From the IMG/VR virus record IMGVR_UViG_3300031857_000140, positions 1 through 64,000 of that record: a DNA stretch of 64,000 nucleotides; one strand, given 5' to 3'. Source of the DNA: a virus. Below, in pieces: positions 1 through 64,000 of the stretch; positions within the stretch are counted from its first letter, which is position 1; every line of letters starts with the position of its first letter. A program made the translations under genes and the position numbers. Below the pieces are notes generated by a model. It did no database searches. It was not told where the DNA came from and saw only the letters and a list, made by a program, of their open reading frames with translations.

Positions 1-824
1 TTACGGACGACGGTTCAACGGTAACGATTGCTGGCAACCTCGACGTAAACGGAACGACGACGACCATCGACAGCACGATTGTATCTATTGGTGACAATAT
101 GATGCAGTACGCCAACGCTAACGTGGCCAACAGCGTCGACATTGGTTTCTACGGAAACTACGTCAACAGCGGAACGAAGTACGCTACGTTCTTCTACGAC
201 GCTTCTGTAAGCTCTGTAAGTGAGGCTGTCTTTACTCTTGGCCAGACATCAACTGAGCCAACGTCTACCGTTAGTGGCCTTACTGTTGGTCGCCTTGTTG
301 CTAACCTAACTGGTGATGTAACTGGTAACGCCTCTACTGCTACTGCACTTCAGACGGCCCGCACCATCAGCATCACGGGAGACGCCACGTGGACGGTAAC
401 GTTTGACGGAACAGCTAACGTAACCTCTGGTCTTACGCTCGCTAACTCTGGTGTTACTGCCGGAACGTATGGTAGCGCTTCTAGCGTTGCTCAGGTTACG
501 TTTGACGCTAAGGGACGTGCTACGAGCGCAAGCTCTGTAACAATTGCTATCACGGCATCGCAGGTCACTGACTTCACTAGTGCTGTTCAGGCCATCATTG
601 ACGGCAGCGGAGCTGTTGCTAACGTAGGTGATGGAAGCAATACCTCTTACGCCATCACTCACAACCTCAATAGCCGTGACGTGATTGTGCAGGTGTACGA
701 TAATGCTACGTATGACACTGTATACACCGATGTTATCCGTACTAGCGTGAATGTTGTCACTGTAACATTTGCTACAGCACCCGCAAGCAACGCCTACAGG
801 GTCGTTATCCAAAGGGTTTCGTAG
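1..824 (+). CDS. Tail/appendage fibre protein, 3' portion (complete copy at 61676-63163)
   Basis: This is the 3' part of the 495-aa fibre gene; the window opens in the middle of a codon and the reading frame resumes at base 3. It is low in Cys and rich in Thr, Ser, Val and Asn, as expected for a beta-structured trimeric fibre. The C-terminal segment (about 65 residues, starting around GDGSNTSYAITHNL) is a small beta domain of a kind often found at the end of phage appendage proteins. It is followed by an intrinsic terminator. See the full-length entry for details. Confidence 0.85.
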   Translation, partial: TDDGSTVTIAGNLDVNGTTTTIDSTIVSIGDNMMQYANANVANSVDIGFYGNYVNSGTKYATFFYDASVSSVSEAVFTLGQTSTEPTSTVSGLTVGRLVANLTGDVTGNASTATALQTARTISITGDATWTVTFDGTANVTSGLTLANSGVTAGTYGSASSVAQVTFDAKGRATSASSVTIAITASQVTDFTSAVQAIIDGSGAVANVGDGSNTSYAITHNLNSRDVIVQVYDNATYDTVYTDVIRTSVNVVTVTFATAPASNAYRVVIQRVS

Positions 825-845
825 ACACGTGTAACATATTTGAGC

Positions 846-882
846 AGCGGTGGTTGGCGTAAGCTTTCCACCGCTTTTCTTT
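846..882 (+). terminator. Intrinsic terminator after fibre gene
   Basis: AGCGGTGG (846-853) pairs perfectly with CCACCGCT (868-875) across a 14-base loop, followed by TTTTCTTT. It separates the upstream fibre operon from the HNH gene, which has its own promoter. Confidence 0.75.
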
Positions 883-889
883 ATCTTTG
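882..889 (+). promoter_or_regulatory. TAnnTTTG promoter, leaderless type
   Basis: TATCTTTG matches the Bacteroidota -7 element. Only four bases separate it from the ATG at 894, so transcription should begin at or next to the start codon. No clear -33 element was seen. Confidence 0.6.
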
Positions 890-893
890 TAGT

Positions 894-1634
894 ATGAAGC
901 TGTGCGGTAAATGCAAAACTGAGAAACCATTTGAAGAGTTCCATAAGTGCAAGTCGCACAAAGATGGCCTATCATCTCATTGCAAACCCTGCAAGAAGGT
1001 TGCTGACAGAAAATACAACGAAGAAAACAGGGATGTTGTTGCGGCTAAGAAAAAAGAATACAACGAAAGAAACAAAGAGCGCCTAGCTGAAAAAAAGAAA
1101 ATATACTCGCAAAATAATAAAGAGTTATTAAAGGAATATAAGAGACAATACTATCTAAAGAACAAAGAGTCTATATCCATTAAGCAACGTGAGCATTATG
1201 AAAAAACTAGAGACTCTTACATTTCAAGAACTAGGAAGCACTATATAGCTAATAAAGAATCTATTGCTGTCAAGAAGAGAGAGTACGAAAAGAAACGAAA
1301 GGAGTCAAACCCAGTATTCAAATTGATTTGCAATATGAGAACAAGTATATATAGGTCTTGTAGAGCGATGAGTTTGAACAAGAAGTTTAAGACATTTGAT
1401 GCTCTCGGCATCACACAAGATGAGTTTAAGATATATATTGAGTCACACTTTGTTGAAGGTATGACTTGGAATAACTATGGGCACGGCGAAGGCAAGTGGT
1501 CCATTGACCACACAAAGCCACTTTGCACAGCAAAGACAGAAGAAGACGTTTTCACATTGAATCACTACACTAATCTCCGGCCGATGTGGTGGTTCGACAA
1601 TTTAGCTAAAGGCGGAAAATATCAAGAACAATGA
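894..1634 (+). CDS. HNH homing-type endonuclease with N-terminal zinc ribbon
   Basis: A 246-aa protein. Residues 1-35 carry two CxxC pairs (CGKC and CKPC), a zinc ribbon. Residues about 45-145 are a lysine-rich, charged segment of 12-13-residue units with recurring Y/NKE words. The C-terminus has an HNH-type core, with WSIDHTKPL followed by LNHYTNLRPMWWFDNLAKGGK. I start at ATG 894 rather than the in-frame codon at 840, because the terminator and promoter lie between them. The gene is clearly more A+T-rich than its neighbours and sits as a free-standing insertion between two fibre genes, overlapping the next start by ATGA. This suggests a mobile homing endonuclease; activity is inferred. Confidence 0.8.
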   Translation: MKLCGKCKTEKPFEEFHKCKSHKDGLSSHCKPCKKVADRKYNEENRDVVAAKKKEYNERNKERLAEKKKIYSQNNKELLKEYKRQYYLKNKESISIKQREHYEKTRDSYISRTRKHYIANKESIAVKKREYEKKRKESNPVFKLICNMRTSIYRSCRAMSLNKKFKTFDALGITQDEFKIYIESHFVEGMTWNNYGHGEGKWSIDHTKPLCTAKTEEDVFTLNHYTNLRPMWWFDNLAKGGKYQEQ

Positions 1635-4600
1635 GCGTGAGATTTTTATCAGGAGTAAACGTAGACAGCAATACGCTGGTTGTTGATGACGTAAATAACC
1701 GAGTAGGTATTGGTACGGCGAGTCCGGGCACCATTTTAGAAGTATCTTCAGCAACTCCAATCTTTAGAATTTCATCATCTCTAAATTCATCGTTTCACGG
1801 AATTGAATTTCGAAATGGTGGTGCGCTTGATGCTGAGATAAAGCAGCTTCCTGAAACTGGAGAATTTAGAATCTCAAACGGAAGGAACTCAAGCTGGGGT
1901 GGCTTTATTACGCTTTACACCGATACGGCAGAACGAATGCGCATCACTAGCGCAGGCAACGTGGGTATCGGAACTACTTCACCAAGTGAAAAACTTGATG
2001 TGAATGGAAACGGAAGATTTTTAAATTCCGTTACAACATTTGCAGGTAGTTCCGGATACTATGGTCGAATTTCAACAGAGTATAATTACCCATACATTGA
2101 AACATTTATTGATTCAATAGCTGCCGCATCTTGGGATAGTAGATTGGTTTTTCGCACCAATTCAAATGCTGGTGGAGCCACAACCGGAATGGTAATTGAC
2201 CCATTTGGAAAAGTCGGCATTGGAACCACGAGTCCGGCTGCGAAACTTACAGTAGCTGGAACCACATACTTAAATCTGACATCTGATTATTTTGGGGCTT
2301 CAACTACTGTTCAAATAAGTAGTGGTAGTGGCTCTAATGCTGTAGGAATACTATCAAATACTTTTTACTTATATCCATATTCATCTAACACTACGACTAG
2401 TTTGGTTTATGGATATAACGGAAATGCAAGCTGGGGCCTTACAAACGCTGGAGGCAACAGCAGGTTTGATTTCTATAGCTACTCCGCCGGAAGTAGCATT
2501 ATGTCAATAACTAGTTCAGGCAACGTTGGTATTGGCACTACTAGTCCTTCGTATAAGTTAGACGTAAGTGGGCAAATTAGGGTTGATAATGGAGTAGGAA
2601 ATGGTTCCGGCCAGGCGCTTATAGTTGGTGGTTCTGGAGATGTAACATTATCTGATGGAGGTTCATTATTCTTTGGAGCATACGATTATGGTGGCTCAAC
2701 ATATATTAGAGGATATGACTCTGGTGACGTTATGTACTTCTACAGTAACGGTACCAACGCAGTTTACTTTAAAAGCGATAGAGCAATATTCAGCGTTAAC
2801 GTCGGTATTGGCACGACGAGTCCGTCATCTAAACTGCACGTATCTTCTTCCGGAGAAACAACTTTAATTATAGACTCCACTTCAGCTGGAACAGCTAGAA
2901 TTAATCTAACTGGAGCCGGTGGTGGAGCTGGTGCTATAACTAGTACTGTAGGTGGATTATATGTTTACGCATCAGGCGCTAATCCTATTACGTTTAATAC
3001 AAACGGTTCCGAACGTCTCCGTGTAGAGTCAAATGGCAACGTAGGCATTGGGACGACGAGTCCTAGTACTAAGCTTGATGTTATTGGAACTGGTATATTT
3101 GGAACTATGACCACATCAAGGGGGTCATACTCAAATGGGCTTTCTTTGCAAAATAATGGTGGGCAAGCAACGAGTTTATTTTTGTGGCAGGACGGTGTAG
3201 CTTCTGCTCACATTGGTTCACCGGCAAATAGCACAAGTCTTCACATTGTAAACAGCTATAATACTGGCTTAATTACTGACCCAAATGCCATAGTGTTAAA
3301 CAATACTGGAAACGTCGGCATTGGCACTGCGACTCCTGGAGCTAAAATCCACGTTGTAGGTACGGAGTCAAGATTTGGTGGCGTTGCAAGTGGATTCATA
3401 TCTGTGTATAATGCAACCGGTAGAAGTGGATACATCCAAGCCAATGGCGGCACAGACCTAAGAATAGCCTCTGATTCCGACCCAATGACTATGTATGTCA
3501 ACGGTTCAGAGCGAATGCGTATTTCATCTGTAGGAGCACTCAAACTAAATGCTTATGGTTCCGGTTCAAATACCGGAACCGCCACCCAGCGTCTTGCTGT
3601 TGACGCTAGCGGTAACGTCATTGAGATACCCATTGGCTCAGGACCAGTAGACGGAAACGGTACTGCGAACTATGTTACCAAGTGGAGTGATACTGATACG
3701 ATTACTAATTCTATTATCTATGATAATGGAACGAATGTGGGTATTGGGACTGCTACTCCTTCATCTAAGCTTGATGTTGCCGGAAGCACAAACGTTTCCA
3801 CAACAAATTTCTATAGATATGATGGAGACACAGGAATATTTGGCTCTGGAACATCAATATCTGGTGGTACCGCAAATCAATTGGGTATTCGTGCAGCAAA
3901 TGAGATATTGTTTGCTACAAACGGAGCCACCGAAAAGATGCGCCTTACTACAGGCGGACAGCTTATCGTTGGCGGAACTACTGTTGGTTATGCTGGCACA
4001 AAGCTCCAAGTAGGTAATACATCCGACGTTCAGAATGGATTAAACATCCTAACGTCCACCACTGGATATGGATACATTCTATTTGGTGATGGGGCTGGTG
4101 CTGACACCTATGTTGGTCAGATATGGTATTACCACGGTGATAACTATATGGGCTTCCAGACCAATGGAGGAGAACGAATGCGCATCAATAGCGCAGGAAA
4201 CATAGGAATTGGTACTACAAGTCCAGCATATCGTTTAGATGTTCAAGCGGCGGCAGGGGTTGCTGTAAGAGTTAGAAATACATTCAATACAGATGATGCT
4301 TATTTTCTAGCTCAAAGCACATTAGGAAGTGCATTGTTTGGCATTAACGCAACTGGACAATACTTATATACTGGTGATGCAATACCAACATTGTTTTACA
4401 ATAGCGGTACCGAACGTATGCGAATCACCAGCGCCGGCAACGTCGGCATTGGTACTACGAGTCCAGCTTCTGCATTGCAAATAGGTAGCGTAGGCTCAAC
4501 TGGATATAGCGTTGGAAATGGTTTAGCTTTTGGTGACGGAACAAGAGCTGGAGCATTAAATGTTGATTCTAATGGAACTACTTTATACTCTAGTACCAAT

Positions 4601-5686
4601 CTTATATTCTCTCCCGGTACAACAGAAGCAGTTCGAATCACAAGCTCTGGCTACTTCGGTATTGGCACGACGAGCCCAGGGGCTAAATTGCACGTATCAG
4701 GTGGAGAAATAAGAGTAGACGCAGGTCAAGCAATAACTCTTGACATAGTAAATAGTATGTACTTAGTTGGTGCTTCAAACCAATTAAGACTTTACAACGG
4801 TGGAAATGCTGTAATAAACATTACCGCTGGAGGCAATGTAGGTATTTTGACAACCAGTCCAAATAATAAGCTTCAGATTGGCTCGACGGGCTCGAGTGGA
4901 TATTCGGGTAATGACATTGCTATAGGCAATGGAACGCAAGTAATGGCGTTTTACCAAAGCGCTACTGTATCTACTTGGTATACCAACACTAGCTTTTCTC
5001 TTATGCCATCTGGCGCTGGGTCGGTAGGAAATCTTGGTGTAGGTACTGATAGTCCAACACAACGTGTTCACGTATCTGGCAACATCCGGGTAACCGGAGC
5101 CTACTACGACTCCAACAACTCAGCAGGCTCATCAGGGCAGGTGCTGAGCTCTACAGGCTCAGGCACCGACTGGGTGAGCCTCTCTGAAATCACAGGAGTA
5201 GACGGAACCGGTACGGCTAACTACGTTGCTAAGTGGAGCGATACGGATACCATTACGAACTCATCCATCACAGACAACGGAAGTACAGTAACGGCAACTG
5301 TTGACCGCCTGAATATGAATAAGCAGGCGGGCATCTATGTGTTCTCAAAGACAGTAGGTACATCAGCCACCTCTGACTTCTTTAGTATATCAAACTCCCA
5401 CGGAGCCCAAGCGTTCAGGGTTACCTTTGTGTGTAGCACAAGTGGTTATTCAGTGGCAAAAACATACGAGGTCGTTCACGGATATGGAGGCTCGCCAGTG
5501 TACAACAAGATTGTAGATACTGGTGCGTATTCTGGAAATGACTTTGATGTTGTGTTTGCTGACTCAAATGGCAGCGCTGGCACGAAGGCTACTGTGACAA
5601 ACAACAGCACAACAAACTCTGGTAACATCGTAGCCACCGTATTCCTTGGTGGTGGCTCAGAAACTATAACTGTAACAGCTCTCTAA
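1631..5686 (+). CDS. Giant tail fibre with GIGTTSP repeats (no S74 domain)
   Basis: A 1,351-aa fibre protein. It contains about 13 copies of a block around NVGIGTTSPxxKLDV, often preceded by ERMRITSAG, separated by variable beta-rich stretches of 60-110 residues. Two GTANYVxKWSDTDTITNS segments (residues about 676 and 1,194) resemble the stalk of the 495-aa fibre. The C-terminal domain, about 140 residues, is an unrelated beta domain. Such arrays are typical of receptor-binding fibres and trimeric adhesin-like stalks. Unlike its neighbour it lacks an S74 chaperone, so it may fold with help from, or co-assemble with, the downstream protein. The repeat cores are very similar in DNA while the spacers are diverse and more A+T-rich, suggesting recombination between cassettes. 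Confidence 0.8.
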   Translation: MSVRFLSGVNVDSNTLVVDDVNNRVGIGTASPGTILEVSSATPIFRISSSLNSSFHGIEFRNGGALDAEIKQLPETGEFRISNGRNSSWGGFITLYTDTAERMRITSAGNVGIGTTSPSEKLDVNGNGRFLNSVTTFAGSSGYYGRISTEYNYPYIETFIDSIAAASWDSRLVFRTNSNAGGATTGMVIDPFGKVGIGTTSPAAKLTVAGTTYLNLTSDYFGASTTVQISSGSGSNAVGILSNTFYLYPYSSNTTTSLVYGYNGNASWGLTNAGGNSRFDFYSYSAGSSIMSITSSGNVGIGTTSPSYKLDVSGQIRVDNGVGNGSGQALIVGGSGDVTLSDGGSLFFGAYDYGGSTYIRGYDSGDVMYFYSNGTNAVYFKSDRAIFSVNVGIGTTSPSSKLHVSSSGETTLIIDSTSAGTARINLTGAGGGAGAITSTVGGLYVYASGANPITFNTNGSERLRVESNGNVGIGTTSPSTKLDVIGTGIFGTMTTSRGSYSNGLSLQNNGGQATSLFLWQDGVASAHIGSPANSTSLHIVNSYNTGLITDPNAIVLNNTGNVGIGTATPGAKIHVVGTESRFGGVASGFISVYNATGRSGYIQANGGTDLRIASDSDPMTMYVNGSERMRISSVGALKLNAYGSGSNTGTATQRLAVDASGNVIEIPIGSGPVDGNGTANYVTKWSDTDTITNSIIYDNGTNVGIGTATPSSKLDVAGSTNVSTTNFYRYDGDTGIFGSGTSISGGTANQLGIRAANEILFATNGATEKMRLTTGGQLIVGGTTVGYAGTKLQVGNTSDVQNGLNILTSTTGYGYILFGDGAGADTYVGQIWYYHGDNYMGFQTNGGERMRINSAGNIGIGTTSPAYRLDVQAAAGVAVRVRNTFNTDDAYFLAQSTLGSALFGINATGQYLYTGDAIPTLFYNSGTERMRITSAGNVGIGTTSPASALQIGSVGSTGYSVGNGLAFGDGTRAGALNVDSNGTTLYSSTNLIFSPGTTEAVRITSSGYFGIGTTSPGAKLHVSGGEIRVDAGQAITLDIVNSMYLVGASNQLRLYNGGNAVINITAGGNVGILTTSPNNKLQIGSTGSSGYSGNDIAIGNGTQVMAFYQSATVSTWYTNTSFSLMPSGAGSVGNLGVGTDSPTQRVHVSGNIRVTGAYYDSNNSAGSSGQVLSSTGSGTDWVSLSEITGVDGTGTANYVAKWSDTDTITNSSITDNGSTVTATVDRLNMNKQAGIYVFSKTVGTSATSDFFSISNSHGAQAFRVTFVCSTSGYSVAKTYEVVHGYGGSPVYNKIVDTGAYSGNDFDVVFADSNGSAGTKATVTNNSTTNSGNIVATVFLGGGSETITVTAL
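1702..5057 (+). repeat. GIGTTSP repeat array, first fibre
   Basis: About 13 imperfect copies of a roughly 30-bp core encoding (N)VGIGTTSP, for example near 1957, 2206, 2518, 2801, 3037, 3308, 3731, 4197, 4437, 4656, 4833 and 5034. The most conserved word is a variant of GTCGGCATTGGCACGACGAG. Spacing is irregular (about 180-420 bp). Confidence 0.85.
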
Positions 5687-5689
5687 GAT

Positions 5690-8677
5690 ATGGCAAACAC
5701 TTTTAACCATAACGGTAAAGTAGTAATCACTGATGGTGGTAACGTAGGCATTGGTACGACTAGTCCAACAAGACTATTAGAAATCTCAGCAACAAATCCA
5801 CAATTCAGCATCAAGTCAACAAGTGCAACAGGATTTAGTGAATTGTATTTTGGTGACAATACTGCCGACAATGGATGGATTGGGTATGCACATAATGGAG
5901 ATTATATGTATTTCGGAACTAATAACTCCGAACGAATGCGCATCACTGCCGCAGGTAACGTCGGCATTGGTACGACTAGTCCAACCTATAAACTAGAGGT
6001 TGTTGGCGGAAGTGTTAACACTCAGATAGCAAGATTCATAACAGCTGATTACCCAACACACAGTGTTGGACTTGGTGTTGATGCCCAATCTACATATTGG
6101 GGAGCATCTATCTTCCAAGATGATGTCAAAAGATTTACTGTAGATAGTACTGGAGGTATTCTTGTTGGAGGAAACTATCAAGGCTCAGATGCTCCAGCTA
6201 ATGGAGCTGCTATTGAGGGTAGCGTAGGTATTGGTACGACGAGTCCATCGTATAAATTGGATGTATTTGGAGGATTTAATGCTGTAACATCCGGGGTAAA
6301 TATAACTTACGACAACGGTATTCTATACCACGGTAACTACTACCAGATTACTAGTGGAAACAATTACCTATTATACGCAAGAGGAGGAGGAGCTTTACTT
6401 TTAGGTAGTGATGATGTTGAACGTATACGCATCACCAGCGCAGGCAACGTCGGCATTGGGACGACGAGTCCTGTGTCACACGCACCAAGCAGAAGAACAT
6501 TGGTTGTAGCTGATACAGTTAATGGAGCCAACGTAGAGATATGGGGTAATAATGCAGGTGGAAAGTCTATACTTCAAAGTGTAGGTGGAGATACCTATGT
6601 AGGTAATCTTGCTAACGGTAGTGGAGCTGGAACTACATATATAACGTCTGGGAATGGAAGTACTTATACTACTTTCTTAGCAAACGGAAACGTCGGCATT
6701 GGCACGACGACGCCAGAAGGAAAGCTTCACGTATCAGGAGGTCAGGTTGTTTTAAAGGGTGGGGGAGCCACAGACCAGCAGATAGTTTACAACTTCGCTA
6801 GAGAGTATGTAAATGGAATCTATAACTCTAGTGGTCACTTCAGACTACAAGACAACTCACTAGGTGGAACTGTATATCAATGGGATGGAAGCTCATTCTG
6901 TTTTCCGAATGGCAACGTCGGCATTGGCACGACGAGTCCAGGGTATAAACTAGAAGTAAACGGAGACATTGGCTTTAGCATTGGCGCTTCATTAAAATGG
7001 GGGGGAAATACATACATATACGGAGAGAATAATGTCCAAATACAAGCTGTTGTCAATGGCAATACTGGATTATTCATAAACTCATCTGGCAACGTCGGTA
7101 TTGGTACGACGGCCCCGGGAGCTCCTCTTCACGTATACAAGTCAGATACATATTCGGCTATTGTTTCAAGAGCAGATTGGAATAGCAGCGTACCAACGAA
7201 GCTTGCGCTTGGAAAGCAATATGGAGTTCTTGCATTCATATCTACCGACTTGGTAGAAACCACAACTGATACTTCTTATATAGCTCTTAACTACAAGAGT
7301 GGACTAACAACTTTTGCTGAGGGGCTTCGTGTTTACAACAACGGCAACGTCGGCATTGGTACGACAAGTCCTGGGGCAAAGCTTGAGGTTACTGATGAGA
7401 TAAGAGTTTCATCAGGCGGTTCCTACGCATCGTTTACTGCTCGCAATACTGGCACTACTGGCGGCGGTGGCTTGCTTGGTTATCAGAATGGTGTAGCAAA
7501 CGCATTCTTTGGCGTCGCTGGTTGGTATCTCGGGAATTCCGACACTGGTATTATCGTTGGAACAGATAGTTCAAGCAGACCGATTCGTTTCTACACGAAT
7601 ACCGAGCGTATGCGTATTTCCGGTGATGGCAACGTCGGCATTGGGACGACGAGCCCATCTTACAAATTGCACCTAGTTGGGGGTAGTGAATATATAGATG
7701 GGGGTCTTGGTCCAATTAACAGTTCGCCATATACATCAGCTAATCGTTTGATATTTAATAATGACTATAACGATGTAGCAAGAGGGCCAAATAAGATAAC
7801 GCTATACGATGGCAGCTGGCTTGGAGGCTTTGGTATTCACAACAATACATTGGCATACTATTCGGGCGGAATTCACAACTGGTATCTAGCCTCGGATGCC
7901 ACAAATGCTGTTTCGCTTATGACCCTTACGTCGGGTGGTAGTCTAGGCATTGGGACGACGAGTCCTTCCGAAAAGCTCCACGTAGACGGAAACGTAATCG
8001 TAACCTACAACAACTCGTTCCAAGGCATCAACAGCATCGGCAACAAGGCTATCCTGGCTCGGGTGTCTCCGACTACCGGAATCATCAACTACGCTGAGTA
8101 CGCAACAGCTACCAACCTCAACGGCTTTGTTCTGGGTTCCGACGACGCACGAGTCAAAGGAGACATCGCAACAGACTCTCTTGACTTCATCACCAACACA
8201 TCCAGTCGGATGTTTATCAACTCAAGTGGTAACGTTGGTATTGGAACTACAAGTCCAAGCTATAAGCTAGACGTTGTTGGAGACTCTCGCATCACCTCTG
8301 GTTCCTTAGGCGTGGGCGTAGCTCCTAACGCCACCGACGGACGGATTGACGCATCCAACGACATCGTAGCCTACTCTACCTCTGACCAGCGCCTCAAGGA
8401 GAACGTAACGCCAATCGAGAACGCACTCGAGAAGGTGAAGACGCTCACTGGTGTGGAGTTCGACTGGAAGGAAGATACGGCTCACGTCCACGGCTACCAC
8501 GGACACGACGTAGGTATCATTGCTCAGGACGTGCAGGCTGTTCTCCCAGAGGCTGTCCGCACCAACGAAAGCGGCTACCTATCTGTACGCTACGAGAAGA
8601 TGATTGCGCTCTTGATTGAGGCAAACAAAGAACTTGCTGCTCGTGTTGAATTTTTGGAACAAAAACTTAAACAGTAA
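5690..8677 (+). CDS. Giant tail fibre with GIGTTSP repeats and C-terminal peptidase S74 autochaperone
   Basis: A 995-aa fibre. Residues about 15-860 hold 11 more NVGIGTTSP blocks separated by variable beta-rich stretches. The last 98 residues form an S74 intramolecular chaperone: the motif SDQRLKENV begins at residue 898, followed by EFDWKE, VGIIAQDVQAVLPEAV and a C-terminal coiled coil. In this family the chaperone trimerises the fibre and then cuts itself off just before that serine, using a Ser/Lys pair, which would leave a mature fibre of about 897 residues here. The gene starts 3 bases after the preceding fibre's stop, so the two are probably co-transcribed and may form one receptor-binding complex. 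Confidence 0.88.
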   Translation: MANTFNHNGKVVITDGGNVGIGTTSPTRLLEISATNPQFSIKSTSATGFSELYFGDNTADNGWIGYAHNGDYMYFGTNNSERMRITAAGNVGIGTTSPTYKLEVVGGSVNTQIARFITADYPTHSVGLGVDAQSTYWGASIFQDDVKRFTVDSTGGILVGGNYQGSDAPANGAAIEGSVGIGTTSPSYKLDVFGGFNAVTSGVNITYDNGILYHGNYYQITSGNNYLLYARGGGALLLGSDDVERIRITSAGNVGIGTTSPVSHAPSRRTLVVADTVNGANVEIWGNNAGGKSILQSVGGDTYVGNLANGSGAGTTYITSGNGSTYTTFLANGNVGIGTTTPEGKLHVSGGQVVLKGGGATDQQIVYNFAREYVNGIYNSSGHFRLQDNSLGGTVYQWDGSSFCFPNGNVGIGTTSPGYKLEVNGDIGFSIGASLKWGGNTYIYGENNVQIQAVVNGNTGLFINSSGNVGIGTTAPGAPLHVYKSDTYSAIVSRADWNSSVPTKLALGKQYGVLAFISTDLVETTTDTSYIALNYKSGLTTFAEGLRVYNNGNVGIGTTSPGAKLEVTDEIRVSSGGSYASFTARNTGTTGGGGLLGYQNGVANAFFGVAGWYLGNSDTGIIVGTDSSSRPIRFYTNTERMRISGDGNVGIGTTSPSYKLHLVGGSEYIDGGLGPINSSPYTSANRLIFNNDYNDVARGPNKITLYDGSWLGGFGIHNNTLAYYSGGIHNWYLASDATNAVSLMTLTSGGSLGIGTTSPSEKLHVDGNVIVTYNNSFQGINSIGNKAILARVSPTTGIINYAEYATATNLNGFVLGSDDARVKGDIATDSLDFITNTSSRMFINSSGNVGIGTTSPSYKLDVVGDSRITSGSLGVGVAPNATDGRIDASNDIVAYSTSDQRLKENVTPIENALEKVKTLTGVEFDWKEDTAHVHGYHGHDVGIIAQDVQAVLPEAVRTNESGYLSVRYEKMIALLIEANKELAARVEFLEQKLKQ
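5740..8258 (+). repeat. GIGTTSP repeat array, second fibre
   Basis: Eleven cores near 5740, 5955, 6219, 6445, 6690, 6911, 7090, 7344, 7629, 7943 and 8229. Several (6445, 6911, 7629) are almost identical over 25-30 bases, more alike than protein conservation alone needs. Confidence 0.85.
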
Positions 8678-9102
8678 TGGCACTTCCTAGCTCGGGCCCT
8701 TTAAGCATCAACGACATCAGAGTAGAGCTTCAGCAGTCACAGGCCAACAGCTCTCTCCGGTCGTTGTCTAATATCGCAGGATTCTCAACTCCTGATGCTA
8801 TATCTGAGTTCTATGGATACTCGTATGCCAACTATAACTATTTCCAGATAAATAGCGTTGGATATACCTCTTCGTCAGAGGCTTGTACATTTGGTGACGC
8901 AGACAATCTAACCCTGTACTTTGCAGGAAGTGGAGGAACCCAGGCTTGTCCGTCAATAGGAACATACGTATTCACAGACACCGCACTAACAAACAAGTTT
9001 GACGGAGGCGATAAGTGGTATAAATCGAGTGAATGTAATGCGTCGTATTACATACTTAAGTTTCCAAACACTGGACTTGTAGAGAGTTCAGAGGGTTGTT
9101 AG
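8677..9102 (+). CDS. Small virion/appendage protein
   Basis: A 141-aa protein whose start overlaps the fibre stop (TAATG). The N-terminus, with ALPSSGPLSINDIRVEL and a later AISEFYGY, matches a pattern common at the start of phage appendage proteins (short 'SG.ISL.DIR...FYG' module). The rest is beta-rich with five Cys residues in the C-terminal half. Position directly after two fibres suggests a fibre-tip or adhesin accessory protein. I recognise the N-terminal module but not a specific function. Confidence 0.6.
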   Translation: MALPSSGPLSINDIRVELQQSQANSSLRSLSNIAGFSTPDAISEFYGYSYANYNYFQINSVGYTSSSEACTFGDADNLTLYFAGSGGTQACPSIGTYVFTDTALTNKFDGGDKWYKSSECNASYYILKFPNTGLVESSEGC

Positions 9103-9109
9103 TATTTCG

Positions 9110-9117
9110 TATATTTG
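9110..9117 (+). promoter_or_regulatory. TAnnTTTG promoter
   Basis: TATATTTG, 27 bases before the ATG at 9145, with an A-rich leader (aaacaaaacacaaATG). It starts the two-gene unit ending at the 9838 terminator. Confidence 0.6.
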
Positions 9118-9144
9118 TCTCACTAATTAGTAAACAAAACACAA

Positions 9145-9531
9145 ATGGCCATTATCTATTCTTGGGATTGCCGCACTGTCGACTGCTACCCCACCAAAGA
9201 TGAGCAAGGCGTAGAGCTGGATGACGTTGTATACAACATCCACTGGCGCCTAACCGGAACCGAAGAGTCTGGAGGCAAGACCTACTCTGCTACCGTTATC
9301 GGTACGCAGATGGTTACTGCTGACGACATCGACCCAGCTACCTTCATTCCTTTCGACGAACTTACCAACGAGATTGCAACTGGCTGGTGCACCGCAGCAA
9401 TGGGTGAAGAGCAGGTTGCTAACCTCGAGACCTCTGTTGCTAACCAGATTGCTTCACAAATCAATCCGACCAGCATCACCTTAGTTATCGGTGAGCCGGC
9501 ACCAGTGCCTCCCGCTCCCGTAGCTGAATAA
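9145..9531 (+). CDS. Phage protein of unknown function
   Basis: A 128-aa acidic protein beginning MAIIYSWDCRTVDCYP, with a middle VVYNIHWRLTGTEE segment and a Pro/Ala-rich tail ending PVPPAPVAE. Similar short proteins with an N-terminal 'YSWD..TV.CYP' and 'VYNVHWRLTG' are, from memory, frequent beside structural genes of marine and freshwater phages, but no function is established. It forms a short operon with the following 85-aa gene, between its own promoter and a terminator, in the virion gene block. Confidence 0.6.
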   Translation: MAIIYSWDCRTVDCYPTKDEQGVELDDVVYNIHWRLTGTEESGGKTYSATVIGTQMVTADDIDPATFIPFDELTNEIATGWCTAAMGEEQVANLETSVANQIASQINPTSITLVIGEPAPVPPAPVAE

Positions 9532-9558
9532 CTTTACTAACCTCAAACTTCAATTAAA

Positions 9559-9816
9559 ATGGCGAAAGTCAAACAAGAGCTGCTCGACGCAGTAAAGGAA
9601 GTCCAGAAGAATCTTCAGGCTATCCAAATGGAACTAGGTGCAATCGCTCTTGCTGAGCTGCGCAAGGACGCCCTTCTTAAGGCGTACGAAGAGCAGCAGG
9701 TAAAAGGCAAGGAGGCTACTGATGCCATCCAAGCCGAGCACGGAGACGGGTCAGTTGACCTTGAGACCGGAGAGTTCACCCCGGCTCCTGCTCCCGAAGC
9801 AGAGGTTGTAGAGTAA
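9559..9816 (+). CDS. Small coiled-coil protein
   Basis: An 85-aa protein. Residues 1-58 are predicted helical and heptad-like (AVKEVQKNLQAIQMELGAIALAEL), followed by an acidic Pro/Ala tail ending EVVE. The Pro/Ala-rich acidic tail resembles that of the preceding gene, so the two may act together. I do not recognise a family. Its stop lies only 22 bases before a strong terminator, closing the transcript. Confidence 0.55.
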   Translation: MAKVKQELLDAVKEVQKNLQAIQMELGAIALAELRKDALLKAYEEQQVKGKEATDAIQAEHGDGSVDLETGEFTPAPAPEAEVVE

Positions 9817-9837
9817 GCAACAGCTAACACTACCGTC

Positions 9838-9870
9838 AAGGCCCCCACTAAAGGGGGCCTTTGTCTTTTT
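9838..9870 (+). terminator. Intrinsic terminator
   Basis: AAGGCCCCC (9838-9846) and GGGGGCCTT (9853-9861) form a perfect 9-bp stem with an ACTAAA loop, followed by TTGTCTTTTT. An AACAGCTA word lies just upstream, directly after the preceding stop. Confidence 0.9.
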
Positions 9871-9873
9871 ACT

Positions 9874-9881
9874 TATTTTTG
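9874..9881 (+). promoter_or_regulatory. TAnnTTTG promoter
   Basis: TATTTTTG, 18 bases before the ATG at 9900, immediately behind the terminator. It restarts transcription for the next two genes. Confidence 0.55.
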
Positions 9882-9899
9882 TATATCAATAGATAAGCT

Positions 9900-10223
9900 A
9901 TGGAAGACCGCATTAAGAATATGCTCAAGAAGCACGGGCTGTCGGGTGTTAACCGCCCAAAGAAAACCCCGTCGCATCCGACCAAGAAAGGCATCGTTCT
10001 TGCTAAGGTTGGAGATAAGATTCGGTTGATTCGTTTTGGCGACCAGAAGATGGGCCACAACTACAGTCCCGAAGCTCGTAAGGCATTCAAGACTCGCCAT
10101 GCAAAGAACATCGCCAAAGGAAAGATGAGTGCTGCCTATTGGTCGGACCGCGCGTTCTGGGCTGGCCCAAGTGGCGACAAGAAGATGCCGCCTAAATCGC
10201 AGAAATATACACGTGGAATCTAA
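9900..10223 (+). CDS. Small basic phage protein
   Basis: A 107-aa, very basic protein (Lys/Arg-rich throughout). The middle has GIVLAKVGDKIRLIRFGDQK, then a segment with FKTRHAKNIAKGKMSAAYWSDRAFW. Similar 'RHAKNI.KGKMSAAYW' proteins recur near head genes of aquatic phages, as I recall, but without a proven role. The charge suggests nucleic acid binding, or a minor head protein packaged with DNA. Its stop overlaps the next start (TAATG), so the two are translationally coupled. Confidence 0.6.
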   Translation: MEDRIKNMLKKHGLSGVNRPKKTPSHPTKKGIVLAKVGDKIRLIRFGDQKMGHNYSPEARKAFKTRHAKNIAKGKMSAAYWSDRAFWAGPSGDKKMPPKSQKYTRGI

Positions 10224-10612
10224 TGGCAACAGCTACCAAAAAGAACCCGGCTCTTTGGAAACGAATAGTGTCCCAAGTGAAGTCTGGCACCAAGGGTGGG
10301 GACGCTGGGGAGTGGAGTGCGAGGAAGGCCCAATTAGCCGTTTCGTTATACAAGAAAGCAGGAGGCTCTTACGCGGGACCCAAGCGCTCGACTTCTCTCT
10401 CAAAGTGGACCCAGCAGAACTGGCGTACAAAAAGCGGTAAGCCTTCTTCTGAAACTGGAGAGCGCTATCTCCCGGAGAAAGCCATAAAGTCCCTGTCCTC
10501 AGCGGAATACGCAGCAACGACTCGTGCCAAGAGAGAAGGAACAGCTAAAGGAAAGCAGTTTGTTGCTCAGCCAAAATCTGTTGCTAAGAAGGTCAAAAAG
10601 TTTCGTTCTTAA
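10223..10612 (+). CDS. DUF5872-like basic protein
   Basis: A 129-aa protein with NPALWKRIVSQVKSGTKGG followed by EWSARKAQLAVSLYKKAGG, then SLSKWTQQNWRT and YLPEKA. This order of motifs matches what I know as DUF5872, a small family seen in phages and bacteria with no assigned reaction. It is strongly basic, with a KKVKKF C-terminus. Co-transcribed with the upstream basic gene and placed just before scaffold and capsid genes, it may be a DNA-associated minor head protein (inference). Confidence 0.65.
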   Translation: MATATKKNPALWKRIVSQVKSGTKGGDAGEWSARKAQLAVSLYKKAGGSYAGPKRSTSLSKWTQQNWRTKSGKPSSETGERYLPEKAIKSLSSAEYAATTRAKREGTAKGKQFVAQPKSVAKKVKKFRS

Positions 10613-10652
10613 GATATTTACACTCACGCAAAATGTAAGGTGTTCACATCTA

Positions 10653-10660
10653 TACATTTG
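10653..10660 (+). promoter_or_regulatory. TAnnTTTG promoter for head genes
   Basis: TACATTTG, 23 bases before the scaffold ATG at 10684. Probably drives scaffold plus major capsid protein up to the 13206 terminator. Confidence 0.65.
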
Positions 10661-10683
10661 CATAAACCATTAAACGAATTTAT

Positions 10684-11784
10684 ATGAACTCAGTTGAATC
10701 ACAAATGGAGCAGGCTCTCACGAGCGCAGGATTTTCGGTGTCGGACACTCCGCCCGCAGCCCTGATGAATGAGGCCGCTGAACAATTTACGGAGCCCGCT
10801 CCGGTGCAAACCGAAGCAGCTCCGCAAGCGCAGGAATCGACTCAGCCTGCAGGAGCACCTGAGCCACAAGCTCAGGGGCAACTGGAAAGTGAGCCGAGTT
10901 CTTTGACAGAACCCCTAAGCGGGGAACAATTCATGCCGTTCCCGGATGAAGTCTTTGGCGAAACGCCTGCTGACGATTATTCGGAAATGAGCGATGAGGA
11001 GTTCTCCGATATGTATGCTCAACTTGACCCTCGCATTCAAGTTATCGCAGACTTCGTTGCCCAGACTGGTCGTTCTCCGGAAGATTGGTTTCGTTATCAG
11101 GCTCTAGACCCATCCGAAATGGATGATTTGACCGCGGTACGAATCAACCTTGCTAGTGAATATCCCAATCTGTCCAGTGAAGAGGTGAACCTGCTGTTGT
11201 CCAGCAAATACAAGATGGACGACTCGGTTTACAGCGAAGATGAAATTCGCCTCGGTAACCTGCAGCTAAAGCTTGACGCTACAAAAGCTCGTACGCAAAT
11301 GGAACAGCTCCGTGAGCAGTTCGGTTTGCCTGAGTATGAAGCACAGTCTACGCAAGAGTTTGAAAGTCCTTTCGACGAAGCGTGGTTTCGGGGAATGCAC
11401 CAGTCTCTAGGTGAGCTCGGACAGATTTCGTTCGACTTACCCAATGGAAAAGAGTTCAACTTTGGTGTACCGGAATCATACCGAAACGAATTGTTCAGAG
11501 AGAACGCGAACATAGACACGTACTTCGATAAGTACATTGACGACCAAGGAAACTGGGACCATGACCTTTGGAATATGCACCGCACGGTAACGGATAACCT
11601 TCCGAACATCTTGCAGAATATATACCAACAGGGCCTTAGCGACGGACAGCGAGCAATCGTTGAACGTGCTGCTAACGTGGACGCATCGACCCCAGTCGCC
11701 CCTGTACAAAACCAAAAAAGCGCCTTAGCCGAGCAAGTCCTAGACGCGCTCGGACGGCAACAAACCTTAACCTTTAAAATCTAA
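10684..11784 (+). CDS. Probable capsid scaffolding protein
   Basis: A 366-aa acidic protein. The first 85 residues are Ala/Gln/Glu/Pro-rich and disordered; the rest is acidic and helical, with DDYSEMSDEEFSDMYAQLD and a Gln/Leu-rich C-terminus. It lies 8 bases upstream of the major capsid gene under the same promoter, the classic scaffold position, and its composition (acidic, disordered N-terminus, helical C-terminus) fits. No protease motif is evident in it or nearby, so maturation cleavage, if any, is not explained. The assignment is by context, not by sequence family. Confidence 0.65.
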   Translation: MNSVESQMEQALTSAGFSVSDTPPAALMNEAAEQFTEPAPVQTEAAPQAQESTQPAGAPEPQAQGQLESEPSSLTEPLSGEQFMPFPDEVFGETPADDYSEMSDEEFSDMYAQLDPRIQVIADFVAQTGRSPEDWFRYQALDPSEMDDLTAVRINLASEYPNLSSEEVNLLLSSKYKMDDSVYSEDEIRLGNLQLKLDATKARTQMEQLREQFGLPEYEAQSTQEFESPFDEAWFRGMHQSLGELGQISFDLPNGKEFNFGVPESYRNELFRENANIDTYFDKYIDDQGNWDHDLWNMHRTVTDNLPNILQNIYQQGLSDGQRAIVERAANVDASTPVAPVQNQKSALAEQVLDALGRQQTLTFKI

Positions 11785-11792
11785 CATAAGAG

Positions 11793-13193
11793 ATGGCAAC
11801 TACTAGTGCACCTCCCGTGTATAATGATAGCAAGTCGGCAGTATTTCGCCGGCTTGACCCGACGAAGTACAGCTCACTTGCTGACTTTATCGACGAAGTA
11901 AACGCTCCCGACAACCGCGACCAACTGGTTAAAACCTACGGTTACCAGCAAATCAGCGGTGGTCTTACGGGGTTTCTAAACCTTACCGGCGCCGTACGCG
12001 GAAACGGTACCGCCGATGAGGTTCAGTACTGGGAAGAAACTCGCCTGCACGCTTACGCGTCTGTAGCTCCTACGGCTTCTGCCGCTGCTGCTGCTACTAC
12101 GTTCGTAGGCCAGAAGGCAAGCAGCGATGCTTCTGTTCTTCGTTTGAATGACGTAGTTCTCGTTGGTGGTCAAGACCGTTTCATCGTTACGGCTATTAGC
12201 CCGACCGGTGAAGTTTCTAACACCGCTACTGCTAACTACACGTTCCAATCGCTTTCTAGCGCTGGTTTGACTGCTTCTGTAAGCACGGCTTCTGTTAACC
12301 TTCCGGTTATCGGTAACCTATTTGCTCAAGGTTCTGACCAGAACCAAGGCTACCTGGAGTCTAACGTTATCAAGCGTACTAACGCTTACAGCATCATCAA
12401 GGAAGTATTCAAGGTTACCGGTTCGCAAGCAACGAACATCGGCTGGGTTAACGTCGGCAACGGCGACTACCGCTGGTACGTTAAGGGCGAAATGGATACC
12501 CGTGCTCGCTTCCTCGACAAGCGCGAAATGATGTTGTTGCTCGGAGTTGGAATCCCTTCAACTTCTACCATCACTACTACGAACATCGGAGGTCTTCCTA
12601 CGGCTGGCGAAGGTTACTTCTCTGCCATCGAGAACCGCGGTATCGTACAGTCTGGATACATCGACACCCTCACTGAGATGGACATCTTGGTTGCTGAACT
12701 TGACAAGCAAGGCGCTGCTCCTGAGTACGCTATGTACGTCAACACGGCTCAAGACCTGTACATCGACGACATGGTTGCTTCGTTGAACGGTGCTGCTGGA
12801 TTCGGAAGCGCTACTATCGGTGTTAACGCATTCGGTGGTAAGGTGAACGAAGCTGCAATGCTGGGCTTCAAGTCGTTCTCTCGTGGTTCTTACACGTTCC
12901 ACAAGCACTCTTGGAAGCTTCTCAACGACCCGACCTTGCTGTCTGGTTCGAAGTACCTCGGCGTAATGATTCCTATGACCACTGTTGTTGACCCCAAGAC
13001 TGGCACCCGTGCCGCTGCCTTGGAGCTTAACTACAAGGACACGAATGGTTACAGCCGCGAAATGGAGCACTGGATGACCGGTTCTATCTTGGGTGTTGCT
13101 AACACGAACGAGGACTCACTGCAGTTCAACTACCGTTCGGAGTGCGCCCTGATTACCCGCGCCGCCAACCAGCATATCCTTATCAAAGGTTAA
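11793..13193 (+). CDS. Major capsid protein
   Basis: A 466-aa protein of even composition and strongly biased codon use (many GCT, AAC, TTC, CGT codons), typical of the most highly expressed virion gene. It sits between a probable scaffold and a strong terminator, and precedes the connector-like genes. Features include an N-terminal helix-rich segment, an insertion of beta type (residues about 100-165), and a C-terminal half with WVNVGNGDYRWYVKGEMDTRARFLDKREMMLLLGVG. The size and context fit an HK97-fold capsid protein of podoviruses of Bacteroidota; the fold itself is inferred. Confidence 0.8.
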   Translation: MATTSAPPVYNDSKSAVFRRLDPTKYSSLADFIDEVNAPDNRDQLVKTYGYQQISGGLTGFLNLTGAVRGNGTADEVQYWEETRLHAYASVAPTASAAAAATTFVGQKASSDASVLRLNDVVLVGGQDRFIVTAISPTGEVSNTATANYTFQSLSSAGLTASVSTASVNLPVIGNLFAQGSDQNQGYLESNVIKRTNAYSIIKEVFKVTGSQATNIGWVNVGNGDYRWYVKGEMDTRARFLDKREMMLLLGVGIPSTSTITTTNIGGLPTAGEGYFSAIENRGIVQSGYIDTLTEMDILVAELDKQGAAPEYAMYVNTAQDLYIDDMVASLNGAAGFGSATIGVNAFGGKVNEAAMLGFKSFSRGSYTFHKHSWKLLNDPTLLSGSKYLGVMIPMTTVVDPKTGTRAAALELNYKDTNGYSREMEHWMTGSILGVANTNEDSLQFNYRSECALITRAANQHILIKG

Positions 13194-13205
13194 ACCTGGA
13201 AATCG

Positions 13206-13237
13206 GGAGGGGGTTTCGGCCCCCTCCTTTTTTTTAC
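13206..13237 (+). terminator. Strong intrinsic terminator after capsid gene
   Basis: GGAGGGGG (13206-13213) pairs with CCCCCTCC (13220-13227) around a TTTCGG loop, followed by eight or more T. It isolates the capsid transcript. Confidence 0.92.
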
Positions 13238-13257
13238 TCTCTTAATTTCATTTAGTT

Positions 13258-14079
13258 ATGACTACTGAACAAGCCCCTACCACCTCCAAGCGAGGTCCCC
13301 GCGTCATTGACGCACCAGCTCCAACAGCTAAGCGTGGAGTGCCCGTTATCAAGCGGGAGCAAGCACCGAGCCTACAGAAAATCTATGAGATTCCTTACGG
13401 CGGCGGTATCGTTTGCAAAATCCGTTCTGAAGCCACTGTATACGACAAGGAAACCAGACAGGTTCGCGGTATCCGTTACTGCCCTAACGAGCCCAGCGTA
13501 TACACTGACGAACAGAGCCACAACGCTCGCCGTGAGCACATCCTATTCCGTAATGGAATGTTGATTGTTCCGGAAGACAAACCTAACCTCGCTGCATTCC
13601 TTGACCTGCACCCACAGAACCGTGCTAACGGTGGGGAGCTGTTCATCCTCGTTGAGCGCAGCCGTGACGTACAATTACAGGTTGACCGTGAGTTCTTGCT
13701 GCACGATGCAGTTGCTCTTGTGCGCAACAAGGAGCTCGACGAGCTACTTGCTGTTGCCGTAGCTCTTGGCATCAACATCCAACAGAAGACTATTGAAATT
13801 CGCCGCGAGCTTCTCACAGAAGCTAAGGCGAATCCAGAGGCCTTCATTAAGATGTTTGACGACCCACGTGTCAAGTGCCGTTCTGCCGTTATCCAAGCCA
13901 ATGATTTCCAAATCATTTCGCTGCGTCCCGATGGAGTGTTCTGGTTTGATAGCGGTCGCCTGATTCTGTCTGTTCCTGCCGGTCAGGACCCGACGGACAT
14001 CATGGTTCGTTTCTGCCTCACTGAGAAGGGAGCATCTGTATATGAGGAAATTGTTTCTCGTTTGGAAAAGTTGTCGTAG
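13258..14079 (+). CDS. Head-associated protein of unknown family
   Basis: A 273-aa protein. The first 45 residues are disordered, with two similar basic words (KRGPRVID and KRGVPVIK), then a mixed alpha/beta body with GGGIVCKIRSEATVYD and a helical segment ELLAVAVALGINIQQKTIEIRRELLTEA. It is flanked by terminators on both sides, so it is expressed as a single gene; no TAnnTTTG box is visible upstream, so its promoter or read-through is unclear. The place between capsid and connector-type genes suggests an auxiliary head or neck protein. I do not recognise a family. Confidence 0.55.
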   Translation: MTTEQAPTTSKRGPRVIDAPAPTAKRGVPVIKREQAPSLQKIYEIPYGGGIVCKIRSEATVYDKETRQVRGIRYCPNEPSVYTDEQSHNARREHILFRNGMLIVPEDKPNLAAFLDLHPQNRANGGELFILVERSRDVQLQVDREFLLHDAVALVRNKELDELLAVAVALGINIQQKTIEIRRELLTEAKANPEAFIKMFDDPRVKCRSAVIQANDFQIISLRPDGVFWFDSGRLILSVPAGQDPTDIMVRFCLTEKGASVYEEIVSRLEKLS

Positions 14080-14100
14080 ATTTGCTCTACACATCAAGCG

Positions 14101-14165
14101 TCAGACCAATCTGGTTGGTATCTCTGGTCTGACAAAATTGGGGGCTTAGGCCCCCTTTTTCTTTT
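14101..14165 (+). terminator. Inverted repeat plus intrinsic terminator
   Basis: TCAGACCA (14101-14108) and TGGTCTGA (14125-14132) form an 8-bp inverted repeat. Right after it, GGGGGC (14140-14145) and GCCCCC-type pairing around TTAGG is followed by a T-run (14156-14160 and on). Confidence 0.85.
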
Positions 14166-14167
14166 TG

Positions 14168-14175
14168 TATATTTG
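14168..14175 (+). promoter_or_regulatory. TAnnTTTG promoter for neck/tail genes
   Basis: TATATTTG, 17 bases before the ATG at 14193; likely drives the ring and hub genes to about 20.76 kb. Confidence 0.65.
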
Positions 14176-14192
14176 CTTCAAAGCCAAAGACT

Positions 14193-14945
14193 ATGGCAAG
14201 TGTAGAAAGAGTATACCGTGCAGTAAAGGACATAGCGAACAAAGACCAGCGTGGATTCATCACGCCGGCCATCTTTAACGAGTTCGCAGGCATCGCTCAG
14301 ATGAACGTTTTCAACCGTTTATTTGACGAGATGGGCCTTTCTGTACGTATGCGCCGCAGTGGCGCAGATGCCCAGCGACAGTTCGCTAAGGCAAAGAAAA
14401 TAGAGGAAGACCTCTCAACGTTTTCCAAGAAAGCAACGCTGAATCTTGTTGCTGGAGTAGCAGATAAGCCGTCTGACTTTGCTCGTGTTATCGCAATCAC
14501 AACTCCGGGTAAGTACGTGCTAGGAAACTACCAGCAGTACCAGGTACAGATTGTGTACAATACCGAGCACATGGACAGAATCTTAACGAGCGACCTGTCT
14601 CGTCCCACGAGCTCTGCCCCCGTTGCTTTGATTGGAAACCAGATTGAGGTGTTCCCAAATACGAATACCAGCATCACGTCTGTTGTACTGCGCTACTACA
14701 AGCTTCCGCAGGGAATCGTTCCAACTACTGGAGCGAAGACCGCCTCTGCTCCAACATACGGATATACCTCGGTAGTTCCCGGTGTTGAGCTGTACTCTGC
14801 AGCCAACAGCGTTGACTTTGAGATGCCTGAGCAGTACTTCACCGAATTGGTAACGGAGATTTTGACGCTTGTAGGCGTCAATCTCCGCGACAGCGATGTG
14901 TACAACTACGGAGCAAGTGAAACCACCAAAGACGAAGCTCAATAA
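14193..14945 (+). CDS. Probable neck/ring (head-to-tail adaptor) protein
   Basis: A 250-aa protein. The N-terminal 90 residues are helical (VERVYRAVKDIANKDQRGFIT), followed by a beta-rich part with IGNQIEVFPNTNTSITSVVLRYYKLPQG. The order capsid, this gene, a 247-aa gene, then a giant hub protein matches the ring/adaptor genes of P22- and crAss-like podoviruses. The stop overlaps the next start (TAATG). The assignment to the neck is by position, length and secondary-structure pattern; no signature motif was found. Confidence 0.6.
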   Translation: MASVERVYRAVKDIANKDQRGFITPAIFNEFAGIAQMNVFNRLFDEMGLSVRMRRSGADAQRQFAKAKKIEEDLSTFSKKATLNLVAGVADKPSDFARVIAITTPGKYVLGNYQQYQVQIVYNTEHMDRILTSDLSRPTSSAPVALIGNQIEVFPNTNTSITSVVLRYYKLPQGIVPTTGAKTASAPTYGYTSVVPGVELYSAANSVDFEMPEQYFTELVTEILTLVGVNLRDSDVYNYGASETTKDEAQ

Positions 14946-15688
14946 TGGCTAACGCATACATTCCAGTTGACCAGGTAGTCAATGACTACATCATTGCAAT
15001 GCAGGAGGACGACTATGCGTCCAATGTATCTGACTATCAGTTGCGCCAGTATGCCCTTCGCGGAATCCGCGAGTTTGGCATGGACATCGCTGCAAACATC
15101 AAGAGCACGCTGCTTGATGTAAACGAGCAGTATGGATACGTAGAAATCCCATGTGATTTGTTGGCCCTTACAAAAATCGGACAGCTTGGTAGCGATGGTC
15201 TTGTCTACGTATTCGCGGAGAACAAGAACATGAACCTGCTAAAGAATCAGCCTGCTGAAGATGTCCCCGACTATCTGTTGGGCTTTGACTCGTACGTGTT
15301 CCGCAACTTCATATTTGAAAACACCGTTGGTCGTCTCTACGGGATGGGCGGCGGTCAGGGCGCTGGTGAGTACCGCATGAACTGGGCTGAGAACCGCATT
15401 GAGATTTCAATGCTGTCCGACACCACGCAGGTCGTAATCGAGTACATCTCCGACGAGGCCAAGTCCGATAATCCTTCTGTTCCTACTGCTGCTGAGGAAG
15501 CACTTCGAGCCTATATGTACTGGAAGACGCTGGAGCGTAAATCCAGCGTACCGATGGGCGAGAAGCAACGTGCTCGCGCAGAATACTACAATCAGCTTCG
15601 CCTGGCTAACGCCCGCCTGAAGTCATTCAGCAAGGATGATGCTCTGCAAATCATCCGCCGCAACTACCGTCTTAGTCCTAAAGCATAA
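14945..15688 (+). CDS. Probable tail ring / gp4-gp11-like adaptor protein
   Basis: A 247-aa protein. It begins MANAYIPVDQVVNDYIIAMQ and has a helical N-terminus (LRQYALRGIREFGMDI), a beta core with VNEQYGYVEIPCDLLALTKIG, and a long C-terminal helix from about residue 175 (EEALRAYMYWKTLERKSSV). This helix/beta/helix pattern is typical of T7 gp11-like and P22 gp4-like proteins that line the neck and carry the hub. It lies 3 bases upstream of the giant hub gene and is translationally coupled to the previous ring protein. Confidence 0.65.
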   Translation: MANAYIPVDQVVNDYIIAMQEDDYASNVSDYQLRQYALRGIREFGMDIAANIKSTLLDVNEQYGYVEIPCDLLALTKIGQLGSDGLVYVFAENKNMNLLKNQPAEDVPDYLLGFDSYVFRNFIFENTVGRLYGMGGGQGAGEYRMNWAENRIEISMLSDTTQVVIEYISDEAKSDNPSVPTAAEEALRAYMYWKTLERKSSVPMGEKQRARAEYYNQLRLANARLKSFSKDDALQIIRRNYRLSPKA

Positions 15689-15691
15689 TCT

Positions 15692-18600
15692 ATGCCGTCT
15701 ATTGATAAGCTCATACCGCGCTATCTCAACACTGATGACGATGAGCGTCTCGTTAAGAGCGTAGAAATGACGGATGCGCAGAACTTGCGCATCTCTGTCG
15801 ACGTTGAACGTGATGCGCTTGTAATCAAAAATGCTTATGGAAACGTAGCGAGGTCTAGCACGCTTGAGAACGGCTCCATGCCAGCGGGAACCAACAAGGC
15901 TCTCGGCTCTGTTGCTGACGACACCACCAATCAGATTTACTTCGCTGTGTACAACAGCGGTGGAAACCACTTGATTGTGCGCTACGATGCCAACGGAAAG
16001 AAGGCATACAAGGTATACCAAAGCTCAGTACTGCAGTTTTCATTGGACTCGTTTGTGCAGATGTCTATCGTGCGCAACTCCAACACGGACATCCTTCTCT
16101 ACCTCAACGACGGCCTTAGCGCTCCGAAGAAGATAAATGCCACCAAGGCAGAGCAGAGCCTTACGGGCAATGGAGGATACCCTTCTACGTTCCTTAATGG
16201 AACTAGTGAGGAGAAGCTGTTGTACATCACGGTGGCTAAGCAGCCACCTTTGGCGCCGCCCACAATCACGTTCGTAAACAACCCATCGTACCCGCAGAAC
16301 GAAATGTTCGAGAAGAACTTTCAGTTTGCATACCAGTATGAGTACATCGACGGTGAGCAGAGCGCTCTAAGCCCATACTCTCGTTTGGCGGTATCGGCAT
16401 CGCAGTTGAAAGACGGATTCATCAATACCGGACAGAAGAACTTCTTCAACCAGATTAACGTAACGGTAGCCAACAACAAGGGCGACGTTAGCAAAATCAA
16501 GGTATATGCTCGTCGTGGAGACCGCGATGCGCCTTTCTTCTTGATTGCTACGCTGTTGAATAACCCTTCTGGTGGAACGCAGGTAGTGAACTTCCGCGAT
16601 GACCAGAGCTTCATTCCTTTGGCAGCGGAGGTGCAGGACAAGCGTTACGACAACGTACCACAGGTTGCTGACTCTCAGGCTATATGCAGTAGCCGCCTCT
16701 TTTATGGCGGCTACACCGAGGGCTACCCGAACCTATCTGTTGAGGGCACGAGCGTCACTCCGAACTACAACGAGAAGACCACGCCCATCGACATAGATGT
16801 TCAGTTCGTTTCAAATCCAGCTTCTGCGTTTGATGACCCTACTGAGCAGAACAGATACTTCTCAATCAACTACGCAAACATTCCTGCTGTTGTAACGGAA
16901 GACTCTTCGGTATTCTTGTCCTTTTCTTGGGACGACGGATTTGTTGTCCTAAAGAATAGGCTTGGAGACAACGACAACTACAACTTCTGGATGCAGGGTG
17001 GGGCTCCGAGCGCAAACGACATTTCTGTTAAGCCAGGTGGCGTTGGTTTGTTTTCAACTATGTCTGCGGCAGAAAAGGCTTCAGCCATCTCTGGTATTAG
17101 AATACCGGCGCCAAACCAAGGAGAGCCCGGCCCAAATGCCGATGGACCACTCAACTGTCCGCCAACTATCCGTTTCATCAAGCAAAAAGGAACGAGCGAG
17201 ACAGAAGACCGTGAAGTACCCATTGAGGCTATACGCAATGGAATCAAATTGCTTACCAGCGGAATTCAAGTGCGTAAGCGTATTGACATTCCAGCTGGGA
17301 CTACTCGACTTCGCGTAATACAAATCATCGAAGGACAGATATTGGGTCGCTATCCAATCTTAGCTAATCCTCAGCCTGGAAACGGTGGATTCAGTACGTT
17401 TACCACGTCTGATGCTACTGCTGGAACTGTTGAATCTGCAGCATTCAAGGGAAAGGGATATGCCTATATCTGGCCTGTATCTGAGGGTTCTACTTCTACG
17501 TTAAAGACCTATAAGGTCCTAATTGATACCCTTACTATTTCCATTGACAAGTTTGTCTTTGGTCAAAAGCAAACGGATGTTATTGACCCAGATTCTCCAA
17601 CAGCTCAGTTTGACTTCATCGAGGGTCCATCAAACTCAAAGGACCAGAACAACCGGATTATCATCAACCAATACGTAAGTAATGGTCGTGGTCAAGAGGT
17701 AAAGCTCGGTCCTGGATATGCTCAGGGTGAAACTCGCGACGGTCAAGTGCTACGCACCAATGCATCTGTTACGTCGGGTGGTTGCTTCCTTATCCCCCGT
17801 GATAAGATGGACGGCCAGCGCTGCTTCAAGTCGGGCTCAGCTCACCAGCTTGGCATCGTGTACTTCGATGACCGTGGTCGTGCAGGTGGCGTTCAGCGAG
17901 TAGGAACAGCAGAAATCCTGCACACCAATAACCGCGCCACACAGAACAACCTTGACGGATTCGCAAACATCGTTATGCGAATCAAGCACAAGCCACCCGT
18001 ATGGGCAAAGAGATACTCTCCGGTATACGCTGGAGTTGGCTCTGTGGTTAACAAGGTTCAGTACAGCGTAGGTGGTGCATACCTCGCATTCAACGACCAA
18101 TCCAATCAGGGTTCATTTGGTGCAAACCAGAGCATCTATCTGGCGTTAAATACCCTGCAAGGCAAGGAGAACTCGTACACCAACCAGTTTGGTGCCATGA
18201 TTGAATACGGCTTTGCCATTGGTGATAAGGTGCGCATCGTCCGTTACGGAAACAACCAAAAGGTTCAGTACGTATTCAAAGTCGTTAAGACCGTCAACCT
18301 GATTGACGACCTGGCCATCAACCCGCTGTTAGATAGAAGCTCTAAGGCTTCTATCCAAAACACCACGGGTACGTTCTTGGTCATTGAGGAAAACGAAGGA
18401 GCTACTGGCTTCAATGCGAAGAGTATCCTTAACAACAACAGCAATTGGAACGACGATTGCGTTATTGAGATATTCCGAGAGAATAAGGCCTTTGACAGCA
18501 AGCTATACTACGAGATTGGAACTAGCCTTCCCATCACGAGCGGTGTTCACGCTTCTGAGCGTGTAACAGGCTCAAGCTCGGTAAAGGTTACTGCTCAGAG

Positions 18601-20761
18601 CGCAAATACAGTAACGGCCTACTCGGTCAACCAATTCTACAAGGGTGACATCATTGAGGATGACTTTGGGAATCAAATCATCGTAGGCAACGTAACGCCA
18701 AGTACCGCAGAGACCGGATTTAACTATCTGTTCTACGGCACAACAGCTAATACATTCGTTACGCCGTACACGGCTACGTTTGACGTAGCCAACCCAGATT
18801 CTATTGTGATGCTCAGCGCGGGAGACTCGTACTTCCGTTTGCGCACCTTGCTCACAGGAGCAGGTGCTGCAAACCAGAACATCATCAGCAATACGCGCAT
18901 TGCCTTTGCTCAGAACAACATCGTTGACTTCATCGAGGACCCACGGGTTAGTGACTTCTACGAGTCTGACTTCCAATCACTTGGCCGTTCATTCCCGTAT
19001 CTTCCAGATGCGAAGACTTACAAGCGCATTGGCTCACTCACGTGGTCTGACCCATTCAACAACGAGAACACCACCCTTGGCCTTTCTTCGTTCAACCTAA
19101 CGAAGATTAACTACAAGGACTTGGCCTACGACTACGGTTCCATCCGTAGTCTTGTTCCGTACAATGAGATGATGTACGTATTGCACGAGCGACGTGCTGG
19201 CATCATTCCTGTTGGTCGCAACATCATCACCGCAGATACCGGAGAATCGCTTGTCGCCTCTAACTTGATTCTCGGCCCAGTGAAATACTACACTGGTGAA
19301 TTTGGAATCAACAACAATCCTGAATCTGTTGCCTCTTATCGTGGCTACGTGTTCTTCATTGACGCTATCGCTGCAAAGGTGTGCCGTATCGGATTTGAGA
19401 GCGGAATTGAGGTAATCAGCGAACAGCTTGTTGATGCGTTCTTTGAGGACAATCTGTACTCTACGGTAACCACGGCCACAAACCGCCGTTACATCGGCGG
19501 TGTGGACAAGGAGAACACCGAGTACATCATCAGTGCTGCAGCGCTTTACACTTCCGAGATTACCGTTGAAGATGACCTAACCGGAAATACTGTCAATGGA
19601 TTCGGTTCTACTAACAGCGCCTCATCGTTAATCAATGCTGTCCCAGTTTACGACGACAGCCTGACGTTCAACTTTGAGTCAGACCCTCGTGACTTTGACA
19701 TCAACCAAGACACCTTTGGAACATCTGGTGCTGGTCTGATTATTACAGACCAGCTAACCAATCAGCCCATCATTGCACTTGCGGAGAGCTACTCTCCAGC
19801 ATATCAAGATGGAGCACTCACGAGTGCTATTCCAGTTGCGGTTACCAGCTCTTCGTTTGATGCGTTTATGCTGTCGACCTTTAGCCAGCAGACTACGCAG
19901 CTAACGCTGACCAATTCTGCTGAGTCAACGGGAACGATTACCAATACTGTTGAGACACTACCTGCATTCACTATAGCTTACGACATTCGTGGAAACTACT
20001 GGAGCACGAGGTATTCGTACATACCTGAGCAAATTGTTTCGCTCTCTGATGCGGTCTACACCTTCAAGAACGGAATTATTTACGAACATAATCCTACTGT
20101 TGCTCGTAATACATTTTATGGCGTTGCTGCTCCAAGCATCGTTGAAGTGATTTCAAACTTCAATCCTTCAATGGTAAAGGTCTACGAGGCCATTAGCCTC
20201 GAAGGAAACAGCAATGCTTGGTCTTGTACGCTGAATAACTCAACGCAGAACTCAGCAATCGCAAGCAGCATCTGGCAAGACAAGGAAGGCTTCTACTACG
20301 CGCCAATCCATCAGGATTCAACGATGGGGACCATCTCTACCACTTCAACAGCTAACATCACCTCGGTAGATGGAACCTCGCAGTTCTTCTCTTTGGGTGT
20401 AGTTAACTCCGCCTCTGGTAGCGTCATCAACTTCAAGAACGCAATCAACAACATTCCGTTCCCAGTTGGTAGCACCACTGCGCTGTACAAGTTGAACTCT
20501 GTTTCTAGCCGCCTGGAGCCTCTCGGCTACCGCGCGGACAGCAAGAGTGGTGAGAAGCAAATCACCTGCAACGCAACGGCTTTAGGTCTGGTACAGAACG
20601 ATGTAGTAATCCTTGTGGCTACTCCATCCATTGAAGGCGACCAGATGCGTGACTACTATATGCAGGCTACGCTTACGAATTCGCTAACTACTCCACACGA
20701 GTTGTACGCGATTAACTTGATATACACAAAGTCTAACCTACATAACCAGCAAGGTCAGTAA
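15692..20761 (+). CDS. Giant tail hub/tube ('muzzle'-type) protein
   Basis: A 1,689-aa beta-rich protein. The start (PSIDKLIPRYLNTDDDERLVKSVEM) and the following blocks, such as IYFAVYNSGGNHLIVRYDANGKK and DILLYLNDGLSAPKKINAT, look like beta-propeller blades, as in the P22 gp10/T7 gp12-like tail-tube family. Its length and place after two ring proteins match the 'muzzle' of crAss-like phages. It would form the nozzle through which DNA and internal proteins leave. No enzymatic motif was seen. The 3' end runs to 20761, 19 bases before the next promoter-led gene. Confidence 0.65.
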   Translation: MPSIDKLIPRYLNTDDDERLVKSVEMTDAQNLRISVDVERDALVIKNAYGNVARSSTLENGSMPAGTNKALGSVADDTTNQIYFAVYNSGGNHLIVRYDANGKKAYKVYQSSVLQFSLDSFVQMSIVRNSNTDILLYLNDGLSAPKKINATKAEQSLTGNGGYPSTFLNGTSEEKLLYITVAKQPPLAPPTITFVNNPSYPQNEMFEKNFQFAYQYEYIDGEQSALSPYSRLAVSASQLKDGFINTGQKNFFNQINVTVANNKGDVSKIKVYARRGDRDAPFFLIATLLNNPSGGTQVVNFRDDQSFIPLAAEVQDKRYDNVPQVADSQAICSSRLFYGGYTEGYPNLSVEGTSVTPNYNEKTTPIDIDVQFVSNPASAFDDPTEQNRYFSINYANIPAVVTEDSSVFLSFSWDDGFVVLKNRLGDNDNYNFWMQGGAPSANDISVKPGGVGLFSTMSAAEKASAISGIRIPAPNQGEPGPNADGPLNCPPTIRFIKQKGTSETEDREVPIEAIRNGIKLLTSGIQVRKRIDIPAGTTRLRVIQIIEGQILGRYPILANPQPGNGGFSTFTTSDATAGTVESAAFKGKGYAYIWPVSEGSTSTLKTYKVLIDTLTISIDKFVFGQKQTDVIDPDSPTAQFDFIEGPSNSKDQNNRIIINQYVSNGRGQEVKLGPGYAQGETRDGQVLRTNASVTSGGCFLIPRDKMDGQRCFKSGSAHQLGIVYFDDRGRAGGVQRVGTAEILHTNNRATQNNLDGFANIVMRIKHKPPVWAKRYSPVYAGVGSVVNKVQYSVGGAYLAFNDQSNQGSFGANQSIYLALNTLQGKENSYTNQFGAMIEYGFAIGDKVRIVRYGNNQKVQYVFKVVKTVNLIDDLAINPLLDRSSKASIQNTTGTFLVIEENEGATGFNAKSILNNNSNWNDDCVIEIFRENKAFDSKLYYEIGTSLPITSGVHASERVTGSSSVKVTAQSANTVTAYSVNQFYKGDIIEDDFGNQIIVGNVTPSTAETGFNYLFYGTTANTFVTPYTATFDVANPDSIVMLSAGDSYFRLRTLLTGAGAANQNIISNTRIAFAQNNIVDFIEDPRVSDFYESDFQSLGRSFPYLPDAKTYKRIGSLTWSDPFNNENTTLGLSSFNLTKINYKDLAYDYGSIRSLVPYNEMMYVLHERRAGIIPVGRNIITADTGESLVASNLILGPVKYYTGEFGINNNPESVASYRGYVFFIDAIAAKVCRIGFESGIEVISEQLVDAFFEDNLYSTVTTATNRRYIGGVDKENTEYIISAAALYTSEITVEDDLTGNTVNGFGSTNSASSLINAVPVYDDSLTFNFESDPRDFDINQDTFGTSGAGLIITDQLTNQPIIALAESYSPAYQDGALTSAIPVAVTSSSFDAFMLSTFSQQTTQLTLTNSAESTGTITNTVETLPAFTIAYDIRGNYWSTRYSYIPEQIVSLSDAVYTFKNGIIYEHNPTVARNTFYGVAAPSIVEVISNFNPSMVKVYEAISLEGNSNAWSCTLNNSTQNSAIASSIWQDKEGFYYAPIHQDSTMGTISTTSTANITSVDGTSQFFSLGVVNSASGSVINFKNAINNIPFPVGSTTALYKLNSVSSRLEPLGYRADSKSGEKQITCNATALGLVQNDVVILVATPSIEGDQMRDYYMQATLTNSLTTPHELYAINLIYTKSNLHNQQGQ

Positions 20762-20768
20762 AAAACCT

Positions 20769-20776
20769 TATTTTTG
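20769..20776 (+). promoter_or_regulatory. TAnnTTTG promoter, leaderless type
   Basis: TATTTTTG followed by exactly four bases (TAAT) and the ATG at 20781, the same geometry as at 882, 28579 and 60973. Confidence 0.6.
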
Positions 20777-20780
20777 TAAT

Positions 20781-21737
20781 ATGGCTCAACCCAAGAAATT
20801 TGTTGTAGGAGGTCTGTTGAATCTTGGCTATGGTCTTGCCACTGCTGGAGCTTCTTACGCTCAGCGCCAGAAGGCACTACGTCAGGCAGCACAGCTCGAC
20901 CAAGCCGAAGAAGGAAACATCATGTCCCTCGCTGCTCGCCGTCGTGTTGCTCGTCAAGAGACCGATTCGCAGGCTGCGTTAGACCAGGCTGCTCGTTCTA
21001 CTGCGTCTACGCTTGCCGCGGCCCAAGAGGCCGGCGGCTCACGTGCTGTTCAGGCTATTTCACCTTCTGCTGCTCGCGCTCAAGAAGAGGCAACGAATCG
21101 TGCTCTGCAGCAGTTCGGTGCCTACGGTGCACAGATGAGCCAGCAAGAAGACTCCGACCTAATCAATATGCGTCGTGCTCGCCTTTCAGAGCAGCGCAGT
21201 GGCTTACAGGCCGCTGCTGATGCGGCAACACAGAACATGGTTCAAGGTCTTGGACTTGCTGCCGGTGGTCTTGCTCAGACCCTTGGTGGTCTTCCCAAGA
21301 TGGGAAAGAAAGACAAAACATCTCCTGATGCTATCACGTCTCAAGCTCCCGGAACATCTAAGATGGGTGAGTTTGCTGCCGGACAGATGCAAGAGATTCG
21401 TGGTGCATTATCAACTCCGCTTGCCCGTCCAAAGGTTAAGATTGGAACTCCATCCAATGAAAACTTCGTAGGTGAGGGAATCGAAATGGAAGAAGTGGAT
21501 GTAAAGCCACAAGGTATGGCTCAAGGCGGTAAGGCTGTAAAGACACCTGGTGCATTCTCTCATAAGACCAATCCTATTGACGTTATGAAAGACGGAAAGA
21601 AGATTGCAGAAATGACTGGCGGCGAATATATCTTTAACCCTAAGCAGTCTGAAACGATGCGCAATCTTTCGAAGAACGGAAACTCTGCTCTTCATAAGTT
21701 TGTCCGTGACTTGCTAAGTAAACGCCAATTCAAATAA
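20781..21737 (+). CDS. Probable internal virion (ejected) protein, Ala/Gln-rich
   Basis: A 318-aa protein. Residues 1-160 are Ala/Gln/Arg-rich and helical, with a Gly-rich hydrophobic start (FVVGGLLNLGYGLATAGAS). The later part has MTGGEYIFNPKQSETM, a motif that recurs at the end of phage internal/ejection proteins, then a basic C-terminus. Three consecutive genes of this helical kind follow the hub, as in podoviruses that inject proteins ahead of DNA. It has its own leaderless-type promoter and is coupled to the next gene by TAATG. Confidence 0.6.
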   Translation: MAQPKKFVVGGLLNLGYGLATAGASYAQRQKALRQAAQLDQAEEGNIMSLAARRRVARQETDSQAALDQAARSTASTLAAAQEAGGSRAVQAISPSAARAQEEATNRALQQFGAYGAQMSQQEDSDLINMRRARLSEQRSGLQAAADAATQNMVQGLGLAAGGLAQTLGGLPKMGKKDKTSPDAITSQAPGTSKMGEFAAGQMQEIRGALSTPLARPKVKIGTPSNENFVGEGIEMEEVDVKPQGMAQGGKAVKTPGAFSHKTNPIDVMKDGKKIAEMTGGEYIFNPKQSETMRNLSKNGNSALHKFVRDLLSKRQFK

Positions 21738-23044
21738 TGCGTAACGCAGACTACATACCAGTTGGTCAGATTCCAATGATTGACCTTGGCGCCCAGTATG
21801 AGGCAGCCAAGTCCCGTCGTGAGGAAGCTGAAAACCGCAAGCTGGAATACCTAAGCCAGTTCAAAAGAGTCCGTGGTCCTTTGACCGACGGACTCAAGCC
21901 TGAGATTCAAAAGCGTTGGGATTCTATCGAGGCGCTGTTGGAAGAAGGAGATATGTCATTGGATGGACGCAAGAAGCTTCAGCAGCAGTATCAAGACTAC
22001 GCTGACTTCGCGTCATACGGAGTTGACTTTACTCGCGCTCTTGATGAGCGCGAAGCAGAGGTTCTGGCAAACCCAGAGCGCTACAATCTTGACGTGCTGA
22101 AGGAGCTTGAAACATACCGCACGGTTACCCCGACAGCAGAGGCGTTCATGAATATGTCGCTTCCCAGCCTTTCTCAGTACTCGAAGTACACGCCGAAAAA
22201 GATGTCTCCGAAGGAGATGGCCTTTAGCGTTTACGAGAACGCCAAGAACTTTGACGCTCTTGACAACTTCCGCAACAAAGACGGAAGCATCAACAGCAAT
22301 GCCGTTAAGGAAGCTGTTGCCGCTCAGTACATTGGCCTTACCGATGAGGAGATTCGCAACATTGCTGCTGACCGCCTAGCCAAGCTTGGACGCTTGACTG
22401 GCTCAGTAGACGATGTGTACGCTCTTGATTCATTGACCAAGGATGACCTGCTTCGCTACCAAGAGGAGCACATGGCAGAAGTAGAGGAGCGCCTATTGGG
22501 TGAGCTTGCTAAAGATGTTGAGACTGCTGCCGAGAAGCGTGCTGCTGAGCTGCGCGACTACGCAGCGAAGGTTGGCATCCAAGGCCGTCAAAGCGAGCGT
22601 GAGATTCGTCTCCGTTCACAGATGGACAAAGATGCACAGACCCCTGCGGCAACTCGAAACATCTATGCTCCGATTATGTCATTCCTTGACAATGAAATCA
22701 CCAGCGATATGTTTGATGCAGACGACGTTAAGACTGCTAAAAACATAGGCGCTGCGTTAAGTAAGATTGGCTTTGAAGTTGATGATGCTGGGTTCTTTGC
22801 AGAGCAAATAAAAATCAAGTCTCCAGATGGTAAAGAAGTAACTATTGACTTGCCGGAGACCTTTGATGGACAGTCTGCTGACGCTTTCAAAGCACAGATT
22901 TCTCAGGCGATAATCAACAATCTTCCCGGTGAAAACGAGGGAGACAAATTGATGTACTTGAACAGGTTGTATAGTTCTGGAATCGTTCCACAGGAAGGTG
23001 GGGGTGCCTCAGCTGAAGAACTACGGAAAAAATATAATTACTAA
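21737..23044 (+). CDS. Probable internal virion protein, helical
   Basis: A 435-aa protein, highly charged and almost entirely helical after residue 15. It begins MRNADYIPVGQIPMIDLGAQ, then runs through Glu/Lys/Arg/Ala-rich helices and ends with a low-complexity GGGGASAEELRKKYNY-like tail. It is coupled by TAATG overlaps at both ends to neighbours of the same style. By context this is a second ejection/cargo protein. I recognise no enzyme motif. Confidence 0.6.
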   Translation: MRNADYIPVGQIPMIDLGAQYEAAKSRREEAENRKLEYLSQFKRVRGPLTDGLKPEIQKRWDSIEALLEEGDMSLDGRKKLQQQYQDYADFASYGVDFTRALDEREAEVLANPERYNLDVLKELETYRTVTPTAEAFMNMSLPSLSQYSKYTPKKMSPKEMAFSVYENAKNFDALDNFRNKDGSINSNAVKEAVAAQYIGLTDEEIRNIAADRLAKLGRLTGSVDDVYALDSLTKDDLLRYQEEHMAEVEERLLGELAKDVETAAEKRAAELRDYAAKVGIQGRQSEREIRLRSQMDKDAQTPAATRNIYAPIMSFLDNEITSDMFDADDVKTAKNIGAALSKIGFEVDDAGFFAEQIKIKSPDGKEVTIDLPETFDGQSADAFKAQISQAIINNLPGENEGDKLMYLNRLYSSGIVPQEGGGASAEELRKKYNY

Positions 23045-26000
23045 TGGAAGACGAACTCATTTTGTCTGAGCAAGACCGAGGAAGGCTTGACGACATTGTT
23101 AGCAAGATGGTTGCCAACAAAGAGTCGGATGCCAACATTCAGTTTGTTGTAAATGACTTCAAGCAGAAGTATTCCGTAAAAAAAAAAGAACCTTCCGAAT
23201 CCACCGAGGTGGAGGCAGGTATGGAATCAGCTACAAAGGCTGGTTCTTCGGTATCTCCCGAAACTCAGCCTAAAAAGAAGGTAACCATAACTACTCCCGA
23301 TGGCAAGCCAGCCATCGTGGAGTGGGGTCCTACTGAGTTCAAGAGCTCGGATGAGGCTCCTGTGCCCGATATGCGTCTATCTGACATCTTGGGCAACGTA
23401 GATGCAACCATTGACGAGGCAACAAAGAAAAAGCTCGCTGCTGCTATTGGTGTTACCGGCGGTGTCATTACCAAGGTCATTGGGCAGAACCCACTAAAGA
23501 CTACTGGAGAGGCTATTCAGGATGCTCAAAAGTTTGCCGAGAATACGGCAACAGCTTACAACGTAGGCGCGCTTGAAGCACAAATACTCAACAATCTTTC
23601 AGACAATGTTCCTGATTTTGAGAGAGTTGCTGCACTTAGAAAAAAACAAAACGAAGAATCAAGCAAGCTGTTGTCCACTCAGATGAAGGGACAAGGCTTT
23701 GGCGATTTCTTTGACTTAATGTCTACCAATCCAGCCACCTATCTCGCCGAGGTACTTACTAACTCAGCAACACGAGTTGCAGGAGGACTTGGTTCTCTGC
23801 AGGCGGAAGAGATTCCTCTTGTCGCTGGCCTTGGTGCATTTACTGCCGGAGCTGGCGCACGTGGATACCTTGCTGGGCGTAACAGCCTTGCCGCAGAGAT
23901 GTCATCTCGTACGCTTGACAAGCTTGAAGAGAAGGGTGTAGATGTTACAGATGCCAAACAGCTTCGTACAGCATTCCAGAATAAGGAGCTTATGGATGCC
24001 GTGGCTAAAGAAATTCAGGCCCCTTCTAATTTTGTTGCTGCTCTTGATGTTGTCAGCGCTATGGCTGCCGGAGGAATGGGTGGCCCCGTAAAAGAACTTG
24101 CTGCTCAAGCCGCCGCAGGTATGACTGGAGAGGCTGGAGCTCAGCTTATTGAATCTGGAAAGATTACATCTCCAGCGGCAATTCTTACCGAAGGTATTGC
24201 TGAAATACCTGGCGGTATCGTAGAAATTGGTGCGGCAGCTAAGACTAAAGACTTAGCTCGTAAAGCTGAAATCAACAAGGAAATCAAGGACATTGAGGCT
24301 CAGATTGAAACCACTGAAGACCAAGATACTAAAGACATTCTCCTTGATGAACTCAATAAGCGCCGCACAGAGAAGAATCAGATATTCAAAGAGTTTGCAG
24401 ATTTTGCAAATTCACTAACCGAGGAGCAGCAGGCTGAACTCAGCGACTTGAACAAAGAGTTCGTTAAAGTCACACGGGCGCTTGATAATATGCCCGTTGA
24501 GTCTGTGCGAAAATCGCTAACCGAACAGCGCGCTGCAATCATTGAAAAGATTGCAGCGCTAGAAAATCAAGTAACACCTAAAACCGAAACAGATGCCGTT
24601 CAAGAGCAAGCAGCAGGTGAAGTACCTGTTCAGCCAGGAGCCACAGTTGGCGAAGAAGTGGCGCAAGGAGAACCCCAAGCAGAACCTCAAGGCCCTGCCG
24701 AAGAAGGTCAAGCCGCAGAAGAAGTCGTAGCGGAGGCGGCCCCTGAGGAGGCCGCTCCTGCTACCCAAGAGTTAAACGAGCAAGACCTGCCGGGTTTTGA
24801 CCGCATGATGACTGAGCTTGATGGAGTAGTTAAGAAGTCCGAACAGCGAAGAGCATCACGCGCAAAGATTTTTGAGAACGCCATGAACTACGTCGTAGGC
24901 TCTAAGGCCTACGAGGACGCAACAGATGTGCAGCGTGAATCACTGGTGCGCATGGTCAACAAGATGTTTGGCAAGCGCGAGAAGTCAGCTCCTTCTGTTG
25001 GTCGTTTGTTTGGTGCCGTTAAGGACATCAACAAAATCACGATGGCTGAATCAGAGCTGTTGAAGAATCAGATTCGCAGCGCAGCTCGTGGTGCCAAAGA
25101 AGCAAAGACCGCAATCTCAAACGCAAGCAAGCAGGTTTCTGATTCGCTGAAAGACCTTATCACCAAGGGACAGATTACCGTCAAGCAAGCAGGTGCACTC
25201 GTTAAGCGCTTCTCTCGCGTGAATCCTCTTGACGATGCGTCAATAGACCGATTTGTAAACTACGCGACCAAGGTCTTCCAGAACGCTGAATACGATGACA
25301 TTGTACGAAATCTTGAGAGCAACGCCAAGAAAGCCAAGAAGAATTCACAGACCAAGCTTGGCATCTCTGAGGGTCTTGTTCAGCCGTTGCTCCGAATCTT
25401 CAGCATCAAGCCGGACTCCATCCCTGATGCAGTGTTTGATACCTATCGTGAACTTGTTGACGTAATGTCAAAGCGAAAGGCTGTACTGGAACTTCCGGAG
25501 ATTCAATCTCTTCGTGAAAAGGCCAAGTCAGTAATTGACGCTGTTGACTTTGAGCTTTCAATGGTTCCGTCGTTAGCTGAAGCGTTTAACGCATACGCTG
25601 GAAAGGTCCTGACCAAAGAAGGAAAGATTGACTATGCCGCCACCGTTAACAAGATGGTGAGGGAAGGAGCTGTTACCGACGACCAAGGTCAGATTCTTCG
25701 TGACTTCCGCTCTTCAGTTCTTCCTCGTGCTGAGAAGACCGAGCGTTCTGAAGCAGAGATTCAAGAGGAGCGTGAGCTGCTGATGGAAATCATCTCTGAG
25801 TCAGATGTCAATGCCAGTGAGCTCCCAAGTAAGGATGAGCGCGAGCTTGCTCAAAAGCTCGCAGACCTAATCAAGACTGATGCTGTTGAGTCTCTTGACA
25901 ACGACCAGCTCAACAACCTTGTCCGTGTGATTGACAACATCAACAACGGATACTTGCCTCACTACGCACAGCTAATGGTTGAGCGCCTTACAGCGCTCAA

Positions 26001-28548
26001 TGACGCAGACACTCTTGCAGGAGCCATTGAATCTGCTAAGCCTCTCACCGTAAGTGGAGCGATTGGCAAGGTCAAGTCTTTGTTTACAGGTAAGAAGCCT
26101 ATTGCTGAGATGATTCGCCGTAACCCACTGTTCTACATTGACCAGTTGTTTGGCAACTTCAAGAGCAAGGACATCTTCAATTCCGTCTTTGGCGCAGTGT
26201 CTCGTGCGCAGTCTAAGTTTGAATACGCATCCAACAGCATTCGTAACCGACTGAATGACGCAGAGGAAAAAGTATTTGCGTCATTTGATTATGACGGAGA
26301 TGCTACTACTCTCTCTCGCTTTAAGATGATGACTTACTTGCGTGAGCTTGAGTTCTTGTCTAATCCAGAAAGCAATCAAGTAAATCCTGCTATTGCTTAC
26401 CTGCAAGCTACCATAGACCAGATTGAATCAGGTCGTTCCATCTATGGAGACAAAGATGCCGAGAAGCTTCAGAGCATATTAGACAAATACGCTAAGGATG
26501 GTAACATCGACATGGAAGCACTGTACGCTTCATTCAATCCTGCGGAAAAGGCTGCTATTGAGGAGATTCAAAAGATAAACACTGAGCTTCGCGACAAGGC
26601 TGTACACACGGCTGTCGTAATCCGCGGTGATAAGATTACTCCTTTGGAGAACTACGTTCACCTAAACGTGCTTCACGAGCATCGTGCAGAAGAGGCACTG
26701 ATGGGTGATATGTTCATCAATGACTACAACAATTCACTTCGTCCTTCTACACGTGCTAAGTCGTTGATTGAGCGAACTGGAACAGTATCGCCAATAAACT
26801 TTGACGTGTTCTCGTCTACGGCTCGCGGAGCAAACTATGTCCTGATGGACTACTACCTCACTGAGCCTGTCCGTACCGCGCGTAAGATGTTCAATGAGAC
26901 TGGAAAGATGCTCAAAGAGGATGGCGCTTCAAAGGAAAAGAAGGAGATGCTTAATGCAATCGAAGGCGTTTTTGAGGAGTCAATAGATAACCTCCTTGGA
27001 AAGAACTTCACATCAAGCTCGTTTGCTGATGAGGTCGCTGACTTTGCCTCTCGTCAGGGATACCGTGCAATTTTGGCAAGCTTTCCGCGCTTCGTTGGTG
27101 AACTTATTTCCAACCTTGGATTTGCTGCTATTGTGGCCCCGCAGGACATGGCTACTGGCATGGCTATGCGTGATGTAGTGCTATCGGCTGATGGAGCTAA
27201 CATTATGAACGCTGTTGGAAGTAAGCAGACAACCAGACTATACCCCAACGACAGCCTCAGTGGTCGATTGATTGACACGTCAATCATGAACCAGGCTGCC
27301 GGAGCAAAAGGTAGCCGCTCAAAGTCTGATGTAGCGAACAGAATCCAGAAGATGTACAACGTATTTAAGGTTAGAAAATACGTTAATGCTGTTGCTGTTG
27401 CCTCTGATGCCCTCATATCTACGCCTGATAAGCTCGTTATGCGACCTCTTTGGTTTGGTTCGTTTGTCAATGAGTTTAAAAAGGCCTCCGGTGGGGTAGA
27501 GCCTGACCTCAATCTTATTGCTCAGAACGATGAGCAGTACATGAACGACAACAAAGCAGCCATTGAGGCTGCTACCAAGGCAGCCGACGAGAAGTCAATC
27601 TTTGCTGGTGCTTCTGATAACGCATTCACCGGAATCCTAAAAGGTGTTCCAGCGAAAAACCAGAAGGCATACGTTCAGTACTTCAACCGATTCAACAGCT
27701 TCATGACTCGGTTCTTGATTTATGAATACGTTACTGCCCGCACTGGAATCTATGCAGCTATGGGCAACGGTTCAGTGTCTCGCAAGCAGGGTGTAGCCCT
27801 GCTCGCAGGTGTTACGACGCGCATGGTAATGTACTCTATGCTCATCCCAATCCTCAATGAACTGATGATAAGTATGTTCAGCGATGCTGAGGAAGAGGAC
27901 GACAAGACGTTGTTCCAGCGCTTGTCTCAGGGAACAATCTCTGCCGTTAGCTCGCTGTTGCTTGGTCGTGACTTTGGAAACATCATCAAGGTACCTGTAT
28001 CGTACGGCGTAGAGCGAGTGAACAAAGAGTATCTTGACTTCCTTCGTGACGGAGAGTACGACCCATATCAAGACCAAATTATGTTCTCACAGATTCCTGT
28101 AGAGGAACGTGGAAACAAAGGGGTAAACATTCAGGACTTCTTGATAAATATGCTTGGTCCAATTGCTCCGGCTGTGCGCACTTCGATATTCGCCATTGAA
28201 AAGATGACGGCTCCAGAGAAGAAGGAAGCTGATGCGATTTCTCGTGCGGAGAAAGAGAAGGCAATTCGTATCCCTCTCGAGGTACTTGGTCAGATGGGAC
28301 TCATACCTCTCTACAAGGACATCCGTAAGGTGGCTCTTGCTGAGATGTATAAGGGCCTGAAGAATCCGAAAGCTACAGGTGGCTTTGACAAGATTAGCAA
28401 AACAGATATGCAGCTCTTGTACCCGGAACTCTATCAACAGCTCTACGGACAAGATGGCCTTATGCTTGAATATGAAGCAGTTAATCGTGAGATTGAACGC
28501 GAGCGGAAGCGGCTCTTAGAAGCCGCTAAAGACCAGTCGGCAAGGTAG
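23044..28548 (+). CDS. Giant internal virion / cargo protein
   Basis: A 1,834-aa protein, the largest in the genome. It has an acidic N-terminus, a Gly/Ala-rich hydrophobic part (about residues 235-360, with GLGAFTAGAGARGYLAG), a Pro/Ala/Glu/Gln-rich linker (about 520-580), then a long helical body. A hydrophobic, Gly-rich stretch recurs near residues 1,350-1,400 and again near 1,590. Such multi-domain helical proteins with membrane-active patches are typical of ejected proteins in podoviruses and of 'large polyvalent' phage proteins. It ends with Arg/Lys-rich helices (REIERERKRLLEAAKDQSAR). Enzymatic domains cannot be excluded by eye. Confidence 0.6.
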   Translation: MEDELILSEQDRGRLDDIVSKMVANKESDANIQFVVNDFKQKYSVKKKEPSESTEVEAGMESATKAGSSVSPETQPKKKVTITTPDGKPAIVEWGPTEFKSSDEAPVPDMRLSDILGNVDATIDEATKKKLAAAIGVTGGVITKVIGQNPLKTTGEAIQDAQKFAENTATAYNVGALEAQILNNLSDNVPDFERVAALRKKQNEESSKLLSTQMKGQGFGDFFDLMSTNPATYLAEVLTNSATRVAGGLGSLQAEEIPLVAGLGAFTAGAGARGYLAGRNSLAAEMSSRTLDKLEEKGVDVTDAKQLRTAFQNKELMDAVAKEIQAPSNFVAALDVVSAMAAGGMGGPVKELAAQAAAGMTGEAGAQLIESGKITSPAAILTEGIAEIPGGIVEIGAAAKTKDLARKAEINKEIKDIEAQIETTEDQDTKDILLDELNKRRTEKNQIFKEFADFANSLTEEQQAELSDLNKEFVKVTRALDNMPVESVRKSLTEQRAAIIEKIAALENQVTPKTETDAVQEQAAGEVPVQPGATVGEEVAQGEPQAEPQGPAEEGQAAEEVVAEAAPEEAAPATQELNEQDLPGFDRMMTELDGVVKKSEQRRASRAKIFENAMNYVVGSKAYEDATDVQRESLVRMVNKMFGKREKSAPSVGRLFGAVKDINKITMAESELLKNQIRSAARGAKEAKTAISNASKQVSDSLKDLITKGQITVKQAGALVKRFSRVNPLDDASIDRFVNYATKVFQNAEYDDIVRNLESNAKKAKKNSQTKLGISEGLVQPLLRIFSIKPDSIPDAVFDTYRELVDVMSKRKAVLELPEIQSLREKAKSVIDAVDFELSMVPSLAEAFNAYAGKVLTKEGKIDYAATVNKMVREGAVTDDQGQILRDFRSSVLPRAEKTERSEAEIQEERELLMEIISESDVNASELPSKDERELAQKLADLIKTDAVESLDNDQLNNLVRVIDNINNGYLPHYAQLMVERLTALNDADTLAGAIESAKPLTVSGAIGKVKSLFTGKKPIAEMIRRNPLFYIDQLFGNFKSKDIFNSVFGAVSRAQSKFEYASNSIRNRLNDAEEKVFASFDYDGDATTLSRFKMMTYLRELEFLSNPESNQVNPAIAYLQATIDQIESGRSIYGDKDAEKLQSILDKYAKDGNIDMEALYASFNPAEKAAIEEIQKINTELRDKAVHTAVVIRGDKITPLENYVHLNVLHEHRAEEALMGDMFINDYNNSLRPSTRAKSLIERTGTVSPINFDVFSSTARGANYVLMDYYLTEPVRTARKMFNETGKMLKEDGASKEKKEMLNAIEGVFEESIDNLLGKNFTSSSFADEVADFASRQGYRAILASFPRFVGELISNLGFAAIVAPQDMATGMAMRDVVLSADGANIMNAVGSKQTTRLYPNDSLSGRLIDTSIMNQAAGAKGSRSKSDVANRIQKMYNVFKVRKYVNAVAVASDALISTPDKLVMRPLWFGSFVNEFKKASGGVEPDLNLIAQNDEQYMNDNKAAIEAATKAADEKSIFAGASDNAFTGILKGVPAKNQKAYVQYFNRFNSFMTRFLIYEYVTARTGIYAAMGNGSVSRKQGVALLAGVTTRMVMYSMLIPILNELMISMFSDAEEEDDKTLFQRLSQGTISAVSSLLLGRDFGNIIKVPVSYGVERVNKEYLDFLRDGEYDPYQDQIMFSQIPVEERGNKGVNIQDFLINMLGPIAPAVRTSIFAIEKMTAPEKKEADAISRAEKEKAIRIPLEVLGQMGLIPLYKDIRKVALAEMYKGLKNPKATGGFDKISKTDMQLLYPELYQQLYGQDGLMLEYEAVNREIERERKRLLEAAKDQSAR

Positions 28549-28578
28549 TTCGGCCTTAATATCTTTTCTGTGCCCATG

Positions 28579-28586
28579 TATTTTTG
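28579..28586 (+). promoter_or_regulatory. TAnnTTTG promoter, leaderless type, for lysis genes
   Basis: TATTTTTG followed by four bases (CTGC) and the ATG at 28591. It fixes the holin start at 28591, not the in-frame codon at 28570 upstream of the promoter. Confidence 0.6.
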
Positions 28587-28590
28587 CTGC

Positions 28591-28809
28591 ATGGGATGGA
28601 AGGAGATTTTCAAGAATAGTAACGACTACAACGAGAAGAACATACTCGGTGCTTTGTCGTTTGCAGTGATGGTTATGGTGATGATTGCCGACCTCGTAAC
28701 GGGAGTTATGGGCACGCATCTTCCCCTTAACGAATACGTATACAACAGCTTTGTAATAGTAACTCTGGGTTGCTTTGGCATCTCAGGAATAGAGAAATTC
28801 GCTAAGTAA
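28591..28809 (+). CDS. Probable holin
   Basis: A 72-aa protein with two hydrophobic helices, roughly residues 21-41 (LGALSFAVMVMVMIADLVTG) and 47-67 (YVYNSFVIVTLGCFGISGI), a short linker and charged ends: a class II holin-like topology. It is the first gene of a cluster of small membrane proteins ending in a lipoprotein, which supports a lysis role. The start is chosen from the promoter placed four bases upstream. No specific holin family signature is certain. Confidence 0.6.
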   Translation: MGWKEIFKNSNDYNEKNILGALSFAVMVMVMIADLVTGVMGTHLPLNEYVYNSFVIVTLGCFGISGIEKFAK

Positions 28810-29060
28810 TGAAAATGCCCGTGTCATTCGACCAGTTCCAAAAGCATCCGGTCGCTGCCATCGCCTTCATCGCGCTTGTCGCAATCGGCTATCTTTACGT
28901 AGACCAGAAGATGACTAATGGTAAGATAGATGACCGATGCCAAACAAGGGTAACGGAGCTTGAAGTAAAGGTCGACAAATATGTTGAGCATATTCGTCGC
29001 CTCGATTCAGCTCTCGCTTACACAAGTGCTAAAAACGAAATGCTCATACAGACCAAATGA
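28809..29060 (+). CDS. Membrane-anchored coiled-coil protein of lysis cassette
   Basis: An 83-aa protein whose start overlaps the holin stop. It has one N-terminal transmembrane helix (HPVAAIAFIALVAIGYLYV, residues 13-31) followed by a charged helical segment (TELEVKVDKYVEHIRRLDSAL). This N-in, C-periplasmic topology with a coiled coil resembles an inner-membrane spanin subunit, but the next gene has the same design, so which of them is the spanin is unclear. It overlaps the next gene by ATGA. Confidence 0.55.
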   Translation: MKMPVSFDQFQKHPVAAIAFIALVAIGYLYVDQKMTNGKIDDRCQTRVTELEVKVDKYVEHIRRLDSALAYTSAKNEMLIQTK

Positions 29061-29398
29061 CACGCTCAATTCTCTTCCTCGCTGCAGGAATCACTGTAGG
29101 TGCCCTCATCGCCAAGAAACAAGAACCAGAAAAGCCTGTTGACCCCGTTGATTTGATTATTGAGAAATCAAATCAGACCATGAAGCAAGCAAGCGAAGTG
29201 TCCGCAAAGGCAGACAAGCAAGTAGCCAAAAGCATCGGAGAGATGAAGCAGACCATTCAGGTTCTGGAAGAGGAGAAGGAACAGTTGGTTGAACAAGTAA
29301 AGGTCATGCAAGATGAGATTGTTGCCGTTAAGTCTGCTCCTGTGCAGCCTTTCGATGTACTCGCAATCGGTGTACCCGATACAGCGAGTAGAAAATAA
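29057..29398 (+). CDS. Candidate inner-membrane spanin (i-spanin)
   Basis: A 113-aa protein with an N-terminal hydrophobic helix (SILFLAAGITVGALIA, residues 4-19) and a long heptad-rich coiled coil (residues 35-95, with EMKQTIQVLEEEKEQLVEQVKVMQ). This is the classic layout of an i-spanin, which links to an outer-membrane lipoprotein to fuse the two membranes at lysis. The probable lipoprotein partner is at 29675. The 3' end overlaps the next gene by 86 bases in another frame. Confidence 0.55.
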   Translation: MTRSILFLAAGITVGALIAKKQEPEKPVDPVDLIIEKSNQTMKQASEVSAKADKQVAKSIGEMKQTIQVLEEEKEQLVEQVKVMQDEIVAVKSAPVQPFDVLAIGVPDTASRK

Positions 29399-29678
29399 AG
29401 ACACCGTAGTCGTAATGACTAAGGCACAAGCGATTGCGATGAACAATCGCTTTCTTTCCATGGACTCAACAATCAAAGCATACGATGAAGCCTACAAACT
29501 CAAGTATTTTCAGTATCATAGCGCAAGCCAAGCTTTGGCTCGCCAAGATTCAATCATTGCTGAACTCAATCGACAGCTCCTCGTCAAGCCCTCGTTCAAA
29601 AAAATGACGCAACAGGACGTTTTCATGTCCGTGTATTTCATCGTATTTTCGTCGGCCCTAATGTACTTGACGCTGTGA
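29313..29678 (+). CDS. Secreted protein overlapping spanin gene
   Basis: A 121-aa protein. Residues 1-18 look like a signal peptide (MRLLPLSLLLCSLSMYSQ, with a SYSQ-like end common in Bacteroidota), followed by a helical periplasmic part and a C-terminal hydrophobic helix (VFMSVYFIVFSSALMYLTL). The first 86 bases lie inside the upstream spanin candidate in a different frame, as seen in overlapping Rz/Rz1-type pairs. The stop overlaps the next GTG start (GTGA). Function unknown beyond membrane/lysis context. Confidence 0.55.
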   Translation: MRLLPLSLLLCSLSMYSQSVYPIQRVENKDTVVVMTKAQAIAMNNRFLSMDSTIKAYDEAYKLKYFQYHSASQALARQDSIIAELNRQLLVKPSFKKMTQQDVFMSVYFIVFSSALMYLTL

Positions 29679-30118
29679 AATGGTTCTCTCTGGTTATCGC
29701 AATCCCCTTACTCGTTGGGTGTTCGGCAGAATGGCATCTAAAGAAGGCCATCAAGAAGAACCCCGCATTGTTGTCGGAGCCCACGGTTGTTACGAAATGG
29801 GACACGATTACGATGCCGCCGATAACCATCGTGGACACGCTGGAGATACCAGCGGTTGGCGACAGCTCCGTAATAGAAAACGACTCACTACAAGTAGTCG
29901 TTAAGACCGTAGTCGACCAGAACGGAAACAAGCGTCTGTCCGTTTCGGCTAAGACAAAAACCATCCGGGTTCCCCATTATGTCAAGGTAGAATGCCCACC
30001 ACAGGTTAAGCTGTTGGCCATTCCTTGGTACTACAAAGTGTACAAGGTGTCATTTTTCATCTTGATACTCCTGCTGATTGTGGCTCTTGCTCGGCGCATC
30101 AGCTCATCCATTGTTTAA
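29675..30118 (+). CDS. Probable outer-membrane lipoprotein (o-spanin candidate)
   Basis: A 147-aa protein starting with GTG. It has a lipobox, LLVGC, with the acylated Cys at residue 16, followed by SAEWHLKKAIKKNP, a phrase I know from lipoproteins of Bacteroidota phages. The middle is a Val/Thr/Asp-rich beta region, and a C-terminal hydrophobic helix (KVSFFILILLLIVALA, about residues 124-139) precedes an Arg-rich end. Having both a lipid anchor and a C-terminal membrane helix is like a unimolecular spanin, which would bridge outer and inner membranes alone. It is the last gene of the lysis cassette. Confidence 0.65.
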   Translation: MKWFSLVIAIPLLVGCSAEWHLKKAIKKNPALLSEPTVVTKWDTITMPPITIVDTLEIPAVGDSSVIENDSLQVVVKTVVDQNGNKRLSVSAKTKTIRVPHYVKVECPPQVKLLAIPWYYKVYKVSFFILILLLIVALARRISSSIV

Positions 30119-30132
30119 CCAAAAAATATAAC

Positions 30133-30140
30133 TACCTTTG
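30133..30140 (+). promoter_or_regulatory. TAnnTTTG promoter
   Basis: TACCTTTG after the lysis genes. It overlaps the TTG at 30138, which makes that codon an unlikely start for the next gene; ATG 30180 is preferred. Confidence 0.45.
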
Positions 30141-30179
30141 AATCAGGAAGTAACGGCTATTGCCAAAAAGAAACTACCA

Positions 30180-30383
30180 ATGGAATGGGAATACTACACC
30201 AATCCGAGCAAGAAAATCCAGATTGACAACCTTCTTGAGAAGGCAGCTTCGGTGTTCGCAAACTGCGACTCTACCAAAGAAGCGCGCGCTGAAGCACGTA
30301 GTCAGGAAAAGAAAATCTTGAGCGAGATTGCTAAAATTGATGCCCTCTTCGCTGAGCGATGCGGGTGCAACGAGCTATACTAA
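30180..30383 (+). CDS. Small helical protein of unknown function
   Basis: A 67-aa protein starting MEWEYYTNPSKKIQIDN, charged and helical, with CGC near the C-terminus. A longer reading from TTG 30138 is possible but would begin inside the promoter. It is the last rightward gene; its stop overlaps tail-to-tail by 9 bases with the leftward glycosyltransferase gene, with no terminator between them, so opposing transcripts would collide here. No family recognised. Confidence 0.5.
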   Translation: MEWEYYTNPSKKIQIDNLLEKAASVFANCDSTKEARAEARSQEKKILSEIAKIDALFAERCGCNELY

Positions 30384-31340
30384 ACCCTTTAGTCGCTCCT
30401 TGTTGATTTGGGAGATGTCGTAGTGCTTTTTACAGTACTCATATAGCTCCCCAGCAAGGTTTTGCGCCTTCTCTAACGTCATCTCGGCAACAGCTTTTCT
30501 CCAGTCTTCTGGAGTATTGCAGAGTATTCCCGTCTTATTGTGGATGATTGCCTCCTTGTACGGCGTAGTATTCGAAGCGATGATTGCTGTCTTGGTATAT
30601 CCAGCCTCAACCACCTTTAGTTCGGACTTGCAGCGATTGAACTTGTTGTTGAGCAGCGGAGCCAGAGCCACATCAAAGTGGCGATAGAGCTGCGCGTATA
30701 GGTGGATGTCCAGAGGATACATCGTGTACTTAGCACGAAGAAGGTCTGGATAGTCCATAAGGTTCATGCAGTACAGCTCGTAATCCTCAAAGGTCATGCC
30801 CATTGAGAGCAGGTCATTGCGGTGCCCGTTGGCACCGAGGTAGCCAAAACGAACCAGTCCCTTTGGGTTAGCATCCTTCTCCTGCTCGGCCCATTGCTTT
30901 TCCTTTTCGTATACCGTATTTGGAATGATTCTAAATAAGGCATTCTTGTTTACCTTCCGCATCTTGTGTTCGAGTACCGGGGATGGCGTCCAAATCTCAT
31001 CTGCGATGCGTATGCTGGCGAGGATTTCTCGCGACACTTGCTTCTTGTAGAACTCCTTGGCTGGGTTGTCGTCGGGCAGTTCCCAGAAGTCATCGTTGTC
31101 AAGGATAAGCTTGACCTTGTAGCGCTTGAGCCAACGCTTGAATGCGTTGTAGTTAGAGACGGTGCAACGGCGAGACACTACTACCGAACTTACTTGGGTC
31201 ATATCAAACTCCTTGAGCTCGTCAAAGCTGGCGAAGAAGTGGATATTGATTCCCTCCTCCGCTTTAAGGCGGAGGAAGGGAGTCATCAATCTGTGGTAGT
31301 TGATGCCGTTTAGGCCATCAAGGAATATCAATGTTATCAT
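30375..31340 (-). CDS. GT-B fold glycosyltransferase (GT4-like)
   Basis: A 321-aa protein. The N-terminal domain starts TLIFLDGLNGINYHRLMTPF and includes LILDNDDFWELP; the C-terminal domain has VRFGYLGANGHRNDL and then CKSELKVVEAGYTKTAIIAS, matching the E-x7-E motif of nucleotide-sugar binding in GT4-type enzymes, followed by TGILCN. It lacks a signal peptide or membrane helix, so it acts in the cytoplasm, using an NDP-sugar. Targets could be modified phage DNA, a virion protein or a host glycan precursor. It is the last gene of the long leftward block. Confident on family, not on substrate. Confidence 0.75.
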   Translation of the reverse strand: MITLIFLDGLNGINYHRLMTPFLRLKAEEGINIHFFASFDELKEFDMTQVSSVVVSRRCTVSNYNAFKRWLKRYKVKLILDNDDFWELPDDNPAKEFYKKQVSREILASIRIADEIWTPSPVLEHKMRKVNKNALFRIIPNTVYEKEKQWAEQEKDANPKGLVRFGYLGANGHRNDLLSMGMTFEDYELYCMNLMDYPDLLRAKYTMYPLDIHLYAQLYRHFDVALAPLLNNKFNRCKSELKVVEAGYTKTAIIASNTTPYKEAIIHNKTGILCNTPEDWRKAVAEMTLEKAQNLAGELYEYCKKHYDISQINKERLKGLV

Positions 31341-31545
31341 CGTAGTATTCCAACAGCGCAGCTCGAATCATATCGAACTCTCCGTCGATGTCTCTTTTGA
31401 ATTTACGTATAGTATTGTGCAGTCTGTCGGCGTCAACCCTTGGACTTCCTTCGTCGTTGTGCAGGCTTTCGTACAGGTTGGTCGCTGCATTCGCTATCCT
31501 CGACGTTGCCAAGAAGTATGTCCGACTCAATTCCTCTTTGTCCAT
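31318..31545 (-). CDS. Small helical protein overlapping RusA-like gene
   Basis: A 75-aa acidic helical protein starting MDKEELSRTYFLATSRIANAA. It overlaps the end of the RusA-like gene by 113 bases in another frame, and the start of the glycosyltransferase by 23. Its composition is protein-like, while the overlapping RusA tail is low-complexity and basic, so I think it is real. No family recognised. Confidence 0.45.
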   Translation of the reverse strand: MDKEELSRTYFLATSRIANAATNLYESLHNDEGSPRVDADRLHNTIRKFKRDIDGEFDMIRAALLEYYDDNIDIP

Positions 31546-31894
31546 GGGATATGATGGTAGCTATAAATTGCTCTTTGGGTAGAGATGGGTCGAATCTTGT
31601 TTCTTGCGAGAGATAGTACTTCGGAGTATCGTCAGGAATATGACCGTGATTTCGAAGATAATCAGCAAGGAACTTACTGCAGCAAATAGCGTTGTCAACA
31701 TCATAGCGGCAGTTGTAGCGAACAGCAATCGAAATTCTTTCCAGGCGAAACTTACCGTAAGGTGCAAGCGCAACAGCGATGGCCTTCCAGTATGATTCTT
31801 TGTGCTTCTTTCTGACCATGAAATGTCTCCCTGCATAATATGCATTAAGGCTTGGCGGCTTTGGTAGAGCAATTTCAATAGTCCCATTGTTCAC
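31433..31894 (-). CDS. rusA: RusA-like Holliday junction resolvase
   Basis: A 153-aa protein. The start, IEIALPKPPSLNAYYAGRHF, and the block YDVDNAICCSKFLADYL followed by GHIPDD match the RusA family, whose acidic metal ligands lie in the DVDN and DD motifs. It would cut four-way junctions made during recombination-dependent replication and clear branches before packaging. The C-terminal 30 residues, rich in Arg/Lys and ending QRRRKSKG, extend past the usual family length and overlap another reading frame. The gene lies 5 bases downstream of the primase-helicase. Confidence 0.75.
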   Translation of the reverse strand: MNNGTIEIALPKPPSLNAYYAGRHFMVRKKHKESYWKAIAVALAPYGKFRLERISIAVRYNCRYDVDNAICCSKFLADYLRNHGHIPDDTPKYYLSQETRFDPSLPKEQFIATIISHGQRGIESDILLGNVEDSECSDQPVRKPAQRRRKSKG

Positions 31895-31899
31895 TACCT

Positions 31900-33684
31900 C
31901 TAAGTTAGCTCAATCTTCCTGGAATCCAAATACATCGGGGAAAAAGTTTTCTTTCCGAAGATTGGGTACATCCCTGTCCGGTCGTTATTAAGCTGAAAGA
32001 TAACTGGCTGGTCGAACGGAGTGGGCGAGCCACCGGTCTCGGTGTTGCGCACTTTACGCACGTGAATCTCCGTTCTGAATCGCATCTCTGGCTCAGGGTG
32101 CAAAACCTTACGGTGAAACGTAACAAACGAATCAGCACGGTTAACCCACTTGCCGCCACCTTCGGTGTCCTCCGCAAAGGGAGCCACTGGCAAGCCATCG
32201 GGCCCCTTTCTCCGAACAGCTTCTGTAATGGCGTGTGTGTTTACCCACACCGCCATATCGTTCTGCGTAGCGAAGGTTAGGAACTCAGAGGCGGCCTCGT
32301 AGTGGTATTCGTGAGAGGTTATGCCTGAGCTGTTCTTACCCACGGTAATCTTCAAGCTGTTGTATGGGTCGATTAGGTATCCATCATAGCGCTCCTGACG
32401 TACCAGCTTCTCCGCAAAAACCATCAGGTCTGCATAGCTATACACCTGCGCGTTGCTGATGATGGTGAAGTGCTTGTTGACCCACTTGAATGCCTCGCTG
32501 CGTTCTTCGTGGCGCATCATGTCAATGGGCTTGTCGAGCAAGAACTCCATAAGCCGCATCTTAAAGGATGCGGTCTTGTTCTCGCTGGAATAGACCACCC
32601 ATCGCCAGCCATGCAGCACAGCTGATGATACCATAAGGAACTGAGCCATCGTGGTCTTACCCACGTTGCTATGACCATTGATTATGGTGAACTCCTTCTT
32701 AAATAAGAAATACTTATCAAGCCATTCGAATCCAGTGGTGAGTCCGCGGACAATCTCTCCACGCGCAAACTTCTCAATCCAGTTGTAGTCTGAATCATCG
32801 GATGAGATGAACGACATATCCCCATCGTTGATTTGCATATCTCTGCGGATACGCGCCTCGTCTTCGATGACATCACGGATGGGCATCCGCTTGCCTTCCT
32901 CGATTCCATCTCGGATGGTCTTGCGTGCATTAGCCGGGTCTTCTACGTTTTCTTTCTTGAGAATCTCACGGATAAGGACACGCTCGGCTTCATCTTCCTC
33001 CATCCGACCGGCGGCAATATAGCCGCCGCAAAGGATGGCTGCACGAAGTAGTATGGCGTGCTTCTCTCCGTCTTGCGCACGGCGCACCATGCGTGCCACG
33101 ATGTTGAGCTTCTCGTAGTCGGTATGCAGCTCTTGGATTTGAGCTACTTGCTGCTCCTGCTGCTCCTTGAGCATACCGCCGAACACCTTGCTGTTCTCGT
33201 TGAGGACAAGCTCTGGGTCGTAGCTCTCAAAACACGCACGAGATTCATTAACTCCCGATGGGTCGGCCATGAGTCCATAGGTGCTATCAAAGTACGACTG
33301 GAGCGACCGGAAGTGCTCTCTGTGGCGCTCTGGGTTGCTTACTCGTACGAGGGCTTTGAGGCCCTCTCCCGAAGGAGAAATCCAGCAGGCATACACATAC
33401 TCATCCGTAGAGAGCAGAGCCTTTGAGGCCTCTGCGTTTACGTGGTCAAAGTCAAGCACGATAAGGCCGCTGTGTGCCTCAAGCGCATCGTCCTTTCTCG
33501 TGGTGAAGACCCCGGAGAAAAGGGCTACAGGCAAAGACCTTTTGAGCTCGCTGTTTCCTGCTCGGATAGCAAGAATGTTATCCATGCTCTTGCCGCTTAC
33601 AATGCGCTCAAGGGCGGCCTTGACATCTATGTAGTGCGGCTTGTCCGTTTTGGTGACGGACTGAAACATTGTGATGGTGCTCAT
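31900..33684 (-). CDS. Fused primase (BT4734/VirE-N type) and RecA-like replicative helicase
   Basis: A 594-aa protein. Residues about 15-160 match the BT4734/VirE N-terminal domain, a prim-pol-like module of Bacteroidota elements: LIVLDFDHV (with the DFD acidic pair), then WISPSGEGLKALVRV and NESRACFESYDP. Residues about 310-560 form a DnaB/RecA-type ATPase: TGFEWLDKYF, Walker A GHSNVGKTT, Walker B-like YDGYLIDPYNS, and WVNTHA. One polypeptide with both activities parallels T7 gp4. With no DNA polymerase in the window, it probably works with the host replisome. It overlaps the downstream stop of the next upstream gene by 4 bases. Confidence 0.75.
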   Translation of the reverse strand: MSTITMFQSVTKTDKPHYIDVKAALERIVSGKSMDNILAIRAGNSELKRSLPVALFSGVFTTRKDDALEAHSGLIVLDFDHVNAEASKALLSTDEYVYACWISPSGEGLKALVRVSNPERHREHFRSLQSYFDSTYGLMADPSGVNESRACFESYDPELVLNENSKVFGGMLKEQQEQQVAQIQELHTDYEKLNIVARMVRRAQDGEKHAILLRAAILCGGYIAAGRMEEDEAERVLIREILKKENVEDPANARKTIRDGIEEGKRMPIRDVIEDEARIRRDMQINDGDMSFISSDDSDYNWIEKFARGEIVRGLTTGFEWLDKYFLFKKEFTIINGHSNVGKTTMAQFLMVSSAVLHGWRWVVYSSENKTASFKMRLMEFLLDKPIDMMRHEERSEAFKWVNKHFTIISNAQVYSYADLMVFAEKLVRQERYDGYLIDPYNSLKITVGKNSSGITSHEYHYEAASEFLTFATQNDMAVWVNTHAITEAVRRKGPDGLPVAPFAEDTEGGGKWVNRADSFVTFHRKVLHPEPEMRFRTEIHVRKVRNTETGGSPTPFDQPVIFQLNNDRTGMYPIFGKKTFSPMYLDSRKIELT

Positions 33685-33980
33685 TTGAATTCTTTGTCGT
33701 AGTCTTTTTCCTTGTGAAAAAACGAGCGAGATATGGGCTTGCTTTCGTAAATCTTGATGACACGAAAGTTGTGCACGACCTTGCTACCAATAACTGCGCT
33801 CTGCAGTGAATTGATTATGTCTTTCGACCTATTCATCGAAAGCAAATCCTTTGCCCTTGATACCATTTGAATGGGCACCTCTTCGGTGCCCTTCGTGTTT
33901 GATATAAGGTTCTTTCCTTTCTTGGTGTGCCAGAACACCTGCAGCTTGTGCAGGTATATCATCTGCCCCTCTTCAGACAT
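33681..33980 (-). CDS. Small protein upstream of primase-helicase
   Basis: A 99-aa basic protein, MSEEGQMIYLHKLQVFWHT and so on. I start at ATG 33980, one base after the preceding gene's stop, rather than the in-frame ATG at 34058, which would overlap that gene by 77 bases. Its tail, EKDYDKEF, overlaps the primase start. A role in replication (for example helicase loading) is possible from position only. Confidence 0.5.
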   Translation of the reverse strand: MSEEGQMIYLHKLQVFWHTKKGKNLISNTKGTEEVPIQMVSRAKDLLSMNRSKDIINSLQSAVIGSKVVHNFRVIKIYESKPISRSFFHKEKDYDKEFK

Positions 33981-33981
33981 A

Positions 33982-34542
33982 CTAAAGAGCCTTTGCCAAT
34001 ACCAGTTCTTCGGTGGTGATGGGATTATATAGCTCGTACTCTTGTATTGCTTCGACAAGCGATGTAGCCCTAACTACCGGAGCTATGTACTTGTCGTTCT
34101 TTTCCATGTAGTACGTGAGCATATAATCCTTATACACTCTGTTCTTTTCTTTGTTGGAGACCATGTGCTTTATTTGAAGTGCGCCATCTCGGAACCTTGC
34201 AGTGTACCACGAATCGTAGTATCCTCCGCTTGGAGTTAAGGATAGTGCGGTGTTGTGTTTTTTGATGCTGTGCAATGTGCTTGGATGGTCTCTGCTAAAG
34301 AGGTCCCCAAGCTCCATTAGTGAAAGTCCGGTGTTCTCTCGAAGGTAGCCCCACACCATGCGGCGTGTCTCTACGGCATTACGCTCGCGCGTCTTATCGT
34401 AGAGCAATGAAGGCGACACCTTGTTGATGCTGCAGAATACGTTTATCACAATGTCAATCAGCGCGTGTACGCTAATTGCCCTTGGTTCATTCTCGTTAGT
34501 ATCGCTCATGGTATGTGAGGTTGTCGTATTCGTTTGGACCAA
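33982..34542 (-). CDS. DnaA domain IV-like DNA-binding protein
   Basis: A 186-aa protein. Residues about 43-97 resemble the C-terminal DNA-binding domain of DnaA: KTRERNAVETRRMVWGYL (basic loop and helix), then LSLMELGDLFSRDHPSTLHS, close to the DnaA signature around RDH-(S)T. No AAA+ ATPase domain is present. It could bind an origin in place of, or in competition with, host DnaA, and sits one base from the gene before the primase-helicase. ATG 34509 is an alternative start that shortens the overlap with the upstream gene from 47 to 14 bases. Confidence 0.7.
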   Translation of the reverse strand: MVQTNTTTSHTMSDTNENEPRAISVHALIDIVINVFCSINKVSPSLLYDKTRERNAVETRRMVWGYLRENTGLSLMELGDLFSRDHPSTLHSIKKHNTALSLTPSGGYYDSWYTARFRDGALQIKHMVSNKEKNRVYKDYMLTYYMEKNDKYIAPVVRATSLVEAIQEYELYNPITTEELVLAKAL

Positions 34543-34960
34543 AGTATACCCACGCTGTCATCGGCGTATCAATCTCATCAATGGTGATGCTTGTCTCTCG
34601 GCGGCGGTACCACAGCGGATGGCCTTCCAAGATGTCAAGGCGGCGAAGCGCATTCTTGTTTACCAAGTATAGCTCTACCTCCACGTTGTAGCCCTTGTTC
34701 TTCTTGTAGAGAAGAAACGGAAGACCACCTTGGCGGATTACGAGCGGGTATTTCTCGGTGGTCTTTCCTTTGCCCACAAAGATGGCATCCTCCAGTAGGA
34801 AGTTGTTACCATATCCGCTTTTCAGCGTGCCGTACACGGCAACAGCTATATCGTTATCTAAAACATTATGCTCCCCCTGCATACCAGTAGGCTTAGATAA
34901 TACTCCAGATAGTCTTTCGTTCCGCTCATTATTGGATTGCTGTCCCATGTTAGTTTCCAT
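34496..34960 (-). CDS. Gamma-glutamylcyclotransferase (GGCT/AIG2-like)
   Basis: A 154-aa protein. Residues 40-50 read AVAVYGTLKSG, the YGTLR-type signature loop of the family, and later EVELYLV and LDILEGHPLWYRR carry the region of the catalytic Glu. Family members release 5-oxoproline from gamma-glutamyl amines. The first 35 residues are probably disordered; internal ATGs exist, so the start is uncertain. This matters because the same leftward block encodes an amidoligase and a class II glutamine amidotransferase, known partners of AIG2-like enzymes in conserved neighbourhoods. It may trim or recycle a gamma-glutamyl product. Confidence 0.75.
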   Translation of the reverse strand: METNMGQQSNNERNERLSGVLSKPTGMQGEHNVLDNDIAVAVYGTLKSGYGNNFLLEDAIFVGKGKTTEKYPLVIRQGGLPFLLYKKNKGYNVEVELYLVNKNALRRLDILEGHPLWYRRRETSITIDEIDTPMTAWVYFGPNEYDNLTYHERY

Positions 34961-35005
34961 TGTTTTGAATTTTCGTCGTAAGTAATTTGGAATGACTGAT
35001 AGAAG

Positions 35006-35197
35006 TCACTCCTGCGTTTTCCCTGCCTCATCTGCCTTCCTATTTATCCATCTGCTGTACATCTTCGCGGCAACAGCTAATCGCTGCGGCGCGAACTTAT
35101 AGGTGCTCTTTAGGCGTGCTTGCGCGATGCGCATGAACTGGTTCATCTGTTCTTCATTCTTCTTAAGGAAGAATCTTTGTAGGTCGTATAGGGTCAT
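35006..35197 (-). CDS. Small basic helical protein
   Basis: A 63-aa protein, MTLYDLQRFFLKKNEEQMNQ and on, helical, Arg/Lys-rich, probably nucleic acid- or protein-binding. It overlaps the upstream nuclease gene by 4 bases (ATGA type). No family recognised. Confidence 0.5.
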   Translation of the reverse strand: MTLYDLQRFFLKKNEEQMNQFMRIAQARLKSTYKFAPQRLAVAAKMYSRWINRKADEAGKTQE

Positions 35198-35592
35198 AGT
35201 AAATCTGTTGCTTTGATTAGAACTCCAAGCGAGGTGTTTTCATCTCCGCCCGGGACATTTTTACGTTCATACTTAGTCCTGCACAAGTCCTTGAGTCGGT
35301 TGGTAGACACAATGACAAGGTATAGGATGTCGTCTTCTTCCATGAATACTTCGTTATCCTTATGTCGGCATCCCTTTTCGGATGCCGCAATAAGCACCCA
35401 GTAGTCTGCCTCGGTCGTGGCTATGCCCGAAGGCTTGCCACGCGATGAGTACTCGATGTAGAAGTTACCAGTGCGATAGGTTGCGAAGTCCAGTTTGACT
35501 TCAACGGTTGTGTTGCTGAGCAGCTTGCCCAAAAGCAGTTCGCCCATTTTTCCGATGCGCAGGTCATGACGGAAATCAGAATTGTACTCCAT
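35194..35592 (-). CDS. PD-(D/E)XK nuclease-like protein
   Basis: A 132-aa protein. RIGKMGELLLGKLL is the first helix with a possible acidic ligand, VEVKLDFATYRTGNFYIEY holds a D..(X)..E-type core, and SRGKPSGIATTEADYWV follows. The 'TGN.YIEY.SRGKPSGI..T.ADYW' phrase is typical of small phage restriction-fold nucleases related to Holliday-type resolvases. Cleavage of branched or damaged DNA is the likely role. It is the first gene after the SSB-like gene's terminator on the leftward strand. Confidence 0.65.
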   Translation of the reverse strand: MEYNSDFRHDLRIGKMGELLLGKLLSNTTVEVKLDFATYRTGNFYIEYSSRGKPSGIATTEADYWVLIAASEKGCRHKDNEVFMEEDDILYLVIVSTNRLKDLCRTKYERKNVPGGDENTSLGVLIKATDLL

Positions 35593-35611
35593 CGCAGAAG
35601 AAAAGATGATA

Positions 35612-35646
35612 GTGAAAAGAAAAGAGGGCGGCTATAAGGCCGCCCC
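35612..35646 (-). terminator. Intrinsic terminator (leftward)
   Basis: On the minus strand GGGCGGC and GCCGCCC (35626-35632 with 35639-35645) form a 7-bp stem with a 6-base loop, followed by a U-rich tract. It lies just after the SSB-like gene, splitting the leftward block. Confidence 0.8.
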
Positions 35647-35653
35647 CTTATAC

Positions 35654-35929
35654 TTAGAACGGCAAGTCGTCGTCGGCACCGGCGGGAGCCTTCGATGCAC
35701 CCGGCTTGGTGCTTGCTGCTTTGGGATTGAACACGCTAATGAAGGCGCTGTCGTCCGTCTTGATAACGAAGTCAAGGTTTACGCTACCACGTGCGGTAAG
35801 GTATTTCTTGAGCTCATCAAGCTGTTCAGACTTGAACGAGATTGAGTACTTGCGTACGCCTGAATCGTAAGACTTAAGCTCGCCTACGTATCCAATATAG
35901 ATGTCTTTCTTTTCCATTTTGATTGACAA
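35654..35929 (-). CDS. SSB-like protein with acidic DDDLPF tail
   Basis: A 91-aa protein (ATG 35917 is an alternative start). A short beta-rich body (DIYIGYVGELKSYDSGVRKYSISF) is followed by a Pro/Ala/Lys linker and the C-terminal tip DDDLPF, which closely copies the bacterial SSB tip DDDIPF that recruits repair and replication partners. The body is shorter than a standard SSB OB fold, about 65 residues. It directly follows the PD-(D/E)XK exonuclease gene with no gap. I infer single-strand binding; the body itself is not a recognisable SSB. Confidence 0.6.
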   Translation of the reverse strand: MSIKMEKKDIYIGYVGELKSYDSGVRKYSISFKSEQLDELKKYLTARGSVNLDFVIKTDDSAFISVFNPKAASTKPGASKAPAGADDDLPF

Positions 35930-36715
35930 TTAAATTTCCCCTTCAAGGTAGAACGAGCTGGAAGGCTTGTCCCTTTCAAAGTGCTCTCGGATGGTGTTAA
36001 TCGCCCGATTGAACTTCTCCTCACCGAAGCGAAGGGTTTGCTCCGATGCTTTGTATACGGCAGGGACATAAGGGAAAGACTTCTCTTGGGTGACCCAGTA
36101 GAAGTCCTCATATCCGAAGACCTTGCAGTAAAGATACGCCTGAATATCGTACCCTAAGTATTTTACGTCAGAACGAAATGCTGACATTGAACGTGTTGTC
36201 TTGGAATCAGAGATGAATCCATTGCCCTTGCAGTCGAGGAATCCCCTAAAAGGGATTCCGTCTACCTCTTCGTTGAACTCAACCTGGTAGTCTCCACTCA
36301 GGTAGATTTCAATGATGCCGCATTCGTTAAGTCGGTCCACCATGTCAATGATTTGCTGGTGGTCATCGAGGCTAAGGATGGTGCGCTCACCAATGGATGC
36401 ATCCATTTCGTTCTTCCACTCTTTGTAGACGCTTGTAGCACGAGGGCTTTTGGCTCCATCAGCCAACAGCTTCTCAATGATGTGCGTATCATCCATTACA
36501 AAGAAGCGTTCATCAAACGCTTCGGGGGTAAACAGCAGGCAGTCGTATGCGCTTCCGAACTGAAGAGCCTCGCTGTCCTTCTTGAGCTTGCCCATCATGT
36601 ACATCTCAAAGAGCGCGATGTCTTGCAGTGCGTACTTGATAGAGCTGTAGGATAGGTATGGCTTCCCAGTGCGCTCAATCATCTGGGTAATCCACTTGTC
36701 TTTCTTCTTAGCCAT
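35930..36715 (-). CDS. PDDEXK exonuclease, RecE/exodeoxyribonuclease VIII-like (DUF3799)
   Basis: A 261-aa protein. YLSYSSIKYALQD at the start and LQFGSAYDCLLFTPEAFDERF match the 'SyS..k...G.a.H.ll..p..F' pattern; the active-site strands follow as GDYQVEFNEEVDGIPFRGFLDCKG and FISDSKTTRSMSAF (D...D-K), then YDIQAYLYC. This fits the PDDEXK-like exonuclease family that works with single-strand annealing proteins. An SSB-like gene lies downstream and an ERF/Rad52-like gene 3 kb upstream, so a RecET-style recombination set is likely. Confidence 0.75.
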   Translation of the reverse strand: MAKKKDKWITQMIERTGKPYLSYSSIKYALQDIALFEMYMMGKLKKDSEALQFGSAYDCLLFTPEAFDERFFVMDDTHIIEKLLADGAKSPRATSVYKEWKNEMDASIGERTILSLDDHQQIIDMVDRLNECGIIEIYLSGDYQVEFNEEVDGIPFRGFLDCKGNGFISDSKTTRSMSAFRSDVKYLGYDIQAYLYCKVFGYEDFYWVTQEKSFPYVPAVYKASEQTLRFGEEKFNRAINTIREHFERDKPSSSFYLEGEI

Positions 36716-36962
36716 TGTGGTATTTGTTGCTTAGTGAATTGTATGCCCCTTGCAGTTGGTCGGCTACCTCTTTTGCCTGCTTGGTTTCTATCATGTCTAC
36801 AACGCTGATTGCTTTCTCAAGTTCTTCCATTGCCGTAACCATAGCTGGCACGTTGTATGAGCTACCGTAGTTAGATAGGATTCGGCCTGCAAGCATTTCA
36901 GCTTCCTTCTTTTTGATATGTGGATGTTCCTTGAAATACTCAAGGTATTCTGATGGTTTCAT
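36708..36962 (-). CDS. Small helical protein
   Basis: An 84-aa helical protein, MKPSEYLEYFKEHPHIKKKE and on, acidic/basic mixed. It overlaps the exonuclease start by 8 bases and the upstream gene by ATGA. Unrecognised. Confidence 0.55.
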   Translation of the reverse strand: MKPSEYLEYFKEHPHIKKKEAEMLAGRILSNYGSSYNVPAMVTAMEELEKAISVVDMIETKQAKEVADQLQGAYNSLSNKYHNG

Positions 36963-37114
36963 TTCAATTTCTCTATGATTAAACTAAGTGCGTTGACATA
37001 TCCTTCCCAGTACTTGGATTCGGTATCTCTACGGCTATACAAACATACGTTTCGATTGTATTGCGCCTTACGATATTGCTCAAGAATATCTTGGGATACG
37101 CTAATCTTTTCCAT
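36959..37114 (-). CDS. Very small protein (51 aa)
   Basis: Reads MEKISVSQDILEQYRKAQYN and on to IIEKLK, with ATG at 37114 and TGA at 36959 overlapping the next ATG. It overlaps the upstream zinc-motif gene by 14 bases. The coupling at both ends supports translation. Function unknown. Confidence 0.5.
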   Translation of the reverse strand: MEKISVSQDILEQYRKAQYNRNVCLYSRRDTESKYWEGYVNALSLIIEKLK

Positions 37115-37433
37115 TCTTCTTTTTGGTTTTTTTGTTGCTTATGCTTTCCATATACTCATCATTGCGAATGCACATATCGCATACCCATTCAAATTCCCAC
37201 ATCTCATCTTCAGGAAACTTTGGTTTTACATCATTCGGAGAGCCGCATCTATCGCATCGAATGCTATTCTCTAAGTCGTATGGAATCCATTCACCTGTAT
37301 CCTTGAAGTCATTTGATACCTCAACGTACCACAGGCCAAAGTCAAAGATGATAGACCACGTTACGTTTGGGTAGCGCAACCACGTTACGCCGATGGCGAA
37401 CTGGTCAACGTATTTTCCTGATGTGATTTTCAT
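37101..37433 (-). CDS. Small protein with zinc-binding CxxC pairs
   Basis: A 110-aa protein. The first half is beta-like and aromatic (FAIGVTWLRYPNVTW), and the second half has CDRCGSPND and WVCDMC, two CxxC knuckles about 30 residues apart that probably bind zinc. The C-terminus is Lys-rich. It overlaps the upstream gene by 4 bases. No family recognised. Confidence 0.55.
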   Translation of the reverse strand: MKITSGKYVDQFAIGVTWLRYPNVTWSIIFDFGLWYVEVSNDFKDTGEWIPYDLENSIRCDRCGSPNDVKPKFPEDEMWEFEWVCDMCIRNDEYMESISNKKTKKKNGKD

Positions 37434-37621
37434 TTCAATTTCTTTTCAAGGATTACTGCTAATGCTATAAGCAATACCCCAATGGTTAGCTGAATAGCGA
37501 TTGGTGACAACACCCACCACCAAGACCAATCGATATGGCCGGTAAGCTTTAGGGCAATGAATAAGAGTGTTAGGAGTCCAGAGAATCCAACGCTTGGGTA
37601 TTTTTTTGGTTTGATTTCCAT
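37430..37621 (-). CDS. Small membrane protein
   Basis: A 63-aa protein (start MEIKPKKYPSVGFSG at 37621, preferred over an upstream in-frame ATG). Two hydrophobic helices (GLLTLLFIALKLTG and VLSPIAIQLTIGVLLIALAVIL) flank HIDWSWWW. This is a widespread phage membrane protein type of unknown role. Confidence 0.6.
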   Translation of the reverse strand: MEIKPKKYPSVGFSGLLTLLFIALKLTGHIDWSWWWVLSPIAIQLTIGVLLIALAVILEKKLK

Positions 37622-37634
37622 TGTTAGGTTTTGT

Positions 37635-37814
37635 TTAGTTATTCGGAAATTCTCCGAGTTGGGTTTCATTTTTTGACAGCTCTACGATAAAGTCAGCGAC
37701 CTTCTCGCACTGCTGTTTGTTTAGGAACTGAACGCTGCTAGAGTGGAACGTATGACGAATCTTATCGTACACCAACTTCTTTATCAGCTCCCACTTTTCT
37801 TCTTCTGTTCTCAT
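37635..37814 (-). CDS. Very small helical protein (59 aa)
   Basis: Reads MRTEEEKWELIKKLVYDKIR and ends FPNN; ATG at 37814, TAA at 37635. Charged helical protein, no family recognised. Its start adjoins one copy of a 20-bp repeat (37816-37835). Confidence 0.5.
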   Translation of the reverse strand: MRTEEEKWELIKKLVYDKIRHTFHSSSVQFLNKQQCEKVADFIVELSKNETQLGEFPNN

Positions 37815-37815
37815 C

Positions 37816-37835
37816 TCTCGTTGGTGTTAAAGGTT
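37816..37835. repeat. 20-bp direct repeat, copy 1
   Basis: TCTCGTTGGTGTTAAAGGTT, identical at 38050-38069. Here it lies between two leftward genes and contains the upstream gene's stop. Confidence 0.8.
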
Positions 37836-38048
37836 ATGTATTTTTTTGAAATTTTTATCCTTTAAGTACTGCTTTCTCTTTTCTACTACTTTAAGTGCTT
37901 CATCGTATGTAGCCACAATAGATTGACGTTTGTTATCATTCCAAGTGAAGTTAGGTAACAAACTATCAATGTATTCCCATTTAAACAAAAAGCATTGCTT
38001 TTCTTGTGCATAAAACCCCTCTATTGTTTCTAATATTCTATACTTCAT
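37827..38048 (-). CDS. Small protein of unknown function
   Basis: A 73-aa protein, MKYRILETIEGFYAQEKQCF and on, basic and aromatic, ending FKKIHNL within the first repeat copy. The gene is more A+T-rich than its neighbours. Its ATG overlaps the preceding TGA. Unrecognised. Confidence 0.55.
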   Translation of the reverse strand: MKYRILETIEGFYAQEKQCFLFKWEYIDSLLPNFTWNDNKRQSIVATYDEALKVVEKRKQYLKDKNFKKIHNL

Positions 38049-38209
38049 TTCTCGTTGGTGTTAAAGGTTTCGTTTAGGAGGTCTGCTAACTCTTGAGCAT
38101 CTTCACCGATAGAGCCAATTATCTTTCCGTCTACAAGTACGTTGTATCCGTATTCATCACAGCATCCGTCTCCGCAGGTGTGCCAGTATGGTTGAAGTTC
38201 TATTTTCAT
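38045..38209 (-). CDS. Very small protein (54 aa)
   Basis: Reads MKIELQPYWHTCGDGCCDEY and on to NTNEK; contains C-x3-CC, perhaps a metal site. ATG at 38209 and TGA at 38045, overlapping genes at both ends (ATGA). Its last codons lie in the second 20-bp repeat copy. Confidence 0.55.
   Translation of the reverse strand: MKIELQPYWHTCGDGCCDEYGYNVLVDGKIIGSIGEDAQELADLLNETFNTNEK
38050..38069. repeat. 20-bp direct repeat, copy 2
   Basis: Same 20 bases as 37816-37835, 234 bp away, here coding for the end of the 54-aa protein. Confidence 0.8.
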
Positions 38210-38508
38210 TTTAATTTACTCTTAATGTGTTCGTCAAAGTCTGAATACTTCAGTCCCCACGTTACACTGAACCACATCATCTCCTTCTCTGCATAGGCTG
38301 CTCGCAACTTAAGTTCTCGCATAAGGTACTTCTTGCCCCACTCCTCAAGTTGTTCGCCCTGAGCAACAGTCATAGTGTACTTCTGGTACCACTTGTCTAC
38401 GCCAACGATGTCGTCGTAGTTCACGTCGTGTCCAGCAATCTCAAACATCTTATTGACGATGTCAATCATTGCCTTCTCCTTCTTTTGTTCTCTCGTTAGT
38501 CGTTTCAT
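38206..38508 (-). CDS. Small helical protein
   Basis: A 100-aa protein, MKRLTREQKKEKAMIDIVNK and on, strongly helical and charged, with WYQKYTMTVAQGEQLEEWGKKYL in the middle. Overlaps neighbours by four bases on both sides. Unrecognised. Confidence 0.55.
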   Translation of the reverse strand: MKRLTREQKKEKAMIDIVNKMFEIAGHDVNYDDIVGVDKWYQKYTMTVAQGEQLEEWGKKYLMRELKLRAAYAEKEMMWFSVTWGLKYSDFDEHIKSKLK

Positions 38509-38765
38509 TGCACATTATGCTCAATTAGAATCTCCCAATAGTCGCCGTGGTCAACGAATCCTGATACGATTCCATCAAGCCCATACAGCGACATATTCGT
38601 GCCGACAGGTATATATGGTCCCCCGCTTGGGTCAACGAATATGATGTTGTCATCGTTGTCCCATCCGAATCGTGTGTACTTGAAGTCTCCCTTCCAGTCA
38701 ATGTTGCCGTTCTCATTCTTTTCAAACGTGAACTCGTCTCCGTATCTGTTTGTGTACTTGCTCAT
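38505..38765 (-). CDS. Small beta-rich protein
   Basis: An 86-aa acidic protein, MSKYTNRYGDEFTFEKNENG and on, beta-rich with Asp/Gly turns. ATGA overlaps at both ends place it in the same translational chain as the HAD phosphatase. Unrecognised. Confidence 0.55.
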   Translation of the reverse strand: MSKYTNRYGDEFTFEKNENGNIDWKGDFKYTRFGWDNDDNIIFVDPSGGPYIPVGTNMSLYGLDGIVSGFVDHGDYWEILIEHNVQ

Positions 38766-39124
38766 TGGAATGTTTGAATTTTAGCATCTACCTCTTTCAG
38801 CTCAGACCAAGTGCCCAAGTATGTGATAGCTCGCACCTTTCGGTTATCAATCCATACGTACTCCTGGCCATCCTTGATACGTGGCTTGTCCATCACCAGT
38901 CCGTGGTACTTGAAGCCATTGTCGCTTAACCACTTCTCAGTAACAGCTTTGTCCTTTGATTCCCTTGCGGTAAAGAACGTAATCACGTTACCCTCGTCGT
39001 ACCATTTGTTGATGATGCCAAGCGCATCAGGATAAGCAGATGCGCTGGCATACAGATGGCTGTCCTCGTTCTTGATGTCGTCGCATATCGTACCATCAAT
39101 GTCTATAAGAAACACTCGTGTCAT
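38762..39124 (-). CDS. HAD-superfamily phosphatase
   Basis: A 120-aa protein. Motif I is FLIDIDGTICDD (nucleophile Asp and the general acid two residues later), motif II is VITFFTAR, and a conserved Lys region with VMDKPR plus WIDNR follow. The cap is minimal, so small soluble substrates (nucleotides, sugar phosphates) or a polynucleotide end are possible. Similar stand-alone HAD enzymes are common in Bacteroidota phages. It overlaps both neighbours by ATGA. Confidence 0.75.
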   Translation of the reverse strand: MTRVFLIDIDGTICDDIKNEDSHLYASASAYPDALGIINKWYDEGNVITFFTARESKDKAVTEKWLSDNGFKYHGLVMDKPRIKDGQEYVWIDNRKVRAITYLGTWSELKEVDAKIQTFQ

Positions 39125-39537
39125 TGCTCAAGGTATTGGTAATGCGTTCCCTCGTTGCCGTTGGTTCCGATGATGTCCATTCGCCGGTTCAGCTCCTCTT
39201 CCATCTCTTCCCACTCTTGGTCGCGAGCGTGAGCGGAGCACGGCGTAATCGCCGGCTCTCGCTCTCCAGCTACGTAGATGTTAGATAGGGGCTGAGAGAC
39301 AAACTCACGGATGCCTCGCTCGATGTTGAGATAGGTCTCCTCATCTTCTCCATCCCGGAAATTTCCATAGACAGAACCAAGCGTAGCCTCAAGCTCTTTT
39401 ACCAATCCCTTGGCGTGGAACTTAGCACCCTTGCTGTATAGTTTACTATGGGTAAACTCATCCATGTACTCCAATCCAATCTGGAGGCAGGCCACCATCT
39501 TGATGATTGCCTCGTTGAGTTGTTCCTCGTTCTTCAT
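39121..39537 (-). CDS. Acidic helical protein of unknown function
   Basis: A 138-aa protein, MKNEEQLNEAIIKMVACLQI and on, with a helical N-terminal half (HAKGLVKELEATLGSVYG) and an acidic Glu-rich C-terminus (DQEWEEMEEELNRRMD). Coupled at both ends. Unrecognised. Confidence 0.55.
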   Translation of the reverse strand: MKNEEQLNEAIIKMVACLQIGLEYMDEFTHSKLYSKGAKFHAKGLVKELEATLGSVYGNFRDGEDEETYLNIERGIREFVSQPLSNIYVAGEREPAITPCSAHARDQEWEEMEEELNRRMDIIGTNGNEGTHYQYLEQ

Positions 39538-39680
39538 TCCCTATCCTTGTTGAAGGTATAGGCAACAGCTAAGAATCCTCCGAGCGCTACGAACGCCAGC
39601 TTTGTTGTTGCATCATCGGCCACCAATAGACCGATAACGGATAGTATTGTACCGAAAAGGTATGTTTTCTTGTTGACCAT
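39534..39680 (-). CDS. Very small membrane protein (48 aa)
   Basis: Reads MVNKKTYLFGTILSVIGLLV and ends TFNKDRE; two short hydrophobic helices. ATG 39680, TGA 39534 overlapping the next ATG. Role unknown; paired with another tiny membrane gene just upstream. Confidence 0.5.
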   Translation of the reverse strand: MVNKKTYLFGTILSVIGLLVADDATTKLAFVALGGFLAVAYTFNKDRE

Positions 39681-39793
39681 TACTCGTCGCTTCTATCTGA
39701 TGGTTCGTCGGAAAAAAGGAGCCAGGCCAAGACGGCCGTGACTCCAATCATTCCGATTGCAAACGCTAACAATCCTAACGATTGTACTAACAT
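39680..39793 (-). CDS. Very small membrane protein (37 aa)
   Basis: Reads MLVQSLGLLAFAIGMIGVTA and ends PSDRSDE; one transmembrane helix and an acidic tail. TAATG overlaps join it to the annealing-protein gene upstream and the 48-aa gene downstream. Confidence 0.5.
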   Translation of the reverse strand: MLVQSLGLLAFAIGMIGVTAVLAWLLFSDEPSDRSDE

Positions 39794-40326
39794 TAGGCCG
39801 TTACGTGTAAGCGAAGTGAGTGTGTCTGTTCCTCGCTGAGGATAGTACCATACTTAGAAATCACTGCATCAAAGCGTTTCTTGCGTTCAGGCGCATTGGC
39901 TCCCGCCTTGATATGCTCCGCAGCCTTCTCTAAGTCGGGGGCCGCCGATGCCTTGGGCGCAGATGGTAGCTCCTGCTTGGCGATAGCAAGCGATACTTCT
40001 TCTGCTGTTGCAATGGATGACTCAACACCGATGCCGAGGAACCCAAGCGCACGACCTACGGCCGACGTCTCGCAGTTCTCCACGTACGATGTCTTGTTAA
40101 TCATTGATGCCGACCGGTCTTCTTGAGCGAAGCCCGTAGCAGCGACAGCTCCCTTGCTGTCGCGTATGGTCGCCTTCATGACGCACATATCTGAGTCTAT
40201 CGCTACCATCTCGGTCTCGATTGAATAGCCCTTGTACTCGGGCAGTTTACGCAGGGCAATAATGCGTTCGTTCACCTGAACGTACTCCTTGCCCTTGATG
40301 TTGGTTGTCTTTAGTTGGTAAGCCAT
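39793..40326 (-). CDS. ERF/Rad52-like single-strand annealing protein
   Basis: A 177-aa protein. The central block, VMKATIRDSKGAVAATGFA followed by TSYVENCETSAVGRALGFLG, is the hallmark of a large group of phage single-strand DNA annealing proteins. The C-terminal third is Ala/Lys-rich and helical (EKAAEHIKAGANAPERKK). With the RecE-like exonuclease (35930), the SSB-like protein and the RusA-like resolvase, it gives a complete phage recombination route. Family-level call is good; the exact subgroup is not certain. Confidence 0.75.
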   Translation of the reverse strand: MAYQLKTTNIKGKEYVQVNERIIALRKLPEYKGYSIETEMVAIDSDMCVMKATIRDSKGAVAATGFAQEDRSASMINKTSYVENCETSAVGRALGFLGIGVESSIATAEEVSLAIAKQELPSAPKASAAPDLEKAAEHIKAGANAPERKKRFDAVISKYGTILSEEQTHSLRLHVTA

Positions 40327-40359
40327 TGATTTGAATTTGAATTAGTTAAAGTTAAGGAA

Positions 40360-40527
40360 TCATTTTGAGTTGGACAAGTTGTACTGCATTACTTTCGCAA
40401 TACCCTTGTCAAGTTCTACACCACAAGAGTAGTGCACAGATTGGATTTTTACCATCCAGTCGAGGTAGGACAATCGCTTCGGCGCTACGCCTTTGTCATT
40501 GCCACTTGAAATCTTGGTTCGAGCCAT
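40360..40527 (-). CDS. Very small protein (55 aa)
   Basis: Reads MARTKISSGNDKGVAPKRLS and ends NLSNSK; ATG 40527, TGA 40360. It overlaps the upstream gene by 43 bases in another frame, which lowers confidence. Function unknown. Confidence 0.4.
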   Translation of the reverse strand: MARTKISSGNDKGVAPKRLSYLDWMVKIQSVHYSCGVELDKGIAKVMQYNLSNSK

Positions 40528-40823
40528 CCTTCTTGTATGTAAATGTTTCTAATGATATGCAGCATCTTCAGGAAGTGGGTTGCTGTTTGCAGCAGGCTCA
40601 GCTCCTTGTGGTGGTCTTTCCCAATGCGCTCATTGAGGAAGTGAATCTGTTCCCATGAGGTAGCACAGATTAGGTTGATGAATGACTTTCGGTTGTAGCG
40701 AGCTGACTCAATCAGCTCGTCGGCCCAGACGTGGTACTCGTTGTCCTTGGGGTTGGAGCCAAGTAACGAGTCCACCATCTGGTCAACCTTAGCATAGCTC
40801 GATTCTAATTTTCCAAATACCAT
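40485..40823 (-). CDS. Helical protein of unknown function
   Basis: A 112-aa protein, MVFGKLESSYAKVDQMVDSL and on, helical throughout (NRKSFINLICATSWEQIHFL). It overlaps the small membrane-protein gene upstream by 19 bases. Unrecognised. Confidence 0.55.
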   Translation of the reverse strand: MVFGKLESSYAKVDQMVDSLLGSNPKDNEYHVWADELIESARYNRKSFINLICATSWEQIHFLNERIGKDHHKELSLLQTATHFLKMLHIIRNIYIQEGWLEPRFQVAMTKA

Positions 40824-40963
40824 AGGAATGCGAAAAATACCCAGGCAAGGAAGGCGATGAACGCCGCCTCTGCAATGATGTACACAAGCAAGCCGATAAT
40901 CTTAGAATGTAGCGAGCCGTTGCCGGAGAACGCCATACGTATTGCAGTCAGGAAACTAACCAT
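40805..40963 (-). CDS. Small membrane protein (52 aa)
   Basis: Start MVSFLTAIRMAFSGNG at 40963, inside the end of the upstream 40-aa gene; an in-frame ATG at 41023 is possible but would overlap it far more. One long hydrophobic region (IIGLLVYIIAEAAFIAFLAW) suggests one or two membrane helices. Confidence 0.5.
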   Translation of the reverse strand: MVSFLTAIRMAFSGNGSLHSKIIGLLVYIIAEAAFIAFLAWVFFAFLWYLEN

Positions 40964-41070
40964 TCGATTGTTCTCATTATTAGGTAAAACAAAGCGTAGT
41001 GAGGAGCGTGGATAACAATCCACGCAAGGGCCTCAATGTAGCGAGGGACTTTCTGTTTCTGTTCGTTCAT
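40948..41070 (-). CDS. Very small protein (40 aa)
   Basis: Reads MNEQKQKVPRYIEALAWIVI and ends RTIEWLVS; ATG 41070, TGA 40948. Amphipathic, possibly membrane-associated. It contains a perfect 8-bp inverted repeat at 41006-41025. Confidence 0.4.
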   Translation of the reverse strand: MNEQKQKVPRYIEALAWIVIHAPHYALFYLIMRTIEWLVS

Positions 41071-41248
41071 GTAGGGTTAGGTATTTTTTGATTTCATCTA
41101 TACTCTCCAAGCATTGCTTGGCTCTGAGGTTTATGCCCGGTATGTGCATAAGAGAGCTGTAGTCGTCCACGAAATGGAGGTTGGTCTCTATGCGAGCCAA
41201 CTCCATCTCTATGGCGCTTTGCCAGGTGATTGATTCCCTAACGCTCAT
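41033..41248 (-). CDS. Small helical protein
   Basis: A 71-aa acidic helical protein, MSVRESITWQSAIEMELARI and on. Overlaps both neighbours (11 bases upstream, 38 downstream). Unrecognised. Confidence 0.5.
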   Translation of the reverse strand: MSVRESITWQSAIEMELARIETNLHFVDDYSSLMHIPGINLRAKQCLESIDEIKKYLTLHERTETESPSLH

Positions 41249-41735
41249 CGCTTATGATTTCAGACACCATGAAGTCAGGCTTGTCCTCATGCTCGTTAAT
41301 CGCATACTCGTCAAGCGGCGCTATCCACGAAGTCTTAGCAAGCTCAACAGCTTCCTGCGCGCTCTGCGCATACACGTTGTACACTCGCCGCATCGTATAC
41401 CTAATCTCGGTGTCAGAGGTAACCTCGTACCGCTTTATCGAGCTTGCCGGAACCGGATGTTGCATTGGCTCCTTCTTTTCCTCGCCTTGGAAGATTACGC
41501 TCGTAAACGACTCATTCTTCACGCGTGGGTCGTAGGCAATCTCTACGAGCTTGGTGCCGTCGGGCACCTTGCGCATATCAAGACTGCTTGCTGTTATCTC
41601 CCGCGCACGCTTCTCGTTGTCGGCGTAGCAGTGAAAGACAGAGAAGGTTGGTTCTCCTTCTTGGGGTCGGCGGTCAAAGCCCTTGGCTCCCTTTCCACGG
41701 ATGGGATTGGGGATGGTAATTACGAATTGTTTCAT
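41238..41735 (-). CDS. Protein of unknown function behind a strong leftward promoter
   Basis: A 165-aa protein starting MKQFVITIPNPIRGKGAKGF (ATG 41735, with an aattaaaATG leader typical of the host group; 41768 is an alternative). It is a mixed alpha/beta protein with a helical segment, VYNVYAQSAQEAVELAKTSWI, of the kind found in small repeat-like modules. The promoter at 41766-41796 marks it as the first gene of a leftward unit. No family recognised. Confidence 0.55.
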   Translation of the reverse strand: MKQFVITIPNPIRGKGAKGFDRRPQEGEPTFSVFHCYADNEKRAREITASSLDMRKVPDGTKLVEIAYDPRVKNESFTSVIFQGEEKKEPMQHPVPASSIKRYEVTSDTEIRYTMRRVYNVYAQSAQEAVELAKTSWIAPLDEYAINEHEDKPDFMVSEIISDER

Positions 41736-41765
41736 TTTAATTGATGTTTTTGAATTTGATTTGTA

Positions 41766-41796
41766 CAAAGGTTAATAAGAAAATTGAATTGTGCAA
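41766..41796 (-). promoter_or_regulatory. Leftward promoter with TTGCACAATTCAA -33 region
   Basis: Minus strand: TTGCACAATTCAA (41796-41784), a 19-base gap from TTG to the -7-like TAACCTTTG (41774-41766). The same -33 block and spacing occur at 52413-52442. Confidence 0.7.
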
Positions 41797-41807
41797 CTAT
41801 TTGCGTA

Positions 41808-41978
41808 CTAATTGAAGCGTTCTCGCCCTAACATATTGACACTCAGCGATATTTCGTTGATTTTTTCTTCAAGATAATCTCGCATTTCTTCGTCATCAAA
41901 GACGTATTTGCCGTTATCGTCGATGTAATACATCAGTGGGACAGCGATTTCGGTAGGAAGATTTCGGTTATTGCTCAT
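41808..41978 (-). CDS. Very small acidic protein (56 aa)
   Basis: Reads MSNNRNLPTEIAVPLMYYID and ends GRERFN; ATG 41978, TAG 41808; ATGA overlap with the upstream gene. Helical, acidic. Unrecognised. Confidence 0.5.
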   Translation of the reverse strand: MSNNRNLPTEIAVPLMYYIDDNGKYVFDDEEMRDYLEEKINEISLSVNMLGRERFN

Positions 41979-42169
41979 GGTTGTTGGTTTTTATGTTGTT
42001 TCCATTCGAGGTAGAAGCCTATGGCGACCACCACATTCATACCCAACGACGCTATGATTTCATGAACGTCTTGGTAAACATTGGTCGATAGATGCACGTG
42101 CCCCACCATCCAAAATGGTATGGACAAGTTTCCTGCTATCCATCGTATCGTGAAGTCAATGAATCTCAT
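41975..42169 (-). CDS. Small membrane protein (64 aa)
   Basis: Reads MRFIDFTIRWIAGNLSIPFW and ends HKNQQP; two hydrophobic segments. Its start overlaps the GH73 gene's stop by 4 bases. A role beside a membrane-anchored hydrolase is possible. Confidence 0.5.
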   Translation of the reverse strand: MRFIDFTIRWIAGNLSIPFWMVGHVHLSTNVYQDVHEIIASLGMNVVVAIGFYLEWKQHKNQQP

Positions 42170-42696
42170 TGTCTTGACATAATCTTACGTAGCTTGGCCA
42201 CGTAGTTAGGGTCTTCAGCGTAGTACCCATTGAGCAGTGATAGGAACTGCTCGTTGGTTCTGCAATGCTTGGCGTAGGTAGCGCACCACATCGCATAGTC
42301 AAGGACACTATCTTCCCACGAATCGTAGTAGGCGTGTCCGTGTTGGCTTCCACGCGCAAGGTTGATGCGCGTCTTGGCCTCCTTCATCCCAAAGAGATTG
42401 TTGTTCTCTACGAAGATGTTAGACCTAAAGGTGTTGGTCTCCAGCTTGGCCTGAGCAACAGCTACATCAGCAAAGCGCACGTTGAGTTCCTTCAGCTTTG
42501 AGCGTAGGCGCTCTTCGCTGAACTGGTTGCCCATCCCACGCATTTGGATGATGCGCTCGTACTCTGTCGCATCGACCACGTTGATGGAAAGAAAGATAAA
42601 GGCAGCAGCCACAAAGGCTGCGCCTTTGATGATAGTGGTTCCAAAAGGAAGCTTACGATAAGTAAGCGTATCTGGATTGAAGGTGTATATACCCAT
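42166..42696 (-). CDS. Membrane-anchored GH73-type glucosaminidase (FlgJ/LytF-like)
   Basis: A 176-aa protein. An N-terminal hydrophobic helix (GAAFVAAAFIFLSINVV, about residues 25-41) anchors it. The catalytic domain follows: FADVAVAQAKLETNTFRS with the expected catalytic Glu, then NNLFGMK, HAYYDSWEDSVLDYAMW and GYYAEDPNYVAKLRKIM, all matching GH73 N-acetylglucosaminidases that cut peptidoglycan glycan strands. It lies in the leftward (probably early/middle) block, not with the holin, and may serve a purpose other than final lysis. It overlaps the next gene by ATGA. Confidence 0.75.
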   Translation of the reverse strand: MGIYTFNPDTLTYRKLPFGTTIIKGAAFVAAAFIFLSINVVDATEYERIIQMRGMGNQFSEERLRSKLKELNVRFADVAVAQAKLETNTFRSNIFVENNNLFGMKEAKTRINLARGSQHGHAYYDSWEDSVLDYAMWCATYAKHCRTNEQFLSLLNGYYAEDPNYVAKLRKIMSRQ

Positions 42697-42698
42697 GG

Positions 42699-43271
42699 CT
42701 AATAGAAGATTTCCCTGCGGTCATAGTCATCGTAGCCATTCCCTTCGCTGTCCACCCATTGCTCTTTCTTTGGGTCATACTCTACAACCTTCTCATCGAC
42801 CATGTAGGAGAACGTACCCTCGACTATGCCATCCTCTCTGGTGTGCATAAGAGCGAACTCCTCTGATTCTTCCTCGGCTTCGACGATGAATTCAATGTCG
42901 GGGAACATCTCAAACATCTTCTCCATTACCGGGATGGGATACGACCAAGCGGTAGAGAACATCACGCGCACAAGCGTATCGCTCTCGCGTTCAACAATGG
43001 TGTGGCAAGCGTTCCACTTGGTGCCCCAATTCTCAACAGACCAATCGTACCAGTTGGGTATGTTGTTGGCCTTGCAATGCTCCTTCTCCTCCTTGCCGAT
43101 GTTACCTCGGAAGATGTTGTCGGGCATAGGTATGATTGACTCGAAGTCAAACGATAGGCGCTCGTCTTCACGCTCTGCGCTGTTGTTCACCTTGGTTGTC
43201 TTCGCAAGGAAGGCATCAAGGCTCTCTTTGGAGCCTGATGCCCTGATGATGTTATACGTCCAGTTCGGCAT
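42699..43271 (-). CDS. Api92/YubB-like ferredoxin-fold protein (DUF1281-like)
   Basis: A 190-aa acidic protein. MPNWTYNIIRASGS at the start, SIIPMPDNI, WYDWSVENWGTKWNA and FSTAWSYPIPVMEKM match the pattern of the Api92-like/DUF1281 group, found widely in phages and plasmids. No biochemical role is established. The C-terminus is very acidic and aromatic (DDYDRREIFY). Confidence 0.7.
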   Translation of the reverse strand: MPNWTYNIIRASGSKESLDAFLAKTTKVNNSAEREDERLSFDFESIIPMPDNIFRGNIGKEEKEHCKANNIPNWYDWSVENWGTKWNACHTIVERESDTLVRVMFSTAWSYPIPVMEKMFEMFPDIEFIVEAEEESEEFALMHTREDGIVEGTFSYMVDEKVVEYDPKKEQWVDSEGNGYDDYDRREIFY

Positions 43272-43275
43272 AGTT

Positions 43276-43977
43276 TCAGTGTTTTAAGGTTATGACTTTA
43301 TTTGGTTTTGGTTGGATTAGTTTGCAATGTTCTGGGAAGTTGTATCGTTGGGTTGGAGATACGTATACTGCCGAGCCATGCTCTCGCCACATGGTTCTCA
43401 CCACGCGCTTCTTAACACCCTTGAGGCTACCATTGGTAATCATTACTATGTCGCCAATCATAGGTTGTCTGCTTGCCTGTTCGATGGGTGTATTGTTAAT
43501 GAACAGCCAATCTCGGTTCCAGCCCCAGGGTTCATTTGACAAATGGTAGTAGTCCGACACTACTTCATCTGAATTCATTACAATAAGAGGAGATGTCATC
43601 TGCCTTTCGACCGATGCTATCATGCTGTCGTTGTGGTTTGCTCTGTCCCTAAACATGAACATACCAGCCCTCATTTCATTGAAGCTCGTGCATAGCACAC
43701 GTGTTCCGTTAGGTATGTTTGCGGGCGCAGGCATAAGCCATTCTGTATAGAAACCTAATCCCGAAGCAGTCCTATCAAACGGAGACCATATTTTTACACA
43801 GCCATGCCTTGTGAGGGATTCAATGACGTACTCGTTACCGAATCTGTTGTTAGACCAGTTCGACCTTGGACACATATCCGACAGCATAACTCTGTCGCCC
43901 ACACGTGGGTTTCTTGGGTCGTAGTTAAATGAGAAGCTAATGCTCTCTTGTACAACATCTATTTCTGGCATAATCAA
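43276..43977 (-). CDS. Protein with two SH3/KOW-like segments
   Basis: A 233-aa protein. Two segments with the pattern 'RVGDRVML.....N..YVIESL' (residues about 25-60) and 'MIGDIVMITNGSLKGVKKRVVRT' (about 170-195) look like KOW/SH3-type small beta barrels. A similar segment opens the amidoligase (46568), so these neighbours may share an adaptor module. Start could be the second Met (PEIDVVQ). Confidence 0.5.
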   Translation of the reverse strand: MIMPEIDVVQESISFSFNYDPRNPRVGDRVMLSDMCPRSNWSNNRFGNEYVIESLTRHGCVKIWSPFDRTASGLGFYTEWLMPAPANIPNGTRVLCTSFNEMRAGMFMFRDRANHNDSMIASVERQMTSPLIVMNSDEVVSDYYHLSNEPWGWNRDWLFINNTPIEQASRQPMIGDIVMITNGSLKGVKKRVVRTMWREHGSAVYVSPTQRYNFPEHCKLIQPKPNKVITLKH

Positions 43978-43989
43978 TTAGGTTTTAGG

Positions 43990-44898
43990 TTATTGTTTGT
44001 CAGCAGCCTTGAAGCTGTTGTTCCATTCCATTTCTTCGAGCTTGTCAATCACCGCATCGGCAGATGCAGGGATGTAGGTGTAGCAGTCAAGGCATTCGCT
44101 GTTGAAGTTGACCTTGGCGTGCGGGTTTTGACACCCGCCGCACTTGAAGGTCTTGTCGATGAACGGCGCATCGTAGTCGTAGTCGTCTACCGAGTACGAT
44201 TCGTAGGGGTACATGATGCGCGTGTCCTCTACCTGGCGCCAGTATTCGTCGTCGTACTTGGTGCCGTACGCGCCGGTCGACGTGCCCTTGCTTGGTAATG
44301 TCGCCGTGCCGTAGCCACCCCATGAAGACAATGGCTTGTACGAGTAGCTCTTGTTGGAGTACCAGTTGCCGTCGACCCATTCGCCAAGTCCCTCGTTGAA
44401 GATGCGGTAGTCACCGCTGTCGTCAAGGAAGATGAGCTTGTTGTCGCTCTCAATGAATCGGTAGATGCTTTCTTCAATGAATGGGTTGTCGAGCGTAGCA
44501 ACGCTCGGCACTAACATAGTAGAGAGCAGGTCTGCAAACTCTGCGGTGTCGGAGCGCTCACGTGTGCCGAGGCCGAAGATGATGCCGTTGTGTACGAAGC
44601 CAACAGAATCGGACACGAAGAACGGATGCAAATACTCTGGCGTTAGGCCGTGCGTAGCGATGCGGAAATGGATGAGCATGGGCAGGTCGCCATACTTACC
44701 ATGCACCTCGACATAGCGCTTGTAGAACTTCTCAAAGTTCTTGGTGCTGTTGGCGAGGTCTTGGTTGGGGAACTTCTCTGCGACGAGCTTGCCGTCGGCA
44801 ACATAGAGTATGCCGGCGCCGTCGTCGTTGTTGTTCCATGAGTTAGACAGCTTGGTCTTGGCAATACGCTTGCCTGAATTAAGGATTGCAATACACAT
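43990..44898 (-). CDS. Class II glutamine amidotransferase-like Ntn hydrolase
   Basis: A 302-aa protein with MCIAIL at the start: Cys2 would be the N-terminal nucleophile after Met removal. NNNDDGAGILYV, LIHFRIATHG and GFVHNGIIFG are the standard GAT-II blocks for glutamine binding and ammonia release. Residues about 175-300 form a Tyr/Ser/Asp-rich linker and a zinc-ribbon-like CGGC...CLDC segment. There is no fused synthetase. The amidoligase gene lies 50 bases upstream in the same direction, so this enzyme may hydrolyse glutamine or an amide-linked product made or used by that ligase. Confidence 0.8.
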   Translation of the reverse strand: MCIAILNSGKRIAKTKLSNSWNNNDDGAGILYVADGKLVAEKFPNQDLANSTKNFEKFYKRYVEVHGKYGDLPMLIHFRIATHGLTPEYLHPFFVSDSVGFVHNGIIFGLGTRERSDTAEFADLLSTMLVPSVATLDNPFIEESIYRFIESDNKLIFLDDSGDYRIFNEGLGEWVDGNWYSNKSYSYKPLSSWGGYGTATLPSKGTSTGAYGTKYDDEYWRQVEDTRIMYPYESYSVDDYDYDAPFIDKTFKCGGCQNPHAKVNFNSECLDCYTYIPASADAVIDKLEEMEWNNSFKAADKQ

Positions 44899-44948
44899 AA
44901 GTAAATAGGATTTAGATTAAACAATAGGATAGGAAAGGCATAGACAAA

Positions 44949-46568
44949 CTATGCCTTGGATGCAAGGAACTTGAGCGTCTTGTCGCTCACCTTGACAACG
45001 CGGTCGGTGTAATCTTGTCCGTCGCCGAGGTTACGGATAAGGTCGTAGCCAACATCAGCCCATTCCTTGATGTCCTCGATGCGGATGGAGATGCGCTTGC
45101 TCACACGCTTGAGCGTGCTTACGAAGAACTCCATGAGTACACCTTGCCCGGTCTTGCTGAACTGCAATGAATCGTACATGGCATCGGCAAACTGCGAGTA
45201 CCAGCACGCAATGCGCAACAGCTTGACCTCATCGTACTGCTTGCGCAGGTGCTTGTGCAGTTCGCTGTTGCGGTTGAGCATCATCCGCTGCACATCTGTT
45301 GCCGTAGCATTAGGGTACTTGACCATGATACGGAATAGGTCGCGCCGCCATAGCAACGTAGCTACGTCATGCACACGAGATACGATACGGAACTCAATGT
45401 AGTCGTGCTTGATGTTGAACGACACGTAACGCTCGTCGCGGGCAAGGTACTTGTCTGCCTTGGCGTAGGCACGCGACCAACGAGAGGTCGCACGCTTGCG
45501 GTACAAGGCAAGGAACAGCGGCATGAACGATGCGTACTGCTTGAACAAGTCGCTACCCGAAGTACCCACCTTGCCGAAGTTGATGTGCCCACCGCATGAG
45601 GTAGTGGAGTCGGCGTTGATGTGGTCTTTGAGCAGTTCGCTGCCGGCAATGTCCGTGTCAAGTCGGTCGGACAAGAGGTCGTAGGTAGGTGAGACAAGTT
45701 CGTACCCGGTGTCGTCGTTGAGCGAGCCATCGCGCTCGCGTGACCATCCGGTAGCATCGACCTCGTACAATTCGTATCGGTCAAGTATTTTGCCGTCTTC
45801 CTTCTCTACCTCAAAGCCAATGGTAAAGAGCGTACCTGCCGTGGTGTAGGTGTTGCGCGGTCCGCTGTGGTAGTCGTGGCACGCGCCCTCGCCCGGTTCC
45901 TCGGTAGAGTACACGTCCGGGCCTTCGTGCCAGAATATGCTGTTGCCTACGTCGCTCTCGTGGTAGTATTCTTGTACATCGTCGGCGTACACTGCGTTGT
46001 CAAGCCAAATGTTTTGGCCGTCGTAGCGACCGCCACCGCAGTACACGTACTCATCCTCGTGGTCAGCGGAAAAGTATAGGTCGCCCTCAATCTCTACGAT
46101 TAGGTCGCCGTACTCGCTGTCAAGTACGACAACATCTTGCCGTTCAATACGGCATTCTGTTACCTCGTCACGCAGGGCATACTCGCCCTCGTGTTCGCTT
46201 GGTGCTGTTAGCACAACACACTGCGACAGCGGATGTTCTTCGCCGTCGTAGGTGGTTACCATTTCTACATCTTCTTCTTGCATGGTTTCTTGGGGTTGGT
46301 TGGTTGGGGTTACTTGTTCTATTGTTAATCCTGTGTCAGCTTGAGCAACAAGCTCAAGCCATTCAGGTACGTACACGTGGGACTCGTTGTCAATGTCAAG
46401 TTTGTAGCGCGTACGCTGTCCGACCGGGTAGTGGTCGTATTCAACTACGCCAACAATTCGCCCGAAGTATCTATTCAGAGCCCACATTTGCGGGGTAATT
46501 GAACATGGCCCTTCGTAGGTAGCATGGAGGTTTAGGCGAACAAGGTCGCCGACATTTAAGGTACTCAT
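44949..46568 (-). CDS. Amidoligase (GS-like COOH-NH2 ligase, Amidoligase_2) with N-terminal SH3-like part
   Basis: A 539-aa protein (start MSTLNVGDLVRLNL at 46568; an in-frame ATG at 46679 precedes a hairpin leader). Residues 1-80 form an SH3/KOW-like barrel; residues about 90-230 are acidic and beta-rich. The amidoligase domain begins near residue 247 with FTIGFEVEKE, then WSRERDGSLNDDTGYELVSP and TSCGGHINFGKVG, the metal- and ATP-binding signatures of this family, and EFRIVSR downstream. Family members are predicted to form an amide bond between a carboxylate and an amine, and occur with GAT-II enzymes and AIG2-like cyclotransferases; both are in this genome. Substrate unknown. Confidence 0.8.
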   Translation of the reverse strand: MSTLNVGDLVRLNLHATYEGPCSITPQMWALNRYFGRIVGVVEYDHYPVGQRTRYKLDIDNESHVYVPEWLELVAQADTGLTIEQVTPTNQPQETMQEEDVEMVTTYDGEEHPLSQCVVLTAPSEHEGEYALRDEVTECRIERQDVVVLDSEYGDLIVEIEGDLYFSADHEDEYVYCGGGRYDGQNIWLDNAVYADDVQEYYHESDVGNSIFWHEGPDVYSTEEPGEGACHDYHSGPRNTYTTAGTLFTIGFEVEKEDGKILDRYELYEVDATGWSRERDGSLNDDTGYELVSPTYDLLSDRLDTDIAGSELLKDHINADSTTSCGGHINFGKVGTSGSDLFKQYASFMPLFLALYRKRATSRWSRAYAKADKYLARDERYVSFNIKHDYIEFRIVSRVHDVATLLWRRDLFRIMVKYPNATATDVQRMMLNRNSELHKHLRKQYDEVKLLRIACWYSQFADAMYDSLQFSKTGQGVLMEFFVSTLKRVSKRISIRIEDIKEWADVGYDLIRNLGDGQDYTDRVVKVSDKTLKFLASKA

Positions 46569-46617
46569 CACATCAAGTTTTTTGCTCACGTATTGCACCT
46601 CGTGGGCATGGGTGTTC

Positions 46618-46641
46618 CTCGCATCATCAAGCCCTGCGAGG
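46618..46641 (-). promoter_or_regulatory. Leader hairpin of amidoligase gene
   Basis: CCTCGCA and TGCGAGG form a perfect 7-bp stem with a 10-base loop, about 50 bases before the amidoligase start on the minus strand. No T-run follows, so a regulatory leader is more likely than a terminator. Confidence 0.4.
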
Positions 46642-46731
46642 TTAGGCTTTGGGGGTTGCTTGGTCACGAACCAACGCACTCACTCATAAAAACGAACACA
46701 GAAAAGTTTTGAGCAGTGGGCAACCCTGACG

Positions 46732-46851
46732 TTAAGAGTTTGGCTCCGTAGCCAGAGCAATTAGAAAAGAGAAAAGAACTACCGACATAGCACCAGCAAT
46801 TCCAAAGGCGAGCGCAGTGGGCGCTTCAACAGCTAAAAAAATATCGTACAT
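46732..46851 (-). CDS. Very small membrane protein (39 aa)
   Basis: Reads MYDIFLAVEAPTALAFGIAG and ends ATEPNS; one hydrophobic helix. ATG 46851, TAA 46732. It starts 5 bases after the upstream stop. Unrecognised. Confidence 0.45.
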   Translation of the reverse strand: MYDIFLAVEAPTALAFGIAGAMSVVLFSFLIALATEPNS

Positions 46852-46856
46852 GGTTT

Positions 46857-47018
46857 CTACTTTGTTAGGTCAGCAATTTTATTAGGGTCAATCGTTCCGT
46901 ACATTTTGTGTACTTTGTTTAGGTATGCTTTCGCATCCTTGAACGCCTTGCTTCGCTCGTCGGCATACATATATGCGTGCCTTGCATTGCGTATTCTTTG
47001 CAGTTCATTCAGTGCCAT
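46857..47018 (-). CDS. Very small basic protein (53 aa)
   Basis: Reads MALNELQRIRNARHAYMYAD and ends IADLTK; helical and basic. ATG 47018, TAG 46857, one base from the upstream stop. Unrecognised. Confidence 0.5.
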   Translation of the reverse strand: MALNELQRIRNARHAYMYADERSKAFKDAKAYLNKVHKMYGTIDPNKIADLTK

Positions 47019-47019
47019 A

Positions 47020-47253
47020 TCATTCAAGGTCTAACTGGTTTGTAACTGGATTGAAATACCTTTCGGTCATGCCCATTAGCGTACGTTTTCCATTGATGTA
47101 CCAATAAGACGGAGCGCTAATAAAATAGCGCCCGTCGTCTTGCTTGGTTACACTAAAAGAGCGCATAGTTTGCCCAAAGAACGAGAGCGCTTCGCTCGTG
47201 AAGAATTTGGGCGCAGTTTGCGCGGTCAATTCTTTGATGTCTTCAATAGTCAT
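47020..47253 (-). CDS. Small protein of unknown function (77 aa)
   Basis: Start MTIEDIKELTAQ at 47253, chosen because it overlaps the upstream stop by ATGA; a longer reading to 47292 exists. A helical N-terminus is followed by a beta-like part (SFSVTKQDDGRYFISAPSYW). Unrecognised. Confidence 0.5.
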   Translation of the reverse strand: MTIEDIKELTAQTAPKFFTSEALSFFGQTMRSFSVTKQDDGRYFISAPSYWYINGKRTLMGMTERYFNPVTNQLDLE

Positions 47254-47477
47254 AGCAAAAATGTTTTTTCCTCTTGTACAAATTGCTTCCATTTAGCGTC
47301 CTGGTCATTGTAGACCTGCGCTATTTGCTCACGGAACGCGCCGTACTTGTTGAACGCTTCGGTTTGGTAGAACTTTTCGCTAAAGGTTTCGTACATACTA
47401 AATAGGAAACCAACGCCGTGCGCGCGTTCAATCTTTGCTAACGTGCGTACGTGCTTGCTTGCTTGTGTCCGTTTCAT
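47250..47477 (-). CDS. Small helical protein (75 aa)
   Basis: Start MKRTQASKHVRTLAKIERAH at 47477, after an A/T-rich leader (ttgaaaATG). Helical, basic N-terminus and aromatic middle. It is the first gene downstream of the 47501-47527 terminator on the leftward strand, so it needs its own promoter, which I could not identify. Confidence 0.5.
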   Translation of the reverse strand: MKRTQASKHVRTLAKIERAHGVGFLFSMYETFSEKFYQTEAFNKYGAFREQIAQVYNDQDAKWKQFVQEEKTFLL

Positions 47478-47500
47478 TTTCAATTCAATTAGCATTAAAC

Positions 47501-47527
47501 AAAAAAGGCGCACCAATTAGGTACGCC
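47501..47527 (-). terminator. Intrinsic terminator (leftward) ending stem-loop array
   Basis: Minus strand: GGCGTACC (47527-47520) and GGTGCGCC (47514-47507) pair with one G-T wobble around a 5-base loop, followed by six T. Confidence 0.75.
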
Positions 47528-47750
47528 GTTCAACACGGAAAAACGTAGCAATTCGCTACCATACGTTAGGGCGCGGCATTTTATGCCGTTAGCCCTTCGC
47601 ATAGCCGCATAGGTTTGTACATAGTACGTGCCGTTTGCGTTCGCGTTTTGCTACGTTTCCGTCCGTTTTTTTCAAGGTGTGCACCCTTGTGCGGCATAAG
47701 TATGCCGACCTTTTGCGCTATGCGCCTATGTGTACCGCACCTTTTGTGCG
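47507..47750. other. Non-coding array of eight short stem-loops
   Basis: This 283-base gene-free gap (47478-47760) holds a near-continuous row of short hairpins: CGCAC/GTGCG (47736-47750), GCGC/GCGC (47715-47725), CGGCAT/ATGCCG (47692-47707), CAAGG/CCTTG (47673-47689), GTAC/GTAC (47617-47627), CGGCAT/ATGCCG again (47574-47588), GTAGC/GCTAC (47545-47559) and the terminator stem. All but the last have perfect 4-6-bp stems and loops of 3-7 bases. It could be a structured leader or small RNA, or a single-stranded replication or packaging element. No ORF is credible here. Confidence 0.65.
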
Positions 47751-47760
47751 TTCGGGTCTA

Positions 47761-47967
47761 CTAACGTGCGGCCTTTAGCGCGCGTTTTCGTTCGCGTTCG
47801 GCTTTTCGTGCTGTGCGCTTGTCAATTCCTACCGCTACCGCATTTTGTACCGCGTCGTTAGCATATTGGGCGCGCGCTTTTCTCGCGGAACTTTTGCGCC
47901 CTTTGGCGTTGGTACGTGCTTCGCGCGTTCGTTTGCCTTGTTCGCTCTCGCGCCATATTAGGAACAT
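47761..47967 (-). CDS. Small highly basic protein
   Basis: A 68-aa Arg/Lys/Ala-rich protein (MFLIWRESEQGKRTREARTN to RERKRALKAAR), helical, likely nucleic acid-binding. It is read directly before the stem-loop array in the leftward transcript. Composition makes a chance ORF possible. Confidence 0.4.
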   Translation of the reverse strand: MFLIWRESEQGKRTREARTNAKGRKSSARKARAQYANDAVQNAVAVGIDKRTARKAERERKRALKAAR

Positions 47968-47976
47968 AACAGCCGC

Positions 47977-48315
47977 CTATTTTTCAAGTTCGGAAATGAT
48001 AGCGCGCAGGGTGCTTACTTCGTACTTGTCCACGAATTCGCCCAAACGAATTTTACCTAATTTGAGCGCGCGCGTTTTGGCGAACGAATCAAAGAAAATA
48101 GGCTGAGTTCGGCTAATTGCGAATGTGCGTAGGTACTTCGCGCCCTCTTTTGGCGGCATTTCCTTTGCCTTGACAATTTTACGCAGGGCGAAAAGGGCGC
48201 CCTCTTCGGCGCTCTCACAGCCGCCAATTTTGGGGACTAATTCGCCTTTAGTGTTTTGTTGGTACATAACGCGTCCGAGGTCGGCGCGGCTTGGGGTTTT
48301 TTGAGTAGTGTTCAT
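47977..48315 (-). CDS. First gene of the leftward block, unknown function
   Basis: A 112-aa protein, MNTTQKTPSRADLGRVMYQQ and on, with helical segments (SAEEGALFALRKIVKAKEMP, EVSTLRAIISELEK). It lies directly downstream of the control region and would be among the first genes transcribed leftward, so an early takeover or regulatory role is possible. No family recognised. Confidence 0.6.
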   Translation of the reverse strand: MNTTQKTPSRADLGRVMYQQNTKGELVPKIGGCESAEEGALFALRKIVKAKEMPPKEGAKYLRTFAISRTQPIFFDSFAKTRALKLGKIRLGEFVDKYEVSTLRAIISELEK

Positions 48316-48414
48316 TTTGTCTTTATTTAATTGGGGCTTCGTTGCCCTTACTTACTATGATGCAAAGGCCGTGCCAAAGTGTAGAAAAGTAGAAAAAAAT
48401 ACCTTATGCGCTTA

Positions 48415-48433
48415 ATTTAGAATGGGTCTAAAT
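48415..48433. promoter_or_regulatory. Operator-like palindrome 1
   Basis: ATTTAGA and TCTAAAT, 7-bp arms separated by ATGGG. Shares its half-site with palindrome 2 about 40 bases away. Confidence 0.55.
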
Positions 48434-48457
48434 AAGGGCGAACGGACAAGAGAAACA

Positions 48458-48480
48458 CTATTTAGAATCGTTCTAAATAG
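48458..48480. promoter_or_regulatory. Operator-like palindrome 2
   Basis: CTATTTAGAA and TTCTAAATAG, perfect 10-bp arms separated by TCG. No T-run follows, so it is a protein-binding site rather than a terminator. Confidence 0.65.
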
Positions 48481-48512
48481 TAGGGCGGTTCGGGGCAAAG
48501 GGTCAACGTGTT

Positions 48513-48539
48513 GGGGTTTGGGGGTTTTTGGGGTGGGGG
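48513..48539 (+). other. G-quadruplex motif
   Basis: Four G-runs of 4, 5, 4 and 5 bases separated by TTT, TTTTT and T, meeting the usual G4 rule with room to spare. It lies in non-coding DNA; the only overlapping ORFs have improbable low-complexity products. Confidence 0.7.
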
Positions 48540-48785
48540 TTGTGCCCGACCAAAAAGGCACAAGGGGCAAGGGGCGCTACCTGTTGCACCACGAGAAGCC
48601 CGAACCACAAAACGCCAAAACCGAAAACGAAAAACAAAACGGAAGGCACCCCGTACCAAAATGGAAATGACTTCGGGTTGCGGTGGGTGTGGCTGTGGGG
48701 GTGGTAGTATCCCCTCCAAAAACATTTCTCAATCGGTTTTAAGGGTCAAACCGAACCCATAAATCCTGCGTGAGATTTTGCGTGG

Positions 48786-49193
48786 TCATTTGGAGCGACG
48801 TTCAGCTGTTATGATTGTATGACAATTGGCACAGCGGATTTCGCATTTGCGTATTTCGGCTTTGATTACTTTGATGGAGTTGCCGCAGTAAATCATGGAT
48901 GAGACGTCGTTCTTTTTGTCGGACAGGTGGTCGAACTGGAGAACGCGATGGTCGGTTGTACCGCAGTCTGTGCATTTACCGTGAAGGCGTTTGTAGCGGT
49001 CTACGAATGCTCTGTTTCGGTCACGTTGGGATTTGTTCTGTGCTACGCGGGTATGGCTGTTGGATGCATACCATGAGGCTGAGCGTTGGGCAGAACAGCT
49101 TTTGCAGGACGACTGTAGGCCGTCTGATTTGCGTTTGTTCTTGGAGAACTCTGTGAGTGGCTTTAGGGTAGCGCAGCCAGGACAGCGTTTCAT
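48786..49193 (-). CDS. HNH endonuclease with N-terminal zinc ribbon
   Basis: A 135-aa protein (start MKRCPGCATLKPLTEFSKNK at 49193; 49223 is an in-frame alternative). Residues 1-30 carry CPGC and CKSC, a zinc ribbon similar to that of the HNH protein at 894. The C-terminal part has CTDCGTTDHRVLQFDHL and KCEIRCANCHTIITAERR, an HNH/McrA-type fold with its own zinc site. It is a free-standing gene beside the control region and probably a homing endonuclease; this ribbon-plus-nuclease design is shared with a different nuclease core at 894. Confidence 0.75.
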   Translation of the reverse strand: MKRCPGCATLKPLTEFSKNKRKSDGLQSSCKSCSAQRSASWYASNSHTRVAQNKSQRDRNRAFVDRYKRLHGKCTDCGTTDHRVLQFDHLSDKKNDVSSMIYCGNSIKVIKAEIRKCEIRCANCHTIITAERRSK

Positions 49194-49647
49194 GGACGTG
49201 AATATAGCTGTCATTGACCGCATTGGTGCTACATGACGAAAAAAAAGAGAAAAGGAAAGGGGGATTCAATATGTTTGACAAAACAACGTAAGTATCTGTG
49301 AATCAGATAATTCATGTCTATCACATTGCCACTGCTCACGTCAGAGCATAGTGCGCCTGTATTGTTGTTCTTTGCTGTGTGCTACTGCGGTGTAGCGCTG
49401 ATGTGGTCTGGCGTAGTGGTACCAGAGTCCTTCGTTCGTGGTGCCCTTCGTTGCTCTGCCCCTGTTTTGAGACAGGGGCGACGCTAGTGCGTCGGCGATG
49501 TCGGTGGTGCTGCCGCGGTGTCCTTCGGCTTAAGCGAAGTTAGTTCACAAAACCCGAACTAAGTTCACCGAAAACAAGATTGTAGATAAGTTTATGTAAC
49601 GAGTTCCATCCATTCACTATATTTGTTCTGTCACAATTCTACATCCA
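49194..49647. other. Gene-free region with a cluster of stem-loops
   Basis: About 450 bases without a credible gene, lying between divergent HNH and GIY-YIG genes. Four adjacent inverted repeats are evident: GCCCCTGT/ACAGGGGC (49458-49479, perfect 8 bp), CGACGC/GCGTCG (49479-49494), CTTCG/CGAAG (49523-49539) and TTAGTTC/GAACTAA (49540-49562). None has a T-run. The region could be a structured RNA or part of the replication control region. Confidence 0.5.
49618..49625 (+). promoter_or_regulatory. TAnnTTTG promoter
   Basis: TATATTTG, 22 bases before the GIY-YIG ATG at 49648. Confidence 0.65.
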
Positions 49648-50175
49648 ATGGTTGGTTACATCTACAAGACTACCAATAAGGTAAACGGCTTCGTCTACAT
49701 CGGACAGCATCAATGCAGTTTCTTTGACCGCAAGTACCGCGGCTCAGGTAGCATATTCAGGCAAGCACTAGAGGAACACGGCTGGGACAACTTCATCACC
49801 GAGCTGGTATGCTGGGCAGAGACCATAGAGAAGCTCAACGAGCTTGAGATACTATGGATTGATGCACACAAGGGACAGAAGATGTACAACATCAGCAAAG
49901 GAGGAAACGGAGGAGCTAAGTACATATACGTGGACCTGCAGACGAAACTCATCTACGTAGGCGTTAGGTCAGCAGCAAAAGCAGCAGGTGTTGGAGTAGA
50001 TGCATTCAACAAATGGGTCAACGTAGGAGGAAACTCAAAAGGCCTAACGGAATACTACGAAAACAACAAGAACCCAAACTTCAGGGAAAAGCCAAAATAC
50101 CTATGGATAACACACCGATGGGCCAGGCTGAAAACAACAGATATGCTAAATATGAAAAACCCTATATTTGCATAA
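49648..50175 (+). CDS. GIY-YIG homing-type endonuclease
   Basis: A 175-aa protein. The nuclease domain starts VGYIYKTTNKVNGFVYIGQH, with GYIY in place of GIY and VYIG for YIG, then RKYRGSGSIF, and later ELEILWIDAHKGQKMYNISKGG, which carries the catalytic Glu and Asn regions. Residues about 95-135 contain a NUMOD-like helix-turn-helix (VGVRSAAKAAGVGVDAFNKW) for target recognition. It sits alone behind its own promoter, next to the control region. A free-standing mobile endonuclease is likely. Confidence 0.82.
   Translation: MVGYIYKTTNKVNGFVYIGQHQCSFFDRKYRGSGSIFRQALEEHGWDNFITELVCWAETIEKLNELEILWIDAHKGQKMYNISKGGNGGAKYIYVDLQTKLIYVGVRSAAKAAGVGVDAFNKWVNVGGNSKGLTEYYENNKNPNFREKPKYLWITHRWARLKTTDMLNMKNPIFA
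50163..50170 (+). promoter_or_regulatory. TAnnTTTG box at end of GIY-YIG gene
   Basis: TATATTTG within the last codons of the gene. The next downstream element is a terminator, not a gene, so it could produce a roughly 70-base RNA. Confidence 0.4.
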
Positions 50176-50223
50176 GGAAGGCCAACAGCCAACCAGCAGG
50201 ATTGTGACAAATTCTTATAGAGA

Positions 50224-50249
50224 GGGGAGCCCTAAAGCTCCCCTTTTCT
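50224..50249 (+). terminator. Intrinsic terminator
   Basis: GGGGAGC (50224-50230) and GCTCCCC (50237-50243) with a CCTAAA loop, then TTTTCTT. It lies between convergent GIY-YIG and endolysin genes. Confidence 0.85.
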
Positions 50250-50863
50250 TATTTCAACCAGCTGTAGTACTGCTTGGTGCGGCTAGCGCGGTCATCAAGA
50301 CCGTGCGTGCCGCCATTCACCCGCTTGGTCAATGCAAGGATGGTTTCGTCCGTAACGCCCTTGTCGCAGATGTCCCACAACTTGTTCCTATCAAAGAAGA
50401 ACCGAGCACTATCAAAAGCAAACTCAGTAGCAACAGCATCTGGCTTCTCCAACAGCTCAGGTTTCTTCAGCCACTTAGCAAACGCCTCGTAGTTGGCCTT
50501 ACCGGTAAGTTGCAACGCACCACGACCACGGTACTTCCATCCATCTCCTGATGCCTCATCACCGTTGCCCATGCGTGAAGCATACACGCGGTTAGCAATC
50601 TTTTCCGGCTTGCGCTCGTACTCCTTAGCCAAAGCCTCCGTCGGGAAGTACTTCTTGAAGATGCCAAGCAATCCCTTAGCCGAGTAGTTGAGGTTCTCTG
50701 AGAATGCCTTGAAGCCACCCGTCTCATGCGCGGTCTGTCCGAAGAAGTGAGCAGCGCGCTCTGGACTCAATCCGTAATGCTTTGCCGCTGCCTTGATGGT
50801 GCCAGGACCAAACGCCCCGTCAGGTGTTACACCAATCTTTTCCTGTAGTGATTTCAAGCTCAT
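50249..50863 (-). CDS. GH19 endolysin (chitinase-like lysozyme)
   Basis: A 204-aa protein. Residues 1-30 resemble a short peptidoglycan-binding repeat (LQEKIGVTPDGAFGPGTIKA). The GH19 domain follows: AHFFGQTAHETGGFKAFSENLNY (with the catalytic Glu in HETGGF), YASRMGNGDEASGDGWKYRGRG with a second acidic residue, then QLTGKANYEAFAKWL and KRVNGGTHGL. There is no signal peptide, so it needs the holin at 28591 or another export route. It is transcribed leftward, far from the holin and spanins, coupled by ATGA to a small basic gene. Confidence 0.88.
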   Translation of the reverse strand: MSLKSLQEKIGVTPDGAFGPGTIKAAAKHYGLSPERAAHFFGQTAHETGGFKAFSENLNYSAKGLLGIFKKYFPTEALAKEYERKPEKIANRVYASRMGNGDEASGDGWKYRGRGALQLTGKANYEAFAKWLKKPELLEKPDAVATEFAFDSARFFFDRNKLWDICDKGVTDETILALTKRVNGGTHGLDDRASRTKQYYSWLK

Positions 50864-51000
50864 CGTCCTTGTGCGTTATAGGGTTTGGAATAGTTCTTAG
50901 AGCCTTTGTTATTAGAAGCCTTCTTAGAGTGCTTTCCGCGCTTCTTGCTCTTGCTTACAAACTTTGCAACAGCTTGTAACTTACCTGTCTTACCAGCCAT
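50860..51000 (-). CDS. Very small basic protein (46 aa)
   Basis: Reads MAGKTGKLQAVAKFVSKSKK and ends YNAQGR; Lys/Ser-rich. ATG 51000, TGA 50860 overlapping the endolysin ATG. Unrecognised. Confidence 0.5.
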   Translation of the reverse strand: MAGKTGKLQAVAKFVSKSKKRGKHSKKASNNKGSKNYSKPYNAQGR

Positions 51001-51032
51001 TATTCGGGTGTTATGTTCAGGAGTAAAACTAC

Positions 51033-51040
51033 TAACTTTG
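51033..51040 (+). promoter_or_regulatory. TAnnTTTG promoter
   Basis: TAACTTTG, 37 bases before ATG 51078 and 16 before the alternative ATG 51057. Confidence 0.55.
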
Positions 51041-51077
51041 TCTCACTTACTTAGGTTTGAAAACGCTAAAAAGACTT

Positions 51078-51674
51078 ATGAAAACCCCAAAGAAACCCAG
51101 CTACGCCAAAGGAGGCTCGCTGAAACCAGTACAGCCCAGCCAGACTGGACTGTCTAAGCTTCCCACGGAAGTGCGTAACAAAATGGGATACATGATGGGC
51201 GGCGGTAAGCTGGGCATGATGTACCAAAACGGAGGAATGATGGGCGGCAAAAAGAAGCAAGTACCACCTCGTAAGATTACCGACGTGCTTGACCGCAACG
51301 GACGCGTAATCTCACCCGAGCGCCGCAAGCTTGAAGCAGCAGCTGACGCCATGAAGCTCAAGAACGCCGAGGCTACCTTCAACCGCAACGCCAAGGCACG
51401 CGAGATGCAAAACCTCACCGAGATGCGCAATCAGCTCAAGAGTTCCGACCCGGACGCCGTTGCAGCATTCGACCGCAGCCTCAAGGCTAAAGGCATGATG
51501 GTGGCCAAGCGCCCAGTCAAGAAGATGGCCAAAGGCGGTGTGATGAAGAACACCAAAGACAACAACAGCTACATCTCTAACGCTGTTGACATGAGCCCGT
51601 CAACGAAGAAGCAAATGGAAGCCCTGCGCCAAGCCATGATGTACTTCACCGGCGTAAGCCCAAAAAACAAGTAA
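51078..51674 (+). CDS. Basic protein with Gly/Met-rich motifs
   Basis: A 198-aa protein starting MKTPKKPSYAKGGSLKP (51057 is an in-frame alternative). It has Gly/Met-rich words such as YMMGGGKLGMMYQNGGMMGG, a basic helical middle and KKMAKGGVMKNTKD near the end. Repeated 'AKGG' and 'NGG' words also occur in the next small genes (QNGGK at 51710, YNEGGE at 52518), hinting at a family of small virion-associated proteins. Not recognised beyond that. Confidence 0.55.
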   Translation: MKTPKKPSYAKGGSLKPVQPSQTGLSKLPTEVRNKMGYMMGGGKLGMMYQNGGMMGGKKKQVPPRKITDVLDRNGRVISPERRKLEAAADAMKLKNAEATFNRNAKAREMQNLTEMRNQLKSSDPDAVAAFDRSLKAKGMMVAKRPVKKMAKGGVMKNTKDNNSYISNAVDMSPSTKKQMEALRQAMMYFTGVSPKNK

Positions 51675-51683
51675 CAACAACTA

Positions 51684-51691
51684 TATATTTG
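51684..51691 (+). promoter_or_regulatory. TAnnTTTG promoter
   Basis: TATATTTG, 18 bases before ATG 51710. Confidence 0.6.
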
Positions 51692-51709
51692 TAACACAAA
51701 ACCAAAACG

Positions 51710-51949
51710 ATGAAAAAGTACCGCACCGCCAAGAAATACCAAAACGGAGGCAAAACTGTTCCCACCAAAACTACCAAGCCTGCTGCAAAGACTGCAGTTA
51801 AGAAGCAAAGCCCATACGCTACCGAAGGCGAGCGCCTTGGCTCAGCACTGAAGCGTGGCGACTACATGGGTGCAGTTAAGGAAGCAGGTCAGTCTCTAGC
51901 TGGAATTCCGAAGGAATTCGTTGGAGCACTGAAGCGCTCACTGCGCTAA
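51710..51949 (+). CDS. Small basic protein
   Basis: A 79-aa protein, MKKYRTAKKYQNGGKTVPTK and on, Lys/Thr-rich with an amphipathic C-terminal half (MGAVKEAGQSLAGIPKEFVG). The start MKKYR-xx(x)-YxxGG is shared with the 52518 gene (MKKYRVKSYNEGG), suggesting related N-termini. Single-gene unit between a promoter and a bidirectional terminator. Confidence 0.55.
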   Translation: MKKYRTAKKYQNGGKTVPTKTTKPAAKTAVKKQSPYATEGERLGSALKRGDYMGAVKEAGQSLAGIPKEFVGALKRSLR

Positions 51950-51969
51950 ACAACAGCTACTAAAAGAAA

Positions 51970-51995
51970 AAGGGGGCCATAAGCCCCCTATTCTT
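51970..51995. terminator. Bidirectional intrinsic terminator
   Basis: GGGGGC (51972-51977) and GCCCCC pair around CATA, with A-rich and T-rich flanks on either side. It serves the rightward 79-aa gene and the leftward gene at 52013. Confidence 0.8.
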
Positions 51996-52012
51996 GTTTA
52001 TAGACGTTTCTA

Positions 52013-52381
52013 CTAGAACTGCTCTGACCAGTATACCATGATGTTGTTTAAGGTATCGGCCTTGTGCAATGTCTGCACGGTGATGTCCTTACTCCAGTAT
52101 ACTGTGTGCTTTCCTTCCTCATTTGAAAATGACCATGTGGTGTCGCTCTCGCTGATGATTTCACTTAGTTCAGAAAGCTGAGAAGGCTTGAACTCCCATA
52201 AAGTACAAACTACAGAGTCTCCGATTTCAGCATCATACCATACACCTTGGTACGGAGTGCATTCCATGTTCTCGATTCGAGAAGGCGTATCCTCAAAGTA
52301 AGGACGGCTAAAGTGAAGGTACAGGCCAAAGGCAAGAACAGTGGTGCCAGCGGCAGCGAGAAGGGGGAGGTTGGTTTTCAT
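52013..52381 (-). CDS. Membrane-anchored or secreted protein
   Basis: A 122-aa protein (start MKTNLPLLAAAGTTVLAFGL at 52381). Residues 5-25 are a membrane helix or uncleaved signal; the rest is an acidic, beta-rich extracytoplasmic part with WSFSNEEGKHTVYWSKDITV and two Cys. It is expressed alone from a strong leftward promoter, unlike the other genes here. A role at the envelope, such as superinfection immunity, is possible but not shown. Confidence 0.55.
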   Translation of the reverse strand: MKTNLPLLAAAGTTVLAFGLYLHFSRPYFEDTPSRIENMECTPYQGVWYDAEIGDSVVCTLWEFKPSQLSELSEIISESDTTWSFSNEEGKHTVYWSKDITVQTLHKADTLNNIMVYWSEQF

Positions 52382-52412
52382 AGTTGGTATCAATTTTTAG
52401 TTAATTGTAGTA

Positions 52413-52442
52413 CAAATGTAGATAAAGTTTTGAATTGTGCAA
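52413..52442 (-). promoter_or_regulatory. Leftward promoter with TTGCACAATTCAA -33 region
   Basis: Minus strand: TTGCACAATTCAA (52442-52430), 19 bases from TTG to the -7 box TACATTTG (52420-52413). Twin of the promoter at 41766-41796. Confidence 0.75.
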
Positions 52443-52490
52443 GTGCAAGCAAAAATTTTTTTCACATCACCAAGCAAAAGTCCAATATGG

Positions 52491-52498
52491 TAACTTTG
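52491..52498 (+). promoter_or_regulatory. TAnnTTTG promoter
   Basis: TAACTTTG, 19 bases before ATG 52518; divergent to the promoter at 52413. Confidence 0.6.
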
Positions 52499-52517
52499 CT
52501 ATTCAACGTCTACAGAC

Positions 52518-52703
52518 ATGAAAAAGTATCGAGTTAAGTCCTACAACGAAGGGGGCGAGATGGAGTCAGAGCAGGAAATCGAGGTCATGAACCCCGACCT
52601 GATGATGGCCGTCAAGCAAGTACAGGCAGCCGTTAAGGCAACAGGTATGGCCCCGGCCCACTACAAAATCAAAGCTTGCTACTACTCCGAAAGTGAAGAC
52701 TAG
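52518..52703 (+). CDS. Small acidic protein
   Basis: A 61-aa protein, MKKYRVKSYNEGGEMESEQE and on, ending YYSESED. First of a run of six tightly packed small genes to 53470. Unrecognised. Confidence 0.5.
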   Translation: MKKYRVKSYNEGGEMESEQEIEVMNPDLMMAVKQVQAAVKATGMAPAHYKIKACYYSESED

Positions 52704-52911
52704 TAAGTACTACGCTAGCAACGCAAAGGCTCGCGCTAAGAAGGCTGAATACGATACCGAGTATCACTCAACCAAAGAGCGCAAGAAATACCGTGCGTTC
52801 CTAAATAAGAAGAACCGTGATGCCGGAACCTACGGTAACGGAGACGGTGAAGACTATGACCACGACGAGCGCCGGATGATTCCGGCCTCTCGCAACAGAG
52901 CAAAGAAGTAA
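52693..52911 (+). CDS. Small basic protein with conserved phage motif
   Basis: A 72-aa protein starting with GTG inside the previous gene. SKYYASNAKARAKKAEYDTE, then KYRAFLNKKNRDAGTYGNGDG and SRNRAKK, form a pattern I know from small proteins encoded near virion genes of many aquatic phages. Function unknown. Its stop overlaps the next ATG (TAATG). Confidence 0.6.
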   Translation: MKTSKYYASNAKARAKKAEYDTEYHSTKERKKYRAFLNKKNRDAGTYGNGDGEDYDHDERRMIPASRNRAKK

Positions 52912-53027
52912 TGGCTAAGAGCACTAAGAAGCGAGCAGGAGCTGTTGTCGGCCAGAAGAAGGTCAGCAAAGAGCGTGCAGCACAAGGAAAGACAAACTAC
53001 GAACTACTAAACAAACTAAGCAAATGA
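52911..53027 (+). CDS. Very small basic protein (38 aa)
   Basis: Reads MAKSTKKRAGAVVGQKKVSK and ends LLNKLSK. ATG 52911, TGA 53027, overlapping both neighbours. Unrecognised. Confidence 0.5.
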   Translation: MAKSTKKRAGAVVGQKKVSKERAAQGKTNYELLNKLSK

Positions 53028-53128
53028 CCGGAATTGAATTTGAGGACTGGCTCGAGGAGCTAGAAGAAGCAAAGCAGCCAACCTGCAACATCGAAAACCC
53101 AGAGGACTGTGAAGCCTGCGGTAGCTAA
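53024..53128 (+). CDS. Very small acidic protein (34 aa)
   Basis: Reads MTGIEFEDWLEELEEAKQPT and ends DCEACGS, with three Cys. ATG 53024 overlaps the previous TGA. Opposite charge to its neighbours. Confidence 0.45.
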   Translation: MTGIEFEDWLEELEEAKQPTCNIENPEDCEACGS

Positions 53129-53132
53129 AAAG

Positions 53133-53246
53133 ATGACCGTAACCCAGAAGTACAACTCCATGAAGCGTCAAGCGGAGGAGGCCGGGATGCGCGTATATGA
53201 AAAGGACGGAAAGCTTAGGGTCGTCCGTGTAAAGAAGAAGAAATGA
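53133..53246 (+). CDS. Very small basic protein (37 aa)
   Basis: Reads MTVTQKYNSMKRQAEEAGMR and ends VKKKK. ATG 53133, TGA 53246 overlapping the next ATG. Confidence 0.45.
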   Translation: MTVTQKYNSMKRQAEEAGMRVYEKDGKLRVVRVKKKK

Positions 53247-53470
53247 AACTCAAGAAGCTAGATAAGAACATCATGGTGAAAGCCCCAGAAGGCCACCACT
53301 GGATGAACGACGGAAGCGGTCGCTTCTACCTGATGAAGCATTCTGGTAAGTTCGTCAAGCATCCTGGCGCAAGCCTCGAGGCTCCGTTCCGCCTAGTGAC
53401 CCACGATAAGCCATCAACAGCTAAAGAGCAGATGGCTATTGGTGCTCTGATGAAGGCAAAGAAAGCCTAA
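53243..53470 (+). CDS. Small basic protein (75 aa)
   Basis: MKLKKLDKNIMVKAPEGHHW and on, with GSGRFYLMKHSGKFVKHPG, then KEQMAIGALMKAKKA. Mixed beta/helix, basic. It ends the run of small genes and overlaps the leftward gene at 53436 tail-to-tail by 35 bases. Unrecognised. Confidence 0.55.
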   Translation: MKLKKLDKNIMVKAPEGHHWMNDGSGRFYLMKHSGKFVKHPGASLEAPFRLVTHDKPSTAKEQMAIGALMKAKKA

Positions 53471-53900
53471 ACGGCTCCTCTCCATTCATCTTTCTATAGA
53501 GACGGGCGACCAAAAGTCGCCCTTTCTGCGATAGAGCATAGCGCACTCGGTAGTTGAACTTGTTCTCTTCGCGGAAAAACATATCCTGCTCGGCGTTGCT
53601 TGGGGACAGCTTGTCGAAGTGCTTGTACACCAGTCCAAGCTCTTTGAGTTTGTATAGCTGTTTCTTCCGCAGCTGCTCCTTGCTGCGCATCATTGCCTTC
53701 CCTACGTAGTCCATTGTCCAGAACTCAAGGTCATAGACAAAGAATAGAAATTCTATATCTGTGGAGTTGAGCCCGTAGTTGAGCTCAGCGTCCATATATA
53801 GGAAGGTGATGTTCTTCAGGTCGTTTCTCTGAATGAACTTGGGGTCAATTTTAGAGAATTCTCTGAAAAGCTTCTTTCGGCTTACCCTACTTTTCGGCAT
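53436..53900 (-). CDS. Probable winged-helix DNA-binding protein
   Basis: A 154-aa basic protein. A helical core with TDIEFLFFVYDLEFWTMDYV, a recognition-like region SKEQLRKKQLYKLKELGLVY and a wing/basic end NYRVRYALSQKGRLLVARLY fit a MarR- or PadR-like winged helix. It is divergent from the fibre-like gene at 53930 and may regulate the late promoter between them. The DNA-binding call is by pattern only. Confidence 0.55.
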   Translation of the reverse strand: MPKSRVSRKKLFREFSKIDPKFIQRNDLKNITFLYMDAELNYGLNSTDIEFLFFVYDLEFWTMDYVGKAMMRSKEQLRKKQLYKLKELGLVYKHFDKLSPSNAEQDMFFREENKFNYRVRYALSQKGRLLVARLYRKMNGEEPFRLSLPSSEHQ

Positions 53901-53905
53901 ATCAG

Positions 53906-53913
53906 TATCTTTG
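53906..53913 (+). promoter_or_regulatory. TAnnTTTG promoter for late genes
   Basis: TATCTTTG, 16 bases before ATG 53930; it may drive the run of genes up to the terminase. Confidence 0.6.
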
Positions 53914-53929
53914 TTTCAAAAGTACTAAT

Positions 53930-54898
53930 ATGGGAAGTCTTAGCGGAACTAAAATTAAAGACACCTTCGGGCTGCTGTTGAAGCTCGCCACCTCTACGGT
54001 GTCTGCGTCTGAGCAAGTCGTACAGGATGGTGAAGGAACCAACACAGCTCTTAAGCTCTCCACAGACACGGTAGAATCAACGGGTGACTTCAAGTGCACG
54101 GGAACCGTCACCACGTCCACCACAGACGTGGAGGCGTTGATGCTGAGCTCAACGGGTGTGTTTGTAAAGCGCAACCTCAGCACCAATCCAATCGGAACAA
54201 CGTCGGTAACGGCCAACTCACCGCTCTCTGCCACAGGAAGCACCATCGGCGTACTTCCTGCCAGCTCGCTGACCCCACTTACGGAGGCGACCGCTGCAAA
54301 CGCAGATAAGTTCTTGATTTGGGACGAGTCAGCAAGCTCATACAAGTACATTACTCTTGTGGAGCTGTCCGACTATGTGGTCAATACCGGAGCTACTGTT
54401 GTGCCTAATATGTTTGTGGCCAAGCCACAGGCTACCGCAGCACTCGGTACCGCGGCTACAATGATTAGCTTCGCAGAGCTTTACAGCGCTGCAGCAACTG
54501 GAATGGTTACAGAGGCCACCTCTTCAGTAGCCTACGGCGGAGCAACGGCAAGCATCTCTTTGGTTGACGCAACAAACATCCGAGACAACATCCGACTCAG
54601 CTCGGAAGGTATGTACGACATTACTGCTTGCGTAGAATATACTATCTCTTCAGGAACCCCGGACATCACCGTACAGCTCTACATTAACGATGGAGCAAGC
54701 AGCGTGGTGCTCATAGAAGACATCGAAGCCACCAAGACTGGAAAGCACGTGGTGACTCTTAGGTACTTCTACTATGCACCAAGTGGCGATGTTCCAGTGG
54801 ATATAGCCCTGCGATGCTCTGCAACATCGGCTGCAACGCTTACTAAAAACACAACGGTTACAGTTACTAACTTAGGCACGTTATCATTGCCAGCGTAA
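53930..54898 (+). CDS. Fibre-like virion appendage protein
   Basis: A 322-aa Thr/Ser/Ala-rich protein. The N-terminal part (GSLSGTKIKDTFGLLLKLAT, then GEGTNTALKLSTDTVESTGD) is a typical phage head/tail-fibre start. The C-terminal 140 residues look like a C1q/TNF-type jelly roll (EGMYDITACVEYTISSGTPD, HVVTLRYFYYAPSGDVPVDI). Likely a head or tail fibre that decorates the particle. First gene of the packaging/structural block. Confidence 0.6.
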   Translation: MGSLSGTKIKDTFGLLLKLATSTVSASEQVVQDGEGTNTALKLSTDTVESTGDFKCTGTVTTSTTDVEALMLSSTGVFVKRNLSTNPIGTTSVTANSPLSATGSTIGVLPASSLTPLTEATAANADKFLIWDESASSYKYITLVELSDYVVNTGATVVPNMFVAKPQATAALGTAATMISFAELYSAAATGMVTEATSSVAYGGATASISLVDATNIRDNIRLSSEGMYDITACVEYTISSGTPDITVQLYINDGASSVVLIEDIEATKTGKHVVTLRYFYYAPSGDVPVDIALRCSATSAATLTKNTTVTVTNLGTLSLPA

Positions 54899-54900
54899 AC

Positions 54901-55212
54901 GTGACTAGAGAGCAGCGAATCGAAATGTTCATCCTCGTAAGAGAGAAGATGGACGAGATTGCCGACATTGTAAAAGACCATAATGCCGGACCAGACTTCA
55001 TGGCGACGTACTGCTTCGGTCTGGCGTGTGACGAGGGAACCGAAGACGGCCCTGAGAGCTACGAGTTCCTCGCCGGGTACAGCGTAGACGGAACCGAAGA
55101 ACTCAACATCATGTTCAACGTAATGGCGCACAGCTATGTGTCAGAACAGAAGGACGACGATGACGACGACGACTTACCAACCAACTCAATTGAATACTGG
55201 TTAAACAAATAA
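54901..55212 (+). CDS. Small acidic protein
   Basis: A 103-aa protein starting with GTG 2 bases after the fibre stop. Helical N-terminus (REQRIEMFILVREKMDEIAD), acidic tail with seven consecutive Asp (DDDDDDD). It could mimic DNA or bind basic partners; unrecognised. Confidence 0.55.
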   Translation: MTREQRIEMFILVREKMDEIADIVKDHNAGPDFMATYCFGLACDEGTEDGPESYEFLAGYSVDGTEELNIMFNVMAHSYVSEQKDDDDDDDLPTNSIEYWLNK

Positions 55213-55222
55213 TGAAATTCAA

Positions 55223-55459
55223 ATGGAACTTATTAGAAAAATCATCGTGGGGCAAAACCCCAAAGACGCCATGGCATACTTTGTCGGGCAAAAGACAGGA
55301 GATTCTGTAGTCGATTCAATTATTCAAGACGAGCGAGCCTTAGCTTTGCATGGCATTCGCCGTTATCTGGTCTACATTTACAATTCCGAAAAGGGCACTA
55401 TGCTCTGGAAGACCATAGACGAGATGCCTTGTTTAATTGAACACGATTGCGACTTCTAA
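55223..55459 (+). CDS. Small protein of unknown function
   Basis: A 78-aa protein, MELIRKIIVGQNPKDAMAYF and on, ending EHDCDF. Its stop overlaps the next ATG (TAATG). Unrecognised. Confidence 0.55.
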   Translation: MELIRKIIVGQNPKDAMAYFVGQKTGDSVVDSIIQDERALALHGIRRYLVYIYNSEKGTMLWKTIDEMPCLIEHDCDF

Positions 55460-56097
55460 TGAAACCGATTAGATTCTTTGTTGTAAAAGTACCCAAAGCC
55501 GTCAACGATACCATTGAGATTGCCGGCCAAGAAATGTATCTGGACACTCGCTTCAACGAGTTCGCTCACCGCGCATTTTCAGGTGAGGTGGTGGGTGTGC
55601 CGGAAAGATACAAGACAGGCGTGTCCGTAGGGGACACGCTATACTTCCACCATCACGTGCTGTTGGGTGGAAACCACATGGTATATGGTAACCAACAGTT
55701 TAATGAAACAAAACACAAACGAGGTCAGTTCATCTTTGAAGACAAAGACCTTTATTACGTCGGATGGGATGGAGGTTACGACCCACATAGCTGTCAGGCC
55801 TACGCATACAAGAGCAAGGAGACGGGTGAAGTACGTCTGCTTGGCCATTGGATATTCCTGGTACCAGCAAAGCAGGAAGACGAGCTAACAAGCAAGGTTC
55901 TTGAACTAGTTCAAAACAAGAAGCCATACAACCAGTATGGCTATGTGCGCTTTGGCTCAGACCGTTTGGAGGAGCTCGGCCTCAAGCCGGGCGACAAGGT
56001 ATTCATCCAAAAGAATGCCGACTACGAAATGGAGATTGAAGGCGAGAAGCTGTATCGTGTCCTGTTATCGCACATCTATGCGCAAGTCCAAGAGTAG
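55459..56097 (+). CDS. GroES-like co-chaperonin candidate
   Basis: A 212-aa protein (start MKPIRFFVVKVPKAVNDTIE at 55459, coupled to the upstream stop; 55447 is the alternative). It contains two GroES-barrel-like parts: GEVVGVPERYKTGVSVGDTLYFHHH and, later, RLEELGLKPGDKVFIQKNADYEM, both with the 'G.V..vp.....v..GD.v.f' pattern. T4 gp31 and its relatives use such proteins to fold the capsid. Upstream of terminase and in the virion block, a capsid-folding role fits. Similarity is of pattern, not of motif identity. Confidence 0.5.
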   Translation: MKPIRFFVVKVPKAVNDTIEIAGQEMYLDTRFNEFAHRAFSGEVVGVPERYKTGVSVGDTLYFHHHVLLGGNHMVYGNQQFNETKHKRGQFIFEDKDLYYVGWDGGYDPHSCQAYAYKSKETGEVRLLGHWIFLVPAKQEDELTSKVLELVQNKKPYNQYGYVRFGSDRLEELGLKPGDKVFIQKNADYEMEIEGEKLYRVLLSHIYAQVQE

Positions 56098-56374
56098 TTT
56101 TGACAACGTAGGAACGGCACACCGTTTGATGTCCGCGATGGAGATTGCCATCGAGAACATGATTCAGGAGATACAGAAGCCTGTCGACCAAGAGCTGTCC
56201 GGCTCGCAGCGAAAGGCTGAGCTGCAAGCAATTAAGCAAACTGCAATTGACGCTAAAGAACTAATTGTTGAACGCGAGAAGCTACAGCTTCTGGTAAAGC
56301 AGCTTAACGAAAGTGGAGAAATCAAAGAAGAACGAGACTACTCAGGAGGATTCGCAGAGCAATTCTCAAAATAG
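56078..56374 (+). CDS. Possible small terminase subunit
   Basis: A 98-aa helical protein starting MRKSKSSFDNVGTAHRLMSA, overlapping the previous gene by 20 bases. It is charged and coiled-coil-like (AIKQTAIDAKELIVEREKLQ). It lies directly upstream of the large terminase gene, the usual place for the small subunit, but has no recognisable DNA-binding motif. Confidence 0.45.
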   Translation: MRKSKSSFDNVGTAHRLMSAMEIAIENMIQEIQKPVDQELSGSQRKAELQAIKQTAIDAKELIVEREKLQLLVKQLNESGEIKEERDYSGGFAEQFSK

Positions 56375-56404
56375 CGAGTGGGTCTTTATCTATTGGGATA
56401 GCTG

Positions 56405-58501
56405 ATGGCTGGATTAGTCGAAATAGAAGACGAGGTAATCGTCAACATCTGTCCGCGAGGAACGGCCGGGGACGTTGTTACCTATGGAGACCTAGCCATC
56501 CAGCTTCCCAAGCAACCAAGAAAGCAAGACATCTTATTCCACGATAAGCCTAAAGAGCAGCAGATGTGGGCGCGTCAGGAGATGCCTGACGAGCTTCGTC
56601 GCATCAACTCAATGGAGGAGTGGATGACTATGCCTGAATCCTTTAGAAAGAAATACACCAACTACATCCAACAAGAGTATGAGCGCAGACGCACCGGACT
56701 ATGGTTCTTCAACAACGGAGTACCTACTTACATCACCGGAAACCACTACTTTTTTCTGCAATGGGCCAAGATTGACGTGGGTTACCCGTCCTACCTTGGG
56801 TTCCAGCGAGAGCTATTCATACATCTTGAAGCCTGCAATGTAGACCCAAGGTCTCTAGGGCAGGTGTACGTCAAGTGCCGACGCTCTGGATACACCAACA
56901 TGAGCGCCTCTACCATCATCAACGAGGCTACTCAGGTGAAAGAGAGGCTGTTGGGTGTGATGTCAAAGACAGGTAGCGACGCACAGGAGAACATCTTCAT
57001 GAAGAAGATAGTCCCCATCTACAAATCACTGCCGTTTTTCTTCAAGCCAATCCAGGATGGTACCACCAACCCACGGATGGAGCTCGCCTTCCGCGAGCCA
57101 TCGAAGCGAATCACCAAGACCAACAAGACATCGCAGCGCGGCGAGGCCCTCAACACGGTAGTCAACTGGAAGAACACCACCAACAACGCCTATGACGGTG
57201 AAAAGCTGCACGTCCTGTACTTAGATGAGGCCGGCAAGTGGGAAAAGCCTACCGACATCCGTGAATCGTGGCGCATTCACCGCACCTGTCTGCTCGTTGG
57301 TCGTAAGATTGTAGGAAAGGCCATCGTTGGTTCTACGGTAAACCCGCTTGACCGCGGCGGCCGACAGTTCAGAGACCTGTATGAAGCCAGCAACCCAGCG
57401 GAGCGCAACGAAAACGGACGCACCAAGAGCGGATTGTACTCAATTTTCATACCAGCATACGAAGCACTGGAAGGATTCTTTGACAAATACGGTCAGCCCA
57501 TTGTTGATGACCCAGAGGTACCAGTTTTTGGTATAGACGGAGAGAAGATTACCATCGGAGCACGCACATTCCTAAAGAACGAGCGTAAAGCGCTGGCAAA
57601 CGACAGCTACGAACTCAACGAGGTCATACGTCAGTTCCCATTCACCACAGCAGAAGCGTTTCGCGACAGCTCTAAGGCGTCGCTCTTCAACGTGCAGAAG
57701 ATATACGAGCAAATCCAGCACAATCAAGAACTGTACCCAAATCCTGTGCTCGTTGGGAACTTCGTTTGGAAGGATGGAAAGCAAGATACGGAGGTGTATT
57801 TCAAGCCAGACCCAAACGGGAGATGGCGCGTGGTATGGATGCCGCCGCATGAGCTCAGAAACAAGCAAGGTCCTCAGAATGATTGGCTAGGAGTAGGAGG
57901 CGTTGACTCCTACGACATTGACGTAACTGTTGACGCAAGGAGCTCAAAGGGCGCCTGCCATATTTACAATAAGTTCAACCTGCAGTACCCAGCCAATATG
58001 TTTGTGGCGGAGTACGCATCACGTCCGCCTCTCGCCAAAATATTCTACGAGGATGTGCTGATGGCTGCAAAGTTCTACGGCTACAGCCTTCTTATTGAGA
58101 ACAACAAATATGGAATTGCTCGCTATTTTGAACAGCGTGGATACGACCATTATCTGATGGGTAGGCCTGAGCACCTAAGCTCAGGCTACGGCAGCACGAC
58201 AAAAACAAAGGGTATTCCGTCAAACTCACAAGACATTATTCAGGCTCACGCACAGGCAATCGAAGCATACATCCATGCACACGTAGGCCTTAACGAAGAG
58301 ACGCTGCAATTTGGTAAGATGTACTTTGAGAGGACATTAGAGGATTGGATTAACTTCAAGGTCGATGACCGTACCGCTTTTGACTTGTCAATCTCCAGCG
58401 GACTTGCGCTTTTAGCAGCGCAAGGAGCGACGGCAAAGAAAGAAAAAACCGACTTTAACGTGAAAAAGTTTTTTCGTCCGGGTCGCGTCATCTTACGCTG
58501 A
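56405..58501 (+). CDS. terL: Terminase large subunit
   Basis: A 698-aa protein. Residues about 100-170 contain GNHYFFLQWAKI and then VKCRRSGYTNMSAS, a Walker A-like loop with the expected Arg; VLYLDEAGKWEK (about 270-281) is Walker B with the catalytic acidic pair. The nuclease part includes GVGGVDSYDID near residue 498, the first metal-binding Asp, and FVAEYASRPP after it. This ATPase and nuclease packages DNA into the procapsid through the portal encoded next. The 'GNHYFFLQW' phrase is one I associate with phages of Bacteroidota. Confidence 0.88.
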   Translation: MAGLVEIEDEVIVNICPRGTAGDVVTYGDLAIQLPKQPRKQDILFHDKPKEQQMWARQEMPDELRRINSMEEWMTMPESFRKKYTNYIQQEYERRRTGLWFFNNGVPTYITGNHYFFLQWAKIDVGYPSYLGFQRELFIHLEACNVDPRSLGQVYVKCRRSGYTNMSASTIINEATQVKERLLGVMSKTGSDAQENIFMKKIVPIYKSLPFFFKPIQDGTTNPRMELAFREPSKRITKTNKTSQRGEALNTVVNWKNTTNNAYDGEKLHVLYLDEAGKWEKPTDIRESWRIHRTCLLVGRKIVGKAIVGSTVNPLDRGGRQFRDLYEASNPAERNENGRTKSGLYSIFIPAYEALEGFFDKYGQPIVDDPEVPVFGIDGEKITIGARTFLKNERKALANDSYELNEVIRQFPFTTAEAFRDSSKASLFNVQKIYEQIQHNQELYPNPVLVGNFVWKDGKQDTEVYFKPDPNGRWRVVWMPPHELRNKQGPQNDWLGVGGVDSYDIDVTVDARSSKGACHIYNKFNLQYPANMFVAEYASRPPLAKIFYEDVLMAAKFYGYSLLIENNKYGIARYFEQRGYDHYLMGRPEHLSSGYGSTTKTKGIPSNSQDIIQAHAQAIEAYIHAHVGLNEETLQFGKMYFERTLEDWINFKVDDRTAFDLSISSGLALLAAQGATAKKEKTDFNVKKFFRPGRVILR

Positions 58502-58511
58502 ATCAAATAAG

Positions 58512-58519
58512 TATATTTG
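58512..58519 (+). promoter_or_regulatory. TAnnTTTG promoter for portal gene
   Basis: TATATTTG, 20 bases before ATG 58540 and 14 before GTG 58534. Confidence 0.6.
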
Positions 58520-58533
58520 CATATTAGCCCGCA

Positions 58534-60975
58534 GTGGATATGCAAAGAGATTATACAGCAAAAGGCCAGTCTACATTCCCCGACCCGTTAGCGAGTACGG
58601 AGGAAAAAATGGCAAAAGGCTATGGCCTTCAATATGCCAAGGCCATGTATGCACAGTGGATTGGCGTTGACTACAACAATTCACTTTACGGTCGTCGGTT
58701 CAATGAGATGCAGAACAACCGCGACTACGCACAGGGTACTCAGGATACGTCAATCTACCGACAAATCCTAAGTTCTCTTGATGCAAACAACGGTGACGGA
58801 ACGATGCTTACGCTGGACTATACTCCAGTGCCCATCATCCCGAAGTTTGTTCGCATCGTAGTAAACAAGATTCTTTCTCGTAAGCCGTACCCACAGGTAC
58901 AGGCTATTGACCCATTGTCTCGTTCCGAGAAAGACAAGAAGAAAAATTCAGCTGTCCTGCGCATCGAAAACAAGTCGATGCTTCAGGAGGCTAAGTCGCT
59001 TGGTCTTTCGCTGAAGGTAGACCCGGACGCTTTGCCCGACACCCCAGAGGAAACGGAAATCTTCCTGGACACCAACGTCAAGACTGACGCAGAAATCGCT
59101 GCGCAGCTCGCCACGGAGATGACCCTCACGTGGAATGACTTTGACGACGGCATCTACCGTCGTTGCGTGGAGGACTTGGTTACCTGCGGTATCGCTGTTA
59201 CCAAGCGTACCAACGACCCTAACTACGGAATCCGTGAGCAATATGTAGACCCTGCATATTTCATCCATAACTACACGGATGACCCCAACATGGCGGACCT
59301 CACCTACGCTGGACACTTCCGCACGGTGACCATCATGGAGCTCAAGCGTTTGGCTGGCAATCAGTTTACGGAAGAGCAGTACCAGCAGATTGCTCAGACG
59401 GTTATGAACCGCTACGGAAACGACCCGCTGCGCTACAGCACTCAAGGGTACAACTACGAGACCATCAGCAATCGCTACCGCTACGGATACGATGAGTTCA
59501 AGGTGCAGATTATGGACTTTGAGTTCATGTCTGTTGACGACATCGTATTCGAGAAGAAGGAGTCCAAGTTTGGCAACGTAGGATTCTACTACAAGGGCAG
59601 CACCTACAACGCTCCGCAGCAGTCGGTGTTTGACCGCGAGGCAGTGTACATGAAGAACGCCACCGTCTACGGCGGTATCTACATTGTGGGCACAGACTTC
59701 ATGTTCAACTACGGAGTTCAGAAGAACATCCCGAAGAACGTACACGACATCGCTCGTGCTCGTCTTTCGTACTCTTGCGTGGCCACCAACCTGCGTGGCA
59801 TGATTCCAAAGTCAATGGTGTCAAGCATCATCGGCTTTGGTGATATGCTTCAAATCACGCACCTGAAGCTTCAGCAGTCTATCGCCAAGGCTAAGCCTGA
59901 TGGTCTTATCATCGACATCGAAGGACTGGAGAACGTACAGCTCGGTCGTGGTGGTGAGCTCCAGCCTTTGGAGATTCAAGACATCTATGAGCAGACGGGT
60001 GTATTCTACTACCGCTCTAAGAATCCAGAGGGCGGGTTCCAAAACCCGCCTGTGCGCGAAATCGGAAACGCTATTCGTAACGTAGAGCAGCTGATTGGTT
60101 TGTACAACCACTACCTGCGCATGATTCGTGACGCTACGGGAATCAACGAAGTCGTTGATGCCAGCACTCCTAAGTCGGAGGCATTGGTTGGTGTTCGTGA
60201 GCAGGCTATCGCCGCTTCGAACAACGCTACCTACGACATCACGCACGCTGCTCAGGTACTCTACAAGAAGGTATGCGACGACATCGTACGATGCCTTCAG
60301 GTCATTCCGCCAAAGAGCATCATCTACAAGGTATACACTAACGCCATTGGTGAGACCAATATGTCTGTTCTAACATCGTTTGATAACCTGTCGATGTACA
60401 ACTTCGGCGTGGTGGTCATGGGAGAGATGGATGACCGCTCTAAGATTTACCTTGAGCAGAACATCAACATGGCCCTTTCTCAAAAGGAGATTGACCTTGA
60501 AGATGCGATTGCTATCCGACAGCTAAGAGACCCGGAGCAGGCAGAGCGCTTGCTTGTGGTGCGCCGTAAGAAGCGCATGAAGCAGCGGATGGAAGAGGCT
60601 CAGCAGCAGGCTCAGTTCCAAGCTGAGGCCAACGCTCAGGCTTCACAGGTAGCTGCTCAGTCAACGATGCAGGCAGACCAGGTGAAGGCTCAGCTTGAGG
60701 CTCAGAAGATTCAGCTTGAGACCCAGGCCAAGGCGCAGCTCATGGAGCTGCAGCACCAGTACGACATGGAGCTTCAGAAGCTCAAGAACGAAGCTGTTGT
60801 GGGCTCACAGATGGTCAAAGGTCAGACGCAAGAAAGCCTTGACAACATGAAGGAGAACCGCAAGGACGCTCGTATCAACAAGCAGGCAGAAGCGCAGTCT
60901 AAGCTGATTGCACAACGCAAAGGGGAAGAGGGCGCCATGCAGCCCGACCTAGGCGAAGCACTAATGAATGTTTAA
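58534..60975 (+). CDS. Portal protein
   Basis: An 813-aa protein from GTG 58534 (ATG 58540 gives 811). It follows terL and has a P22-like portal pattern: a helical N-terminus with the GRRFNEMQNNRDYAQGT segment, a conserved TYAGHFRTVTIMELKRLAG, a central beta/helix region with VREIGNAIRNVEQLIGLYNHYLR and DATGINEV, and a very long C-terminal Gln/Ala/Glu-rich coiled coil (about residues 680-800), like the barrel/crown of P22-type portals. It forms the dodecameric DNA gate at one vertex. Function by context and pattern is strong. Confidence 0.8.
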   Translation: MDMQRDYTAKGQSTFPDPLASTEEKMAKGYGLQYAKAMYAQWIGVDYNNSLYGRRFNEMQNNRDYAQGTQDTSIYRQILSSLDANNGDGTMLTLDYTPVPIIPKFVRIVVNKILSRKPYPQVQAIDPLSRSEKDKKKNSAVLRIENKSMLQEAKSLGLSLKVDPDALPDTPEETEIFLDTNVKTDAEIAAQLATEMTLTWNDFDDGIYRRCVEDLVTCGIAVTKRTNDPNYGIREQYVDPAYFIHNYTDDPNMADLTYAGHFRTVTIMELKRLAGNQFTEEQYQQIAQTVMNRYGNDPLRYSTQGYNYETISNRYRYGYDEFKVQIMDFEFMSVDDIVFEKKESKFGNVGFYYKGSTYNAPQQSVFDREAVYMKNATVYGGIYIVGTDFMFNYGVQKNIPKNVHDIARARLSYSCVATNLRGMIPKSMVSSIIGFGDMLQITHLKLQQSIAKAKPDGLIIDIEGLENVQLGRGGELQPLEIQDIYEQTGVFYYRSKNPEGGFQNPPVREIGNAIRNVEQLIGLYNHYLRMIRDATGINEVVDASTPKSEALVGVREQAIAASNNATYDITHAAQVLYKKVCDDIVRCLQVIPPKSIIYKVYTNAIGETNMSVLTSFDNLSMYNFGVVVMGEMDDRSKIYLEQNINMALSQKEIDLEDAIAIRQLRDPEQAERLLVVRRKKRMKQRMEEAQQQAQFQAEANAQASQVAAQSTMQADQVKAQLEAQKIQLETQAKAQLMELQHQYDMELQKLKNEAVVGSQMVKGQTQESLDNMKENRKDARINKQAEAQSKLIAQRKGEEGAMQPDLGEALMNV

Positions 60976-60980
60976 CTTTG
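60973..60980 (+). promoter_or_regulatory. TAnnTTTG promoter, leaderless type
   Basis: TAACTTTG overlaps the portal stop and is followed by four bases (TGAT) and ATG 60985. Confidence 0.6.
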
Positions 60981-60984
60981 TGAT

Positions 60985-61353
60985 ATGAGCAGTTGTTCCT
61001 CCAATTCAGTAAACTTAGACAACGCGAAGCAGGTAGATATTACCTGCCGTCGTGGAGATACATTTACGCTAGAGATTAACTTTTACGACCCTAACGGAAA
61101 CCCAATCAACCTAACTGGTTACACTTGGAAGATGGACGTTTCTGTTAGCGATAACGTAGCTCCTGTACTTGACGATACTGCATTTACCTACACGGGAAAT
61201 AGCACTGGAACACTATACGTAGCAGCCAGCGCTGCTACGATGTCTACCATTGCTGGTGGAGTTTACATCTACGGACTTCAGAGTACCGATGGTGGCGTTG
61301 TAAAGACGTGGATATACGGAACCTTTAACGTAAACGAGGACGTCGTTTCATGA
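60985..61353 (+). CDS. Small beta-rich virion protein
   Basis: A 122-aa protein, MSSCSSNSVNLDNAKQVDIT and on. RRGDTFTLEINFYDPNGNPINLTGYTWKMDV is the kind of N-terminal beta-sandwich found in BppU-like and other baseplate or appendage proteins. First gene of the fibre operon, behind a leaderless-type promoter; ATGA overlap with the next gene. Probably links fibres to the particle. Confidence 0.55.
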   Translation: MSSCSSNSVNLDNAKQVDITCRRGDTFTLEINFYDPNGNPINLTGYTWKMDVSVSDNVAPVLDDTAFTYTGNSTGTLYVAASAATMSTIAGGVYIYGLQSTDGGVVKTWIYGTFNVNEDVVS

Positions 61354-61676
61354 GTTCTTCAGTAGTAGTAAACGAAGTAACCACCTCGGTCGTTGTAAAC
61401 GAAGTCGAGACCTCTGCTATTGTTTTAAAACAAAAGAATAACACGGTAACCGTTACTGGAGTAATAGGTGGCGTCAGCCTTGACGCTAACTACGTCTACA
61501 TTCAGTCGTCTCCTTCCGCCGTATGGGTTGTTACGCACAACCTTGCAAAATATCCTTCTGTAAGTGTTGTTGACTCTGCCGACAACATTGTATTTGGAGA
61601 AGTATTATATAATTCAGTAAACCAAGTAACCCTAACTTTCGCTGGAGCTTTCAGCGGCAAAGCATTCTTTAACTAA
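61350..61676 (+). CDS. Small appendage protein
   Basis: A 108-aa Val/Thr-rich protein. The C-terminal half (WVVTHNLAKYPSVSVVDSAD, QVTLTFAGAFSGKAFF) is a small beta domain resembling the C-terminal domain of the 495-aa fibre downstream (ITHNLNSRDVIVQV). It overlaps both neighbours. Probably a short fibre or collar subunit. Confidence 0.6.
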   Translation: MSSSVVVNEVTTSVVVNEVETSAIVLKQKNNTVTVTGVIGGVSLDANYVYIQSSPSAVWVVTHNLAKYPSVSVVDSADNIVFGEVLYNSVNQVTLTFAGAFSGKAFFN

Positions 61677-63163
61677 TGGCTATTAAGTTTGTATCGTCCA
61701 TTAACCTCAACCAGAATGAGCTGCAAAATGCGGTCATTCAGAACTTGGCTTCTCCTCCAGGGAGTCCGGTAGAGGGACAAGTTTACTACGACTCCTCCGC
61801 GGGTGATAAGTCAATTTACTTCTGGGACGGAACCCAGTGGATTGACGTAGGTGGTGACATCCGAAGCGTAACCGCAGGAGCTGGTCTTACCCAGACTGGT
61901 ACTCGTGACATTACCATCAACGTAGGTCAGGGTACTGGTATCTTGGTTAACCCAGACAACGTACAGCTGTACCACCTTGGTCTTGAGAACCTCACCGACC
62001 CTAACGCTGACCGAATCTTCTTCTGGGACGACTCAGCAGGTGCTTCTCAGTGGCTTGAGGTATCTACCGCTACGGGTATCAATATCAGCGGTACGACCCT
62101 TCAGCTTGGTTCTATCCCCAATAGTTCACTCACGAACTCAAGTGTAACCTACACCGCTGGTGCTGGTTTGACGGGTGGTGGAACTGTTGCTCTTGGTTCA
62201 AGCGCTACGCTTACCGTTGGTGCTGGAACGGGTATCACGGTCAACGCTGACGACGTAGCCCTTAAGAACGCAGGAAGCCTAAACAACAACGCGGTAACCA
62301 AGTGGGATTCGTCCAACGGCCAGCTTGTTAACTCCATCATTACGGACGACGGTTCAACGGTAACGATTGCTGGCAACCTCGACGTAAACGGAACGACGAC
62401 GACCATCGACAGCACGATTGTATCTATTGGTGACAATATGATGCAGTACGCCAACGCTAACGTGGCCAACAGCGTCGACATTGGTTTCTACGGAAACTAC
62501 GTCAACAGCGGAACGAAGTACGCTACGTTCTTCTACGACGCTTCTGTAAGCTCTGTAAGTGAGGCTGTCTTTACTCTTGGCCAGACATCAACTGAGCCAA
62601 CGTCTACCGTTAGTGGCCTTACTGTTGGTCGCCTTGTTGCTAACCTAACTGGTGATGTAACTGGTAACGCCTCTACTGCTACTGCACTTCAGACGGCCCG
62701 CACCATCAGCATCACGGGAGACGCCACGTGGACGGTAACGTTTGACGGAACAGCTAACGTAACCTCTGGTCTTACGCTCGCTAACTCTGGTGTTACTGCC
62801 GGAACGTATGGTAGCGCTTCTAGCGTTGCTCAGGTTACGTTTGACGCTAAGGGACGTGCTACGAGCGCAAGCTCTGTAACAATTGCTATCACGGCATCGC
62901 AGGTCACTGACTTCACTAGTGCTGTTCAGGCCATCATTGACGGCAGCGGAGCTGTTGCTAACGTAGGTGATGGAAGCAATACCTCTTACGCCATCACTCA
63001 CAACCTCAATAGCCGTGACGTGATTGTGCAGGTGTACGATAATGCTACGTATGACACTGTATACACCGATGTTATCCGTACTAGCGTGAATGTTGTCACT
63101 GTAACATTTGCTACAGCACCCGCAAGCAACGCCTACAGGGTCGTTATCCAAAGGGTTTCGTAG
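61676..63163 (+). CDS. Tail/appendage fibre protein
   Basis: A 495-aa fibre. N-terminus MAIKFVSSINLNQNELQNAV, then an anchor-like segment with PVEGQVYYDSSAGDKSIYFWDG (common in phage fibre N-termini), Gly/Thr-rich beta repeats (TAGAGLTGGG), a stalk resembling the giant fibres (AVTKWDSSNGQLVNSIITDD) and a 65-residue C-terminal domain. It is coupled by TAATG to the preceding gene. Its last part recurs at window bases 1-824. Likely one component of a multi-protein receptor-binding apparatus together with the two giant fibres downstream. Confidence 0.75.
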   Translation: MAIKFVSSINLNQNELQNAVIQNLASPPGSPVEGQVYYDSSAGDKSIYFWDGTQWIDVGGDIRSVTAGAGLTQTGTRDITINVGQGTGILVNPDNVQLYHLGLENLTDPNADRIFFWDDSAGASQWLEVSTATGINISGTTLQLGSIPNSSLTNSSVTYTAGAGLTGGGTVALGSSATLTVGAGTGITVNADDVALKNAGSLNNNAVTKWDSSNGQLVNSIITDDGSTVTIAGNLDVNGTTTTIDSTIVSIGDNMMQYANANVANSVDIGFYGNYVNSGTKYATFFYDASVSSVSEAVFTLGQTSTEPTSTVSGLTVGRLVANLTGDVTGNASTATALQTARTISITGDATWTVTFDGTANVTSGLTLANSGVTAGTYGSASSVAQVTFDAKGRATSASSVTIAITASQVTDFTSAVQAIIDGSGAVANVGDGSNTSYAITHNLNSRDVIVQVYDNATYDTVYTDVIRTSVNVVTVTFATAPASNAYRVVIQRVS

Positions 63164-63184
63164 ACACGTGTAACATATTTGAGC

Positions 63185-63228
63185 AGCGGTGGTTGGCGTA
63201 AGCTTTCCACCGCTTTTCTTTATCTTTG
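63185..63228 (+). promoter_or_regulatory. Second copy of terminator and leaderless promoter
   Basis: Stem AGCGGTGG/CCACCGCT (63185-63214), T-run, then TATCTTTG (63221-63228), identical to 846-889. Confidence 0.7.
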
Positions 63229-63232
63229 TAGT

Positions 63233-63973
63233 ATGAAGCTGTGCGGTAAATGCAAAACTGAGAAACCATTTGAAGAGTTCCATAAGTGCAAGTCGCACAA
63301 AGATGGCCTATCATCTCATTGCAAACCCTGCAAGAAGGTTGCTGACAGAAAATACAACGAAGAAAACAGGGATGTTGTTGCGGCTAAGAAAAAAGAATAC
63401 AACGAAAGAAACAAAGAGCGCCTAGCTGAAAAAAAGAAAATATACTCGCAAAATAATAAAGAGTTATTAAAGGAATATAAGAGACAATACTATCTAAAGA
63501 ACAAAGAGTCTATATCCATTAAGCAACGTGAGCATTATGAAAAAACTAGAGACTCTTACATTTCAAGAACTAGGAAGCACTATATAGCTAATAAAGAATC
63601 TATTGCTGTCAAGAAGAGAGAGTACGAAAAGAAACGAAAGGAGTCAAACCCAGTATTCAAATTGATTTGCAATATGAGAACAAGTATATATAGGTCTTGT
63701 AGAGCGATGAGTTTGAACAAGAAGTTTAAGACATTTGATGCTCTCGGCATCACACAAGATGAGTTTAAGATATATATTGAGTCACACTTTGTTGAAGGTA
63801 TGACTTGGAATAACTATGGGCACGGCGAAGGCAAGTGGTCCATTGACCACACAAAGCCACTTTGCACAGCAAAGACAGAAGAAGACGTTTTCACATTGAA
63901 TCACTACACTAATCTCCGGCCGATGTGGTGGTTCGACAATTTAGCTAAAGGCGGAAAATATCAAGAACAATGA
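63233..63973 (+). CDS. HNH endonuclease, second copy of 894-1634
   Basis: Identical to the gene at 894-1634, lying in the repeated end; see that entry for domains. It directly follows the fibre gene (61676-63163), showing the true order fibre, HNH, giant fibre in the circular map. Confidence 0.8.
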   Translation: MKLCGKCKTEKPFEEFHKCKSHKDGLSSHCKPCKKVADRKYNEENRDVVAAKKKEYNERNKERLAEKKKIYSQNNKELLKEYKRQYYLKNKESISIKQREHYEKTRDSYISRTRKHYIANKESIAVKKREYEKKRKESNPVFKLICNMRTSIYRSCRAMSLNKKFKTFDALGITQDEFKIYIESHFVEGMTWNNYGHGEGKWSIDHTKPLCTAKTEEDVFTLNHYTNLRPMWWFDNLAKGGKYQEQ

Positions 63974-64000
63974 GCGTGAGATTTTTATCAGGAGTAAACG
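63970..64000 (+). CDS. Giant tail fibre, 5' fragment (complete at 1631-5686)
   Basis: First ten codons (MSVRFLSGVN) of the 1,351-aa fibre, cut by the window edge. Confidence 0.85.
   Translation, partial: MSVRFLSGVN

Follow-up and report, generated by a model that had tools for sequence, protein, structure and literature searches.

The window, a stretch of viral DNA of 64,000 nucleotides, encodes on one strand an amidoligase, a class II glutamine amidotransferase (GAT) and a gamma-glutamyl(amine) cyclotransferase (GGCT). We propose, with a probability of about 0.5, that these proteins constitute a single enzyme module, a reduced form of the phage amidoligase/GAT/GGCT cassette, which would make and break a terminal gamma-glutamyl amide. 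All three open reading frames were present where the first-pass annotation had placed them, on the minus strand. The features relevant to this proposal are as follows.

44949 to 46679, minus strand: amidoligase, Amidoligase_2-like with a GS/GCS fold (family, profile-profile, model and alignment evidence)
43990 to 44898, minus strand: stand-alone class II glutamine amidotransferase (Ntn) with Cys2 (family profile, Foldseek, alignment)
42166 to 42696, minus strand: GH73 glucosaminidase, located 1.3 kb downstream of the GAT gene and having a single hydrophobic segment at its N terminus
34496 to 34960, minus strand: GGCT of the AIG2/GGACT type (Pfam, PDB relatives, alignment)
33982 to 34542, minus strand: DnaA-domain-IV-like protein directly after the GGCT gene, listed for context; the true start of this gene is probably internal to the frame

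Three enzymes with intact active-site residues

The amidoligase frame runs from 44949 to 46679 with a GTG start or to 46568 with an ATG start, and the two starts are equally possible. In the GTG numbering, the protein comprises an SH3-like N-terminal barrel (residues ~37 to 111), a beta-rich middle region and a catalytic domain (~280 to 480). Searched as a single sequence, the window amidoligase had no match in Pfam and did not reach the PF12224 cut-off. Since single-sequence Pfam results were weak for both the ligase and the GAT, families, folds and profile-profile comparisons were used instead. Amidoligase_2 was matched by 8 of 45 members of the ligase family at E ≤ 0.01 (best, 2.2e-5), and hhalign of this family with six annotated phage Amidoligase_2 proteins, five of which were checked against PF12224 and all scored above its cut-off, yielded a probability of 98.6% and an E value of 9.2e-16. 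Residues 280 to 458 of the AlphaFold model were superimposed on glutamine synthetase with a Z score of 9.5 (rmsd 3.7, 164 residues aligned) and the model on YbdK with a Z score of 8.3; the top Foldseek matches also included GMAS, PafA and Dop along with YbdK. Thus, the amidoligase assignment of the first-pass annotation was borne out at the levels of profile and fold. Residues E290/E292, D317, S319, E327, CGGH365, R396, E429, R431 and R445 are invariant, and the ExE, DxS...E, GGH, R and ExR motifs that they form are invariant or interrupted by one gap across 84 distinct sequences. These data indicated a fold of the glutamine-synthetase/gamma-glutamyl-ligase type with an intact metal/ATP site, and the enzyme is predicted to catalyze ATP-dependent amide formation. 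When genome contigs were searched with the ligase family profile, no bacterial relatives were found.

The GAT gene sits 50 bp downstream of the amidoligase, and its product starts with Met-Cys2, just as had been noted before, and carries a C-terminal CxxC...CxxC ribbon. Alone, the window protein scored below the cut-off of 27 against Pfam GATase_6 (E 0.04, 14.4 bits). Among members of its family, GATase_6 was matched by 16/36 and GATase_4 by 10/36; the family profile matched GlmS in the PDB (5.6e-5), and Foldseek assigned the fold to the GlmS/PurF glutaminase domain (GlmS, 1.5e-7). The Cys directly follows Met1 in 76 of 77 distinct sequences, with one gap, while the glutamine-binding Arg (R79), the oxyanion Asn-Gly (N104-G105) and the Asp (D117) are kept in all 77. 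Judged from the alignment and the model, the GAT retains both the thiol glutaminase site and a pocket for the gamma-glutamyl group.

The GGCT was recognized by the Pfam GGACT model at 5.9e-21 (75.7 bits, cut-off 22.8), as expected for the AIG2-like enzyme previously proposed, and among solved structures it is closest to GGACT of mouse and human (3.8e-20). Y43-G44-T45-L46 and Glu112 are invariant in 66 distinct sequences, and E112 aligns to the catalytic Glu of GGACT (Glu82), the catalytic residues of which are listed in PMC2954230. The cyclotransferase site is therefore intact, and the enzyme is predicted to release 5-oxoproline from gamma-glutamyl amines. In all, active-site residues were invariant or nearly so among the distinct relatives of each enzyme (84 ligases, 77 GATs and 66 GGCTs), and each of the three proteins matched its family at the profile or fold level.

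Linkage of the three genes and fusion of GAT with GGCT

Ligase and GAT genes are adjacent in essentially all relatives. They occur together in 82 distinct loci, in 75 of which the ligase comes first; the six exceptions are contigs in which no GAT was seen beside the ligase, and these mostly end at a contig edge. Gaps between the ligase and a stand-alone GAT are mostly 9 to 67 bp, with an overlap in three loci and intervening genes in some, and no ligase-GAT fusion was seen among the relatives.

In the window, 9 kb with many genes separates the GAT gene from the GGCT gene downstream of it; the earlier description of one phage block was generous for GGCT. This distance is a point against a module. 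In a search started from GGCT, however, GAT and GGCT shared one open frame in 34 of 45 non-redundant viral clusters and a separate GAT was found in 7, fusion being the commonest arrangement among the window's relatives. Two complete named phage genomes, C75C1 (checked with Pfam) and MW202828, carry the fusion. Furthermore, ligase and GAT were both present in 30/30 GGCT clusters in which 9.4 kb or more of sequence was available upstream, and the unrelated phages UFV-P2, Melvirus and MW202615 also have all three genes. The co-occurrence anticipated for related phages was thus found, extending even to gene fusion, although the counts are not independent, since relatives share ancestry.

Because GAT is fused to GGCT in most clusters and the ligase accompanies them in every cluster with long upstream sequence, we reasoned that the window GGCT is functionally linked to the other two, and the fusion points to GAT and GGCT acting in one pathway. 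That three genes of unrelated function are together through common phage ancestry alone is very improbable. The 9-kb distance and the replication block common to all close relatives would fit such an explanation, but it is disfavoured by the fusions and by co-occurrence in phages having different replication modules.

GGCT was absent from seven ligase-GAT records of ~50 kb or more, including five that have a second copy or a fragment of the ligase, and it was not found when sought in records of the ligase-GAT-ligase2 arrangement. Ligase and GAT would therefore form the core, with GGCT as an addition. One candidate, a second GAT in locus L027 with a GGCT-like C-terminal part (2e-26 to the MW202828 fusion), was rejected, as it lacks the catalytic Glu by eye.

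The neighborhood was consistent with the rest of the first-pass annotation, in that the GH73 and GH19 wall hydrolases (the latter an endolysin) and the glycosyltransferase are all real. The same replication block (DnaA-like, exonuclease, Erf-like, primase/helicase) is found downstream of the GAT-GGCT fusions in relatives. GH73 is conserved beside ligase-GAT in 9/30 lineages and abuts GAT in two of them, and it may be an accessory part of the module that hints at the envelope; the suggested envelope link is partially supported in this way, but GH73 linkage was found in 0/29 lineages of the fused type.

Proposed function and alternative explanations

In the proposed module, the ligase would convert a carboxylate to an acyl phosphate and join it to an amine, the simplest product being a gamma-glutamyl amide. 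The GAT would handle glutamine or a gamma-glutamyl amide at Cys2, either passing ammonia to the ligase or hydrolyzing the bond, and the GGCT would free the amine with formation of 5-oxoproline. The earlier suggestion, that an amide or gamma-glutamyl link is formed, exchanged and removed by the three enzymes, is compatible with this predicted chemistry. Simultaneous synthesis and removal looks futile unless substrate or time separates them, which is a point against the module. As substrate, an amine (a metabolite, a wall precursor side chain or a peptide) bearing a terminal gamma-glutamyl tag is probable. Such a tag is likelier than the internal gamma-D-Glu of an intact stem peptide, because GAT and GGCT both bind a gamma-glutamyl group that is terminal and has its alpha-amine and carboxylate free. 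As enzymes of the GGCT class require the alpha-amine of the gamma-glutamyl residue to be free, an intact peptidoglycan stem would not be the direct substrate of GGCT, and the stem-peptide target once suggested is doubtful for this enzyme. The most plausible target would be the envelope, modified at an early stage of infection.

A different role for the same enzymes, glutamine-dependent amidation, is a tentative possibility. Ammonia from the GAT would be used by the amidoligase to amidate a wall-precursor carboxylate, comparable to MurT/GatD, which have other folds, and GGCT would clear gamma-glutamyl by-products. The close, mostly ligase-first adjacency with overlapping genes in three loci, the complete glutaminase pocket and the position of GH73 in some lineages are in favor of it, as is the peptidoglycan modification predicted in print (PMC5498523, PMC11945000). 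It leaves unexplained, however, that GAT is fused to GGCT and not to the ligase, and GH73 linkage is missing from the fused-type lineages.

Rather doubtful is dedicated gamma-glutamyl tagging, in which the GS-fold ligase would write a gamma-glutamyl amide on a molecule of phage or host, to be erased during infection by a bifunctional GAT-GGCT. One in-frame UGA interrupts 3 of the 34 single-frame GAT-GGCT clusters, the UGA site having a conserved context of 36 nt, and within the tagging explanation the eraser of some phages is possibly made by programmed UGA readthrough. Full recoding of UGA to Trp in these phages is unlikely, given 21 to 35 Trp codons TGG in homolog-supported genes, and is also disfavoured by TGA terminating other genes in the same phages. 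A search of the 58.9-kb record for suppressor tRNAs was negative.

GGCT and GAT-like enzymes break down cellular gamma-glutamyl compounds, and the genes could recycle such compounds to provide the infected cell with amino acids and nitrogen, a form of auxiliary nitrogen/glutathione metabolism that has been proposed for the Planctomycetes phage ZRK32. This phage has the same enzyme set and is reported to promote growth with nitrate or ammonium (PMC10945688), but the growth promotion was not attributed to these genes, and a glutathione synthase-like ATP-grasp was not found in the window or the relatives scanned. We consider this explanation unlikely. Less likely still is that phage nucleic acid, or a protein of phage or host, is modified with a gamma-glutamyl or amide group for anti-restriction or tagging, with GGCT and GAT as erasers. 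In favor are the position of the module within the early/replication region and the fold that the ligase shares with the protein-tag enzymes PafA and Dop, but a nucleotide hypermodification enzyme was not recognized among the scanned genes, and the SH3-like barrel points only weakly to polymer binding.

The enzyme set recurs in Pseudomonas, Pseudoalteromonas and Methylophilales phages, in Clostridia-type prophages and in many uncultured podovirus-like phages, and its product has so far been a prediction in the phage literature. From the chemistry of GAT and GGCT, the range of substrates would shrink to those with a gamma-glutamyl group at a terminus, making the prediction of peptidoglycan modification directly testable. 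The reduced variant, one ligase plus one GAT-GGCT fusion protein, is small enough for reconstitution in the tube.

Comparison with known systems

In butirosin biosynthesis, the ligase BtrJ adds a gamma-glutamyl group and the GGCT BtrG takes it off. The window enzymes would share this logic of a ligase that writes and a GGCT that removes, as an analogy only, since BtrJ is an ATP-grasp enzyme whereas the phage ligase is GS-like. Compared with Amidoligase_2 (PF12224), the window ligase has the GS-like fold and the same order of catalytic motifs but is divergent, without a Pfam match of its own. The GAT shares with the GlmS/PurF glutaminase domains and with stand-alone GATase_4 amidases of the EgtC/DUG3 type the fold and the pocket of Cys2, Arg, Asn-Gly and Asp, and differs in the missing synthase domain, the CxxC ribbon and the fusion to GGCT in relatives. 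The GGCT has the YGTL loop and the catalytic Glu, Tyr and Arg of GGACT/AIG2 but in the phages is mostly fused behind a class II GAT.

The enzyme combination has been described in phages before (PMC5498523, PMC11945000, PMC3890496). Phage reports since at least 2013 group amidoligase, GAT, GGCT, ATP-grasp and COOH-NH2 ligase into a cassette with "peptidoglycan modification" as its predicted role, and in Pseudoalteromonas phage HP1 transcription of the cassette begins immediately upon infection (PMC7082346). We searched 28 records, including the window, for the last two enzymes. Neither the ATP-grasp ligase nor the phiEco32-type COOH-NH2 ligase was found in any of them, while three positive controls were matched in each search; the ATP-grasp query consisted of three rows, and a very divergent form might escape it. 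These alignment queries superseded genome-level searches with PF12224 and PF14395, which gave no match and had no positive control. The set itself is thus not new, and by gene content it appears to be a reduced variant of the cassette of RIO-1/PSA-HP1, phiEco32, LUZ24-like phages, UFV-P2 and Melvirus. Amidoligase_2, class II GAT and GGCT are shared, as is an early-region position next to genes for replication. The window differs from the cassette in having neither ATP-grasp nor COOH-NH2 ligase, most of its relatives fuse GAT and GGCT, and the ligase of the window type carries an extra N-terminal region.

Identity of the three enzymes

The window covers most of a 66,016-bp IMG/VR virus record. 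An amidoligase, a class II glutamine amidotransferase (GAT) and a gamma-glutamyl cyclotransferase (GGCT), which the first-pass annotation had placed on one strand, were all found on the minus strand.

44949-46679, minus strand: amidoligase (ATG start at 46568 equally possible)
43990-44898, minus strand: GAT
34496-34960, minus strand: GGCT

The GGCT assignment is unambiguous (Pfam GGACT, 5.9e-21, single-sequence search). In the Pfam search of window proteins, GAT and amidoligase fell below the cut-offs as single sequences, so both families were assembled from viral relatives. Conserved columns of the GAT family include Cys2, HFRxATHG, HNG and SDT; its members match GATase_6 and GATase_4 in Pfam, and GlmS in the PDB is matched by both the family profile and the predicted fold. 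Amidoligase_2 was matched by 8 of 45 ligase family members in Pfam, and profile-profile comparison with annotated Amidoligase_2 proteins gave 98.6% (E 9.2e-16). Residues 280-480 of the ligase AlphaFold model (mean pLDDT 83) match glutamine synthetases (GS) and YbdK, and the motifs follow one another as in GS/GCS ligases (ExE, DxS..E, GGH, R, ExR); their residues would map one by one onto GS ligands. Catalytic residues are kept practically without exception in 84 ligases, 77 GATs and 66 GGCTs. Together, these results bear out the three families originally named.

Ahead of its catalytic domain, at residues ~140-280 (window 45840-46260; also in relatives L026 and L006), the ligase has hairpins that are acidic, aromatic and repeat-like, such as YCESDGEYYH in L026. 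An SH3-like barrel is modelled for residues 37-111.

Linkage and fusion in related phages

Co-occurrence in related phages, the check suggested in the first-pass annotation, was seen from both sides: ligase and GAT share 82 distinct loci, and ligase is present in 30/30 GGCT clusters (best 80 of 414 stretches) with at least 9.4 kb upstream. The ligase precedes GAT in 75 of the 82. Stand-alone GATs mostly lie 9-67 bp from the ligase, with an overlap in three loci and at least one intervening gene in some. GAT was not seen in six unpaired ligase loci, where most contigs end beside the ligase.

Searching from the GGCT side matched 414 viral stretches, of which the best 80 were kept and grouped at 85% identity into 45 clusters. 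Among these, GAT and GGCT form one ORF in 31 and a frame broken by one TGA in three more; in seven clusters GAT is a gene of its own, and the last four consist of short fragments. Two named phages, C75C1 and MW202828, likewise carry the fusion; no description of the fusion was found in the literature searched, of which coverage was incomplete. The window's clade carries split genes. A CxxC...CxxC ribbon ends most GATs, split and fused alike, suggesting a single architecture that either lost GGCT or received it as an insertion. MW202828.1, a podovirus with ligase and fusion, also has annotated GroEL and 10-kDa chaperonin subunits (L057:5880-7770).

GGCT was found in 16/44 ligase records, many of them short, and was missing from seven of ~50 kb or more; of these seven, four carry another complete ligase and a fifth carries part of one. 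Two ligase copies flank GAT in L022, L023, L026, L027, L030, L031 and L034, and the records among them that were searched for GGCT yielded none. Behind the L027 array lies a second GAT (L027:13372-14454) with a GGCT-like C-terminal half, in which, by eye, the catalytic Glu is lost and LDRFHAG replaces LDxLEGHP.

In-frame TGA codons

Nine assemblies from three sub-lineages carry an in-frame TGA in the GAT-GGCT gene.

Viral loci with TGA-bearing GAT-GGCT genes
L085:490-1578, L086:9539-10627, L115:1952-3082
L118:9539-10669, L121:9575-10696, L123:2887-4008
Further records: L146-L147, L149-L154

The TGA is codon 118, exactly where other fused homologs have a conserved Trp. The following ~33 nt do not differ among the three sub-lineages compared, and a fourth sequence departs from them by a single synonymous change; outside them, up to half of codons differ at third positions, and protein-level constraint persists downstream. 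In these phages Trp is usually TGG, TGA terminates other genes and the code is otherwise standard; no suppressor tRNA was found in a 58.9-kb record. The pattern looks like candidate programmed UGA readthrough.

Genomic surroundings and probable substrate

The enzyme genes share their strand with replication functions.

31900-33684, same strand: primase/helicase
33982-34542, same strand: DnaA-domain-IV-like protein
35930-36715, same strand: exonuclease
42166-42696, early strand: GH73 glucosaminidase, 1.3 kb behind GAT
50249-50863: GH19 endolysin, separate from GH73

One hydrophobic N-terminal segment, seen by eye, predicts a membrane-anchored GH73. ORFs at 48786-49223 and 49648-50175, resembling HNH-type and GIY-YIG-type endonucleases by eye, are possibly homing endonucleases.

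Comparison of sequences and models established fold, active sites and linkage; reactions and substrate are what we infer. The window GGCT is closest to gamma-glutamylamine cyclotransferase, whose catalytic residues are given in PMC2954230. The ligase would join a carboxyl phosphate and an amine into an amide, GAT would cleave glutamine or a gamma-glutamyl amide, and GGCT would release the amine and 5-oxoproline. A glutamine-dependent amidation complex, the main rival, is a less likely account of the set than the reading favoured below. In general enzymology, GAT and GGCT pockets alike bind gamma-glutamyl groups whose alpha-amine is free, and gamma-D-Glu in the intact stem peptide is N-acylated. 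The stem peptide, one target first proposed, is therefore unlikely as direct substrate, and we favour, at a probability of about 0.5, a module whose enzymes have a terminal gamma-glutamyl amide as common substrate or product. The proposed link to the envelope keeps partial support: GAT is followed by a GH73 homolog at no more than 5.5 kb in 9/30 ligase lineages, in two of which they abut (L044 and L048; -1 and 3 bp), but in 0/29 fused-type lineages.

Comparison with known phage cassettes

Amidoligase, GAT, GGCT, ATP-grasp and COOH-NH2 ligase together constitute a predicted peptidoglycan modification cassette of phages (PMC5498523, PMC11945000, PMC3890496, PMC10580990, PMC11253131), for which PMC5498523 cites Hardies 2013. 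Such predicted genes are expressed immediately in phage HP1 (PMC7082346); for phage ZRK32 the reading given is nitrogen metabolism (PMC10945688). Unlike the full cassette, the window and 27 relatives lack ATP-grasp and COOH-NH2 ligase, both detected in the control phages UFV-P2, Melvirus and MW202615. There is strong evidence that the parts work together. The enzyme module is real, conserved and of a known kind and, given the absence of these two genes, is a reduced variant of the cassette rather than a full member.
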